Assembly: GCA_903863015.1 (NCBI GenBank)
Contig: CAIPAI010000041.1
Location: 1 to 45,975 of the forward strand
Length of the DNA: 45,975 nucleotides
Reading direction: 5' to 3'
Origin: an uncultured Actinomycetes bacterium
GTDB taxonomy: Bacteria; Actinomycetota; Actinomycetes; Nanopelagicales; Nanopelagicaceae
The notes below the pieces were generated by a model. The model worked only from the letters and a program-made list of their open reading frames with translations. It searched no databases and was not told the origin of the DNA. A program made the position numbers and the translations under genes. This document shows, in pieces, positions 1 to 45,975 of the stretch. Each line of letters begins with the position of its first letter. Position 1 is the stretch's first letter.

Positions 1-1217
1 ATATCCATGATGTGACGATTACTTCGATCAAAGGTGAAGTAGTTCCATGTCCAATCGGCCATAGTGCCAATCTTATTTCTTCCACCAAGCAAGTAGAAGA
101 GATGAAGCCACAGCCATGCATACCAAGCGATCGGACCAGAGAGGCGTAATTTCCCACTCTCAACAACTGCTTTATGTCGGCCGATTGTTGCCATAGATCC
201 CTTGTCTCGGTAAACAAAGTTGGCGAGCGGTTGGGCGGATGACGCTCTTCTGATCTGATCCGCTAAGAATTTGGCCTGCTGGATTGCGACGGGAGCAACC
301 ATCGGAAGTAATTTGCCCTCAGAATCTTTAGCACCGGCCACATCACCAATCGCAAAACAGTGAGGAAGTCCCACTACTTGAAGCGTCGGTTGAATGTCAA
401 CGCGTCCAGAGTGCATCGGCATATTGAGTTTCTCTACAATCTCAGGACTTCTAACACCTGCAGCCCAGATAGTTATCTGCGACTCAAGAACCTCTCCCGA
501 CATCAGCCTGATGTGATTCTCAGTTACTTCAGCGACGGCGGCTGAAACCAACACGCGAACCCCGAGTTTTGCTAGATCCACTCGAGTTCGTTCAGAGAGT
601 TTCTCCGAAAACGAAGGAAGCAACCGGGGACCGGCTTCAATAAGATTTACTTGTATCTTCTGGGCAGCTGCCGCTGCATCGGAGGTCAACGGGCCTTGAG
701 CAAGTTCGGCAATTGCTCCTGCCATTTCGACTCCAGTAGGGCCGCCGCCTACAACGCTTATCGATAACTTCTGGTCGTCATCCGACTGACACAAGTCTTC
801 AAAGCGACGCATGATAAGCGATCGAATCGTCAGCGCTTCTGACACGCTTTTCATTCCCTTTGAAAATTCTGCAACTCCAGGAATCTTAAAATCATTTGTG
901 GCAGAGCCAACGGCTAAGACCAGGTAGTCAAAAGAGATTCGCTCATTGGACTCAAGAGTAAGGACTCTCTGCGCATGATCAATCTCTACAGGTGAACTCA
1001 TGTAGAACTTCACGGAAGTCTTACGAAGAGCGCTACGTACAGGGTGCGCCACGTGGTCTGCAGCTAAGCCCGCGGTGGCAACCTGGTAAAGCAACGGAAG
1101 AAAAGTTTGAAAGTTATGTCGGTCGATGAGAGTCACCTCTGCAATCGGATCCAGGGCGCGAGCGGCATTTAGGCCACCGAAGCCGGCGCCAATGATCACT
1201 ACTTTGGGACGGGTCAT
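1..1217 (-). CDS. ndh: Type II NADH dehydrogenase (partial, C-terminus cut by window edge)
   Basis: This is a single-subunit, FAD-dependent NADH:quinone oxidoreductase that passes electrons from NADH to the membrane quinone pool without pumping protons. I translated the minus strand from the ATG at 1217-1215; the frame stays open to base 1, giving about 405 residues of a family that usually has 400-460. The N-terminus has the FAD dinucleotide motif GAGFGGLNAARAL. A second Rossmann motif, VVGGGPTGVEMAGAI, lies near residue 150 and binds NADH. An AIGDVAG motif near residue 290 contacts the flavin. The last visible part is hydrophobic and tryptophan-rich, as in the membrane-anchoring C-terminus of the family. 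The stop codon lies outside the window. Confidence 0.9.
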   Translation of the reverse strand, partial: MTRPKVVIIGAGFGGLNAARALDPIAEVTLIDRHNFQTFLPLLYQVATAGLAADHVAHPVRSALRKTSVKFYMSSPVEIDHAQRVLTLESNERISFDYLVLAVGSATNDFKIPGVAEFSKGMKSVSEALTIRSLIMRRFEDLCQSDDDQKLSISVVGGGPTGVEMAGAIAELAQGPLTSDAAAAAQKIQVNLIEAGPRLLPSFSEKLSERTRVDLAKLGVRVLVSAAVAEVTENHIRLMSGEVLESQITIWAAGVRSPEIVEKLNMPMHSGRVDIQPTLQVVGLPHCFAIGDVAGAKDSEGKLLPMVAPVAIQQAKFLADQIRRASSAQPLANFVYRDKGSMATIGRHKAVVESGKLRLSGPIAWYAWLWLHLFYLLGGRNKIGTMADWTWNYFTFDRSNRHIMD

Positions 1218-1278
1218 GCTTTTGAGTCTACGGTTTAGTTCCCGTTATGGCGCGGTAAGAAAATTTTGGCAGAAGGTG

Positions 1279-1355
1279 TGGTCGGGGTGACAGGATTTGA
1301 ACCTGCGGCCTCGTCGTCCCGAACGACGCGCGCTACCAAGCTGCGCCACACCCCG
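1279..1355 (-). tRNA. tRNA-Pro (anticodon CGG)
   Basis: The minus strand folds as a full cloverleaf. The acceptor arm is CGGGGTG/CACCCCG, the D arm GCGC/GCGC, the anticodon stem CGTCG/CGACG around loop TTCGGGA, and the T arm carries GTTCAAAT. The anticodon is CGG, which reads proline CCG. The 3' CCA is encoded at 1281-1279. The gene starts 12 bases after the asd stop codon on the same strand. Confidence 0.95.
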
Positions 1356-1367
1356 ATAGAGGCGATT

Positions 1368-2420
1368 CTAGCGCGCGAATTCCGCCGCAACTAGTTCGGC
1401 AATCTGCGCAGTATTGAGCGCAGCGCCCTTACGTAAGTTATCTCCACATACGAAGAGATCAAGTGCATATGGGTCATCAAGGCTTACTCGTACGCGGCCC
1501 ACCCACGTTGGGTCTGTACCGACAACATCAGCAGGTGTTGGGAAAATGTGGTTCTCTGGCTCGTCTACTAATTTCACGCCAGCGGCATCGCGCAGAACTG
1601 CCTGCGCCGCTTCACGATTTACTGGCTTGGCAAACCGTGCGTGCACTGCCAACGAGTGCGTTGTAACTACCGGCACGCGCACGCAGGTTGCAGAAACTTT
1701 GAGATCTGCAAGACCAAGGATCTTGCGTGACTCGTTACGCACTTTTAGTTCTTCAGATGAGTAACCGGCTTCTTTGAGCGAACCAGCCCACGGAATAACG
1801 TTCATTGCAAGAGGGGCCGGGAACGGTCCGTTGTCGGTAACAACCTTTCGGAGATCTCCTGCTTCGTCGCCCACGTCAGTACCGGCAACTTCAATAAGTT
1901 GCTTACGCAGTGCATCGATACCTGCTTGCCCCGCACCAGATGCCGCTTGATAGGAAGCCACAACTAATTCTTCAAGACCATAAGCCTCATGAAGCGCACC
2001 CATCGCAACGATCATTGAAAGCGTGGTGCAGTTGGGATTACTGATAATTCCACGCGGACGATTCTTAGCCTCTAGTGGATTAACTTCAGGTACTACCAGT
2101 GGCACGTCTTTATCCATCCGGAATGCGCCAGAGTTATCGACCGCAACTGCGCCGCGAGCAGCTGCAATAGGTGCCCACTCTGCGGAAACCTCATCTGGCA
2201 CATCGAACATCGCAACATCGACGCCATCAAATGCTTCTGGTGTGAGAGCGATAACGGTGAGTTCCTCGCCGCGGCAGACGAGTTTCTTACCTGCGCTGCG
2301 TGCTGAGGCGATGAGGCGGATCTCGCCCCAGACATCTGGACGATTCGAAAGAATGTCGAGCATGACGGTGCCGACCGCGCCAGTGGCGCCCACAATCGCA
2401 AGGGTTGGCTTGCTACTCAT
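1368..2420 (-). CDS. asd: Aspartate-semialdehyde dehydrogenase
   Basis: It reduces aspartyl-4-phosphate to aspartate semialdehyde with NADPH, the second step of lysine, threonine, methionine and diaminopimelate synthesis. The 350-residue length fits the family. The N-terminal nucleotide-binding motif is [10 protein letters not shown] at residues 11-20. The catalytic cysteine is C131 in SNPNCTT, and the substrate-binding SYQAASGAG motif follows. The ATG at 2420 overlaps the lysC stop codon as ATGA, so the two genes are translationally coupled. The aspartokinase that makes its substrate lies directly upstream. Confidence 0.96.
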
Positions 2421-3682
2421 CGTCCAGAACCTCCATATACAACGGCTTCTGCTTGATCAGAATCAAGGTTGAAAGCGGTATGCGCCGCTTGAACGGCGCG
2501 ATCAAGATCAGATTCGCGGCAGAGAATAGAAATGCGAATTTCGGAAGTAGTAATCATTTCGATATTAATTCCCGCGTCGGACATAGCACCAAAGAGGGTG
2601 GCGCTAATTCCAGGATGTGAACGCATGCCTGCACCCACAAGTGAGAGCTTGCCGATTTGATCGTCATAAATGAGTGACTCGAAGCCCACTTCACCCTGAA
2701 TCTTCTTCAAAGTAGCAACGCCGGTTTGGCCTTCGGTCTTAGGAAGGGTGAAGGAGATATCGGTGCGCCCAGTGGCGGCGGCTGACACGTTCTGCACGAT
2801 CATGTCGAGGTTGATCGCGGCATCAGCAAGGCTGCGGAAGATGGCAGCTGCAACGCCTGGACGATCGGGAACACCCACGATGGTGATCTTGGCTTCGCTG
2901 CGATCGTGTGCCACGCCTGCGAGAATTGCTTGTTCCATGTCGGCTCCTTCTGGATAGTCCTTCACAACCCATGTGCCTTCTTTATTGGAGAAAGAAGAAC
3001 GAACGTGGATTGGTAAATCGAAACGACGTGCATATTCAACGCAACGTAGGTGGAGAACTTTCGCTCCACTTGCTGCAAGTTCTAACATCTCTTCGTAAGT
3101 AACGCTCTTTAACTGACGTGCTGCAGGAACGATGCGTGGATCTGCTGAAAAGACACCATCGACGTCAGTGTAGATTTCGCACACGTCTGCATCGAGTGCG
3201 GCAGCGAGTGCAACGGCAGTGGTATCTGATCCGCCGCGACCAAGTGTGGTGATGTCTTTCGTATCTTGGCTGACGCCTTGAAAACCAGCGACGATTGCAA
3301 TCGCTCCTTGATCAAGCGCTTCTTGAATGCGTCCTGGTGAAACATCGATGACGCGCGCGCGACCATGTGCAGAGTCGGTGATGATGCCCGCTTGGCTTCC
3401 GGTGAAAGAACGTGCTTCATGTCCGAGATTGGAGATGGCCATTGCAAGGAGCGCCATTGAAATGCGCTCTCCGGCAGTGAGCAACATGTCGAGCTCGCGG
3501 CCCGAAGGCATCGGGGAGACTTGATTAGCTAATTCAATGAGCTCATCGGTGGTATCGCCCATGGCCGAGACCACCACGACGACATCGTGGCCAGCACGCT
3601 TAGTCGCCACGATCCGCTGGGCAACCCGCTTCATCCCCTCGGCGTCTGCGACGGAGGAGCCACCAAACTTCTGCACGATCAT
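2417..3682 (-). CDS. lysC: Aspartate kinase
   Basis: It phosphorylates aspartate, the committed step of the aspartate amino-acid family. The 421-residue protein starts with the kinase motif [11 protein letters not shown] and has [16 protein letters not shown] near residue 150. The C-terminal third has two ACT-type regulatory segments (around [15 protein letters not shown] and [16 protein letters not shown]), where lysine/threonine feedback would act. I chose the ATG at 3682. The frame extends to a TTG at 3724, but those extra residues are not part of the conserved kinase fold. In this family an internal start often makes a separate small regulatory subunit; I did not establish one here. Confidence 0.94.
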
Positions 3683-3736
3683 TCCCACAGAAGAAGAGTG
3701 GCGGAGGTTTTTCCGCTTTTCCAATCTATCTCACAT

Positions 3737-3769
3737 TTTGAGACGGCGATCGTCTTACTATTTGAGACG
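3737..3769. repeat. Pair of TTTGAGACG direct repeats upstream of lysC
   Basis: The nine bases TTTGAGACG occur at 3737-3745 and again at 3761-3769, a spacing of 24 bases. The first copy also forms a small inverted repeat, AGACG-GCGAT-CGTCT. They lie in the 111-base gap upstream of the lysC start, so a regulator-binding role is possible. There is no direct evidence of function. Confidence 0.3.
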
Positions 3770-3793
3770 AATCACGCTCAGCGGGAGCAAGTT

Positions 3794-4393
3794 TTAGTGA
3801 TCGAAGCTCCGCCGGCCCTCGAAAGCCCGTCCCAAGGTGACCTCGTCGGCATACTCGAGATCGCCACCCACCGGCAGGCCGCTCGCGAGGCGAGTGACCC
3901 GAAGGCCCAGGGGTTTGAGCATGCGGGCGAGGTAGGTGGCGGTGGCCTCCCCCTCGAGGTTGGGATCGGTGGCCAAGATGACTTCGGTGACATCGCTATC
4001 TGCCAGGCGCACCATCAACTCTTTGATGCGCAAGTTGTCGGGGCCGATGCCTTCGATAGGACTGATGGCGCCACCCAACACGTGGTAGCGACCGCGAAAC
4101 TCGCGCGTCTTTTCGATGGCGACCACATCTTTGCTCTCTTCGACAACACAGATGACGGTGTGATCGCGGCGCCCATCGCGACAGATGCGGCATTGATCTT
4201 CTTCTGCGACGTTGCCGCAGACACTGCAAAAACGCACCCGCTCTTTTACTTCGCGAAGCACATCGACGAGGCGACGTACATCGACGGGATCTGCTTGCAA
4301 GATGTGAAAGGCAATGCGTTGTGCACTCTTGGGGCCTACGCCAGGAAGACGACCAAGCTCGTCGATGAGATCTTGAACTACGCCTTCATACAT
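3794..4393 (-). CDS. recR: Recombination mediator protein RecR
   Basis: RecR works with RecO/RecF to load RecA on gapped DNA. The 199-residue protein has the expected order: an N-terminal helix-hairpin-helix ([19 protein letters not shown]), a four-cysteine zinc finger ([16 protein letters not shown]), a Toprim domain ([15 protein letters not shown] ... [10 protein letters not shown]) and the C-terminal [14 protein letters not shown] segment. The ATG at 4393 has AAGG seven bases upstream; the GTG at 4399 lies too close to that site. dnaX ends 36 bases upstream. The small ybaB/ebfC gene that often sits between dnaX and recR is absent. Confidence 0.96.
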
Positions 4394-4429
4394 ACGCACA
4401 CCTTACTTCGTACCACTGACAAGCGCGCG

Positions 4430-6214
4430 TTATTCCTTCTCGAACTGGCCGATAATCTCGGCGCCTAATTCGCGCGCGAGTAATGCGGCGCCAGAAGTTG
4501 CATTGAGCGTTGCATCGTCGTCGCGCTCATCTTTGCGCTCGCTCTTCTTCTCGAGTGCACTCTTCTTCGGTGCCTTAGAGGAAGGAGATGCTTCCGAACC
4601 TGAAGGATCCACAATGGCTTCGATGCGACGATCGAGACCCACGACATCGATGATGGCTTGTCGAAGAATTTCATCGCTTCCAGAGCGCATGAAGGAATCA
4701 CGGGCACCGGAGTTTGAAAGTGAAACAGCCATGACCTTGTCATCCATCGATGCCACTTGCGCACCGGCAGAGATGAGCGACCAGGTGAGGCGACGTCGCG
4801 CTTTAACGTTTTCAATGATCTCTGGCCAGAGACGTCGCACACCAAGCAAGTCGATCGGACCGGTGGGCTTTGCAGCCGGCGCACTTTTTACTTCAACCGG
4901 AGGAGCGGCAACTGGTGATTCGTCCTCATCGATCGCGCGTGGTGGCGCTTTCTTTACTGGTGCGGCAACCGGTGCCGGCGCATCAGCAGCAGGAGCTTCC
5001 TTAGGCGCTGCAATCGGCGCAGCGACCGCGCTCTTCACAGAGGTAGATGGCAGCGCCACATCGCCGCGGCGCTCCAGGCGTTCCAGCCTTGCTAGTACGC
5101 CCCGTTCACTATCTTCTGAACCAGGAAGCAGTACGCGAGCGCAGATCAATTCAAGGAGTAAACGTGGGGCAGTAGCGCCACGCATTTGCGTGAGACCCTC
5201 GTTGACTACGTCGGCCGCGCGTGAGAGTGAACCGCGACCAAAGCGCGCTGCTTGTTGTTGCATGCGCTCTAACTGATCGGGTGGCAGCTCACGGAAGATG
5301 GAGTGTGCTGATTGCGGAATGGATTCTAAAACGATGAGATCGCGCAGGCGTTCCAGCAAATCTTGGGCAAAGCGGCGGGGTTCATGTCCCGCTTCCACTA
5401 GATGATCGACCGATTGATAAACACTTGCGCCATCACCTGCGGCAAATGAATCAATTACTTGATCGAGAATTGCACTATCGGTGTAACCAAGAAGTGCGAT
5501 AGCGATTTCATACGTAACGCCATCGGGACCAGCACCGGCAAGAAGTTGTCCGAGTACCGAGAGCGAATCGCGAACTGATCCGCCACCGGCGCGCACCACG
5601 AGTGGAATAACGCCCTTAGCTACTTTGACGCCTTCTTCTTCACAAATCTTCTCAAGATGCTTCGTAAGGATGCCGGGCGGCACTAAGCGGAACGGATAGT
5701 GATGTGTACGCGAACGAATAGTGGCAATCAATTTTTCGGGTTCGGTAGTAGCGAAGATAAAGACCACGTGCGGAGGTGGTTCTTCGACAACTTTGAGAAG
5801 TGCATTTGCCGCGCCTGGTCCGAGTTGATGTGCCTCATCAATGATGTAGATCTTGTATCGACCAGCAACCGGTGAGAAGAATGCCTTCTCGCGCAGATCG
5901 CGAGCATCATCAACCAAACCATGTGTGGCGGCATCGAGTTCAACAACATCGATGGAGCCTGGGCCGTTCGCCACAAGGTCCATGCAGCTCTGGCATTTGC
6001 CACAAGGATCTGGAGTGGGACCCTGCTCGCAATTAAGTGAACGAGCCAAGATGCGCGCGCTCGAAGTTTTTCCGCAACCACGGGGACCGGAGAAGAGATA
6101 AGCGTGATGAGTGCGTCCGCTACTCAATGCATTCGAGAGCGGAACGGTGACGTGCTCTTGCCCAATGACGTCGGCAAAGCGCGACGGCCGGTACTTCCGG
6201 TAGAGGGCGAGCAT
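4430..6214 (-). CDS. dnaX: DNA polymerase III subunit gamma/tau
   Basis: This is the clamp-loader ATPase of the replicative polymerase. The 594-residue protein starts MLALYRKYRPSRF, the typical DnaX N-terminus. It has Walker A GPRGCGKT at 43-50, a four-cysteine zinc-binding loop (CEQG...CGKCQSC), Walker B IIDEAH, and a sensor motif in FIFATTEPEKL. After about residue 370 comes an Ala/Pro/Lys-rich low-complexity linker, then a C-terminal tau-like domain. The ATG at 6214 has AAAGG at a suitable distance. An upstream extension to 6331 runs through the SRP RNA and is not coding. Confidence 0.95.
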   Translation of the reverse strand: MLALYRKYRPSRFADVIGQEHVTVPLSNALSSGRTHHAYLFSGPRGCGKTSSARILARSLNCEQGPTPDPCGKCQSCMDLVANGPGSIDVVELDAATHGLVDDARDLREKAFFSPVAGRYKIYIIDEAHQLGPGAANALLKVVEEPPPHVVFIFATTEPEKLIATIRSRTHHYPFRLVPPGILTKHLEKICEEEGVKVAKGVIPLVVRAGGGSVRDSLSVLGQLLAGAGPDGVTYEIAIALLGYTDSAILDQVIDSFAAGDGASVYQSVDHLVEAGHEPRRFAQDLLERLRDLIVLESIPQSAHSIFRELPPDQLERMQQQAARFGRGSLSRAADVVNEGLTQMRGATAPRLLLELICARVLLPGSEDSERGVLARLERLERRGDVALPSTSVKSAVAAPIAAPKEAPAADAPAPVAAPVKKAPPRAIDEDESPVAAPPVEVKSAPAAKPTGPIDLLGVRRLWPEIIENVKARRRLTWSLISAGAQVASMDDKVMAVSLSNSGARDSFMRSGSDEILRQAIIDVVGLDRRIEAIVDPSGSEASPSSKAPKKSALEKKSERKDERDDDATLNATSGAALLARELGAEIIGQFEKE

Positions 6215-6230
6215 AAGCACCTTTCGTAGA

Positions 6231-6320
6231 GGATCCCCCGCGCACCCGACAGAGCGTGCGTACCCTTGCTGCCTTCCGGCCCTGGGGGAGTTCCGCGCGG
6301 TGACGCCGCGCGGGGGATCT
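6231..6320 (-). ncRNA. ffs: Signal recognition particle RNA, small bacterial type (4.5S/scRNA)
   Basis: The minus strand forms one long hairpin. The outer arms GATCCCCCGCGC and GCGCGGGGGATC pair perfectly, and the apical domain has the signature GGCCGGAAGGCAGCAAGGGT that binds Ffh. This is the short form without an Alu domain, about 90-100 nt; the exact ends are estimated. It lies about 17 bases upstream of the dnaX start on the same strand, an arrangement also known in Bacillus subtilis. Confidence 0.92.
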
Positions 6321-6441
6321 GGGGAAAGCATAGAGGCGGTCGCTCACACTGTGTATCTGGGTGTGCCTCCCGCATGAAGCCCCGAACTGGCGACTTACGG
6401 GGATTGGGGGGCGGGCCTTAAAGCCCCGTATGCTTCCACGC

Positions 6442-6529
6442 GGAGGATTCGCATAGTGGCCGAGTGCGCACGCTTGGAAAGCGTGTATAGGGAAACCTAT
6501 CGCGGGTTCAAATCCCGCATCCTCCGCCA
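6442..6529 (+). tRNA. tRNA-Ser (anticodon GGA)
   Basis: The cloverleaf has acceptor arm GGAGGAT/ATCCTCC, anticodon stem CACGC/GCGTG around loop TTGGAAA (anticodon GGA, reading UCC/UCU), a long class II variable arm and T loop GTTCAAAT. Discriminator G is followed by an encoded CCA at 6527-6529. Confidence 0.95.
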
Positions 6530-6638
6530 TTCATCCTTACGGTGATCTACCTCTTACATAGAGTCACCAAAATGAGAGTTGTACCGCTCGATTGTGGAGC
6601 CCCTACTACCGGTGCTTCAAAAATTGCGATCTTGAGGC

Positions 6639-7091
6639 ATGAAATTTATCGCAATTCTCTCCGCCTTTTCAATCGTATTTGCGGTGCCACCCACCATGGC
6701 ATCAAGTATTGAAAAGAAGGCTCCTTGCCGACTTGAAGTCGACAATGCACACATCTCATCAAATATTTTGAAGCAAGAAAACCGCCACGCCGTGAAGGTC
6801 ATCTTTCGCTCCATCTGCAACATGGACCAGAACCAATTAGAAATCAAACTTCAAATCAAGAAGAATGGACTTTTTATAGATCATGGAGTGACGCCTGTAC
6901 TAACTAAGCGTTATTCGTTTGTGAGCGCGTTACATACGATTTTGATCCAGGACGTTTACGTTTATTGCAGAAATGCTCAGCGAACCTTGTATTACGGTAC
7001 CGCTCGAGCGCAGGCGACAATACACGGTAAGATCGTGACGGCACCTCAGGTTGAGTCTAAGAAAAGAGTTCCCCTAGCATGCGGGACTTGA
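6639..7091 (+). CDS. Small secreted protein of unknown function
   Basis: I do not recognise this 150-residue protein. It begins with a short hydrophobic stretch (MKFIAILSAFSIVFAV) and a small-residue site around MAS near residue 22, consistent with a Sec signal peptide. Four cysteines remain in the mature part (CRLEV, SICN, YCRN and ACGT), enough for two disulfide bonds after export. The rest is basic and mostly beta-strand-like. The upstream ribosome site is weak (GAGG three bases before ATG). It sits just upstream of another unrecognised gene and a secreted metallopeptidase; whether they act together cannot be told. Confidence 0.55.
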   Translation: MKFIAILSAFSIVFAVPPTMASSIEKKAPCRLEVDNAHISSNILKQENRHAVKVIFRSICNMDQNQLEIKLQIKKNGLFIDHGVTPVLTKRYSFVSALHTILIQDVYVYCRNAQRTLYYGTARAQATIHGKIVTAPQVESKKRVPLACGT

Positions 7092-7105
7092 GATATTCTT
7101 GATCT

Positions 7106-7492
7106 ATGGAGGACGGAACCGCATCGAGCTATTACCAGTCTGTGCCAGACAGAGTTCCGTTCTCACATCGATTAAATCCGTTTCGCAGAGTCAACTATTG
7201 GAGATTGATCCCAGTATTGAAACTCGTGCATAAGAAAAGGTATCTCACTGAATCTAAGCAATTGATGGCGGAAGGTCGCATCGAGGCAAAGAGGAGTGGC
7301 CTTGCCACCCGATATGAGATCAATGACGGGTCTGTAACCTTTGCCGTATCGCCTGACGGCGGTGCAACCTATTTAAACTACTTAAGAGCACATATAGGTA
7401 GCAATCCCGACGAGGAAATTGACGACCTCGTGCTCTCGATCGCAACCATCGAAGCGATGATCCTGACCAAAAAGTGTGTTGTCTATGAGTAA
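7106..7492 (+). CDS. Hypothetical protein
   Basis: I recognise no family in this 128-residue protein. The N-terminal half is basic and hydrophilic (NPFRRVNYWRLIPVLKLVHKKRYL). The middle has short strands (YEINDGSVTFAVSPDGG), and the end has an acidic-then-hydrophobic stretch (DEEIDDLVLSIATIEAMIL). There is no signal peptide. It starts 14 bases after the preceding small secreted protein and probably shares its transcript. Its codon use resembles its neighbours, but short length and unknown family make it uncertain. Confidence 0.45.
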   Translation: MEDGTASSYYQSVPDRVPFSHRLNPFRRVNYWRLIPVLKLVHKKRYLTESKQLMAEGRIEAKRSGLATRYEINDGSVTFAVSPDGGATYLNYLRAHIGSNPDEEIDDLVLSIATIEAMILTKKCVVYE

Positions 7493-7549
7493 CCAGAAAA
7501 TTTCAAACGATCATCGCTCCAGACGACGCCGCCGCCAGTACTATTGAGT

Positions 7550-8971
7550 ATGCGCACCAAGACAAATAGATCCGCCTCTTTTAAGAGAATTGCGCTCATC
7601 CTTCCGTTAGCTCTGGCACTGATCGCTCCGAGTAACCCGGGATTTGCCGCCGCAAAGAAGAAGAGTGACCTCCAGATACTTGGGAATGCTCGAGCGGCGA
7701 ATGCGCGGAGTGAGTTCCTCTTGCAACTAAAGAACGCATCAACTCGAACGCCGAATCTTGAATATCACATCGACCCCACTATCAATCCTGCGCTCCTCAC
7801 TGGAATCAAAGTAGACACAGCGCTCAGCGCTGACTTCTGGGCATCACTGCGCCCGATAGACCAAAAAGTTGTCGTGTACATCGCGTCGACTGAAAACTTC
7901 AAATTCTTAGTAGATGAAATAACGCCCAACTCGACTCCGGAAGGGTTATTCGGCGATTGGCTTGGCCATAAGTATTTGCAAGCTCAAATGGAACCGCATG
8001 GATTCTTCGGCGGCGGTGCACCCGCATTCGATAAGAACGACAACCCCGTTTTTATGGTCTACGCACCTAACGGGCAAGGACTCGGGAGTGGATTCTGGAC
8101 ACAGACCACGTCACATGAATTTGTGCATGTAACTCAGCGATATTTGATGGGCGGCAATATGTCGCCGATGCTCGGGTGGGTTATTGAAGGTCAGGCCGAT
8201 TACATTGGCGCAAACTTTGCCACCCGCAACAACACCGAGGCTTTTGCAAGTTACTGGATACAACTTATTTTCAGTATGGCGCGACCTGACGCGAGCCCGA
8301 AGGTTCTGGGTTGGAATCAAAAGCAATTCATTGACTGGTTCAAGAGTAAAGAAGTCACCCTCGCCCCTGAAAAAGCCGGTGATATTCCTGTTGAAAACTA
8401 CGTGGTAGGTGCTATGGCAAGCCAGTATCTGTATGGAACGTACGGATATAAGAAAGTGAACACGTATTACGACAAACTCGGAAAGATCATGCCTGACTGT
8501 GGAGATGGCGACTCTACGACGAACGTGAAATGCAATCCGAGTCGCCAAAAAGCATTTAAAGAAGCATTCGGTGTCAGTATGGCGGAGTTCTATCCCAAGG
8601 TCGCCGCCCACATCGTCACGGAAATTGCGTGGGCCAAGAAAAACTCTTCTACGTACCAATCAGATTTACTCAAGATCGCGCCATCACCGTGGAGTAACGC
8701 GAAGCCGCAACCTCCTTACGTAGCTCCTGCAAATCTGGGTCCGATCAGCAAGTACGGAAATCCCACACTCGAAGGTCGTAGAGGTGAACCTGGAAGCACT
8801 CAATTCGTTGATCCATACCCACCAAACATCGCCGCACCCGGTAGAAGCTGTCTAACGCCAAATGACAAGGCGATTCTCTACGGCGCCACTATGACCTGTG
8901 TTGGGACGACGACCGCGGCTAAATGGACGCTAGATCCCGGACAAGTTGTCGGACCCGCTCCAAAACCTTAG
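7550..8971 (+). CDS. Putative secreted zinc metallopeptidase (HExxH...E, gluzincin-like)
   Basis: The 473-residue protein begins with a basic, then hydrophobic leader ending in NPGFAAAKKK, a likely Sec signal peptide cleaved after FAA. The key motif is SHEFVHVTQ with H189, E190 and H193, followed 20 residues later by E213 in WVIEGQADY. This HExxH plus downstream glutamate, with W-x-x-EG-x-A-x-Y, is the zinc site of MA-clan (gluzincin) peptidases, so peptide hydrolysis outside the membrane is likely; the substrate is unknown. A Pro-rich tail with two cysteines closes the protein. A TTG at 7544 is an alternative start. TACTAT at 7539-7544 could be a -10 element for a nearly leaderless message. 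The stop overlaps the convergent aldehyde dehydrogenase stop. Confidence 0.65.
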   Translation: MRTKTNRSASFKRIALILPLALALIAPSNPGFAAAKKKSDLQILGNARAANARSEFLLQLKNASTRTPNLEYHIDPTINPALLTGIKVDTALSADFWASLRPIDQKVVVYIASTENFKFLVDEITPNSTPEGLFGDWLGHKYLQAQMEPHGFFGGGAPAFDKNDNPVFMVYAPNGQGLGSGFWTQTTSHEFVHVTQRYLMGGNMSPMLGWVIEGQADYIGANFATRNNTEAFASYWIQLIFSMARPDASPKVLGWNQKQFIDWFKSKEVTLAPEKAGDIPVENYVVGAMASQYLYGTYGYKKVNTYYDKLGKIMPDCGDGDSTTNVKCNPSRQKAFKEAFGVSMAEFYPKVAAHIVTEIAWAKKNSSTYQSDLLKIAPSPWSNAKPQPPYVAPANLGPISKYGNPTLEGRRGEPGSTQFVDPYPPNIAAPGRSCLTPNDKAILYGATMTCVGTTTAAKWTLDPGQVVGPAPKP

Positions 8972-10392
8972 ATCTCTACGCCGATGTACTTCTTCTCGAG
9001 AAATTCGTGAATGCCATCGAAGCCACCTTCGCGACCCAAGCCACTCGCCTTGTAGCCACCAAATGGCGCAGCCGGATCAGAGATCACTCCGCGATTAATA
9101 GCAACCATGCCCGACTCCATGGCCTCTGCAACACGCAAAGCGCGACGAAGATCTTGTGAGTAGACGTAGGAGATCAAGCCGTAGGGCGATGCGTTAGCTA
9201 ATTCGATCGCCTCTTCATCACTTTCGATAATGACGATCGGCGCTACCGGACCAAAGATTTCGTTATTCAAGATGTCGTTATCTTTTGCGACCGTAAGTAC
9301 GGTTGCGGGATAGAAAGCTCCATCACCTGCAGGAACCACACCACCTGTGGCAACTTTGCCACCACCGGCAATTGCCGAATCTACGAGCGCGGCGATCTTG
9401 TTACGTTCCTTCACGGAAACGCTCGGTCCAAGTTGTGCGCCAGCTTCGAGTCCGGATGCAACCTTGAGCCCAGCCATCGCAGCCGACATTCCTTCGGTGA
9501 ATTCTTTCGCAACTTTCTTCGCCACATAGAAACGGTTAGCGGAGGTGCATGCTGCGCCACCATTTCGCATCTTCGCAATCATGGCGCCAGAGACAGCTGC
9601 AGCCACATCGGCATCATCGAGGACGATAAATGGTGCGTTGCCGCCGAGTTCCATCGAAGTGCGGATCACCAGATCGGCTGCTTCGCGAATAAGTAGTGCA
9701 CCGACTTCGGTAGAACCAGTAAATGAAAGATTGCGGACCCGAGGATCGTGGAGAATCTTGCTAATCGATGGACCGGTAGGAACCGGAAGAATAACGTTGA
9801 CCACGCCAGCAGGAACGCCCGCACGATTGAGAATATCTACGATCGCGAGCGCAGTGAGTGGTGTTTCTCCAGCTGGCTTTAAAATAGTGGTGCAACCAGC
9901 CGCAAGTGCAGGACCTAGCTTGCGGGTAGCCATAGCGGCTGGGAAATTCCATGGCGTAATTAGTAGAGAGATACCCACTGGTTGATGCGTGACCAGAATG
10001 CGCTTGTCGCCACTGGGCGCTTGACGGAACTCACCATTAATACGCACCGCTTCTTCAGAGAACCAGCGGAAGAACTCGGCGGCATAGATGATTTCGTTTC
10101 GTGCATCTGCGAGAACTTTTCCATTTTCGCGTGTGACGATTTCGGCAAGTGAATCAACTTCGGCGATCATCAATTCATATGCGCGGCGCAGAATTTCTCC
10201 GCGGACACGTGGTGCCGTAGCGGCCCAACTCTTCGCTGCAGCATCTGCCGCGTCGACCGCAGCCAGGCAGAGCGCTTCATCGGATGTGGCCACTTCGGCA
10301 ATAACGCTGCCGTCGCTAGGGTCATAAACCGGGAGACGGCCAGTGCCCTTAGTCCAGGCGCCGTTGATGTAGAGATCGCTAATGATTGCCAT
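8968..10392 (-). CDS. gabD: NAD(P)-dependent aldehyde dehydrogenase, succinate-semialdehyde dehydrogenase type
   Basis: This 474-residue aldehyde dehydrogenase most resembles the SSADH (GabD) branch, which oxidises succinate semialdehyde to succinate. The general base is E248 in SMELGGNAPF and the nucleophile is C282 in MRNGGAACTSANRFYV. The PWNFP motif is at residues 147-151 and the coenzyme loop is SFTGSTEVG. The second cysteine found two residues after the nucleophile in several GabD enzymes, where it forms a redox-switch disulfide, is serine here. There is no GABA aminotransferase beside it, so the physiological aldehyde is not proven by context. Confidence 0.82.
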   Translation of the reverse strand: MAIISDLYINGAWTKGTGRLPVYDPSDGSVIAEVATSDEALCLAAVDAADAAAKSWAATAPRVRGEILRRAYELMIAEVDSLAEIVTRENGKVLADARNEIIYAAEFFRWFSEEAVRINGEFRQAPSGDKRILVTHQPVGISLLITPWNFPAAMATRKLGPALAAGCTTILKPAGETPLTALAIVDILNRAGVPAGVVNVILPVPTGPSISKILHDPRVRNLSFTGSTEVGALLIREAADLVIRTSMELGGNAPFIVLDDADVAAAVSGAMIAKMRNGGAACTSANRFYVAKKVAKEFTEGMSAAMAGLKVASGLEAGAQLGPSVSVKERNKIAALVDSAIAGGGKVATGGVVPAGDGAFYPATVLTVAKDNDILNNEIFGPVAPIVIIESDEEAIELANASPYGLISYVYSQDLRRALRVAEAMESGMVAINRGVISDPAAPFGGYKASGLGREGGFDGIHEFLEKKYIGVEI

Positions 10393-10432
10393 GCCTTCAG
10401 GTTATCTGAAGGGCTTCTGCGTGGCACTTTTC

Positions 10433-10522
10433 TGGCGGTGGCGGTGGGATTTGAACCCACGGTGGAGTTACCCCCACACACGCTTTCGAGGCGTGCTCCT
10501 TAGGCCGCTCGGACACGCCACC
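10433..10522 (-). tRNA. tRNA-Ser (anticodon CGA)
   Basis: The minus strand has acceptor arm GGTGGCG/CGCCACC, anticodon loop CTCGAAA (anticodon CGA, reading UCG), a long variable arm (TGTGGGGGTAACTCCAC) typical of class II tRNAs, and T loop GTTCAAAT. Discriminator G precedes an encoded CCA at 10435-10433. Confidence 0.95.
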
Positions 10523-10579
10523 GGGAGAGACGATACCAGGGTGAAATGCGAGGTGAAATTCGCCAGGAAGTCGAACGGG

Positions 10580-11062
<483 letters not shown>

Positions 11063-11086
11063 TTAAAACCCCTTGAAATGTCTGCG

Positions 11087-11581
11087 TTATCGGGAGCTGA
11101 AGTCAAGAAAGTTTTCGAACTCACTTCCGAAACCAAGACGATGCGCGATTGCTTCGAGTTGCTCATCAGGAAAAAGTTCCATGTCATCGCAGAGTGCAGC
11201 CATCTCCATTGCAGAGAAACCAAGGTCACTAAATATTCCGGCATCGCCCGCTAATTGATCATCGTCATCTGCATCAGGCATCGGAAATCCGAGTCGATCT
11301 AATGCTTCGGCGGCGATGGGCCATTCGGTTGCCATCACCACATCGCTTACCAGAATGCGCACATCTTCACCGAGCACGCGAATTGCGATGAAGCACTCAT
11401 CGTTGATTGACATCAAGCAGATAGCGCCACCATTTTGCGCTTCGTGTTGTAACTCTCTGATGAGCGCATCGATATTGTCGGCGAGATCTAAAGGCAGCGG
11501 GTTAACGACCCAGCGCCCGTCTTCGTGCCAGGCAGCAAATGCAAAATCCACCGGGCTCTCAAGGACTTCATTGGTACTCAT
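11087..11581 (-). CDS. tRNA adenosine deaminase-associated protein
   Basis: This 164-residue acidic protein matches the actinobacterial family found beside tadA; its biochemical role is unknown to me. It starts MSTNEVLESPVDFAFAAW and contains the segments WVVNPLPLDLADNIDALI and VLVSDVVMATEWPIAAEALD-like sequence, ending EFENFLDFSSR. It lacks obvious catalytic motifs. The ATG at 11581 is preceded by AAAGGAG at five bases. A longer frame to 11701 overlaps the divergent upp start and is rejected. tadA follows 24 bases downstream, so the pair is one operon. Confidence 0.85.
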   Translation of the reverse strand: MSTNEVLESPVDFAFAAWHEDGRWVVNPLPLDLADNIDALIRELQHEAQNGGAICLMSINDECFIAIRVLGEDVRILVSDVVMATEWPIAAEALDRLGFPMPDADDDDQLAGDAGIFSDLGFSAMEMAALCDDMELFPDEQLEAIAHRLGFGSEFENFLDFSSR

Positions 11582-11637
11582 GAAGACTCCTTTCGACTCC
11601 ATCGTGGCACGCGGAGAGGCGGTTGGATAGCCACCTC

Positions 11638-11667
11638 TTGGTAAGTGACCATATCCCCAACTAGGCT
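11638..11667 (+). promoter_or_regulatory. Candidate leaderless promoter of upp
   Basis: TTGGTA (11638-11643), an 18-base spacer and TAGGCT (11662-11667) match actinobacterial -35 and TAnnnT -10 boxes. The start GTG at 11674 begins six bases after the -10 box, where transcription would start, and no ribosome site precedes it. Confidence 0.5.
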
Positions 11668-11673
11668 GACGGT

Positions 11674-12315
11674 GTGCGTATACATGTAGCGAATCACCCA
11701 TTGATTGACCATAAATTGACTGCTCTTCGTGATGAGCGGACAGACTCCCCTACTTTTCGCCGGTTAGCTGACGAACTCGTCACTCTGCTGGCCTATGAAG
11801 CCACCCGCGATGTGAGAGTTGAGCCCCTCGCTATCCGCACCCCGGTGGGCCCCACCATGGGCGTACATCTCGCCCACCCACGTCCACTCGTCGTGCCGAT
11901 CCTGCGGGCCGGTCTCGGCATGCTCGAAGGCATGACCCGGCTGATGCCCACCGCTGAAGTCGGCTTCCTCGGCATGATTCGCGATGAGAAGACCTTGCAA
12001 GCCTCTACCTATGCCACGCGCCTTCCAGATGACCTCTCGGGTCGCCAGTGCTACGTGCTCGATCCAATGCTCGCCACCGGCGGCACCTTGGTCGCGGCGA
12101 TCAACTTCCTGATCGATCGCGGCGCCGACGACATCACCGCCATCTGCTTGCTCGCCGCCCCTGAAGGAGTGGCCGCTATGCGGGAAGCATTCGATGGTCG
12201 CACGAAGGTCCCGGTCTCCATCGTCACCGGCGCACTCGATGAGCGCCTCAACGAGCACGGATATATCGTTCCGGGCCTCGGAGATGCCGGCGATCGCCTC
12301 TATGGTGTGGTCTAA
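11674..12315 (+). CDS. upp: Uracil phosphoribosyltransferase
   Basis: It joins uracil to PRPP to make UMP, the main uracil salvage step. The 213-residue length is standard. The PRPP-binding motif is [12 protein letters not shown], the uracil loop is [16 protein letters not shown] at the C-terminus, and the N-terminal [13 protein letters not shown] is typical of the family. It starts with GTG at 11674. Uracil could come from the cytosine deaminase encoded 3 kb away, though the genes are not in one transcript. Confidence 0.96.
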
Positions 12316-12390
12316 CGGGTCGTCTAATACCCATCAATCATTGAGGAAATAGGACTTTCGGAAGAGCTACGAAACCGGCAGACTCTTCCC

Positions 12391-13164
12391 ATGCCTATCG
12401 TTAGCGTTCTCAGTCTTAAAGGTGGAGTTGGTAAGACCTCCGTCGTCCTCGGGTTGGCCGGAGCGGCCACCGTAAAGGGTTTAGCTACCCTAGTCATTGA
12501 TCTCGATCCGCAGGGAAATGCCACCTCCATTCTGGCCGCACAGAAGCCGAAGAAGACCGCCGCCGACGTGCTCGCTCATCCCACCCTCGACACTTTGCAT
12601 GAAGCGCTCACCGCGTGCAGTTGGGAAGTAGCCCCGGGCGAGGTCGATGTTCTCTGCTCCTCACCCGACCTCATCAAGCACGATTCTTTCCGTGATGCTG
12701 CAAATTTCCATCCGCACCTGGGCAAAGTACTTCGACGCCTTGAAGGTTACGACTTGGTGTTAATTGACTGCCCACCCTCTCTCGGTTCACTTACCCGCGA
12801 GGCGCTTTCAGCCAGCGATCAAGCGTTAATTGTCGCCACACCTTCATACTTTGGTTTGCAAGGCGCCGAACGCGCATCCGTAGAGATCGAAGAGATCCGT
12901 AAACAACACAATCCTTCGCTTCATCTCTTGGGTGTGCTCGCCAATCGCGTTCGATCAGTCAGCGAAGAGCATGATTTTCGTATCGCTGAGCTTGGTGATC
13001 TCTTTGGCAAGCAAGTACTTAAGCCATCGATTCCAGATCGCATCGCTTTCCAGCAAGCCGAAGGTTATGGCAAGCCGATACAAACTATGAATAGCGCGGG
13101 CGCTCGCGAAGTAAGCCAAATCTTCGAAAAGCACCTCAACAAGATCATGAAAGCTACGCGATAA
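12391..13164 (+). CDS. ParA/Soj-family ATPase (orphan)
   Basis: This 257-residue protein has the deviant Walker A motif KGGVGKTS at residues 11-18, a VIDLDPQGNATS switch I segment and the LVLIDCPPSLGSLTREAL Walker B region. These identify a ParA/Soj/MinD-type ATPase that positions DNA or protein cargo. No parB or centromere-like repeats lie beside it, so it is unlikely to be the chromosomal parA and its cargo is unknown. CAGACT ends six bases before the ATG, the same spacing as other leaderless starts in this window, but its -35 (TTTCGG) is weak. Confidence 0.85.
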   Translation: MPIVSVLSLKGGVGKTSVVLGLAGAATVKGLATLVIDLDPQGNATSILAAQKPKKTAADVLAHPTLDTLHEALTACSWEVAPGEVDVLCSSPDLIKHDSFRDAANFHPHLGKVLRRLEGYDLVLIDCPPSLGSLTREALSASDQALIVATPSYFGLQGAERASVEIEEIRKQHNPSLHLLGVLANRVRSVSEEHDFRIAELGDLFGKQVLKPSIPDRIAFQQAEGYGKPIQTMNSAGAREVSQIFEKHLNKIMKATR

Positions 13165-13178
13165 CCAACTCGCAATAA

Positions 13179-14528
13179 TTAGCCTTCGTAATGATTTGAA
13201 ATTTCAGTGAAGACTTCGTCCATGATGGCGAGCCCTTCCTTCACTTCAACTTCAGAAACATTGCATGGTGGCACAACGTGCATGCGGTTGTAGTTTGTGA
13301 ACGGCATAAGACCGCGCTTCTTACATCCGGCAACGAGTTCATTCATTGCTGCACTAGTTCCGCCGTACGGTGCGATGGGTTCGCGCGTCTTGCGATTCTT
13401 CACAAGATCAAGCGCCCAGAAGACACCAAGACCGCGGACTTCGCCGATCATTGGATGACGTTCCGCGAGCGCACGCAACCCTGGTCCTAATACGTTTTCA
13501 CCAATATGTGCAGCATGTTCGACCATGTTCTCTTCTGCCATGACATCGAGTGTGGCCACGGCGGCAGCACAGGCGAGCGGATGGCCGGAATACGTTAATC
13601 CGCCTGGGAATACTCGCTGATCGAAGGTTGCTGCGATGGCATCAGAGATAACTACGCCACCGAGAGGAACATAACCGGAGTTAACACCCTTAGCGAAAAC
13701 GATGAGATCTGGTTCTGCGCTCCAATGTTGGTAAGCAAACCATTTACCTGTGCGACCGAAACCGGCCATGACCTCGTCGGCGATCCACATGATGCCGTAC
13801 TTATCGCAGAGCGCGCGTACTCCTTCGAGATAACCAGCAGGAGGAATCAACACACCGGCTGTGCCCACGACAGATTCGATGACGATGGTGGCGATGGTGT
13901 TTGGACCTTCGAAAGTAATTACTTCTTCGAGGTGCTTAAGTGCGCGCTCACATTCTTCGGCTTCGTTGGTTGCCCAGAAAGAGGAGCGGTAGGCGTAAGG
14001 TCCAAAGAAGTGCACGTGACCGTGAGCAAATTCGTTTGGCCAACGACGTGGGTCGCCTGTTGCGTTAATAGCCGCGCCAGTGTTGCCGTGGTACGAACGA
14101 TAAAAGGAGAGCACTTTGGTACGGCCAGTGTGAATGCGCGCCATACGAATCGCGTTTTCAATAGCGTCGGCGCCACCGTTGGTGAAGAAGACCTTGTTGA
14201 GGTGATCACTCGCGCGCGCTGTGATTCGCTTAGCCGCTTCGCTACGAGCTTCGTTGGCATGTTGAGGTGCAATCGTGGAGAGCAGAGCTGCTTGATCCTG
14301 AATCGCGGCGACTACTTTCGGATGTTGGAATCCGATATTCGTGAAAACTAATTGGCATGAGAAGTCGAGGAAGCGATTGCCGTCGTAATCCCAGAAGTAC
14401 GAACCCTCACCACCGGCAACCGGCAAGGGCGAAATAGCGCCTTGGGCCGACCATGAATGAAAGACGTGGGCGCGGTCGAGAGCAAAGACTTCTTTACCGC
14501 GGGCTGGATTTGCTGGGGGTTGGCTCAT
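13179..14528 (-). CDS. Class III (omega) aminotransferase
   Basis: This 449-residue PLP enzyme belongs to the class III aminotransferases, which move an amino group from the end of an omega-amino acid, diamine or taurine-like donor to pyruvate or 2-oxoglutarate. D251 in WIADEVMAGFGRTG binds the PLP pyridine nitrogen and K280 in FAKGVNSGYVPLGG forms the Schiff base. The LTYSGHPLACAAAVATLD motif recalls taurine- and beta-alanine-pyruvate aminotransferases, but the substrate cannot be fixed by sequence. The ATG at 14528 has GAAGGAG at a good distance. It is the last gene of the leftward importer/cytosine-deaminase operon, which suggests a nucleobase-derived amine such as beta-alanine. Confidence 0.83.
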   Translation of the reverse strand: MSQPPANPARGKEVFALDRAHVFHSWSAQGAISPLPVAGGEGSYFWDYDGNRFLDFSCQLVFTNIGFQHPKVVAAIQDQAALLSTIAPQHANEARSEAAKRITARASDHLNKVFFTNGGADAIENAIRMARIHTGRTKVLSFYRSYHGNTGAAINATGDPRRWPNEFAHGHVHFFGPYAYRSSFWATNEAEECERALKHLEEVITFEGPNTIATIVIESVVGTAGVLIPPAGYLEGVRALCDKYGIMWIADEVMAGFGRTGKWFAYQHWSAEPDLIVFAKGVNSGYVPLGGVVISDAIAATFDQRVFPGGLTYSGHPLACAAAVATLDVMAEENMVEHAAHIGENVLGPGLRALAERHPMIGEVRGLGVFWALDLVKNRKTREPIAPYGGTSAAMNELVAGCKKRGLMPFTNYNRMHVVPPCNVSEVEVKEGLAIMDEVFTEISNHYEG

Positions 14529-14579
14529 GTGATCTCCTTCGTTCCCACTATCCAACCACGAACCTTTCGAAGGCCGCGA

Positions 14580-15023
14580 CTAGACGCCGATATCTTCGTT
14601 CCAGAGTTCTGGGCATTCGCGAACGAAGTCCTGCATGAGTTGGTAGGTCTCTGGGTCATCTAGTTGCACGATTTCCACACCTTGGGACTTGAGGAAACTC
14701 TCGGTCTCTTGGAAGGTGCGGCTCTCACCAATGACAATGCGCGGAATTTTGTAGAGCAGGGCGGTGCCGGCGCACATGTAGCACGGTGAAAGAGTGGTGT
14801 AGAGGGTGGCCCGGGCATAGACCGAGGCTGGCTGGCGGCCAGCATTTTCGATGCAATTTGTCTCGCCGTGGTGGATGGAACTACCCATCTGCACACGTCG
14901 GTTATGTCCGACTGCAAGCACCTTTCCATCGACTACAAGCGCAGCACCGATCGGAATACCGCCCTCCGCGCGACCGAGCTTTGCCTCGTTAAGTGCGTGT
15001 TGGTAGAACTCTTTGTCGTTCAT
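14580..15023 (-). CDS. Cytosine deaminase of the yeast (FCY1) type
   Basis: It should hydrolyse cytosine to uracil and ammonia. The 147-residue protein has zinc ligands H52 (HGE, with E54 as proton shuttle), C81 and C84 (PCYMC). From memory, it parallels yeast cytosine deaminase along most of its length: GIPIGAALV near residue 22, LYTTLSPC, the IPRIVIGE segment and the closing W-x-EDIG, which in yeast covers the active site. It lacks TadA's C-terminal signature. SD AAGGAG precedes the ATG. It starts nine bases after the second importer permease, so the importer probably carries cytosine or a related base. A guanine or other small-ring deaminase is the alternative. Confidence 0.8.
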   Translation of the reverse strand: MNDKEFYQHALNEAKLGRAEGGIPIGAALVVDGKVLAVGHNRRVQMGSSIHHGETNCIENAGRQPASVYARATLYTTLSPCYMCAGTALLYKIPRIVIGESRTFQETESFLKSQGVEIVQLDDPETYQLMQDFVRECPELWNEDIGV

Positions 15024-15032
15024 CGTTTCTCC

Positions 15033-15953
15033 TTAGAGTCGTCGGTAGGGCTTGAGATAGGCGCCGGGGTAAGGAACGTTTCTGCCCGTAATGGCCAAAC
15101 CTGCAATCACTGCCAAGTAAGGAAGTGCGAGCAAAATTTCGAAAGGTAAGTGCGAGAGCGCGGGCACTAACCGCAATTGCTGCTGCGTTGCAGAGACAAG
15201 TGCGAAGAGAAGTGCACCGGAAACCGTCCGCCAAATTCCCCAGCGCCCGAAGATCACCAGCGCGATAGCCACCCAGCCGCGCCCGTTGATGATGTTGATA
15301 GTGAACGAACCAAGGAACGCCAAAGTGATGAAGGCGCCGCCAGCCGCCATCAAAGCGCCACCAAGGGCTAGTGCAAAGTAACGAGTGCGCGCGACAGAAA
15401 TTCCAGCAACATCTGCGGATTCAGGATTCTCGCCCACTGCACGAATTCGGATTCCGATACCGGAACGCCAGAGCAGCCACCAGAGCGCTGGAGCGAGAAT
15501 AAGAAACGCAGCATAAGTGAGCCAGTATTGGCTGAAGATGGGACCAGCGAAATCAAAAGGCTTCCACGGATCCACTCGAACCATGCCATCTTTATTTGTG
15601 AAGAGAATTCTATTTGCCGTATTTGATGCGCTGATCAGTAACAAGGTGAGACCCAAGCCAGCAACGTGTTGGTTCACTCCAAGTGTGACGACCAAGAATC
15701 CCATGACGCACCCAACGATGGCTCCCGCAATAATCGCGGCGATTAATCCCGTAGTCAGGCTTCCTGTTTGTGCAGCCACCGTGATGCCTACAAATGCACC
15801 GGTATACATGGTGCCTTCGATGCTGAGGTTGAGCATTCCCGCCCGCTCAGTAATTACCTCACCTAGTGAAGCAAATACAAGCGGTGTAGAAATGCGCAGA
15901 GTCGCGCCGATAATTCCGATCAGGGTCTCAATCACGATGTTTCCCCTTATCAA
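15033..15953 (-). CDS. BMP-type nucleoside/nucleobase ABC transporter, permease 2
   Basis: This 306-residue inner-membrane protein has about eight hydrophobic segments. It matches the second permease of B. subtilis NupNOPQ-like and RbsC-related importers, with FASLGEVITERAGMLNLSIEG near the N-terminus and the cytoplasmic loop RAVGENPESADVAGISV, which contacts the ATPase. Its ATG overlaps the preceding permease gene by 26 bases. It forms the translocation pore with permease 1 at 15928-17007. Confidence 0.9.
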   Translation of the reverse strand: MIRGNIVIETLIGIIGATLRISTPLVFASLGEVITERAGMLNLSIEGTMYTGAFVGITVAAQTGSLTTGLIAAIIAGAIVGCVMGFLVVTLGVNQHVAGLGLTLLLISASNTANRILFTNKDGMVRVDPWKPFDFAGPIFSQYWLTYAAFLILAPALWWLLWRSGIGIRIRAVGENPESADVAGISVARTRYFALALGGALMAAGGAFITLAFLGSFTINIINGRGWVAIALVIFGRWGIWRTVSGALLFALVSATQQQLRLVPALSHLPFEILLALPYLAVIAGLAITGRNVPYPGAYLKPYRRL

Positions 15954-17007
15954 GAACTATTCGGTACTTCATAAAGACAAGGGCAGAAACCACAGTCGTA
16001 AGGAGTACGGCTTGCACCACTTCGCCAATTGTTGAAGGAATAGAAAGGGCGCGGCTCGCGGAGAAGGAGCCCACATTGATGATGCCAAGCACAAATGCGA
16101 TGAGTAGAACTGCGGGGAAACTCAGAGCGGCCAAGGTGGCCACCACTACACCGGTATATCCAAAGCCCGGAGAGATACCGTCTGTGAGCTGGTGGGCGAC
16201 ACCTGCAACTTCACCTGCACCAGCGATACCTGCGATGGCTCCACTGGCAAGCGCTGTGGTGAAGAGAGTCTTCTCTACCTTGAGTCCCGCAATGCGTGCA
16301 GCTCCCGGGGCGAGCCCCACCGCGCGCATCTTGAGACCACCAGCGGTGCGACCTACCACCCACCAGCACACTGCCAAGGCGACAATGCCGATGATGAGGC
16401 CAAGGTGAATACGAGAGCCCGGATAGACCTTCGGGAAGAAGATATTTTCTGAAAGTACTTTGGTCTCGGGAAACTGCGTTTCCGGGTTTCGCCACGGACC
16501 ATTGAGCAATCCAGTGACAACAAGGAGCGCTACGGGATTGAGAAGCAGAGTGGTGACTACTTCATCGATGCCAAGCCGTGAGCGAAGTAGCGCTGGTACG
16601 AACGCCCAGAGCATGCCACCGACTGCACCAGCGATCACTACAAGAATAATTCCAAGCCAATGTGGCATTCCGTCAGCATGCAAACCCACCACGGTTGCGC
16701 ATATTGCGCCCGCTAAGAGTTGGCCCTCAGCTCCGATATTCCAATAACCCGCTCGGAAAGCGAGCGCGACCGCGCCACCGGTAAGCACGAGTGGGGTTGC
16801 CGAGAGAATTGCTTCAGTAATTCCAAATTTGCTTTGAAGGGGAGAGCCGAGCAAATACTTAAACGCAGCGAACGGATTAGCGCCCGCCCAACGAATCATG
16901 GCTGACGAAATAATGAAAGTGAGAATGATGGCAATCGCGATCAACACCGGTGAAAGCCACCATGGACGGTTTGCGCGAAGTGCAATGCGAAGTTTCATTT
17001 CAGACAC
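15928..17007 (-). CDS. BMP-type nucleoside/nucleobase ABC transporter, permease 1
   Basis: This 359-residue protein has an N-terminal membrane anchor, then a set of hydrophobic helices typical of the YufP/NupP permeases. Family marks are AFRAGYWNIGAEGQLLAGAI, RSRLGIDEVVTTLLLNPVA and the ATPase-contact loop RAVGLAPGAARIAGLKV. It overlaps the ATPase gene by eight bases upstream and permease 2 downstream. This tight packing indicates one transcript and a fixed subunit ratio. Confidence 0.9.
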   Translation of the reverse strand: MSEMKLRIALRANRPWWLSPVLIAIAIILTFIISSAMIRWAGANPFAAFKYLLGSPLQSKFGITEAILSATPLVLTGGAVALAFRAGYWNIGAEGQLLAGAICATVVGLHADGMPHWLGIILVVIAGAVGGMLWAFVPALLRSRLGIDEVVTTLLLNPVALLVVTGLLNGPWRNPETQFPETKVLSENIFFPKVYPGSRIHLGLIIGIVALAVCWWVVGRTAGGLKMRAVGLAPGAARIAGLKVEKTLFTTALASGAIAGIAGAGEVAGVAHQLTDGISPGFGYTGVVVATLAALSFPAVLLIAFVLGIINVGSFSASRALSIPSTIGEVVQAVLLTTVVSALVFMKYRIVLDKGKHRD

Positions 17008-18523
17008 CCGCCATCATGGCGCCTATGGCGACACGGTCAAATTCGTTGCGCGCAACTTCGCCAACAATTTTTCCCTTGAAGATCACAAGTACGCGATCAG
17101 AGAGTTCCAGAATTTCATCGAGGTCTTCACTCACAAGGAGGATCCCCACCCCCGCGTTACGCTCGATCATGAGGAGTTGGCGCACATAACCCGTGGAAAC
17201 AACATCTAATCCCCGGGTGGGTTGCGAAACGACTGCGGCGAGTGGGCGTTCCCCAAAGAGCCGAGCCAACAAGACCTTTTGCATATTTCCGCCACTCAAA
17301 GTTCCAATAGCTTGATCGGGCTTGGCCTTGATCGCAAAATTGGTGATGGATTCTTCGGCGAATTTACGGATCTTTCGTTTGAGTAATAGCCCGGGCTTTG
17401 AAAAGAAATGCAATCGGTCAAGGATCAAATTCTCTTCCACGGTGAGTGCACTCACCGCGCTCGCATGTCGGTCTTCGCCGAGGCGTCCGAAGCCAGCCTG
17501 GGCAAATGCGGCGGGTGATCCTCCCTTAACAACTTTCCCGTCAACTGAAATCTCACCTGTCTGATGAGCAAATACTCCGGAGAGCGCTTGCACTAATTCG
17601 CTCTGACCATTGCCAGATACGCCAGCGATACCAACGATCTCGCCGCGACGAACTTCTAAACTGAGATCTGAAATGACGTCGTGCCCACGAAGGTGCACCG
17701 TGAGGTCTTTAATCTCTAAGACCGAAGCGCCGTGCGAAGAGCGAATGCCCTCCTCCACCACTTCCTGTTGCACTCCCTCCACCATGAGAGAGGTAAGAGA
17801 GGCGATTGACATTCCATTCGCATTTTCCGTAGCCACGATTTCGCCGCGACGGAGTACTGAGACCCTGTCAGCAACTTTAGAAATTTCATGCATCTTGTGC
17901 GTGATAAGAATGACGGAGAGGCCAATGGTGTCGCGCAAGCGACGGATAACATCTAAGAGTGAGTCCACATCTTGCGGACCAAGTACAGCCGTCGGTTCAT
18001 CAAGAATGAGAACTTTGCAACCTCCGGCTAGCGCCTTAAGAATCTCGACCCGTTGCTGCATAGCCACGGGGAGCGAATCAATGCGAGCATCAGGATCAAT
18101 CTCGAGTCCGATTTCTTCACAAAGAGTAAGCAGTTTCTTCCGAGCACCGGCAAGATCAAGTGAAAAGAACCCCGCATCCTGCAATACTAAATTTTCTGTG
18201 ACCGTCATTGTTTTCACTAATGAAAAATGTTGAGTCACCATGCCGATTCCGGCTGCGCGTGCCACCTTAGGGGAGGTAATCGCTATCTGAGTGCCGTCGA
18301 TAGATATTGAGCCGGCATCGGGCTTAGCAAGCCCATAAAGCAACCGCATTAACGTAGTTTTGCCGGCTCCGTTTTCTCCTAAGAGAGCATGAATTTCGCC
18401 GGTCCTTACTTCTAAATCAACTTTCGCAACTGCAACCACATCTCCGTAGACCTTTCGAAGACCGGATAATGAAACGGCCGACGTAGCAACTGAATTACCA
18501 GTCACTACGTCGGCCGTACTCAT
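17000..18523 (-). CDS. BMP-type nucleoside/nucleobase ABC transporter, ATP-binding protein (two NBDs)
   Basis: This 507-residue protein has two fused nucleotide-binding domains, as in RbsA/YufO. The first has Walker A GENGAGKTT at residues 49-57 and Walker B VLILDEPTAVL. The second has a degenerate Walker A (GVSGNGQS) and the clear signature LSGGNMQKVLLARLF. Such asymmetry is normal in this family, where one site hydrolyses ATP. The ATG at 18523 follows AAAGG and four 10-base direct repeats that fill the gap after the binding-protein gene. Confidence 0.92.
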   Translation of the reverse strand: MSTADVVTGNSVATSAVSLSGLRKVYGDVVAVAKVDLEVRTGEIHALLGENGAGKTTLMRLLYGLAKPDAGSISIDGTQIAITSPKVARAAGIGMVTQHFSLVKTMTVTENLVLQDAGFFSLDLAGARKKLLTLCEEIGLEIDPDARIDSLPVAMQQRVEILKALAGGCKVLILDEPTAVLGPQDVDSLLDVIRRLRDTIGLSVILITHKMHEISKVADRVSVLRRGEIVATENANGMSIASLTSLMVEGVQQEVVEEGIRSSHGASVLEIKDLTVHLRGHDVISDLSLEVRRGEIVGIAGVSGNGQSELVQALSGVFAHQTGEISVDGKVVKGGSPAAFAQAGFGRLGEDRHASAVSALTVEENLILDRLHFFSKPGLLLKRKIRKFAEESITNFAIKAKPDQAIGTLSGGNMQKVLLARLFGERPLAAVVSQPTRGLDVVSTGYVRQLLMIERNAGVGILLVSEDLDEILELSDRVLVIFKGKIVGEVARNEFDRVAIGAMMAGV

Positions 18524-18532
18524 GATGAACCT

Positions 18533-18572
18533 TTCGAATTACTCGGGATTACTCGGTATTACTCTGTATTAC
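18533..18572. repeat. Four tandem 10-bp repeats between importer genes
   Basis: Read on the plus strand, four 10-base units (TTCGAATTAC, TCGGGATTAC, TCGGTATTAC, TCTGTATTAC) lie end to end and share ATTAC. They begin at the stop codon of the binding-protein gene and fill most of the 45-base gap to the ATPase gene. They form no strong hairpin. Their origin could be slippage; a role in mRNA processing or protein binding is only a guess. Confidence 0.6.
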
Positions 18573-19633
18573 TTTGCGGCTTTGACGGTTGAACCAGCTG
18601 GTTGACCCTCGCTGATATCAACGCGGAAAGCGCCCGAGCGAATCTCTTCGAACTTGGCCATTGCAGCGTCAGCGAGCGCTTGTGGAACGCCACCCTTAAC
18701 GCCTTGGTTGATTTCGGTAAGCGTTGCGCCGCCCTTGCCAACCATGGAGAAGTCCTTGAGATCTTGAGAGGTGTACGACTTTGCCTTGACCTGAGCCACG
18801 ATGTAATCAACGGTGGGCTTCATGTTCCACACGTTTGAAGTTACTACAGAGTCAGGTGCAACAGACTTCTGGTCCATTTGATTTCCGAATGAGAGAAGTC
18901 CCTTGCTTTGTGCAGCTTCGATAACGCCTGAGCGCTCGGCGAAGAGAATGTCAGCACCGGCAGAGATCTGTGCAAGTGCAGCATCCTTTGCGGCAGCTGG
19001 ATCAAACCACGAAGAAATGAATGTGGTCTTTACCTTCACCTTTGGATTCTGCATTTGAGCACCAGCAATGAACGCATTAACAATGCGGTTTACTTCTGGC
19101 ACTGGGTAACCGGCAACGATGCCGATGGTGTTGGTCTTAGTGAGTCCACCAGCGAGCATTCCAGAAACAAATGCTGGCTCATGAATCCAGTTATCGAAGA
19201 CAGAGAAGTTTGAACCGGACGGTCCGCCACCGGAACCCATAACGAATGCAATGTTTGGGTAATCCTTAGCAACCGCGCGAGCAGCTTCTTCATTGCCATA
19301 TGAATCACCAAAGATGATGTCTGGCTTATCTTCTTCGGCAATCTGACGAAGCGTGCGCTCCATTGCTCCAGATGCGTAGCCGATCTTGTCGACCATCTTG
19401 TATGTGATCTCACCAGATGCAGCTGCTTCCTTGAGAGCAGCGTCAACAACGCCATCCCATGGCTCTTCGATGCTGGATGAGAATGCGCCAGAAACCTTAA
19501 GAGTCGCTGGTGCGGCAGCGTCTGCAGCTGCCTCGGTTGATGAGCCGGTGCTACCGCCACAAGCGGCGAGCGCCAACGTGATCGCGGCAGCGCCAACTAG
19601 GGCGATTCCACGACGAATGTTCTTGTAATCCAT
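18569..19633 (-). CDS. BMP-family substrate-binding lipoprotein (importer 1)
   Basis: This 354-residue extracytoplasmic protein captures the substrate for the leftward importer. It has a basic N-terminus, a hydrophobic core and the lipobox LAAC with C25 as the lipidated residue, followed by a Gly/Ser/Ala linker. The family marks of basic-membrane-protein (PnrA-like) receptors are present: IIFGDSYGNEEAARAVAKDYP, SGMLAGGLTKTNTIGIVAGYP and GADILFAERSGVIEAA. PnrA relatives bind purine nucleosides, but the linked cytosine deaminase suggests a nucleobase here. AGGAGGG lies six bases before the ATG. Confidence 0.92.
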   Translation of the reverse strand: MDYKNIRRGIALVGAAAITLALAACGGSTGSSTEAAADAAAPATLKVSGAFSSSIEEPWDGVVDAALKEAAASGEITYKMVDKIGYASGAMERTLRQIAEEDKPDIIFGDSYGNEEAARAVAKDYPNIAFVMGSGGGPSGSNFSVFDNWIHEPAFVSGMLAGGLTKTNTIGIVAGYPVPEVNRIVNAFIAGAQMQNPKVKVKTTFISSWFDPAAAKDAALAQISAGADILFAERSGVIEAAQSKGLLSFGNQMDQKSVAPDSVVTSNVWNMKPTVDYIVAQVKAKSYTSQDLKDFSMVGKGGATLTEINQGVKGGVPQALADAAMAKFEEIRSGAFRVDISEGQPAGSTVKAAK

Positions 19634-19649
19634 GAACCCTCCTGAGGGA

Positions 19650-19661
19650 CCTACGTAGGTG
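19650..19661. promoter_or_regulatory. Perfect 12-bp palindrome in the divergent pucR/importer region
   Basis: ACCTACGTAGGT is a perfect inverted repeat located 16-28 bases upstream of the importer 1 start and about 100 bases from the pucR start. It could be an operator for PucR or another dimeric regulator, overlapping the leader of the leftward operon. No second strong copy was found upstream of the rightward operon. Confidence 0.35.
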
Positions 19662-19727
19662 AGGTAAGAGTGGCGCGAAGACCCCTCTCTTCACTAGGGA
19701 CATAACGTCAATTTTTTCTTGTTTATA

Positions 19728-19756
19728 TTGACATAGCGTCTCGTTTCGCCGAGCCT
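19728..19756 (+). promoter_or_regulatory. Candidate leaderless promoter of the pucR-like gene
   Basis: A consensus TTGACA (19728-19733) is followed after 17 bases by GAGCCT (19751-19756), which keeps the A2 and T6 of TAnnnT. The ATG at 19763 starts exactly six bases later, implying a message without a 5' leader. Confidence 0.5.
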
Positions 19757-19762
19757 TGGGGG

Positions 19763-21274
19763 ATGCTCACCCTCGCTGAACTCCTCCAGATGCCTCAAAT
19801 TGAGCGCGCCCGCCCGCTCGTGGTCGCCGGCGAGGATGGACTAGCGCGTTCGGTGAGGTGGGTACACACGAGCGAGATCTTCGAAATTAGTCCGCTCCTG
19901 CACGGCGGCGAGGTGCTCCTGACGACCGGCCTTGGCTTGGTCGGACGCCGTCCCAGCGAAATCGCTACCTACGTTTCTAATTTGGTCGACCGCAACGTCA
20001 CCGCGCTGATGGTGGAAATCGGCCGCACCTTTTCCACCCTTCCATCCACACTTCTTTCGAACGCAATCAAATCGGGTCTCACACTTATCGAGCTCCATCA
20101 AATCGTGCCATTCGTTGAGATCACTGAGGCAACTCATCGCGAAATTATTAGCCGCGAACAACCCGATAAACCAAGTCAGCCTGGGCCCAACAATCTCTTC
20201 CTCGAGCACCTCGCTTCTGGAGCAACTATCCGATCCGTCATCGACCTTACAAGTCGAATTGCCGGAGAGGTCGTTGCGTACGTTGATGCGGCAGGAGAAG
20301 TTGTAGTGACTTCGGCCGATGAAATTCCGAAAGGTTCTCCCGCTACATCCATAGAGGTACTCATCAACGGACGACCACGCGGAGCGCTACATATTTTTGG
20401 AGCAAAGAAAAATGCTCATAAAGCAGTTAGTGTTGCGGCGGCGCAATCACTCGCGGTACTACTTTCGCGAAGTGATATGCCTGCAGCCTTAGTGCGTCGT
20501 GAATGGCTACTCACTTTGATGGCCTCACCAGATGATCCAGAAATAGCCTCAGATATAAGGGCGAAAGCCGCCGGATTAGAGCTCACCGGAAATACTATGC
20601 AGCCAGTTATTTTCTCCGGCTTCTCAGTTAACGACCGCTCCCCGCTTCTAGCTTCGTTAGCAAATTCAAGAGTAGGTCTAGTAATTGATCTTGATGATTG
20701 CCTTGCAGTAATTTCAATGAGTCCAAGAGAACGTACTAAAGAGCGAGCTCGTCGTGAATATTTGGAGACCACTCTCAAGTCATTGACATCCACATTAGAT
20801 ATTGCACTTCGTCAAAGACTTCGCATCACCGCAGGCGATCCAGTTACCGATATTTCTTCCCTCGGCCGAAATATGCGCACCGCACGAAGTGCGAGTCGAA
20901 TTAATGAATTGCTCGGCAACTCTGCATCGATTCGCTACGCCTCAGAACTCGGTGCTCACCAATTGCTTGCGAACTCCGTGCCAGATCGAACTCTTGAACT
21001 CTTCGTAGATGAGCAAATTGGCGCTCTTATCGACGCTGATGCACGTGGCAGTCGTGATCTAGTCGGAACGTTGGAGGCGCTCACTAGAGCCGGCTTCTCT
21101 AAGACCATTGCTTCTGAGGCGCTGGGCATTCGTAGACAAACCCTTCACAACCGCCTCGGAAAGATTGCCGAGGTACTCGGCCCCACCGCGCTCGAGGACC
21201 CGGAGAGACGTTTTAGCCTCCAAGTGGCCCTAGTGGCTTGGCGCCTACGGATCAGCGCGGCGGCTCGAAGCTAA
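19763..21274 (+). CDS. pucR: PucR-family transcriptional regulator of purine catabolism
   Basis: This 503-residue cytoplasmic regulator begins with the PucR N-terminal domain (LTLAELLQMPQIERARPLV ... RWVHTSEIFEISPLLHGGEVLLTTGLGL). It has a middle sensory region and a C-terminal helix-turn-helix of the HTH_30 type (LEALTRAGFSKTIASEALGI, then RQTLHNRLGKIAEVLG). In B. subtilis PucR induces purine degradation genes in response to intermediates such as allantoin. Here it stands between a leftward importer operon and the rightward importer plus catabolic operon, so control of both is likely. The effector is not shown by sequence. Confidence 0.9.
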   Translation: MLTLAELLQMPQIERARPLVVAGEDGLARSVRWVHTSEIFEISPLLHGGEVLLTTGLGLVGRRPSEIATYVSNLVDRNVTALMVEIGRTFSTLPSTLLSNAIKSGLTLIELHQIVPFVEITEATHREIISREQPDKPSQPGPNNLFLEHLASGATIRSVIDLTSRIAGEVVAYVDAAGEVVVTSADEIPKGSPATSIEVLINGRPRGALHIFGAKKNAHKAVSVAAAQSLAVLLSRSDMPAALVRREWLLTLMASPDDPEIASDIRAKAAGLELTGNTMQPVIFSGFSVNDRSPLLASLANSRVGLVIDLDDCLAVISMSPRERTKERARREYLETTLKSLTSTLDIALRQRLRITAGDPVTDISSLGRNMRTARSASRINELLGNSASIRYASELGAHQLLANSVPDRTLELFVDEQIGALIDADARGSRDLVGTLEALTRAGFSKTIASEALGIRRQTLHNRLGKIAEVLGPTALEDPERRFSLQVALVAWRLRISAAARS

Positions 21275-21313
21275 AAGAGATATAAAGATTTTCTAGCCTC
21301 GTCCGATTTGTAC

Positions 21314-21342
21314 TTGACCCCGCCCGAATAGATACCTAGCGT
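21314..21342 (+). promoter_or_regulatory. Promoter of the rightward importer/purine operon
   Basis: TTGACC (21314-21319), a 17-base spacer and TAGCGT (21337-21342) form a well-spaced promoter. Transcription would begin near 21349, leaving a leader of about 60-70 bases before the binding-protein gene. Confidence 0.6.
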
Positions 21343-21343
21343 C

Positions 21344-21383
21344 GGTTTCACACTTCCCTAGAACAGAGCACCGCCCTGAAACC
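21344..21383. repeat. Inverted repeat at the transcription start of the rightward operon
   Basis: GGTTTCA (21344-21350) and TGAAACC (21377-21383) are perfect inverted arms separated by 26 bases. The left arm covers the predicted transcription start, so it may be an operator rather than an RNA hairpin. Seven-base arms can occur by chance. Confidence 0.3.
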
Positions 21384-21420
21384 CCGAAAGTCCATCACAT
21401 CTAAATGAATGGAGATCCCT

Positions 21421-22533
21421 TTGAAGCGTCGAGCCCTCGCGGTCGTCGCAGGAGTCACAGCTGTACTCCTAGCGGCCTGCTCTAGCTCCACCTCATCATC
21501 TACTGCAGCCGCTGATGCTGCTCCTGCAAAGGAGAAGCTCAAGGTTGCATTCGTCTACATCGGTGTCCCTGGTGACGCTGGTTGGACCTACATGCACGAT
21601 CAAGGTCGTTTGGAAATGGAAGCTGCACTCGGCGATCAAGTTGAGAGCACCGCAGTTGAGAATGTTCCTGAAGGCCCAGCTGGCAAGAAGACATTTGAAG
21701 ATCTCGCACGTCAAGGTTACAAATTGATCTTCGGAACTTCTTTTGGCTACATGGATCAAATGCTTGAAGTTGCCGCTGCTTACCCAGACGTCAAGTTCAT
21801 GCACGCCACCGGATACAAGACTTCAGCAAACATGGGCACCTACTTCGGTGCTGCTGAAGAAGCTCGTTACCTCTCCGGCATGATCGCTGCTTCGGTATCA
21901 AAGACCGGCCGCCTCGGTTACGTGGCTGCCTTCCCAATTCCTGAGGTCGTTCGCGGAATCAACGCCTTCGAACTCGGCGCGCAAGCGATCAATCCAAAGG
22001 CCACTACCAAGGTTGTATGGACCTCAACTTGGTATGACCCCACCATTGAAAGCAAGGCTGCACAATCGCTCTTGAACGCTGGCGTTGACGTACTTGCGCA
22101 ACACCAAGATTCACCTGCAACTGGCCAAGCGGCAGAAGCAGTGGGCGCACGTTGGCTCTCCTACAACAGCAACATGCAAACCCTGGCACCTAAGGCTTGG
22201 GCTGGCGGCCCAGGTTGGGATTGGGGTCCCTTCTACACCGCGCAAGCAAAGGCCGTCATTGATGGCACTTGGAAGAGTGAGCAGTACTACGGAAACATGA
22301 AGGATGGTCTAGTCAAGCTCTTTGGACCTGCCGAAGATGTTCCTGCAGACGCTGCAGCAGCCGTGAAGGCCGCGCAAGATGCCTTCGTTGCTGGCACCGC
22401 TCATCCATTCGACGGTCCAATCGCTGACCAAGCCGGCAAGACGCAGGTCGCCCAAGGTGCAACCGCACCCATGGACGCCCTGATGTCGATGCAGTACTTC
22501 GTCAAGGGTGTTCAAGGAACCATCGCGAAGTAA
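21421..22533 (+). CDS. BMP-family substrate-binding lipoprotein (importer 2)
   Basis: This is the receptor of the second BMP-type importer, anchored outside the membrane. The signal peptide runs MKRRALAVVAGVTAVLLAAC, with C20 in the lipobox. Family segments include AFVYIGVPGDAGWTYMHDQG, FGTSFGYMDQMLEVAAAYPD and VDVLAQHQDSPATGQAAE. I prefer the TTG at 21421 because GGAGA stands seven bases upstream and it gives a normal signal peptide; the in-frame ATG at 21409 would add four residues. The protein differs clearly from the receptor of importer 1, so the two systems probably have different substrates, here a purine base or oxidised purine by context. Confidence 0.92.
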   Translation: MKRRALAVVAGVTAVLLAACSSSTSSSTAAADAAPAKEKLKVAFVYIGVPGDAGWTYMHDQGRLEMEAALGDQVESTAVENVPEGPAGKKTFEDLARQGYKLIFGTSFGYMDQMLEVAAAYPDVKFMHATGYKTSANMGTYFGAAEEARYLSGMIAASVSKTGRLGYVAAFPIPEVVRGINAFELGAQAINPKATTKVVWTSTWYDPTIESKAAQSLLNAGVDVLAQHQDSPATGQAAEAVGARWLSYNSNMQTLAPKAWAGGPGWDWGPFYTAQAKAVIDGTWKSEQYYGNMKDGLVKLFGPAEDVPADAAAAVKAAQDAFVAGTAHPFDGPIADQAGKTQVAQGATAPMDALMSMQYFVKGVQGTIAK

Positions 22534-22549
22534 TTCAGCAATACCCCTT

Positions 22550-22593
22550 CTAAGGACGAACCTGGATCAGGCATGATTCAGGTTCGTCCTTAG
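22550..22593 (+). terminator. Strong hairpin between binding-protein and ATPase genes (attenuator or partial terminator)
   Basis: CTAAGGACGAACCTG (22550-22564) pairs perfectly with CAGGTTCGTCCTTAG (22579-22593). The stem continues inward through a G-T pair and ATCA/TGAT to loop GGCA. Only a short ATTTT tract follows. Such a stem after a receptor gene typically protects the upstream mRNA or stops part of transcription, so that receptor exceeds membrane subunits. Confidence 0.75.
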
Positions 22594-22642
22594 ATTTTGA
22601 ACCACCTAGAAATATCGCTCGTAAACAATTGAGGGAGAGCTT

Positions 22643-24115
22643 GTGATTGCAGCCCGCCACATCAGTAAGTCCTTTCCGGGCGTGCTTGCAAATCAGGACG
22701 TCTCTTTCGATGTAGCACCAGGCGAAGTGCATTCGTTGCTCGGAGAAAACGGCGCAGGCAAATCAACTCTTGCAGCGATTCTCACTGGCCTCTATCAACC
22801 TGATGCTGGACACGTCGAAATTGATGGAGTGCGCGTCTCCTTGAAAAGCCCTCGACACGGTTTGGCTCTTGGTATCGGAATGGTGCATCAACACTTCCGC
22901 TTAGTTTCACAATTTACAGTTGCCGAAAACATCTCCCTCGGAGATCGAAAGCAGAATTGGATTCTCTCCACCAAGAAAGTAGAAGAGGCGGTTCGCGAAA
23001 TTGGCGAACGCTACGGACTTCCCGTCGACCCGCGAGCACGCATCAATGAACTGACCGTTGGAGAGCAACAACGAGTCGAAATTATTAAGACGCTTTATCG
23101 CGGCGCACAAGTACTGCTTCTCGATGAACCTACGAGTGTGCTCACACCGCAAGAAGTCACCACGCTCTTTGACTCGGTGCGCACGCTTGCAAGCGAAGGT
23201 AAGAGCGTTATTTTTATTTCGCACAAACTCGGAGAGGTTATGGACATCTCCGATCGCGTCACAGTGATGCGCGATGGGAAAGTAGTTGGAAATACATCAG
23301 TGACTGACACCTCTCGTGAAGCACTCGCTCGCATGATGGTGGGTCGCGATGTTGATCTCTCCGCAATCCGTGCAACGAAACCCACTGGTACTCCGCTTCT
23401 TGAAGTACGCGGCCTCACTGCCAAGAGCGCTCGAAGCCAAGTATCCGATGCATCCATTGTTGTGAAGGCTGGAGAGATCGTCGGGATAGCGGGTGTTTCG
23501 GGTAACGGGCAACGTGCGCTCGCAGAAGGAATTGCAGGTCTTACGCCACCCGTGGGCGGGCACATCACAATCTGCGGCATCGATGTAACGGGCAAGGGTT
23601 CAGTTGCCGCGCGCAAAGCCGGCCTCTCCTATGTCCCGGAAGATAGAAACGGAACAGGTTTAGCGCCATCACTTTCGATCTCAGAGAACATGTTGCTTAC
23701 CGAAGATCTGCCATTTCTTGTGAACCATAAGAGTGCAGTCGCTAAAGCCGAAGAAGCTATCGGCGCATACAGCATTAAAACTCCAGGAGCATCAACTCCA
23801 ACCCGAATGCTCTCCGGTGGAAATGTACAAAAGGTTTTGTTAGCTCGCGAACTCGGACATGATCCACAAGTACTGATCGTCGCTTCGCCCACCTGGGGAT
23901 TAGATGTGGGGGCTGTGGAGTTCGTACGAAGTAAACTTAACGAACTTCGAAATCAAGGACGCGCGATTCTTCTCATCAGTGAAGATCTCGACGAAGTGCG
24001 CGCACTATCGGATCGTATTTATGTCATCTTCGAAGGAAAAATTGTGATGGAGTGCGCTGGCGAAGGCGCCGATGTCACCACACTCGGTCTAGCTATGGCG
24101 GGGGCGAGCGCATGA
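22643..24115 (+). CDS. BMP-type ABC transporter, ATP-binding protein (importer 2)
   Basis: This 490-residue protein with two fused nucleotide-binding domains powers importer 2. The first domain has Walker A GENGAGKST at residues 34-42, LTVGEQQRVEI as signature and VLLLDEPTSVL as Walker B. The second has a degenerate Walker A (GVSGNGQR) and signature LSGGNVQKVLLAREL. The start is GTG at 22643, with GAGGGAG upstream. The stop overlaps the next ATG as ATGA, so permease translation is coupled to it. Confidence 0.92.
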   Translation: MIAARHISKSFPGVLANQDVSFDVAPGEVHSLLGENGAGKSTLAAILTGLYQPDAGHVEIDGVRVSLKSPRHGLALGIGMVHQHFRLVSQFTVAENISLGDRKQNWILSTKKVEEAVREIGERYGLPVDPRARINELTVGEQQRVEIIKTLYRGAQVLLLDEPTSVLTPQEVTTLFDSVRTLASEGKSVIFISHKLGEVMDISDRVTVMRDGKVVGNTSVTDTSREALARMMVGRDVDLSAIRATKPTGTPLLEVRGLTAKSARSQVSDASIVVKAGEIVGIAGVSGNGQRALAEGIAGLTPPVGGHITICGIDVTGKGSVAARKAGLSYVPEDRNGTGLAPSLSISENMLLTEDLPFLVNHKSAVAKAEEAIGAYSIKTPGASTPTRMLSGGNVQKVLLARELGHDPQVLIVASPTWGLDVGAVEFVRSKLNELRNQGRAILLISEDLDEVRALSDRIYVIFEGKIVMECAGEGADVTTLGLAMAGASA

Positions 24116-25203
24116 AGTTTTCGTTAGAACGACGTCGCGAAGTCAAACCTTGGCACCTCATTGGAGTGCCTCTGCTCTCGGTTATTTTTGGCACTCTTGT
24201 AGGCGGACTCTTTTTAGAGGCCACGGGGCATAATGCCATTCTGGTTTTTAAAACAATGTCTCAAACTTCCTACACAACTCTGTATGGCATTGGTGACACG
24301 CTCACCGCTGCCACGCCGCTCATCTTCACTGCACTCGCTGCACTTGTCGCTTTTCGTGTAAACCTTTATTCGATTGGCGCAGAGGGCCAGCTCTTCGTAG
24401 GCGGTATCTTTGCTTCCGGTGTGGGTATTGCAGTTGGTACCTCTTCCTCGGCACTAGCGATTCCCGCAGTACTCATTGCTGGCGTCCTCGGTGGCATTGT
24501 GTGGATGACATTGCCAGCACTCTTTCGCGCTTGGTTTGGCACTAGTGAAATCATCACCACCTTGATGTTTAACTTTGTCGCACTCTTCCTAATGCGCTAC
24601 TTGATCTACGGTGCTTCGACTTATTGGCGCGATCCCACTTCAACAAACTTTCCGCAAGGAAAGAAACTTGATCAGAACGCTTGGCTTCCACGCTTTGGAA
24701 CCCAAAGCGTGCATTGGGGACTTGTGTTGGCTTTAGTAACCACGGTTGGTATTTGGTTCTTGCTCCGAAAGACGCGCTTTGGGTATCAGATGAAGGTGCT
24801 CGGTGACGCTCCTAATGCCGCGCGCTACTCAGGCGTTCCTGTAAAGCGCATGACTTTCACCGTACTCATCATCTCCGGTGGTTTGGCTGGCTTAGCTGGC
24901 GCAAGCGAAGTGGCCGGCCGAGCGCACGCCCTTGATCCCAATGGTCTAGCCATTGGCCTGGGTTATGCCGGCATCATCGTGGCCACCCTTGCGCGACTCA
25001 ATCCATTTGGTGCCGTCATCATCGCCATCGGGTTTGGTGGTCTCCAGAACAGCGCATCCGCACTCCAGAGTCTGGGTACAGATTCAGTTCCTTCAGCAAT
25101 CGCCACCACTTTGCAAGGTCTGATTCTTTTGCTCGCGCTCGCTGGTGAACTCTTTGTCCGATATCGATTGAAAATCTCTAAGAAAGTAGAGGTATCGGCA
25201 TGA
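24112..25203 (+). CDS. BMP-type ABC transporter, permease 1 (importer 2)
   Basis: This 363-residue membrane protein has an N-terminal anchor after a basic start (MKFSLERRREVKPW) and a series of hydrophobic helices. The YufP-like motifs are AFRVNLYSIGAEGQLFVGGI, FGTSEIITTLMFNFVALF and the ATPase-contact loop KVLGDAPNAARYSGVPV. The ATG at 24112 lies within the ATPase stop codon region; an upstream in-frame extension would overlap the ATPase gene by 64 bases and is less likely. Confidence 0.92.
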   Translation: MKFSLERRREVKPWHLIGVPLLSVIFGTLVGGLFLEATGHNAILVFKTMSQTSYTTLYGIGDTLTAATPLIFTALAALVAFRVNLYSIGAEGQLFVGGIFASGVGIAVGTSSSALAIPAVLIAGVLGGIVWMTLPALFRAWFGTSEIITTLMFNFVALFLMRYLIYGASTYWRDPTSTNFPQGKKLDQNAWLPRFGTQSVHWGLVLALVTTVGIWFLLRKTRFGYQMKVLGDAPNAARYSGVPVKRMTFTVLIISGGLAGLAGASEVAGRAHALDPNGLAIGLGYAGIIVATLARLNPFGAVIIAIGFGGLQNSASALQSLGTDSVPSAIATTLQGLILLLALAGELFVRYRLKISKKVEVSA

Positions 25204-26141
25204 CGCAAGAATCGGTATTAGTTCTCACTCTTGCGGCCGCAATCGGAACCGGTACCCCACTCATCTTTGCCGCGATTGGCGGAGTTATCAGTGAGCGAGC
25301 GGGCGTCATCAACTTGGGCATGGAAGGCATGATGCTCATCGGCGCGGTCACCACATTTCTCGTTGATAACAAAACCGGCTCGCCTGTTGCGGGATTTATC
25401 GCAGGCGGAGTGGCCGGCGCACTTCTTGCGCTCATTCACGCCACCTTGGCAATCTCGCTGCGCGCAAATCAAATTGTGTGCGGGTTAGCGCTCACCATCT
25501 TTGGCACTGGTCTCGCATCTTTTATTGGCAAGCCCATCGAAGGCCAAGGTCTCACGAAGTCTTTTGGCTCGTTACACATCCCTGCACTGAGTTCCATTCC
25601 CGGAGTAGGCCCGATTCTCTTTAAACAAGATGTGCTCGTCTACCTCTCTTGGTTTGTTGCTCTCATCGCATCGCTTTACCTCAACCGCACCCGCACCGGA
25701 TTAAGCCTTCGTGCGGTGGGTGAAAATCCGGCAACTGCCGATGCCATGGGGCTCAGCGTTGTTCGCATGCGTTACGCACATGTTGTCGCCGGTGGCTTGC
25801 TTGCTGGTTTCGGTGGCTCGTATGTAATTCTTCGAATCGTTCCGGCTTGGAGTCAAGCTGGAACTACAAATGGAATCGGTTGGATTGCATTAGCACTTGT
25901 GGTCTTTGCATCATGGCGCCCGCTGCGCGTGATTTTGGGTGCGTATCTCTTTGGTGTTGCTCTGCAAGCAAACTTTGCCCTCCAAGCGAAGGGCATCACA
26001 GTGATACCCGCCGAATTTTTGGCAATGCTTCCTTACCTCCTTACAGTGGTGATCCTGGTGGTGCTTACGGCAAATCGCAGAACGCGTGGCGCCGGAGCCC
26101 CAGCAGCCCTAGGACTTCCATTCGTACGGGATGAGCGCTAA
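25200..26141 (+). CDS. BMP-type ABC transporter, permease 2 (importer 2)
   Basis: This 313-residue second permease has FAAIGGVISERAGVINLGMEG near the N-terminus, about eight hydrophobic segments and the contact loop RAVGENPATADAMGLSV. It overlaps permease 1 by four bases (ATGA). Its end overlaps the following regulator gene by 11 bases. It pairs with permease 1 to form the channel. Confidence 0.92.
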   Translation: MTQESVLVLTLAAAIGTGTPLIFAAIGGVISERAGVINLGMEGMMLIGAVTTFLVDNKTGSPVAGFIAGGVAGALLALIHATLAISLRANQIVCGLALTIFGTGLASFIGKPIEGQGLTKSFGSLHIPALSSIPGVGPILFKQDVLVYLSWFVALIASLYLNRTRTGLSLRAVGENPATADAMGLSVVRMRYAHVVAGGLLAGFGGSYVILRIVPAWSQAGTTNGIGWIALALVVFASWRPLRVILGAYLFGVALQANFALQAKGITVIPAEFLAMLPYLLTVVILVVLTANRRTRGAGAPAALGLPFVRDER

Positions 26142-26628
26142 CGAAAGTGGTTGCACGGTAATGCATCGCATTAGAGTTGAATTCACCACCGAGCCATTCG
26201 TGATCGGCAGCACGCCAGAACATGCAAAGGCGGCAGAACAAGCAGCTTCAGGCGCGGGTCTAGAGACCGAGTTTGGTCCCTTCGGTACTAGTGCCACCGG
26301 TGATCGTGCAGCCGTCATGGCCGCCCTGCCCCATATTCTCAGCGCCGCTCTCGACGGGGGCGCTGCCCGAATAAGTCTGCAGGTCACCACCTCCTCGTCA
26401 GTTCCGCGTAAGCCCGGACTCCATGACGCCCTTGAGCGTCTCCTTCTCCAGGCCGAGGTCGAGATGGGCGCTGGCCTCGAGGAGCTCTCGCGCGAAGAGA
26501 AGCAGCGGGCGGTCAAGATCCTGGAAGAGCGCGGCGCCTTCAATCTCCGTGGGAGCGTAGAAGATGTAGCTGACCGCCTGGGAGTCTCCCGATTTACCGT
26601 TTATAACTACTTGAACGCTCATTCTTAA
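26131..26628 (+). CDS. Putative regulator: MTH1187/thiamine-binding-like domain fused to an HTH_22 (YheO/DauR-type) helix-turn-helix
   Basis: This 165-residue protein has two parts. Residues 11-90 (RIRVEFTTEPF ... GLETEFGPFGTSATGDRAAV) resemble the ferredoxin-like MTH1187/YkoF fold, some members of which bind thiamine or its pyrimidine. Residues 115-165 (LSREEKQRAVKILEERGAF, then VEDVADRLGVSRFTVYNYL) resemble the C-terminal DNA-binding domain of YheO/DauR regulators. It is probably a ligand-responsive transcription factor. Its place between the importer and the urate genes suggests sensing of a heterocyclic base, but that is inference. The start may be the ATG at 26131, overlapping the permease, or at 26161. 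Confidence 0.7.
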   Translation: MSANESGCTVMHRIRVEFTTEPFVIGSTPEHAKAAEQAASGAGLETEFGPFGTSATGDRAAVMAALPHILSAALDGGAARISLQVTTSSSVPRKPGLHDALERLLLQAEVEMGAGLEELSREEKQRAVKILEERGAFNLRGSVEDVADRLGVSRFTVYNYLNAHS

Positions 26629-26654
26629 CCTGCAGCAGATTCTTCAACAGATTG

Positions 26655-26683
26655 TTGACCCCACCCCCTGCGCAACCTACCCT
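26655..26683 (+). promoter_or_regulatory. Candidate internal promoter driving uraD and downstream genes
   Basis: TTGACC (26655-26660), 17 bases, then TACCCT (26678-26683). The uraD start GTG at 26690 begins six bases later and has no ribosome site, so the message would be leaderless. It would let the catabolic genes be expressed separately from the importer. Confidence 0.55.
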
Positions 26684-26689
26684 TGGCAG

Positions 26690-27181
26690 GTGCCAACGCT
26701 TGGGGAGATAAACGCGTTGGGCGTCCAGCAGGCGGAAGAACTCTTCGCGCGTTGCTGTGTCGCCCCGACTTTTTGCGCCGCCATGGCAGCCGCCCGGCCT
26801 TTCCAAGACCTTCCTGCTCTTGAAGTTGCCTCAGACCACGCCACGGCAGGTTTAGACCACGCGGCTTTACTTGTGGGGTTTTCTGGACATCCACGAATTG
26901 GCGATCGCAAGCCGCACTCAGCTTGGTCCTCCGCAGAGCAATCAGGGGTTTCGCAGGCAGATATCAAAATCCTTGATGATCTACGTGCAGCGAATTTCGC
27001 ATACGAGGAAAAGTTCAACCATGTCTTTCTTATTTGTGCCACCGGTAAGAGTGCGGAATACATGCTGACTGAATGCTTACGACGTATTAGCAATTCGGCC
27101 GATGTTGAGATTGAAGAGGCGCGCGAACAACTAAGACTCATCAATCGCATCCGCGTCAACAAGCTACTGGAGGAATCATGA
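26690..27181 (+). CDS. uraD: 2-oxo-4-hydroxy-4-carboxy-5-ureidoimidazoline (OHCU) decarboxylase
   Basis: It decarboxylates OHCU to S-allantoin, the third step from urate. The 163-residue protein has the family motif HPRIGDR with catalytic H67, and YEEKFNHVFLICATGKSA, which lines the active site. It starts with GTG at 26690, supported by the well-spaced promoter just upstream. Its stop overlaps the uraH start (ATGA), and urate oxidase follows, so all three enzymes from urate to allantoin are consecutive. Confidence 0.93.
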   Translation: MPTLGEINALGVQQAEELFARCCVAPTFCAAMAAARPFQDLPALEVASDHATAGLDHAALLVGFSGHPRIGDRKPHSAWSSAEQSGVSQADIKILDDLRAANFAYEEKFNHVFLICATGKSAEYMLTECLRRISNSADVEIEEAREQLRLINRIRVNKLLEES

Positions 27182-27504
27182 GCGGGCTATCAACTCACGT
27201 ACTAGATACCACTACTGGTATGCCGGGCGTAGCAATCAAAGTTACTCATTCGATTAACGGCATAGTGCAGGCGAGCGCTACGACAAACTCTGACGGGCGC
27301 GTTACCGATCTACTCGAAGGTAAATCACTTGCAGCCGGAAGTCACACACTTACCTTTGAAGTGGCACCTTATTTTGCAAAGGAAAATCGCGAGACTTTTT
27401 ACGCAAATATCAATATCGATTTTATTGTTACCGATACAACTCGTCACTACCACGTCCCGCTTCTGCTGAGTCCGTTTAGTTTCTCGACCTACCGAGGGAG
27501 TTAA
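27178..27504 (+). CDS. uraH: 5-Hydroxyisourate hydrolase (transthyretin-like)
   Basis: It hydrolyses 5-hydroxyisourate, the direct product of urate oxidase, to OHCU. The 108-residue length is typical. Active-site marks are H7 in STHVLD, R41 in SDGRV and the C-terminal tetrapeptide YRGS (105-108), which distinguishes the enzyme from transthyretin. It overlaps uraD by four bases and ends one base before the urate oxidase start. Confidence 0.95.
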   Translation: MSGLSTHVLDTTTGMPGVAIKVTHSINGIVQASATTNSDGRVTDLLEGKSLAAGSHTLTFEVAPYFAKENRETFYANINIDFIVTDTTRHYHVPLLLSPFSFSTYRGS

Positions 27505-27505
27505 A

Positions 27506-28420
27506 ATGAAGATCGTTCTAGGCGATAACCGTTACGGCAAAGCGGAAAATAGGGTTGTTCGCGTTACTCGCGAGCAAGGGACTCATCACATTCTCGACCT
27601 CAACGTCTCCGTACAACTCAGCGGAGATCTCGAAGACACACACCTCACTGGATCAAACGCGAAAGTACTCCCCACTGATACTCAGAAGAATACGGTTTAC
27701 GCCTTCGCCCAGAAGTTCCCAGCGATGGAACCAGAAACTTTTGGTCTCACCTTGTGTGAGCATTTCTTAGACACCCAATCGCATGTCACTCGTGCCGAGG
27801 TGCGCCTAGAACAATTCCTCTGGGAACGAATTAACGTCAATGGAAAACCACATCCTCGCGCCTTTCAAAAGAATAGTTCAATGAAGCGTATTGCTCGCGT
27901 AGTTGTTGAACGTGGAGCAGGCGGAGAGAAAGTTGCCTACGTCAGTAGCGGTCTCGAGGATCTCGTTGTTCTTAAAACAAGTGATAGCGAGTTCACGGGA
28001 TTTATTCGAGATAAATACACCACGCTTCCGGACGCTACAGATCGCATCATGGCTACACAGGTAAGCGCCAAGTGGCGCCACGATAGCCACGACTTTGCTG
28101 ACATTAAGAAGAAGGATTTCGGCAAGAGTTTCACGCAAGCGAGTGAAACTATGGTGGCTGTCTTTGCTGACCACTACTCACTCTCGCTACAACAGACTCT
28201 CTTCGAGATGGGTAAACAAGCAATTACCCAACAACCAGAGATTTCGGCAGTGCGCCTTAGCCTTCCCAACAAACATCACTTTCTCGTAGACCTCTCACCT
28301 TTCGGTCAAGAGAACGACAACGAGGTCTACTTTGCCGCTGATCGGCCTTATGGCTTGATCGAAGCGGTAGTCACGCGAGACGATGCATCCGATGCCGGTT
28401 TTACCTGGCCGGCTTGGTAG
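27506..28420 (+). CDS. uox: Urate oxidase (uricase)
   Basis: It oxidises urate with O2 to 5-hydroxyisourate and H2O2 without a cofactor. The 304-residue protein has two tandem T-fold halves. K12 (NRYGKAENRVV) and T57 (TDTQKNTVYAF) correspond to the catalytic Lys-Thr pair, and the second half has the DRIMATQV segment. GAGGGAG precedes the ATG. O2 dependence implies an aerobic pathway. Confidence 0.95.
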   Translation: MKIVLGDNRYGKAENRVVRVTREQGTHHILDLNVSVQLSGDLEDTHLTGSNAKVLPTDTQKNTVYAFAQKFPAMEPETFGLTLCEHFLDTQSHVTRAEVRLEQFLWERINVNGKPHPRAFQKNSSMKRIARVVVERGAGGEKVAYVSSGLEDLVVLKTSDSEFTGFIRDKYTTLPDATDRIMATQVSAKWRHDSHDFADIKKKDFGKSFTQASETMVAVFADHYSLSLQQTLFEMGKQAITQQPEISAVRLSLPNKHHFLVDLSPFGQENDNEVYFAADRPYGLIEAVVTRDDASDAGFTWPAW

Positions 28421-28432
28421 GGGAGATAGCTC

Positions 28433-29296
28433 ATGGAGTTCTTTAGACCGGCAACGCTGAATGACGCCCTCACGCTGAAATCGGCGCACCCCACCGCCCT
28501 CTGTATCAATGGTGGTACCGATGTCATGGTGGAGTTGAATTTCGATCGCAAGCGACCAGAAACACTGCTTGATCTCAGCGCCATTTCAGAATTAAGTGAG
28601 TGGAGCGATCAAGGGGATTCCATCCTCCTTGGCGCTGGCGTTTCTTACACGCGCATCTATCACGAGTTAGCCAAAGAGCTTCCCGGCTTAGCAATGGCCT
28701 CGCGAACTGTCGGCTCTCTACAGATCCGGAATAAGGGTGGCGTCGGCGGTAATTTGGGTTCAGCGTCTCCCGCCGGTGATGCACATCCCGCCCTTCTTGC
28801 ATCTGGTGCAACAGTCAATGTTGCAAGCGTCAATGGAACGCGGGCCATCGATATCAATGATTTCTATGTGGGTCCGAAGAAGAATGCGATGAATCCTGAC
28901 GAAATCATTACTAGCGTTCTTATTCCTAAAGCACGTGGTGGACAGCAATATTCAAAAATTGGAACACGCAACGCCATGGTTATTGCAGTCTGTTCTTTTG
29001 GTATTGCTATTGATAGTACGAACAAGAGTGTAGGAACTGGAATCGGATCTGCCGGGCCAACACCTTTGCGTGCTCATGAAGCAGAAAGTTACGCGGCTTC
29101 TCATCTTGATTGGACACACGGCAGTGCCGTTACTCCCGAGATGATGAAGGAGTTCGGCGCGCTAGTGGCCGCTGCCTCTAAACCGATTGACGACGTACGT
29201 GGCACCGCCGCTTACCGTCGTCATACCCTTGCAGTTATTTCTGGTCGTTGTTTGAAATGGGCTTGGACCTCCACACAAGAGATGAGGAGTAAGTAA
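28433..29296 (+). CDS. pucC: Xanthine dehydrogenase, FAD-binding subunit
   Basis: This 287-residue subunit carries FAD and passes electrons from the iron-sulfur clusters to NAD. The two FAD-binding motifs are NGGTDVMVELN near residue 25 and QIRNKGGVGGNLGSASPAGD near residue 100. A CODH-type C-terminal domain follows. AGGGGAG lies upstream of the ATG. The last base of its stop is the first base of the next start region, so it is coupled to the 2Fe-2S subunit. Confidence 0.93.
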   Translation: MEFFRPATLNDALTLKSAHPTALCINGGTDVMVELNFDRKRPETLLDLSAISELSEWSDQGDSILLGAGVSYTRIYHELAKELPGLAMASRTVGSLQIRNKGGVGGNLGSASPAGDAHPALLASGATVNVASVNGTRAIDINDFYVGPKKNAMNPDEIITSVLIPKARGGQQYSKIGTRNAMVIAVCSFGIAIDSTNKSVGTGIGSAGPTPLRAHEAESYAASHLDWTHGSAVTPEMMKEFGALVAAASKPIDDVRGTAAYRRHTLAVISGRCLKWAWTSTQEMRSK

Positions 29297-29775
29297 TGAG
29301 ACTTACTTGCACAGTAAACGGCAAAGTAGAGACCGTTGATGATGTGTGGCCAGGCGAAAGTCTGCTTTACGTACTCCGCGAGCGCATGGGACTTCCTGGT
29401 GCGAAGAATGCGTGCGAACAGGGCGAGTGCGGATCATGCTCGGTTCATCTCGATGGAATTCTGGTCTGCGCCTGCTTAGTCGCTGCCGGCCAAGTAGAGG
29501 GTGCAGAAATCAAAACGGTAGAAGGCCTTGCTGGCGCAAAGGACCTCCATCCAGTGCAACAGGCATATCTCGATGCTGGCGCTGTTCAATGTGGTTTCTG
29601 CACACCTGGTCTCATCGTCGCAACAGTCGATTTACTCGAGAAGAATGCTGATCCGAGCGATAGCGAAATACGCGAGGCCCTTGCTGGCAACCTCTGCCGC
29701 TGCACTGGATACTCCAAGATTCTCGATGCTGTCCGACTTGCCGCCGTGCGCCTTGAAGGGGCCGGCGTTGAGTAA
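29296..29775 (+). CDS. pucE: Xanthine dehydrogenase, 2Fe-2S subunit
   Basis: This 159-residue subunit holds two [2Fe-2S] clusters. The first, plant-ferredoxin-like set is CEQGECGSCSVHLDG, with a further C at VCAC; the second is CGFC and CRC in the segments VQCGFCTPG and NLCRCTGY. It matches the small subunit of xanthine and other molybdenum hydroxylases. It overlaps the next gene's TTG start by eight bases. Confidence 0.94.
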   Translation: MRLTCTVNGKVETVDDVWPGESLLYVLRERMGLPGAKNACEQGECGSCSVHLDGILVCACLVAAGQVEGAEIKTVEGLAGAKDLHPVQQAYLDAGAVQCGFCTPGLIVATVDLLEKNADPSDSEIREALAGNLCRCTGYSKILDAVRLAAVRLEGAGVE

Positions 29776-31135
29776 AACCATCATCACCGGCGCTTACATC
29801 GCTACGGTTGATTTACAAGACCGAGAGATCAACGGCGGTTGGGTAGCCGTTGATGGAAAACGCATCGTCGGCATCGGTACCGGTGAAATTCCAGCCGATT
29901 ACGCAGCCTTCGACCGCATCGATGGTTCCGGCTGCTTGCTTACTCCAGGTTTTGTGAATACCCATCACCATCTCTATCAATGGGCAACGCGAGGTATCGC
30001 AACAGAGTCCACGCTCTTCGAATGGCTCGTTGAGCTCTACCCGATCTGGGGACACCTCGATGCTGAGGTGACTTTTGGTGCCGCACAAGGCGCGCTCGCC
30101 TCTTTGCTGCTTTCCGGATGCACATACACAACAGATCATCACTATGTCTTTCCCGCAGAAGGCGGCGATTACCTCGCTGCAGAGATCAAGGCAGCCGAGG
30201 GTTTAGGGATTCGTTTTCATCCCACACGCGGATCCATGGATCTAGGGCAATCAAAGGGTGGGCTGCCGCCAGATAACGTCGTAGAAGATCGTGATCAAAT
30301 CTTGATTGCCACCGAAGATGCCATCCGACGTTTTCATGACACTGCAGATGACGCCATGGTCAAAATCGCCGTTGCGCCTTGCTCGCCTTTTAGTGTCACC
30401 GGCGAACTCATGAAAGAAGCAGCCGAACTTGCGCGTCGAGAGAATGTTCGCCTACATACGCATCTTGCGGAAACGATCGACGAAGAAGATTTCTGTCAAG
30501 AGAAGTTTGGCTGCTCCCCCACTGACTACGTGGAGTCCCTCGGTTGGCTCGGTTCCGACGTGTGGATGGCACACGCAATTCATCTTGACGACTCAGCGGT
30601 AGCAAAGTTTGGCAAAACTGGAACTGGAGCGGCGCACTGTCCCTCTTCCAATGCACGTCTCGGTTCTGGCATCGCCCGCGTGCAAGATTTAGTACGCGCA
30701 GGCGCCCCGGTAGGGCTGGGTGTCGACGGTGCCGCGAGTAACGAGAACGGCGAACTACTCACCGAAGTACGGGCAGCCGCACTCTGGGCTCGCCTCAAAG
30801 ATGGCCCCACTGCGATGAGCAGTCGTGAATCTCTTGCGTTGGCCACCCGAGGTGGAGCGAAAGTTCTCGGTCGCGATAAAGATCTCGGCTCTATCGAAGT
30901 AGGAAAGCTTGCTGATCTGGTTCTTTGGAAATTAGACGACATCGGGCATATCGACATCGTCGACCCCATCGCTGCCTTGGTCCTTGGACCGAAGGCCGAA
31001 GTCACCGCGTTGTTAGTTAACGGCGAAGTACGAGTACGCCACGGTTTGATCACTGCAAAGTCCCATGAAGATATTGCTGCAGAAGCAGCGCGCGCGAGCA
31101 AGCGTCTCTTGTCGAGTGCAAAGAAGGCAGGCTGA
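29768..31135 (+). CDS. 8-Oxoguanine deaminase-like amidohydrolase (possible guanine deaminase)
   Basis: This 455-residue metal-dependent amidohydrolase of the ATZ/TRZ class deaminates a purine-like ring. Metal and catalytic motifs are NTHHHLYQW, HTHLAETIDEE, HCPSSNARLGSG and LGVDGAASNENGE. The HCPSSNxRLGSG/VDGxASN pair is characteristic of 8-oxoguanine deaminases, whose product is urate itself. Guanine deamination to xanthine is the main alternative and would also fit. I place the start at TTG 29768, because GAAGGGG precedes it; the open frame runs upstream to 29528 but overlaps pucE fully. It sits between two xanthine dehydrogenase subunit genes. Confidence 0.8.
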   Translation: MSKTIITGAYIATVDLQDREINGGWVAVDGKRIVGIGTGEIPADYAAFDRIDGSGCLLTPGFVNTHHHLYQWATRGIATESTLFEWLVELYPIWGHLDAEVTFGAAQGALASLLLSGCTYTTDHHYVFPAEGGDYLAAEIKAAEGLGIRFHPTRGSMDLGQSKGGLPPDNVVEDRDQILIATEDAIRRFHDTADDAMVKIAVAPCSPFSVTGELMKEAAELARRENVRLHTHLAETIDEEDFCQEKFGCSPTDYVESLGWLGSDVWMAHAIHLDDSAVAKFGKTGTGAAHCPSSNARLGSGIARVQDLVRAGAPVGLGVDGAASNENGELLTEVRAAALWARLKDGPTAMSSRESLALATRGGAKVLGRDKDLGSIEVGKLADLVLWKLDDIGHIDIVDPIAALVLGPKAEVTALLVNGEVRVRHGLITAKSHEDIAAEAARASKRLLSSAKKAG

Positions 31136-31136
31136 A

Positions 31137-33476
31137 ATGAGTAACTCAACACTTCCCACCAAACAACGTGACCACGTTGAGGCACCCGTACTGGGTGGAC
31201 TTGGTGAAAGCGTGGCTCGGCCAGACGGCACCCTCAAGGTCACCGGTGACTTCGCATATTCAAGCGACCTCTGGGCAGACGGCATGCTCTGGGCATCAAC
31301 TCTGCGCTCCCCCCATCCTCACGCGCGCATCAAGTCAATCAACATCGCACCAGCGCTCAAGATCAACGGTGTCTCTGCAGTCCTCACACATGATGACGTC
31401 CCGGGCTCCAAGCTCTATGGTCTTGAAATTGTTGACCAACCGGTGCTCGCGTTCGACACCATCAGGTTTCACGGCGAAGCGATTGCAATCGTTGCAGCCG
31501 ACCACCCTGAAACTGCAAAGCGTGCAGCGCAGGCGATTGTGGTGGAGTATGAAATTCTCGAACCTGTTGTCGATGCTGATTACGCAATTAGCGGAAATGC
31601 ACCCGTCATTCATGATGGTGGGAATATCACGCGCCACGTACCCATCATTTTTGGTCCGCAAAATCTCAAGGCTGATGTTGTCGTTAAAGGTGAGTACGAA
31701 GTGGGCATGCAGGATCAAGCCCCACTCGGCCCAGAGTCTGGTTTAGCTATCCCTGCCGATGATGGCGGGATCGACCTTTATCTCTCCACGCAATGGCTCC
31801 ACGTCGATCGTGGTCAACTTGCGACCGTTCTTGGTTTGCCACCCGAGAAGGTGCGTCTGACGCTTGCGGGCGTCGGCGGTGCCTTTGGTGCTCGCGAAGA
31901 TATGTCGATGCAGGCACACATTGCACTTTTGGCAATGCGTACAGGTAAGCCCGTAAAGATTGTTTACTCGCGCGAAGAATCATTCTTCGGCCACGTGCAT
32001 CGCCATCCGGCGAAGCTTCGCTATGAGCATGGTGTTACTAAAGAGGGAAAGCTCGTCTACGTTAAGGCAAACATTGTTCTCGATGGCGGAGCTTATGCAT
32101 CCTCTTCACCCGCTGTCTGTGCAAATGCCGCATGTTTTGCGGTGGGGCCCTATGAAGTAGAGAGCGCCACTATCGACGCCTACGTTGCATATACAAATAA
32201 TCCTCCCTGCGGTGCGATGCGCGGTTTTGGAGCAGTGCAAACCGGTTTCGCATACGAATCCCAAATGGACAAGATTGCAGAAACCCTTGGAATGGATCCG
32301 ATTGAACTGCGTCTTAAGAACGCAATGGTTCGCGATTCGCTCATGCCCACCGGACAGCCTGTTGATTCGGCAGCGCCAGTCGCCGAGATTCTAGAGAAGC
32401 TTCGCGCAATGCCACTTCCTCCACTCACTGCAACTACGGATGGCTTCGACGTGATCGAGCTTCCTGGTGGTGCTAGCAACGTCACACATGGCGAAGGCGT
32501 GCGACGTGGCATCGGATACGCAGTAGGCATCAAGAACATTGGCTTCTCAGAAGGCTTCGATGACTACTCCACCGCAAAGGTGCGCCTGCAAATAATTAAT
32601 GGCGAACCTGTCGTTGAAGTACACACGGCAGCGGCCGAGGTGGGCCAGGGCCTAGTCACACTTAAAGGTCAGATTGCCCGCACAGAACTTGGAGTTCAAC
32701 GAGTTGTTGTACATGTGAGTGATACTCAAGTTGGTAGCGCGGGATCGACGAGCGCATCTCGTCAGTCATACGTCACCGGCGGCGCAGTGATGACCGCATG
32801 CAAAGCAGTCAGAGATGAAGTTCTGCTTTACGCCATGGAGAAGCTTGGCCATCTACATCCACATCTCCTGCACTTCCGAGCCAACTACAAAATGGTTAAC
32901 GGAGAGATCCGCGACGGTGAGGGTCAACTAGTTTCTTCTCTTGCTGACCTTGTGAAGGATCGGGTCTTTGAATGCACACGCGAATATCGCCATCGCCCCA
33001 CCACCCCAATTGATCCCATTACCGGCCAAGGGTTACCTCACGCACAATTTGCCTTTGCAGGTCACCGCGCAGTTGTTGATGTTGATATTGAAACAGGCAT
33101 GGTGAAAGTCATTGAAATGGCATCCGTGCAAGACGTCGGTAAGGCGCTTAATCCGCAAGCAGTCGAGGGACAAATTGAAGGTGGTACCGCGCAAGGTCTT
33201 GGCCTAGCCATTCTTGAAGAGATTCAAGTTGTTAATGGAAAGGTAAAGAACCCTTCATTCACCGATTACTTGATTCCAACCGTGTTGGATATGCCACCTG
33301 TTCGCTCAATCATTCTTGAATATGCAGATGAGCATGCTCCATACGGTTTGCGCGGTGTAGGTGAAGCGCCAACTATTTCCAGTACTCCTGCAGTGGTATC
33401 AGCCATCCGACAGGCTACGGGATTGGCGCTGACACGCGTTCCTGTGCGTCCTGAGCACATCACTTCGACCCTGTAA
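31137..33476 (+). CDS. pucD: Xanthine dehydrogenase, molybdopterin-binding subunit
   Basis: This 779-residue catalytic subunit hydroxylates hypoxanthine and xanthine to urate at a molybdenum centre. The substrate-positioning arginine is in AMRGFGAVQ (near residue 362), and the catalytic base is E743 in GVGEAP, just before the C-terminus. The AGGAFGAREDMSMQ segment binds the cofactor, and AEVGQGLVTL is a typical molybdopterin loop. The ATG at 31137 follows the previous stop by one base; the frame extends upstream to 31065 only as overlap. Insertion and sulfuration factors for the cofactor are not in this window. Confidence 0.94.
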   Translation: MSNSTLPTKQRDHVEAPVLGGLGESVARPDGTLKVTGDFAYSSDLWADGMLWASTLRSPHPHARIKSINIAPALKINGVSAVLTHDDVPGSKLYGLEIVDQPVLAFDTIRFHGEAIAIVAADHPETAKRAAQAIVVEYEILEPVVDADYAISGNAPVIHDGGNITRHVPIIFGPQNLKADVVVKGEYEVGMQDQAPLGPESGLAIPADDGGIDLYLSTQWLHVDRGQLATVLGLPPEKVRLTLAGVGGAFGAREDMSMQAHIALLAMRTGKPVKIVYSREESFFGHVHRHPAKLRYEHGVTKEGKLVYVKANIVLDGGAYASSSPAVCANAACFAVGPYEVESATIDAYVAYTNNPPCGAMRGFGAVQTGFAYESQMDKIAETLGMDPIELRLKNAMVRDSLMPTGQPVDSAAPVAEILEKLRAMPLPPLTATTDGFDVIELPGGASNVTHGEGVRRGIGYAVGIKNIGFSEGFDDYSTAKVRLQIINGEPVVEVHTAAAEVGQGLVTLKGQIARTELGVQRVVVHVSDTQVGSAGSTSASRQSYVTGGAVMTACKAVRDEVLLYAMEKLGHLHPHLLHFRANYKMVNGEIRDGEGQLVSSLADLVKDRVFECTREYRHRPTTPIDPITGQGLPHAQFAFAGHRAVVDVDIETGMVKVIEMASVQDVGKALNPQAVEGQIEGGTAQGLGLAILEEIQVVNGKVKNPSFTDYLIPTVLDMPPVRSIILEYADEHAPYGLRGVGEAPTISSTPAVVSAIRQATGLALTRVPVRPEHITSTL

Positions 33477-33586
33477 ATAGCCCTGTAGGAGCACGATGTA
33501 AGGGAGAGCACAGGACCCCGCCGATGTAATAGGAAGGCTTGCGCTTCTACAATATGTCAAAGAGATTGATTAACAGAGAGTAGATC

Positions 33587-34981
33587 ATGAGTAATACGAG
33601 CCCAGGGTATGCAATCACCATCCGCTTGGAGGGACCCGCCTCCTCTTCCCCCACCACGAGCATCACCGCTGCAGTCGCTGCCGCCGGTGGTTACATGACC
33701 GCCCTCGATATTGTCGAGTCTACGACGGACCGCGTCGTCGTCGATGTCACCTGCGATGCGCGCGATGCTGCGCATGCGGAATCTATTACCGAAATCATTT
33801 CCGCACTTCCAAACATCAAAGTGCGCAAGGTCAGTGATCGTACTTTCCTTCTTCACCTCGGTGGCAAACTAGAAGTTAATAGCAAGGTTCCATTAAAAAC
33901 TCGTGATGACCTCTCACGCGCGTACACCCCGGGCGTAGCTCGTATCTGCTTAGCAATTGCGGCAGATAAGTCAGACGCACGCCGACTCACTATTAAGCGC
34001 AACACCGTAGCTGTCGTCACCGACGGTTCTGCTGTGCTTGGTCTGGGAAATATCGGACCAGAAGCCGCACTCCCAGTAATGGAAGGAAAGGCCGCTCTCT
34101 TCAAGAGATTTGCCGATGTGGATGCATGGCCCGTATGTCTCGATACACAAGATGTAGATGAGATCGTACGTACAGTGCAACTTCTTGCACCTGTTTATGG
34201 TGGAATCAATCTCGAAGACATCTCCGCACCACGTTGCTTCGAAGTGGAACGACGTCTCAAGGAACTTCTCGATATTCCCGTTTTCCACGATGATCAGCAT
34301 GGAACGGCAATTGTTGTTCTCGCAGCTTTGATCAATGCACTTCGCCTGATAAATAAGGACCTTTCTAAGGTAAAGATCGTGCTCAATGGAGCTGGCGCTG
34401 CGGGCGTAGCAATCATTCGCCTCCTCATGCTCTCTGGTGCAACCAACATCATTGCCTTCGATAGCAAGGGTTGTATCTACGATGGGCGAGAGAACCTCGA
34501 CTCCGCTCGCCAGTGGCTCGCTGAACACACCAATCAAGCCAAATTCTCTGGAGATCTGGCAGGAGCCATGAAAGAGACTGACATCTTCATCGGCGTCAGT
34601 GCACCAAACGTCTTAAGTGAAGAGGCCGTATCCGGAATGGCAAAGGATGGCATCGTCTTCGCGCTTTCCAATCCAGATCCAGAAATCGACCCACTGATCG
34701 CACGCAAACATGCGCGGGTGGTGGCCACCGGTCGAAGTGATTATCCAAACCAGATCAACAACGTGCTTGCCTTCCCCGGAATCTTCCGCGGACTTCTCGA
34801 TGCCGGCGCATCAAAGATCACCGATGAAATGCTGGTAGCGGCAGCACAGGCCATTGCTTCTTGCGTGAAACCAGAGCAATTGAACGAGAGTTTTATCGTT
34901 CCGAGCGTTTTTGATGTCGCCGTAGCACCAGCCGTTGCTAGCGCAGTACGAAAGATTGCCGAGGAAGGGTTAAAGAAATGA
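33587..34981 (+). CDS. NAD-dependent malic enzyme with N-terminal ACT domain
   Basis: It oxidatively decarboxylates malate to pyruvate and CO2. The first 85 residues form an ACT-like domain (YAITIRLEG ... VVVDVTCDA), common in actinobacterial malic enzymes and possibly an allosteric site. The catalytic part has AYTPGVARIC, VVTDGSAVLGLGNIG, HDDQHGTAIV (metal site) and the coenzyme loop LNGAGAAGVAIIRLL. It stands 110 bases after pucD; TTGCGC (33539) and GAGATT (33562), 17 bases apart, could be a promoter, with GAGAG as ribosome site. Malate synthase overlaps its end (ATGA), so the pair turns glyoxylate plus acetyl-CoA into pyruvate. Confidence 0.93.
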   Translation: MSNTSPGYAITIRLEGPASSSPTTSITAAVAAAGGYMTALDIVESTTDRVVVDVTCDARDAAHAESITEIISALPNIKVRKVSDRTFLLHLGGKLEVNSKVPLKTRDDLSRAYTPGVARICLAIAADKSDARRLTIKRNTVAVVTDGSAVLGLGNIGPEAALPVMEGKAALFKRFADVDAWPVCLDTQDVDEIVRTVQLLAPVYGGINLEDISAPRCFEVERRLKELLDIPVFHDDQHGTAIVVLAALINALRLINKDLSKVKIVLNGAGAAGVAIIRLLMLSGATNIIAFDSKGCIYDGRENLDSARQWLAEHTNQAKFSGDLAGAMKETDIFIGVSAPNVLSEEAVSGMAKDGIVFALSNPDPEIDPLIARKHARVVATGRSDYPNQINNVLAFPGIFRGLLDAGASKITDEMLVAAAQAIASCVKPEQLNESFIVPSVFDVAVAPAVASAVRKIAEEGLKK

Positions 34982-36552
34982 CAGTTGCACCTTCGAGCGT
35001 GATGGGGGCCGACCAGGTTCTCACTGCGGATGCTCTGGAATTCGTACTCCATTTGGATCGCCTCTTCCACGACCGTCGAGACGCACTCTTAGGTGCCCGC
35101 CGTGCCCGCCGCAACCAATTAGCGGCCGGGGAGAGTCTGGATTTCCTCCCCGAGACCGCTGGCATCCGGAGCTCAGAGTGGCAGGTCGCCAAGGCCCCAG
35201 CCGACCTTTGCGACCGCCGGGTAGAGATCACCGGCCCTACCGACCCCAAGATGGCAATCAACGCCCTCAATTCCGGTGCCCGAGTCTGGCTGGCTGACCT
35301 CGAAGACTCCAACACCCCCCACTGGAAGAACGTGGTGGAGGGGCAAGTGGTCCTTCAGGGGGTTTCCCGTAAGAACCTTTCCTTCACCTCGCCCGAGGGC
35401 AAACAGTACGCACTCAAGGAGGGAGCGCTCGCCACGTTGGTGGTTCGTCCACGCGGTTGGCACTTCGACGAGAAGCACCTCACCGAAAATGGCCGCCCAG
35501 TTGTTGGCGCGATTTTTGATTTCGGAATGCACTTCTTTCACAATGCAAAAGAACTCATCGCGCGTGGATCTGGGCCTTACTTCTACTTACCGAAAATGGA
35601 GAGCCATCTCGAGGCACGTTTGTGGAATGACATTTTTGTTGAGGCGCAAAAGGTTCTTGGGATTCCACACGGAACAATCCGTGCCACCGTTCTCATCGAA
35701 ACAATTCCTGCTGCTTTCGAAATGGAAGAGATCCTCTACGAATTAAAAGATCATGCAAGCGGTCTTAATGCAGGTCGTTGGGATTACATGTTCTCTATCG
35801 TTAAGAACTTCCGCGATGCTGGCGCAAAGTTTGTGCTCCCAGATCGTGCTTCGCTTACCATGACCGCTCCGATGATGCGGGCATACACCGATCTACTCGT
35901 CTCTACTTGTCACAAGCGCGGTGCATTCGCGATGGGCGGTATGGCGGCGTTTATACCAAGTCGCAAAGATGAAGAGATTAACAAGATCGCGATCGAAAAA
36001 GTCACCGCTGATAAGAATCGTGAAGTTACCGATGGTTTCGACGGCTCTTGGGTTGCCCATCCAGATCTTGTTTCGCTCTGCGCAGATATCTTTACCTCTG
36101 TTCTGGGAGCTCGACCCAATCAATTAGATCGACTTCGCCCAGACGTGCATGTCACTGCAGCGCAACTACTATCCGTAGATCAAACACCAGGCTCGGTAAG
36201 TGAAGCGGGGCTGCAACAGAACATTGATATCGCCTTGCAATACTTGGCCGCTTGGCTCGACGGAAATGGCGCAGCTTCAATTCATAATTTGATGGAAGAT
36301 GCTGCCACTGCTGAGATTTCTCGCTCGCAAATCTGGCAGCAAGTGCGCAACTCAGTGACCTACTCAGATACTGGACGCGTGGCGACTAAGGCATTGGTCC
36401 AAGAAGCTCTAAATACAGAGGTCCTACGTCTTAAAGAGGCGGGATTTGACCCAGAGAAATTGGCGCAGGCAGCGCAACTTTTCGAGCGAGTAAGCCTGGC
36501 CGATGAGTACGTAGATTTCCTCACCCTTCCAGCACTCGAGATGATCGACTAG
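34978..36552 (+). CDS. aceB: Malate synthase (A type)
   Basis: It condenses glyoxylate with acetyl-CoA to malate. The 524-residue length and motifs VWLADLEDSNTPHW, VRPRGWHFDEKHL, GLNAGRWDYMFSIVK and AFAMGGMAAFIPSR identify the A form. No isocitrate lyase is present, so the glyoxylate here most likely comes from purine breakdown rather than the glyoxylate shunt. It is joined by ATGA to the malic enzyme gene upstream and ends directly before the allantoinase ATG. Confidence 0.95.
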   Translation: MTVAPSSVMGADQVLTADALEFVLHLDRLFHDRRDALLGARRARRNQLAAGESLDFLPETAGIRSSEWQVAKAPADLCDRRVEITGPTDPKMAINALNSGARVWLADLEDSNTPHWKNVVEGQVVLQGVSRKNLSFTSPEGKQYALKEGALATLVVRPRGWHFDEKHLTENGRPVVGAIFDFGMHFFHNAKELIARGSGPYFYLPKMESHLEARLWNDIFVEAQKVLGIPHGTIRATVLIETIPAAFEMEEILYELKDHASGLNAGRWDYMFSIVKNFRDAGAKFVLPDRASLTMTAPMMRAYTDLLVSTCHKRGAFAMGGMAAFIPSRKDEEINKIAIEKVTADKNREVTDGFDGSWVAHPDLVSLCADIFTSVLGARPNQLDRLRPDVHVTAAQLLSVDQTPGSVSEAGLQQNIDIALQYLAAWLDGNGAASIHNLMEDAATAEISRSQIWQQVRNSVTYSDTGRVATKALVQEALNTEVLRLKEAGFDPEKLAQAAQLFERVSLADEYVDFLTLPALEMID

Positions 36553-37902
36553 ATGGATTACGAACTCATCGTTCGTTCTCTTCGCGTTGTCACTCCTCAG
36601 GGAGAAGTAGCTGCGTCTGTCGCAGTCAACAGCGGCAAAATCGTTTTGGTAACTGACTTCAACGCACAATTAGATGGTAAGAGCGATATCACTATTGAAG
36701 GTGTGCTCATGCCGGGCCTCGTTGATACTCACGTTCATATTAATGAGCCGGGTCGCACGGAGTGGGAAGGTTTCGAAACTGCAACTAAGGCAGCGGCGGC
36801 AGGTGGTGTTACCACCGTTATAGATATGCCACTCAACAGCATTCCGCCCACCACATCCGTCTTAGCCCTTAATACCAAGAAGGAAGCAGCGCTCGGCAAG
36901 ACTTCAGTTGATGTTGGCTTCTGGGGTGGCTCCATCCCCGGAAATAGCAGAGACCTTATTCCGCTTCTCAATGCCGGGGTATTCGGATTCAAATGCTTCT
37001 TACTTCATTCAGGTGTTGATGAGTTCCCGGCAACAAGTGATTTAGATTTTGCACAAGCATTAGAGATCTTGGCAAAAGTTGATGGCCTTATGGTGATTCA
37101 TGCTGAAGATGCACACGTCATTGATGAATCGGCGCGCGCGGGTTCTCGCGATTACCAAGAATTTCTTGCATCACGACCAAAGGGAGCAGAAAATACAGCG
37201 ATCGCTCAGGTTATTCGGGAAGCGCGACGCACTGGAGCGCGAGTACATGTTCTCCATCTCTCTAGCGGGGATGCTTTAGAAATAATTAAAGAAGCAAAGG
37301 CAGACGGTGTGCGCATCTCAGTAGAGACGTGCCCCCATTACCTCTCGCTCACCGCCGAAGAAGTCGCAGATGGCGCTACGCAATTCAAGTGCTGCCCACC
37401 CATTCGCGAGCGCGCCAATCAAGATGAGCTCTGGGAGGGCCTACTCTCCGGGGTGATCGATCAAGTGGTCTCAGACCACTCACCGTGCACCCCAGATCTC
37501 AAGCGTTTCGACGAGGGAGACTTTCAAAGCGCCTGGGGTGGCATCTCATCCCTCCAATTGGGTCTGCCGATCCTCTGGAGTGCGGGGTCAGCCCGCGGCG
37601 CCACCCTCACACAAATCGCGAACTGGATGTCAGCGGCGCCCGCCCGCCTCGCCGGACTCCACCAGAAGGGGGCGATCGAGGTGGGTAAAGATGCTGACCT
37701 GCTGGAGTTCCAGCCAGCCAAGGAGTTCACCGTCACCCCCGCCGAACTCTTCCATCGCAACTCGGTTTCGCCTTACGCCGGAAAAGTTCTTCAAGGTGTG
37801 GTGCAACAAACCTGGCTTCGTGGGACTCTGATCTATCAAAATGGTGCTCTGACCGGGGCACCCCGCGGGCAATTCCTCTACCGAGAAGGAAATACTCAAT
37901 GA
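36553..37902 (+). CDS. allB: Allantoinase
   Basis: It hydrolyses allantoin to allantoate. The 449-residue cyclic amidohydrolase has the metal motif DTHVHINEPGRTEWEGFET, a lysine in FGFKCFLLHSG that is probably carboxylated to bridge two metals, H in ETCPHYLSL, and D in VSDHSPCTPD. Dihydropyrimidinase and dihydroorotase relatives differ at these sites, and the neighbouring allantoicase supports the call. The ATG directly follows the malate synthase stop. Confidence 0.94.
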   Translation: MDYELIVRSLRVVTPQGEVAASVAVNSGKIVLVTDFNAQLDGKSDITIEGVLMPGLVDTHVHINEPGRTEWEGFETATKAAAAGGVTTVIDMPLNSIPPTTSVLALNTKKEAALGKTSVDVGFWGGSIPGNSRDLIPLLNAGVFGFKCFLLHSGVDEFPATSDLDFAQALEILAKVDGLMVIHAEDAHVIDESARAGSRDYQEFLASRPKGAENTAIAQVIREARRTGARVHVLHLSSGDALEIIKEAKADGVRISVETCPHYLSLTAEEVADGATQFKCCPPIRERANQDELWEGLLSGVIDQVVSDHSPCTPDLKRFDEGDFQSAWGGISSLQLGLPILWSAGSARGATLTQIANWMSAAPARLAGLHQKGAIEVGKDADLLEFQPAKEFTVTPAELFHRNSVSPYAGKVLQGVVQQTWLRGTLIYQNGALTGAPRGQFLYREGNTQ

Positions 37903-38963
37903 GCGATTTTCGTAATCTCACTGATTTAGCAGCCCGCCGTTTCGGCTCTGGCGTCATCGCAGCTAACGATGAGTTCTTCGCGGAGAAAGAGAGCCTGCTC
38001 AATGAAGGGCGCGCAGATTTTCACGGACATACTTTCGGACACAAAGGGCAAGTTTACGACGGTTGGGAGACTCGGCGCCGCCGCGAGCCAGGGCATGATT
38101 GGGTAATTGTGCGTCTTGGCGCCGCCGGCATCGTGCGCGGAGTTGTCATTGATACCGGAAATTTCACTGGTAATTATCCAGAACAAGCATCTGTTGAAGG
38201 CGTTGCACTTGAAGGAAATCCATCTCCTGCAGAAGTTGAAGCCGCCGAATGGACCACACTCCTAGCACCTTCTGATCTCAAGGGTGATCACGAAAATCTT
38301 TTTGAAATCAAGAATGAATTACGGTGGACACACATTCGTCTCTCTATTTACCCCGATGGTGGAGTCGCACGCTTCCGAGTTCATGGTGAGGTCGTTCCCG
38401 ATCCGCGTTGGATCATTGCGCGCCACACGATCGATCTCACTGGTTTAGAAAATGGTGGAGAACTGATTGGTTGCAGCGACGACTTCTACTCTTCTTCACG
38501 CAACACCTTACTTCCAGGCTTGGCGCGTAGCCAGGGAGACGGTTGGGAGAACCGTCGCCGTCGACATGGTGGTAACGATTGGTTTGCCGTCGCGCTCGCA
38601 GTTGAAGGGATTGTCACTGCTGTTGAAGTAGATACCACTCACTTCAAAGGAAATGCTCCCGGCGAAATTATGGTGACTGCTGGAGATGCCTCACATTTGA
38701 AGAAGTCTCCTGGGAGTGAAGAGCTCGTCGGAAAGCAACGCGTGCAACCTGATACGCCACACCGCTACCTCGTGAAGAGCGACGTACCCGTTAATGCCGT
38801 AAGACTCGATGTCTTTCCAGATGGTGGTCTCGGCCGGTTTAGAGTGTGGGGCGTTCCCACGCAAGCTGGCCTTTCTGCGGCGGCTCGGCGCTGGTGGAAT
38901 TCACTGCCAGAGAGTCACCGCAGCGCAATCACTCTCTCGAGTGAGATCAAAGATCTGCTGTGA
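37899..38963 (+). CDS. alc: Allantoicase
   Basis: It hydrolyses allantoate to ureidoglycolate and urea. The 354-residue protein is an internal duplication of a jelly-roll domain. GWETRRRREPGHDW and GWENRRRRHGGNDW are the same motif in the two halves, followed by VIDTGNFTGNYP and VDTTHFKGNAPG. RFRVHGE and RFRVWGVP end each half. It overlaps allantoinase by four bases and the next gene by four, so the three are translationally coupled. Confidence 0.95.
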   Translation: MSDFRNLTDLAARRFGSGVIAANDEFFAEKESLLNEGRADFHGHTFGHKGQVYDGWETRRRREPGHDWVIVRLGAAGIVRGVVIDTGNFTGNYPEQASVEGVALEGNPSPAEVEAAEWTTLLAPSDLKGDHENLFEIKNELRWTHIRLSIYPDGGVARFRVHGEVVPDPRWIIARHTIDLTGLENGGELIGCSDDFYSSSRNTLLPGLARSQGDGWENRRRRHGGNDWFAVALAVEGIVTAVEVDTTHFKGNAPGEIMVTAGDASHLKKSPGSEELVGKQRVQPDTPHRYLVKSDVPVNAVRLDVFPDGGLGRFRVWGVPTQAGLSAAARRWWNSLPESHRSAITLSSEIKDLL

Positions 38964-40207
38964 GTTCACTCAGCAAAGATTTCTTCAAACAGGCGAGCAA
39001 ATACCTGACTGAAGTAGATACGACGCTCGCCGAGCGCTACCCAGGAGACTTTGGTGGCCGCCAGCCAATTCACACCTGTTATGTCCCAGCCGATAAGTTC
39101 TTCACCCGAACCATCCATGAATGGGGCGAGCAGGCTCGGAGCGCACTGAGTACTCACGCAAGGAGCGCCGCAGAATTTGCCGAAGTCATTGGAGTCGATG
39201 AGACGGTCGTTGCTGATTGGTGGCCTCGTTTGCAAGAAAAATTGGCAAGCGAACCCATTGAAGATCTGCGTATCGATTTTGAAGATGGATATGGTCGGCG
39301 AAGTGACAGCGAAGAAGACGATCATGTAACGAGCGCACTTGCCTCGATGCAATCTCTCACTACCGCATTCACTGGTATCCGCATGAAGAGTCTTGAAGCG
39401 GTCACTCGTGATCGTGCCCTTCGCACACTCGATCAGTTCATTACAGGATTGGCGAAGCAAGGTGGAGTGCCCCAGAATTTCGTGGTTACTCTTCCGAAAG
39501 TTACCTTTGTTGAACAAGTAGAAGTAATGGTTGAGGCTTGTCAGGAACTAGAACATTCGTTAAAACTCAAAGCTGGCACTATTAGATTCGAAATTCAGAT
39601 CGAAACTACACAGGCGATTGTCAGTCCTAAGGGAAAAGTAACCGCCGCCCTCATGATTGACGCAGCACAAGGTCGCCTCACAGCATTTCACTACGGGACC
39701 TACGATTATTCAGCCGCGGCTGGCATCTCGGCTGCCTACCAAACGCTAGACCACCCCGCGGCAGATTTTGCGAAATCACTTCTACAAGTAGTTGCGGCCG
39801 GAACTGGCGTACGTCTTTCGGATGGATCCACGAACATCATTCCTATTGGTGAGCGCGACTCAGTGCACGCGGCGTGGGCCAATCATTACCGTCTCGTAAG
39901 ACGATCACTAGAACGCGGTTTCTACCAAGGATGGGATTTACACGGCGCTCAGATTCCGACTCGAATTGCCGCGAACTTCACTTTCTACCGAGAGGGTTTG
40001 GCTGCGGCTTCCCAACGTCTACGTACCTATCTTGATAAAGCCGAATCTGGCACCATGGACGAGCCAGCCACCGCATTGGCCCTCGCAGGATACTTTCTCC
40101 GCGGGCTCGATTCCGGGGCGATTACTTCCGCAGAAATGTCTGCGCTCACGGGGCAGAGCGAAGAAGCTTTGCGCGCCCTAGTAAAGCGCCGCGGACAACT
40201 CAACTGA
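38960..40207 (+). CDS. CitE/HpcH-like aldolase/lyase of unknown function (DUF6986-like); candidate ureidoglycolate lyase
   Basis: This 415-residue protein has the motifs of HpcH/CitE TIM-barrel lyases. They are D106-F-E-D109 (family DLEDaV), R141 in GIRMKS (substrate Arg), LPK at 178-180, and the Mg ligands E215 in IETTQAI and D249 in GTYDYSAAAGI. Family members cleave or form C-C bonds and several release glyoxylate. The gene is coupled to allantoicase by a four-base overlap. No known ureidoglycolate lyase or amidohydrolase is present, so conversion of ureidoglycolate to glyoxylate and urea is an attractive but untested role. A glyoxylate-using aldolase is the alternative. The start may be GTG at 38960. 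Confidence 0.75.
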   Translation: MSSLSKDFFKQASKYLTEVDTTLAERYPGDFGGRQPIHTCYVPADKFFTRTIHEWGEQARSALSTHARSAAEFAEVIGVDETVVADWWPRLQEKLASEPIEDLRIDFEDGYGRRSDSEEDDHVTSALASMQSLTTAFTGIRMKSLEAVTRDRALRTLDQFITGLAKQGGVPQNFVVTLPKVTFVEQVEVMVEACQELEHSLKLKAGTIRFEIQIETTQAIVSPKGKVTAALMIDAAQGRLTAFHYGTYDYSAAAGISAAYQTLDHPAADFAKSLLQVVAAGTGVRLSDGSTNIIPIGERDSVHAAWANHYRLVRRSLERGFYQGWDLHGAQIPTRIAANFTFYREGLAAASQRLRTYLDKAESGTMDEPATALALAGYFLRGLDSGAITSAEMSALTGQSEEALRALVKRRGQLN

Positions 40208-40208
40208 C

Positions 40209-40214
40209 TAGACT
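40209..40214 (+). promoter_or_regulatory. Candidate -10 box of the DedA gene (leaderless)
   Basis: TAGACT ends six bases before the GTG at 40221, the same spacing as at upp and uraD. It begins two bases after the stop of the lyase gene. No good -35 box is visible. Confidence 0.35.
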
Positions 40215-40220
40215 GCACCA

Positions 40221-40829
40221 GTGAACTCAGTACTTGCGGCATCATTCGATACCCAACTCTCTCCCCTAACGCCCTTCCTGCTCTATGTAGTTGTGTGGGG
40301 TTTGGTCTTCGTTGAAACCGCACTACTCATCGGGTTCTTTCTTCCCGGCGACTCCATTCTCTTTAGCGCCGGGCTCGTTGCCGCAGCACGGGGAGATGTC
40401 AATATTGTCATTCTGGCAACTGGTGTTTTCCTAGTTGCTTTCTTTGGTGACCAAATAGCCTTCGTGATCGGGCGTCACTACGGCAGACCCTATTTAGAGA
40501 AACATCAGACCCCGAGGCGCGCCAGGCTGGTAGCCAGGAGTGAGCGTTTCTATGAGCGATATGGATTTTGGGCGGTCATCATCGCTCGTTACTTGCCATG
40601 GGTGCGCACTTTTGTTCCAGTGATCGCCGGCGTGGGCAAAATGCACTATTACCGATTCCTCTTAGCGAATTTCATTGGCGCACTCTCTTGGGGAGTTCTG
40701 ATCACAGTCGCTGGGTTTTATGCCGGAAGTATTCCCGCTGTGAAGAGCGCGTCGTATGCCTTGGCCGGAATTTTCATAACGCTTTCGATCGTTTCTTCCT
40801 TGCGACGTGGTTCTAAGAAGGGCGAGTAA
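40221..40829 (+). CDS. DedA-family membrane protein
   Basis: This 202-residue integral membrane protein belongs to the DedA/VTT family, whose members act as phospholipid or polyprenyl-phosphate flippases. Marks are FFLPGDSILFSAG with re-entrant glycines, GDQIAFVIGRHYGRP, and ARYLPWVRTFVPVIAGVGKM with the conserved arginine and proline. It has about five hydrophobic segments and a short basic tail. It starts with GTG at 40221 and is probably transcribed apart from the purine genes. Its 3' end overlaps the convergent phosphotransferase gene by 17 bases. Confidence 0.88.
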   Translation: MNSVLAASFDTQLSPLTPFLLYVVVWGLVFVETALLIGFFLPGDSILFSAGLVAAARGDVNIVILATGVFLVAFFGDQIAFVIGRHYGRPYLEKHQTPRRARLVARSERFYERYGFWAVIIARYLPWVRTFVPVIAGVGKMHYYRFLLANFIGALSWGVLITVAGFYAGSIPAVKSASYALAGIFITLSIVSSLRRGSKKGE

Positions 40830-41748
40830 CAGCTTCTAGCATCTGCTCGAAACGTGGGCTGTTGAAATCACTCTCTGCACGTTCATACTTCTCCATCCCC
40901 CAGCCCCAGAAATCAAAATCCATAGTTGAGATTGAGTCCTGGATTGAGGCCCACAGCATCCAGCCATACTTCGCAAGCAATGCAAGCAGCCAGGCACGGG
41001 CAAATTTTTCGGGGCGGTGCTTCCCGTAATAGGCATCAACTAATGGTTGTAAGTATTCGAATGATAGTGAAGCCTCCGACCACACATTTCCTAGTTCAAA
41101 GCACGCATCGTTATTCCCTGAGTATTCATAATCAATCAGCCAAATTTTGGAGCCATCGTCGATAAAGTTCCCCGGGAGGAGATCGTTATTACACGGCACT
41201 GTTCCTTCATCAAGAACTGCTAGTGCGGCAACCAGCCTTGCTAAATGCGGCTGGTAGGAGAGGTAACTCTCTGGAATGCGAAATCCTTTTTCTTGTACGG
41301 TGGCTAAGTAGCGTTGTTGAATGTCGATCATGTTGAATTCACGCACGAATGGTGGCGCCGAGTGCAGAACTCGTAAGCTTTCGGCGATACGTGGCAAATT
41401 TTCTTTTACATCCGAAGGGCCGTAGGTGCGACCTTCGAGAAAGCCGATAACGAGCACTCCTTCGCCGGGTAGATAGTCGTGTACGGGAGCGCCAATACCA
41501 ACTTCTGCGGCAATGCACGAGTTGCGATATTCGCTTTCGCGATCAATGGCTAGCGCACTCGACTCGTTACTCGACATGCGAGCTACAAAGCGACCAGTTG
41601 GTGTATCTATGGCCAAATTGGTGTTCGTTAAACCACCCGCCAATTCGAAGATATTTGTGCGGTTTTGTAGGATTGAAATCTTATTAAGGCGCGCTCCGTA
41701 GAGTTCCTCCCACTCTTGCGTGCCTTTAGTCACGTAAGCAGGATACAT
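40813..41748 (-). CDS. Choline/ethanolamine kinase-like phosphotransferase
   Basis: This 311-residue cytoplasmic kinase resembles LicA-type choline kinases. It has GGLTNTNLAIDTP in the N-lobe, RFVARM with a small-residue variation, a catalytic loop CNNDLLPGNF and the metal motif IDYEYSGNNDACFELGN. The usual histidine of HND in the catalytic loop is asparagine; I cannot tell whether this alters activity. The ATG at 41748 follows AAGGA. It diverges from the flavoprotein gene with seven bases between start codons, so both may respond to methylated-amine supply. Confidence 0.8.
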   Translation of the reverse strand: MYPAYVTKGTQEWEELYGARLNKISILQNRTNIFELAGGLTNTNLAIDTPTGRFVARMSSNESSALAIDRESEYRNSCIAAEVGIGAPVHDYLPGEGVLVIGFLEGRTYGPSDVKENLPRIAESLRVLHSAPPFVREFNMIDIQQRYLATVQEKGFRIPESYLSYQPHLARLVAALAVLDEGTVPCNNDLLPGNFIDDGSKIWLIDYEYSGNNDACFELGNVWSEASLSFEYLQPLVDAYYGKHRPEKFARAWLLALLAKYGWMLWASIQDSISTMDFDFWGWGMEKYERAESDFNSPRFEQMLEAVTRPS

Positions 41749-41749
41749 T
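41744..41749 (+). promoter_or_regulatory. Candidate -10 box of the flavoprotein gene (leaderless)
   Basis: TACATT lies six bases before the ATG at 41756 and overlaps the start codon of the divergent kinase gene. The -35 region has no good match, so support comes from the -10 sequence and spacing. Confidence 0.35.
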
Positions 41750-41755
41750 TTCCTT

Positions 41756-44206
41756 ATGTCAGTGACGAGCCTTCCCGCCCGAGCAAAAATTGTCATTATC
41801 GGAGGAGGTGTGGGGGGCACTTCAGTCGCTTTTCATCTCGCCGAACTCGGTGAGCGTGATGTGGTCTTGCTCGACCGGAGCGACCTGACTAGCGGGTCCA
41901 CCTTTCACTCCGCTGGGCTTGTCGGCCAACTCCGCGCTGACCCCACACTGACCAAGATGAACATGCATTCGGTTGATCTATACCGACGCCTACAAGAGAG
42001 CGAGACCCCACCTAGCTGGCGAGAGTGCGGAAGTATCAAACTTGCATCAACGCCGGAGCGGATGGAAGAGATTCGCCGCCAGATTGGCTGGGCTCGCACT
42101 TTTGGGCTCGATCTTCACGAGATTTCACCGCAAGAAGCGCAAGATCTCTTTCCCTTGATTGATCTCGATGGCGTCGTCGGCGCTTGCTACCTGCCCTCCG
42201 ACGGTCAGGTGGATCCTTCGCAACTGGCGCAGGCAATGGCAACAGGTGCACGCAAAGCCGGCGTGCAGTTCTTTACACATACTCGCGTACTTGAGATTCG
42301 TACGACCGCTGGGCGCGTCTCGAGCGTCGTCACGGATAAGGGTGAAATCGAATGCGATGTAGTCGTCAACTGTGGCGGTATGTACGCACCCTCTATTGCT
42401 CGAATGGTGGGCGTGCGTGTTCCTATTATTCCGATGAGTCATCAATACCTCATTACCGAGAACTTTTTGGATCCCGCGGCAAAGCATCTCCCCTCACTGC
42501 GCGACCCAGATAATTTGATCTACTTCCGGCAAGAGGTAAGCGGTTTACTCATGGGTGGATATGAGAGAAATTCCAAGCCCTGGACCGCTGGGCACACACA
42601 CTTCGATGACATACCTGCTGACTTCAACGGGCGTTTGCTCTCCGAAGAGTGGGATCGCTTTGAAGAGATCGCAGTGAACTCGCAAAAACGTGTACCAGCG
42701 ATGGAACGAGTAGGAGTAAAGAACTTCATCAACGGCCCTGAGGGGTTCACGCCCGATAATGAATTCTGTCTCGGAGAAACAGAGGTAGGTGGCTTCTTCG
42801 TCGCAGCCGGTTTCTGTGCGCATGGGATCGCCGGCGCTGGCGGTATAGGCAAAGTGGTGGCCGAGTGGGTTGCTACTGGCGAACCGCAGATGGACCTCTG
42901 GCATATGGATATTCGGCGCTTTGGCGCTGCTTACAAGTCACCGTCATTTACTCTCAAGCGCACGCAAGAGAATTATGAGTCGTATTACGACCTACATTAT
43001 CCAGGAGAAGAACGCACGAGTGCGAGGCCACTGAAAACATCGCCTGCTTATCCTTGGCACGCTGAACATGGCGCAGTATTCGGTGAAAAATCTGGTTGGG
43101 AACGTGTCAACTATTACAAACACCACGAGACAGATGATGCGCTCAAGCCTTATGGGTGGGCCGGGCACTATTGGTCTTCTGCGGTTGCAGTAGAGCATCA
43201 CGCCGCACGCACGTCTGCGGGGCTCTTCGATGAGTCGAGTTTTGCGAAGTTCTCAGTAGGTGGCGTCCGCGCTGGAGAATTCCTTAATCTTGTATGCGCC
43301 AACCAGGTGGTTAAGGGAGTCGGGAAGGCAACGTACACACAAGCCCTTACCAAGCGTGGAGGTATTGAGTGCGACTTCACCGTGACACAAACCGGGGAGC
43401 ACTCCTTCTTCATTGTCACTGGGACCGCTTTCGGTACGCATGACCTCGGTTGGTTAAAGAAACAGAGACGTGAACTGGGTTTTGACGATGTCATGCTGGA
43501 AGATGTCACCGGCGCTTTTGCGTGCTTTGGTCTCTGGGGACCTAACGCACGCAAGATTCTAGAAAAGCTCACGCCACAAGATGTGAGTAATGAATCTTTC
43601 CCATTTATGGCATCTCATGAAATCACCATCGGAGATATTCCCGTCCGTGCCACCCGCATCACTTACGTGGGCGAACTGGGGTGGGAGTTCTATGTATCAG
43701 CAGAATTTGGCGCCGCCCTTTGGAATTTAATCTTTCAAACGGGTCAAGAATTTGGGTTGATGGCTTGTGGCTACAAGGCAATCGAGTCGCTTCGACTTGA
43801 AAAGGGATACCGGGCCTGGGGCGGCGAAATAAATACGGAGACTAATCCTTGGGAAGCCGGTCTCGGGTTCGCAGTATCAAAGAAGAAAACGAATTTTGTG
43901 GGAAGAGACGCACTCTTCGCCGCCCAACCAAAGCAAACTCGACAATTAGTGGCACTTACTTTTGCGGACGTGCGCAGGGTGCCACTCGGCAATGAACCCA
44001 TTCGTGTTGGCGAAGAAATTATAGGGCGCGTAAAGAGCGGTGGTCAGGGCTACTCCATCGACAAAGCTATTGGTTATGCATACCTACCGTTAGTGAATGT
44101 GACGGAAGGAGCCCAAGTAGAGGTCGAGTTCTTCGGTGAATGGGTCACTGGAACGGTTACAACCAGCACACTCTTTGATGGAGAAGGAATCCGCATCAAA
44201 AGTTAA
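41756..44206 (+). CDS. Dimethylglycine/sarcosine dehydrogenase-like flavoprotein with GcvT domain
   Basis: This 816-residue protein has an N-terminal FAD-dependent oxidase domain and a C-terminal aminomethyltransferase (GcvT) half. The FAD motif is GGGVGG at 16-21. H51 in GSTFHSAGL matches the histidine that binds FAD covalently in dimethylglycine and sarcosine dehydrogenases. From about residue 460 it has GcvT segments (WSSAVAVEHHAARTSAGLFDESSF, in two parts, and VTRITYVGELGWEFYV-like sequence) that would pass the released methyl carbon to tetrahydrofolate. N-demethylation of dimethylglycine or sarcosine is likely; the exact substrate is open. Its stop overlaps the convergent repeat protein by four bases. 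Confidence 0.85.
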   Translation: MSVTSLPARAKIVIIGGGVGGTSVAFHLAELGERDVVLLDRSDLTSGSTFHSAGLVGQLRADPTLTKMNMHSVDLYRRLQESETPPSWRECGSIKLASTPERMEEIRRQIGWARTFGLDLHEISPQEAQDLFPLIDLDGVVGACYLPSDGQVDPSQLAQAMATGARKAGVQFFTHTRVLEIRTTAGRVSSVVTDKGEIECDVVVNCGGMYAPSIARMVGVRVPIIPMSHQYLITENFLDPAAKHLPSLRDPDNLIYFRQEVSGLLMGGYERNSKPWTAGHTHFDDIPADFNGRLLSEEWDRFEEIAVNSQKRVPAMERVGVKNFINGPEGFTPDNEFCLGETEVGGFFVAAGFCAHGIAGAGGIGKVVAEWVATGEPQMDLWHMDIRRFGAAYKSPSFTLKRTQENYESYYDLHYPGEERTSARPLKTSPAYPWHAEHGAVFGEKSGWERVNYYKHHETDDALKPYGWAGHYWSSAVAVEHHAARTSAGLFDESSFAKFSVGGVRAGEFLNLVCANQVVKGVGKATYTQALTKRGGIECDFTVTQTGEHSFFIVTGTAFGTHDLGWLKKQRRELGFDDVMLEDVTGAFACFGLWGPNARKILEKLTPQDVSNESFPFMASHEITIGDIPVRATRITYVGELGWEFYVSAEFGAALWNLIFQTGQEFGLMACGYKAIESLRLEKGYRAWGGEINTETNPWEAGLGFAVSKKKTNFVGRDALFAAQPKQTRQLVALTFADVRRVPLGNEPIRVGEEIIGRVKSGGQGYSIDKAIGYAYLPLVNVTEGAQVEVEFFGEWVTGTVTTSTLFDGEGIRIKS

Positions 44207-45975
44207 GCGTTGTCGTTTGCATCAACATCTGCCAAGGCGGCTTCTGCAGCTAATGCATCGGCTTCAGCGCGTGCCGTATCTGCAGCCAGCGCAGCCTCGG
44301 CGGCAGCTAGGTCGCCTTCTGCCAGTTGGTCGGCAATGTCGTTCGCGAGTGCGGCATCAGCATCAGCATTATCCGCAGCAGTATCTGCGTCGACGGCGGC
44401 ATCTGTTGCTGTAGCTACGTCGGCTTCGATAACCTCCATATTCGGATCACCTTCGGCGAGGAGAGCGTCATAGGCCGCTTGAGCAGTCGCCACATCAGCC
44501 GTGAGAGCATTCGCTGCTTCACTTGCAGCATCTGCTTCTGCAAGAAGTGCGTTGATGGTTTCTGCAGTTTCACCAGCGGCGATTGCATCATCAACCGCGG
44601 TTTGCTTTTCCGCGGCGGTAGTCGCTGCCGCAGCAGCCTGATCCTCTAGAGCATCTAGTGCAGTGGCAGAAGTAGTTAACGCAGTTTGATGTTCTGCCAA
44701 TCGTGCTGCTGCTGCCACTTCAAGAGCTAACGCTTGAGCGGCTGCGGCTGCGGCTCGCTCAGCAAATGCTCGAGCGTCGCTTGCAATCGTGTTTCTATTT
44801 GCGGCAGCTGCGAGTCGTGCTTCGGTTGCAGCGGCAGCGGCGGCTGCAGCCTCTTGCTCTGCCAATAATGCAGCAGCTGCAGCGGCTTCTTGTTCGGCAG
44901 CAATTCTTGCCGCCTCGATTGCGGCAAGACGTTGAATCTCCGCTTCTGCTGCAGCATCAGCAATCGCTTGTAGTCGTGCGACCTCAGCAGCCGCTAGCGC
45001 AGCGGCTTCTAGTTCGGCGGCAACACGAGCTGCTTCCTCGTCAGCTAGACGTTGTGCCTCAAGGAGAGCCGCCTGCTCCGCCATCTGTTGTGCAAAGAGC
45101 TCTTCAGCAGCAATACGCGCAGCTTCCACTTCAGCAGCAATACGCGCAGCTTCTAATTCTTCGGCTAGACGTTGTGCCTCAAGGAGAGCCGCCTGCTCCG
45201 CCATCTGTTGTGCAAAGAGCTCTTCAGCAGCAATTCGCGCAGCTTCCGCTTCAGCATCCGCAATCGCCTGTAAACGAGCAGCCTCCGCTTCAGCATCCGC
45301 AATCGCCTGTAAACGAGCAGCCTCCGCCTCGGCATCAGCAATCGCTTGAAGACGTGCAGCCTCCGCCTCGGCATCAGCAATCGCCTGTAAACGAGCAGCT
45401 TCCTCTTCAGCGATCAGGGCGTTCCTGGCCGCTTCAATGCGAGCCAATTCTTCTTCGGCAGCGATACGTGCAGCCTCAACTTCGGCAGCGATGCGTAACG
45501 CCTCTTCAGCATCAGCGATTGCTTGAAGTCGAGCAGCCTCCGCCTCGGCATCCGCAATCGCCTGAAGACGAGCAGCCTCCGCTTCAGCATCCGCAATCGC
45601 CTGTAAACGAGCAGCCTCCGCGGCAGCGGCCTCTGCATCAGCAATCGCCTGAAGACGAGCAGCCTCCGCCTCGGCATCCGCAATCGCCTGAAGACGAGCA
45701 GCCTCAGCAGCTGCAGCGGCTTCTTGTTCGGCAATAAGTCTTGCCGCCTCGATTGCGGCAAGACGTTGAATCTGTTCTGCAAGGAGGCGCTCTTGTTCCG
45801 CAAGTTCTGCGGCGAGACGTTCCTGCTCAGCAAGTGCAGCAGCTAACGCTGCATCTTGAATCGCTTGAAGACGGGCAGCTTCCACGGCAGCATCGAGAGC
45901 ATCTTGAATCGCTTGAAGACGCGCAGCTTCCGCAGCTTCCGCGGCAGCATCAGCAATCGCTTGAAGGCGAGCAGC
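44203..45975 (-). CDS. Long Ala/Glu-rich coiled-coil repeat protein (partial, N-terminus beyond window)
   Basis: The frame is open from the stop at 44203 to the right edge, about 590 residues, so the N-terminus is missing; an apparent start at 45885 is an internal GTG. Near the right edge the protein is built of 13-residue units close to LQAIADAEAEAAR, then longer IAAEELFAQQMAEQ units. The last 230 residues are an Ala/Asp-rich non-repetitive region ending VDANDNA. There is no tryptophan or cysteine, and the composition predicts one continuous helix or coiled coil. It resembles TolA-like or surface stalk proteins only in composition. I cannot name a function. Confidence 0.75.
   Translation of the reverse strand, partial: AARLQAIADAAAEAAEAARLQAIQDALDAAVEAARLQAIQDAALAAALAEQERLAAELAEQERLLAEQIQRLAAIEAARLIAEQEAAAAAEAARLQAIADAEAEAARLQAIADAEAAAAEAARLQAIADAEAEAARLQAIADAEAEAARLQAIADAEEALRIAAEVEAARIAAEEELARIEAARNALIAEEEAARLQAIADAEAEAARLQAIADAEAEAARLQAIADAEAEAARLQAIADAEAEAARIAAEELFAQQMAEQAALLEAQRLAEELEAARIAAEVEAARIAAEELFAQQMAEQAALLEAQRLADEEAARVAAELEAAALAAAEVARLQAIADAAAEAEIQRLAAIEAARIAAEQEAAAAAALLAEQEAAAAAAAATEARLAAAANRNTIASDARAFAERAAAAAAQALALEVAAAARLAEHQTALTTSATALDALEDQAAAAATTAAEKQTAVDDAIAAGETAETINALLAEADAASEAANALTADVATAQAAYDALLAEGDPNMEVIEADVATATDAAVDADTAADNADADAALANDIADQLAEGDLAAAEAALAADTARAEADALAAEAALADVDANDNA
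45044..45234. repeat. 71-bp perfect direct repeat within the coiled-coil gene
   Basis: Bases 45044-45114 and 45164-45234 are identical, an offset of 120 bases (40 codons). Both encode the segment IAAEELFAQQMAEQAALLEA. Such identity at the DNA level indicates recent duplication. Confidence 0.85.
45241..45710. repeat. 39-bp tandem repeats encoding 13-residue coiled-coil units
   Basis: Units of 39 bases (13 codons, LQAIADAEAEAAR) occur about four times at 45241-45396 and about five times at 45520-45710, one of them lengthened. Neighbouring units differ by only a few bases (cctgtaaacgag or cttgaagacgtg). Similar units continue to the window end. Confidence 0.85.

Follow-up and report, generated by a model that had tools for sequence, protein, structure and literature searches.

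A DUF6986 protein of the CitE-like superfamily as the probable ureidoglycolate lyase of Actinobacteria

The window analysed here, a stretch of 45,975 nucleotides from an uncultured member of the Nanopelagicaceae (contig CAIPAI010000041.1), carries a purine degradation locus on its forward strand. The locus includes a PucR-type purine catabolism regulator (19763..21274; PF07905, PF13556) and the binding protein, ATPase and two permeases of a BMP-type ABC transporter (21409..26141; PF02608, PF00005, PF02653), which probably imports a purine or nucleoside. Genes for uric acid breakdown follow: uraD, encoding OHCU decarboxylase (26690..27181; PF09349), a transthyretin-like 5-hydroxyisourate (HIU) hydrolase (27178..27504) and the uricase gene uox (27506..28420; TIGR03383, 350 bits). 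The HIU hydrolase is a 108-aa frame with a C-terminal YRGS motif lying between uraD and uox, and its homologues occupy the equivalent position in related clusters. Xanthine dehydrogenase is represented by an FAD subunit (28433..29296; PF00941, PF03450), a [2Fe-2S] subunit (29296..29775; PF01799, PF00111) and a PucD-type Mo subunit (31065..33476; TIGR03196, 830 bits). A guanine-deaminase-like amidohydrolase (29528..31135; PF01979) is encoded among them; the TTG start at 29528 overlaps the preceding gene, and the true start is probably further downstream.

The next five genes abut or overlap their neighbours and therefore form a tight run. They encode malic enzyme (33587..34981, +; PF03949/PF00390), malate synthase A as a glyoxylate sink (aceB; 34978..36552, +; TIGR01344, 745 bits, cut-off 594), allantoinase (allB; 36553..37902, +; TIGR03178, 593 bits, cut-off 358), allantoicase, which forms ureidoglycolate and urea (alc; 37899..38963, +; TIGR02961, 373 bits, cut-off 278), and, as the last gene, the DUF6986 protein (38960..40207, +) that we propose to be a Mg-dependent ureidoglycolate lyase. 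These assignments confirm the first-pass annotation of this locus, in which every step from xanthine to ureidoglycolate was encoded together with malate synthase and malic enzyme. The overlap of the last gene with the allantoicase stop, also described there, is the 4-bp sequence GTGA at 38960-38963, which holds both the start of the former and the stop of the latter and suggests that translation of the two genes may be coupled. A scan for promoters and terminators returned signals no more than in shuffled sequence. The 202-aa gene at 40221 was considered as a candidate AllA and rejected, as it encodes a DedA/VTT membrane protein. The operon is followed at 40813-44206 by two genes, one choline-kinase-like and the other dimethylglycine/sarcosine-dehydrogenase-like, which may form a separate module for one-carbon or methylamine metabolism.

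The terminal gene of the run opens with GTG, ends with a stop at 40207 and encodes 415 aa; stops are abundant in the antisense frame tested. The protein is a full-length member of DUF6986 (PF22484), a family that carries no assigned function, with a match of 543 bits against a cut-off of 27 (E 5e-163) over residues 16-410 (395 residues). Its Pfam match to HpcH_HpaI is weak, Pfam finds no PF04115 domain in it, and it scores 24.7 bits against the haloarchaeal malyl-CoA lyase model NF041626, below the threshold of 500; models of the malate synthase A family gave no match. PF22484 matches below 60 bits were counted as ordinary CitE-like relatives outside the family. The source genome is 99.5% complete and comprises 65 contigs totalling 1.94 Mb. 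It encodes a single full-length DUF6986 protein and, separately, an ordinary CitE-like protein of 302 aa with a DLEDAV motif on contig 32 (L150:607-1512). Public records name DUF6986 proteins "aldolase/citrate lyase family protein". A literature search with coverage mostly outside subscription journals found no paper or curated record giving DUF6986 a function and nothing relevant linking ureidoglycolate to CitE or HpcH. The literature found on the nitrogen response of M. smegmatis names no citrate-lyase/aldolase-type gene.

All steps to ureidoglycolate are encoded in the source genome, and AllA, the M20 UAH/AllC-type enzymes and AllD are missing, which leaves a hole in the pathway. Searches of the whole genome gave no match for AllA (PF04115), ureidoglycine aminohydrolase (TIGR03214), AllD (TIGR03175) or the M20 hydantoinase/carbamoylase family (TIGR01879), which we take to include AllC and plant UAH. 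Hence no known ureidoglycolate enzyme is visible besides the DUF6986 protein. The first-pass annotation had reported that an AllA-type lyase, AllE and ureidoglycolate amidohydrolase were not visible at the locus, and this absence extends to the genome as a whole, where a known lyase of the AllA, M20 UAH or AllD type would have spoken against its reading. The M20 family is also missing from 11 of 25 DUF6986 genomes, the source genome among them, and no AllD scored above its cut-off in 80 genomes. Two other enzymes share the name of the proposed activity. AllA/DAL3 (PF04115) would resemble the DUF6986 protein in its reaction and pathway position but has no sequence relation to it; AllA is reported to be nickel-dependent (PMC3793230), whereas the DUF6986 protein is predicted to use Mg or Mn. 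With AllA, ammonia was seen only once urease was added (PMC3793230). The FAH-family "ureidoglycolate lyase" (UGL) of Burkholderia shares only its name with the proposed activity; it is non-homologous to AllA, and doubt has been cast on its part in ureidoglycolate metabolism (PMC3793230).

To follow the gene across Actinobacteria, we surveyed a phylum sample of 296 genomes and a denser class sample of 237 genomes that partly overlaps with it. In the phylum sample, DUF6986 (taken as full-length above 300 bits) and allantoicase each occur in 25 genomes and together in 22. The three DUF6986 genomes lacking allantoicase are exactly those carrying a cupin (TIGR03214) among the 28 genomes examined, so that all 25 DUF6986 genomes have one enzyme or the other. 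This cupin belongs to the ureidoglycine aminohydrolase family and is non-homologous to allantoicase. The copy that was scanned adjoins DUF6986 and, at 452 bits, exceeds the cut-off of 350 for NF040771, a model named "bifunctional allantoicase/(S)-ureidoglycine aminohydrolase"; by this assignment the cupin is predicted to yield ureidoglycolate as well.

The class sample repeats this pattern at higher density, with DUF6986 in 83 genomes, alc in 71 and the cupin in 15. The expectation that the gene should co-occur with alc held for 67 of the 83 DUF6986 genomes and failed for 16; 15 of these 16 have the cupin instead. A ureidoglycolate-making enzyme is thus present in 82 of 83, and the sole exception is a genome of 850 contigs that is 93% complete (G425). 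Since nearly all DUF6986 genomes without alc carry the cupin, DUF6986 is tied to ureidoglycolate production and not to alc as such. The two makers never occur in one genome among the 237, and in genus g14 one genome has the cupin (G291) and another has alc (G412), with DUF6986 in both. That the maker of ureidoglycolate swaps while DUF6986 stays is the strongest single argument for a lyase role. DUF6986 is also missing in 150 of the 151 class genomes with neither alc nor cupin. The association gives a Fisher p of 1e-57 with kinship ignored, a value that overstates independence because the sampled genomes are related; counted by genus, alc or cupin is present in all 35 DUF6986 genera.

The anticorrelation with allA predicted in the first-pass annotation holds, in a phylum where AllA is rare. 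AllA was found in 7 of 296 genomes, none with DUF6986 or allantoicase, and in 1 of 237, again lacking DUF6986, so that the two never share a genome in either sample. Within the Nanopelagicaceae, alc and DUF6986 are present in the source genome and in only 2 of 19 other members sampled, and 17 have neither, which indicates that the purine operon is patchy among the small genomes of this family.

Linkage of DUF6986 to purine genes spans distant families. In the class sample, the cupin gene is on the same strand as DUF6986 and no more than 5 kb away in 14 of 15 genomes, five of them at about 200 bp or less, and alc lies within 20 kb in 32 of 67. The order aceB-allB-alc-DUF6986 is kept in two small-genome members of the window's family at 62-73% identity, and alc-uraD-uox-DUF6986 recurs in several families. 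Other arrangements are xdh-DUF6986-alc-puuE in Nocardia farcinica, adjacent aceB and DUF6986 in Amycolatopsis, and guaD-DUF6986-cupin in Tsukamurella, where DUF6986 and the cupin overlap by 4 bp. On p174 of Gordonia polyisoprenivorans (L148) and in G412 (L159), DUF6986 stands apart from the other purine cluster genes and is directly followed by a urease operon; this adjacency fits the release of urea. Streptomyces is an exception that speaks against the lyase reading, with DUF6986 far removed from alc and any recognised purine gene; the surveyed genomes of genus g3, which we infer to be Streptomyces, carry alc. On the Paenarthrobacter conjugative plasmid pCZY (L147), DUF6986 lies between a PuuE-like polysaccharide-deacetylase gene and an NCS1 permease gene, with no alc within 9 kb.

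An AlphaFold2 model of the protein, built from an alignment of 43 relatives (mean pLDDT 86.4, pTM 0.86), has a TIM barrel and a C-terminal lid of the CitE-like superfamily and malate synthase type. The best structural match is malate synthase A (3cv2; Z 24.3, rmsd 3.1 over 287), with which the protein shares a glyoxylate site and of which a separate copy is encoded in its own gene run. The malyl-CoA lyases of Chloroflexus, Roseiflexus, Rhodobacter and Methylobacterium come next (Z 23-24), then human CLYBL. A phmmer search of the PDB with the single sequence gave no match, and the DUF6986 profile matched malyl-CoA lyases (E 5e-5 and 5e-4). In the profile alignment, E215 and D249 correspond to Glu141 and Asp168, which bind Mg in Rhodobacter malyl-CoA lyase; the numbering was reconciled by allowing for a shift of 21 residues, counted by hand, in the deposited chain. 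D106, E108, D109 and R141 are the counterparts of Asp42, Glu44, Asp45 and Arg76, matched by motif and not by superposed coordinates, and D367 is by motif the tentative counterpart of the lid residue Asp299, where the profile alignment is shifted by a single position. Asp42, Glu44, Asp45, Arg76 and Asp299 are named as catalytic positions of Rhodobacter malyl-CoA lyase (PMC3832036). All seven residues are invariant both in 19 and in 43 relatives. H244, N292 and W325 are further invariant residues, specific to DUF6986. The comparison with malyl-CoA lyase suggested in the first-pass annotation therefore favours its reading, and the HpcH/CitE catalytic and Mg-binding motifs that it described as intact are so, with an uncertainty of one residue at D367.

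Near-constant presence in ureidoglycolate-making actinobacteria, together with the retained reaction centre of glyoxylate-releasing enzymes, makes DUF6986 very probably a ureidoglycolate lyase (the EC 4.3.2.3 reaction), unrelated to AllA. The earlier reading is supported to this extent, with the reaction predicted from co-occurrence, linkage and the active site. Gene, context, co-occurrence, fold model and residue conservation form the basis on which substrate, reaction, metal, direction and the D367 assignment are proposed. Ureidoglycolate, HO-CH(COO-)-NH-CO-NH2, differs from malyl-CoA, HO-CH(COO-)-CH2-CO-SCoA, in having NH for CH2 and NH2 for SCoA, and this resemblance suggests a retro-aldol-like reaction that would give glyoxylate and urea. 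To our knowledge, no member of the CitE-like superfamily is known to cleave a C-N bond. With malyl-CoA lyase (Rhodobacter, Chloroflexus, Methylobacterium) the protein shares the fold, the Mg ligands, the Arg, tentatively the lid Asp, and the predicted glyoxylate product, but it is only 15-18% identical and would cleave C-N and not C-C, without CoA.

A mechanism can be drawn by analogy with the lyase proposal for the Rhodobacter enzyme, in which the Arg takes a proton from the Mg-bound hydroxyl, bond cleavage leaves glyoxylate on the Mg and the enolate is protonated by the lid Asp (PMC3832036). In DUF6986, Mg2+ would be held by E215 and D249 and chelated by the alpha-hydroxy-carboxylate of ureidoglycolate, while E108 and D109 would fix waters on the metal. 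R141, oriented by D106, may abstract the hydroxyl proton. The C-N bond would then be cleaved as malyl-CoA lyase cleaves its C-C bond, with glyoxylate staying on the metal, and D367 of the C-terminal lid would protonate the departing urea, which takes the place of the acetyl-CoA enolate. Glyoxylate could pass to malate synthase and on to malic enzyme, both encoded in the same gene run.

The best alternative is that DUF6986 acts one step later, as a glyoxylate-using or -releasing aldolase of the malate synthase/malyl-CoA lyase type, while ureidoglycolate decays spontaneously or through another protein. The fold and active site are typical of enzymes that bind Mg and glyoxylate, and DUF6986 adjoins aceB or the malic enzyme gene in Amycolatopsis and others and shares a gene run with them in the window. 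However, malate synthase A is already present in that run and beside DUF6986 in Amycolatopsis, and many DUF6986 clusters have neither aceB nor the malic enzyme gene nearby. Glyoxylate is moreover widespread in metabolism, yet DUF6986 is confined almost entirely to class genomes with alc or cupin, and the control genome of E. coli makes glyoxylate through AllA yet lacks DUF6986. We consider this alternative unlikely.

Allantoicase might instead make the second cut itself, as ureidoglycolate has been reported as an allantoicase substrate, with DUF6986 as an accessory of the pathway. Some alc genomes do lack both DUF6986 and AllA. These are 4 of the 71 in the class sample and G089 in the phylum sample, indicating that alc can function without DUF6986. 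Three of the four are of one genus, and in the fourth (G313) a contig end cuts the purine cluster short at the point where uricase and DUF6986 lie in relatives. Against an accessory role, all 15 genomes with the cupin in place of alc retain DUF6986, so its role is independent of alc, and we regard self-sufficient allantoicase as very improbable. In three genomes of one genus with neither DUF6986 nor AllA (G041, G077 and G432; L050, L052 and L153), allantoicase adjoins a PuuE-type polysaccharide-deacetylase-like protein; G041 has a second, divergent allantoicase (L051:7401-12927) beside allB, a 2OG-Fe(II) oxygenase and a metallo-beta-lactamase-fold protein. Least probable of all is that DUF6986 is a ureidoglycolate amidohydrolase releasing two ammonia, CO2 and glyoxylate and not a urea-releasing lyase: pathway position and glyoxylate product would be identical, but the malate synthase/malyl-CoA lyase fold and residues suit retro-aldol-like cleavage, urease genes lie beside DUF6986 in Gordonia, and UAH as known belongs to the M20 amidohydrolases.

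We therefore favour ureidoglycolate lyase, and it is likely that DUF6986 is the standard form of this enzyme in Actinobacteria. It would then be a second type of EC 4.3.2.3 enzyme, unrelated to AllA, in which the malate synthase/CitE fold has moved from C-C to C-N cleavage and no longer requires CoA. If true, this would close the last gap in the use of purines and allantoin as nitrogen sources by much of the Actinobacteria, among them Streptomyces, Amycolatopsis, Gordonia, Nocardia and small-genome lineages. It would also assign a role to a large Pfam family labelled as unknown and would mean that an acyl-CoA lyase scaffold has been reused on a substrate with NH replacing CH2.
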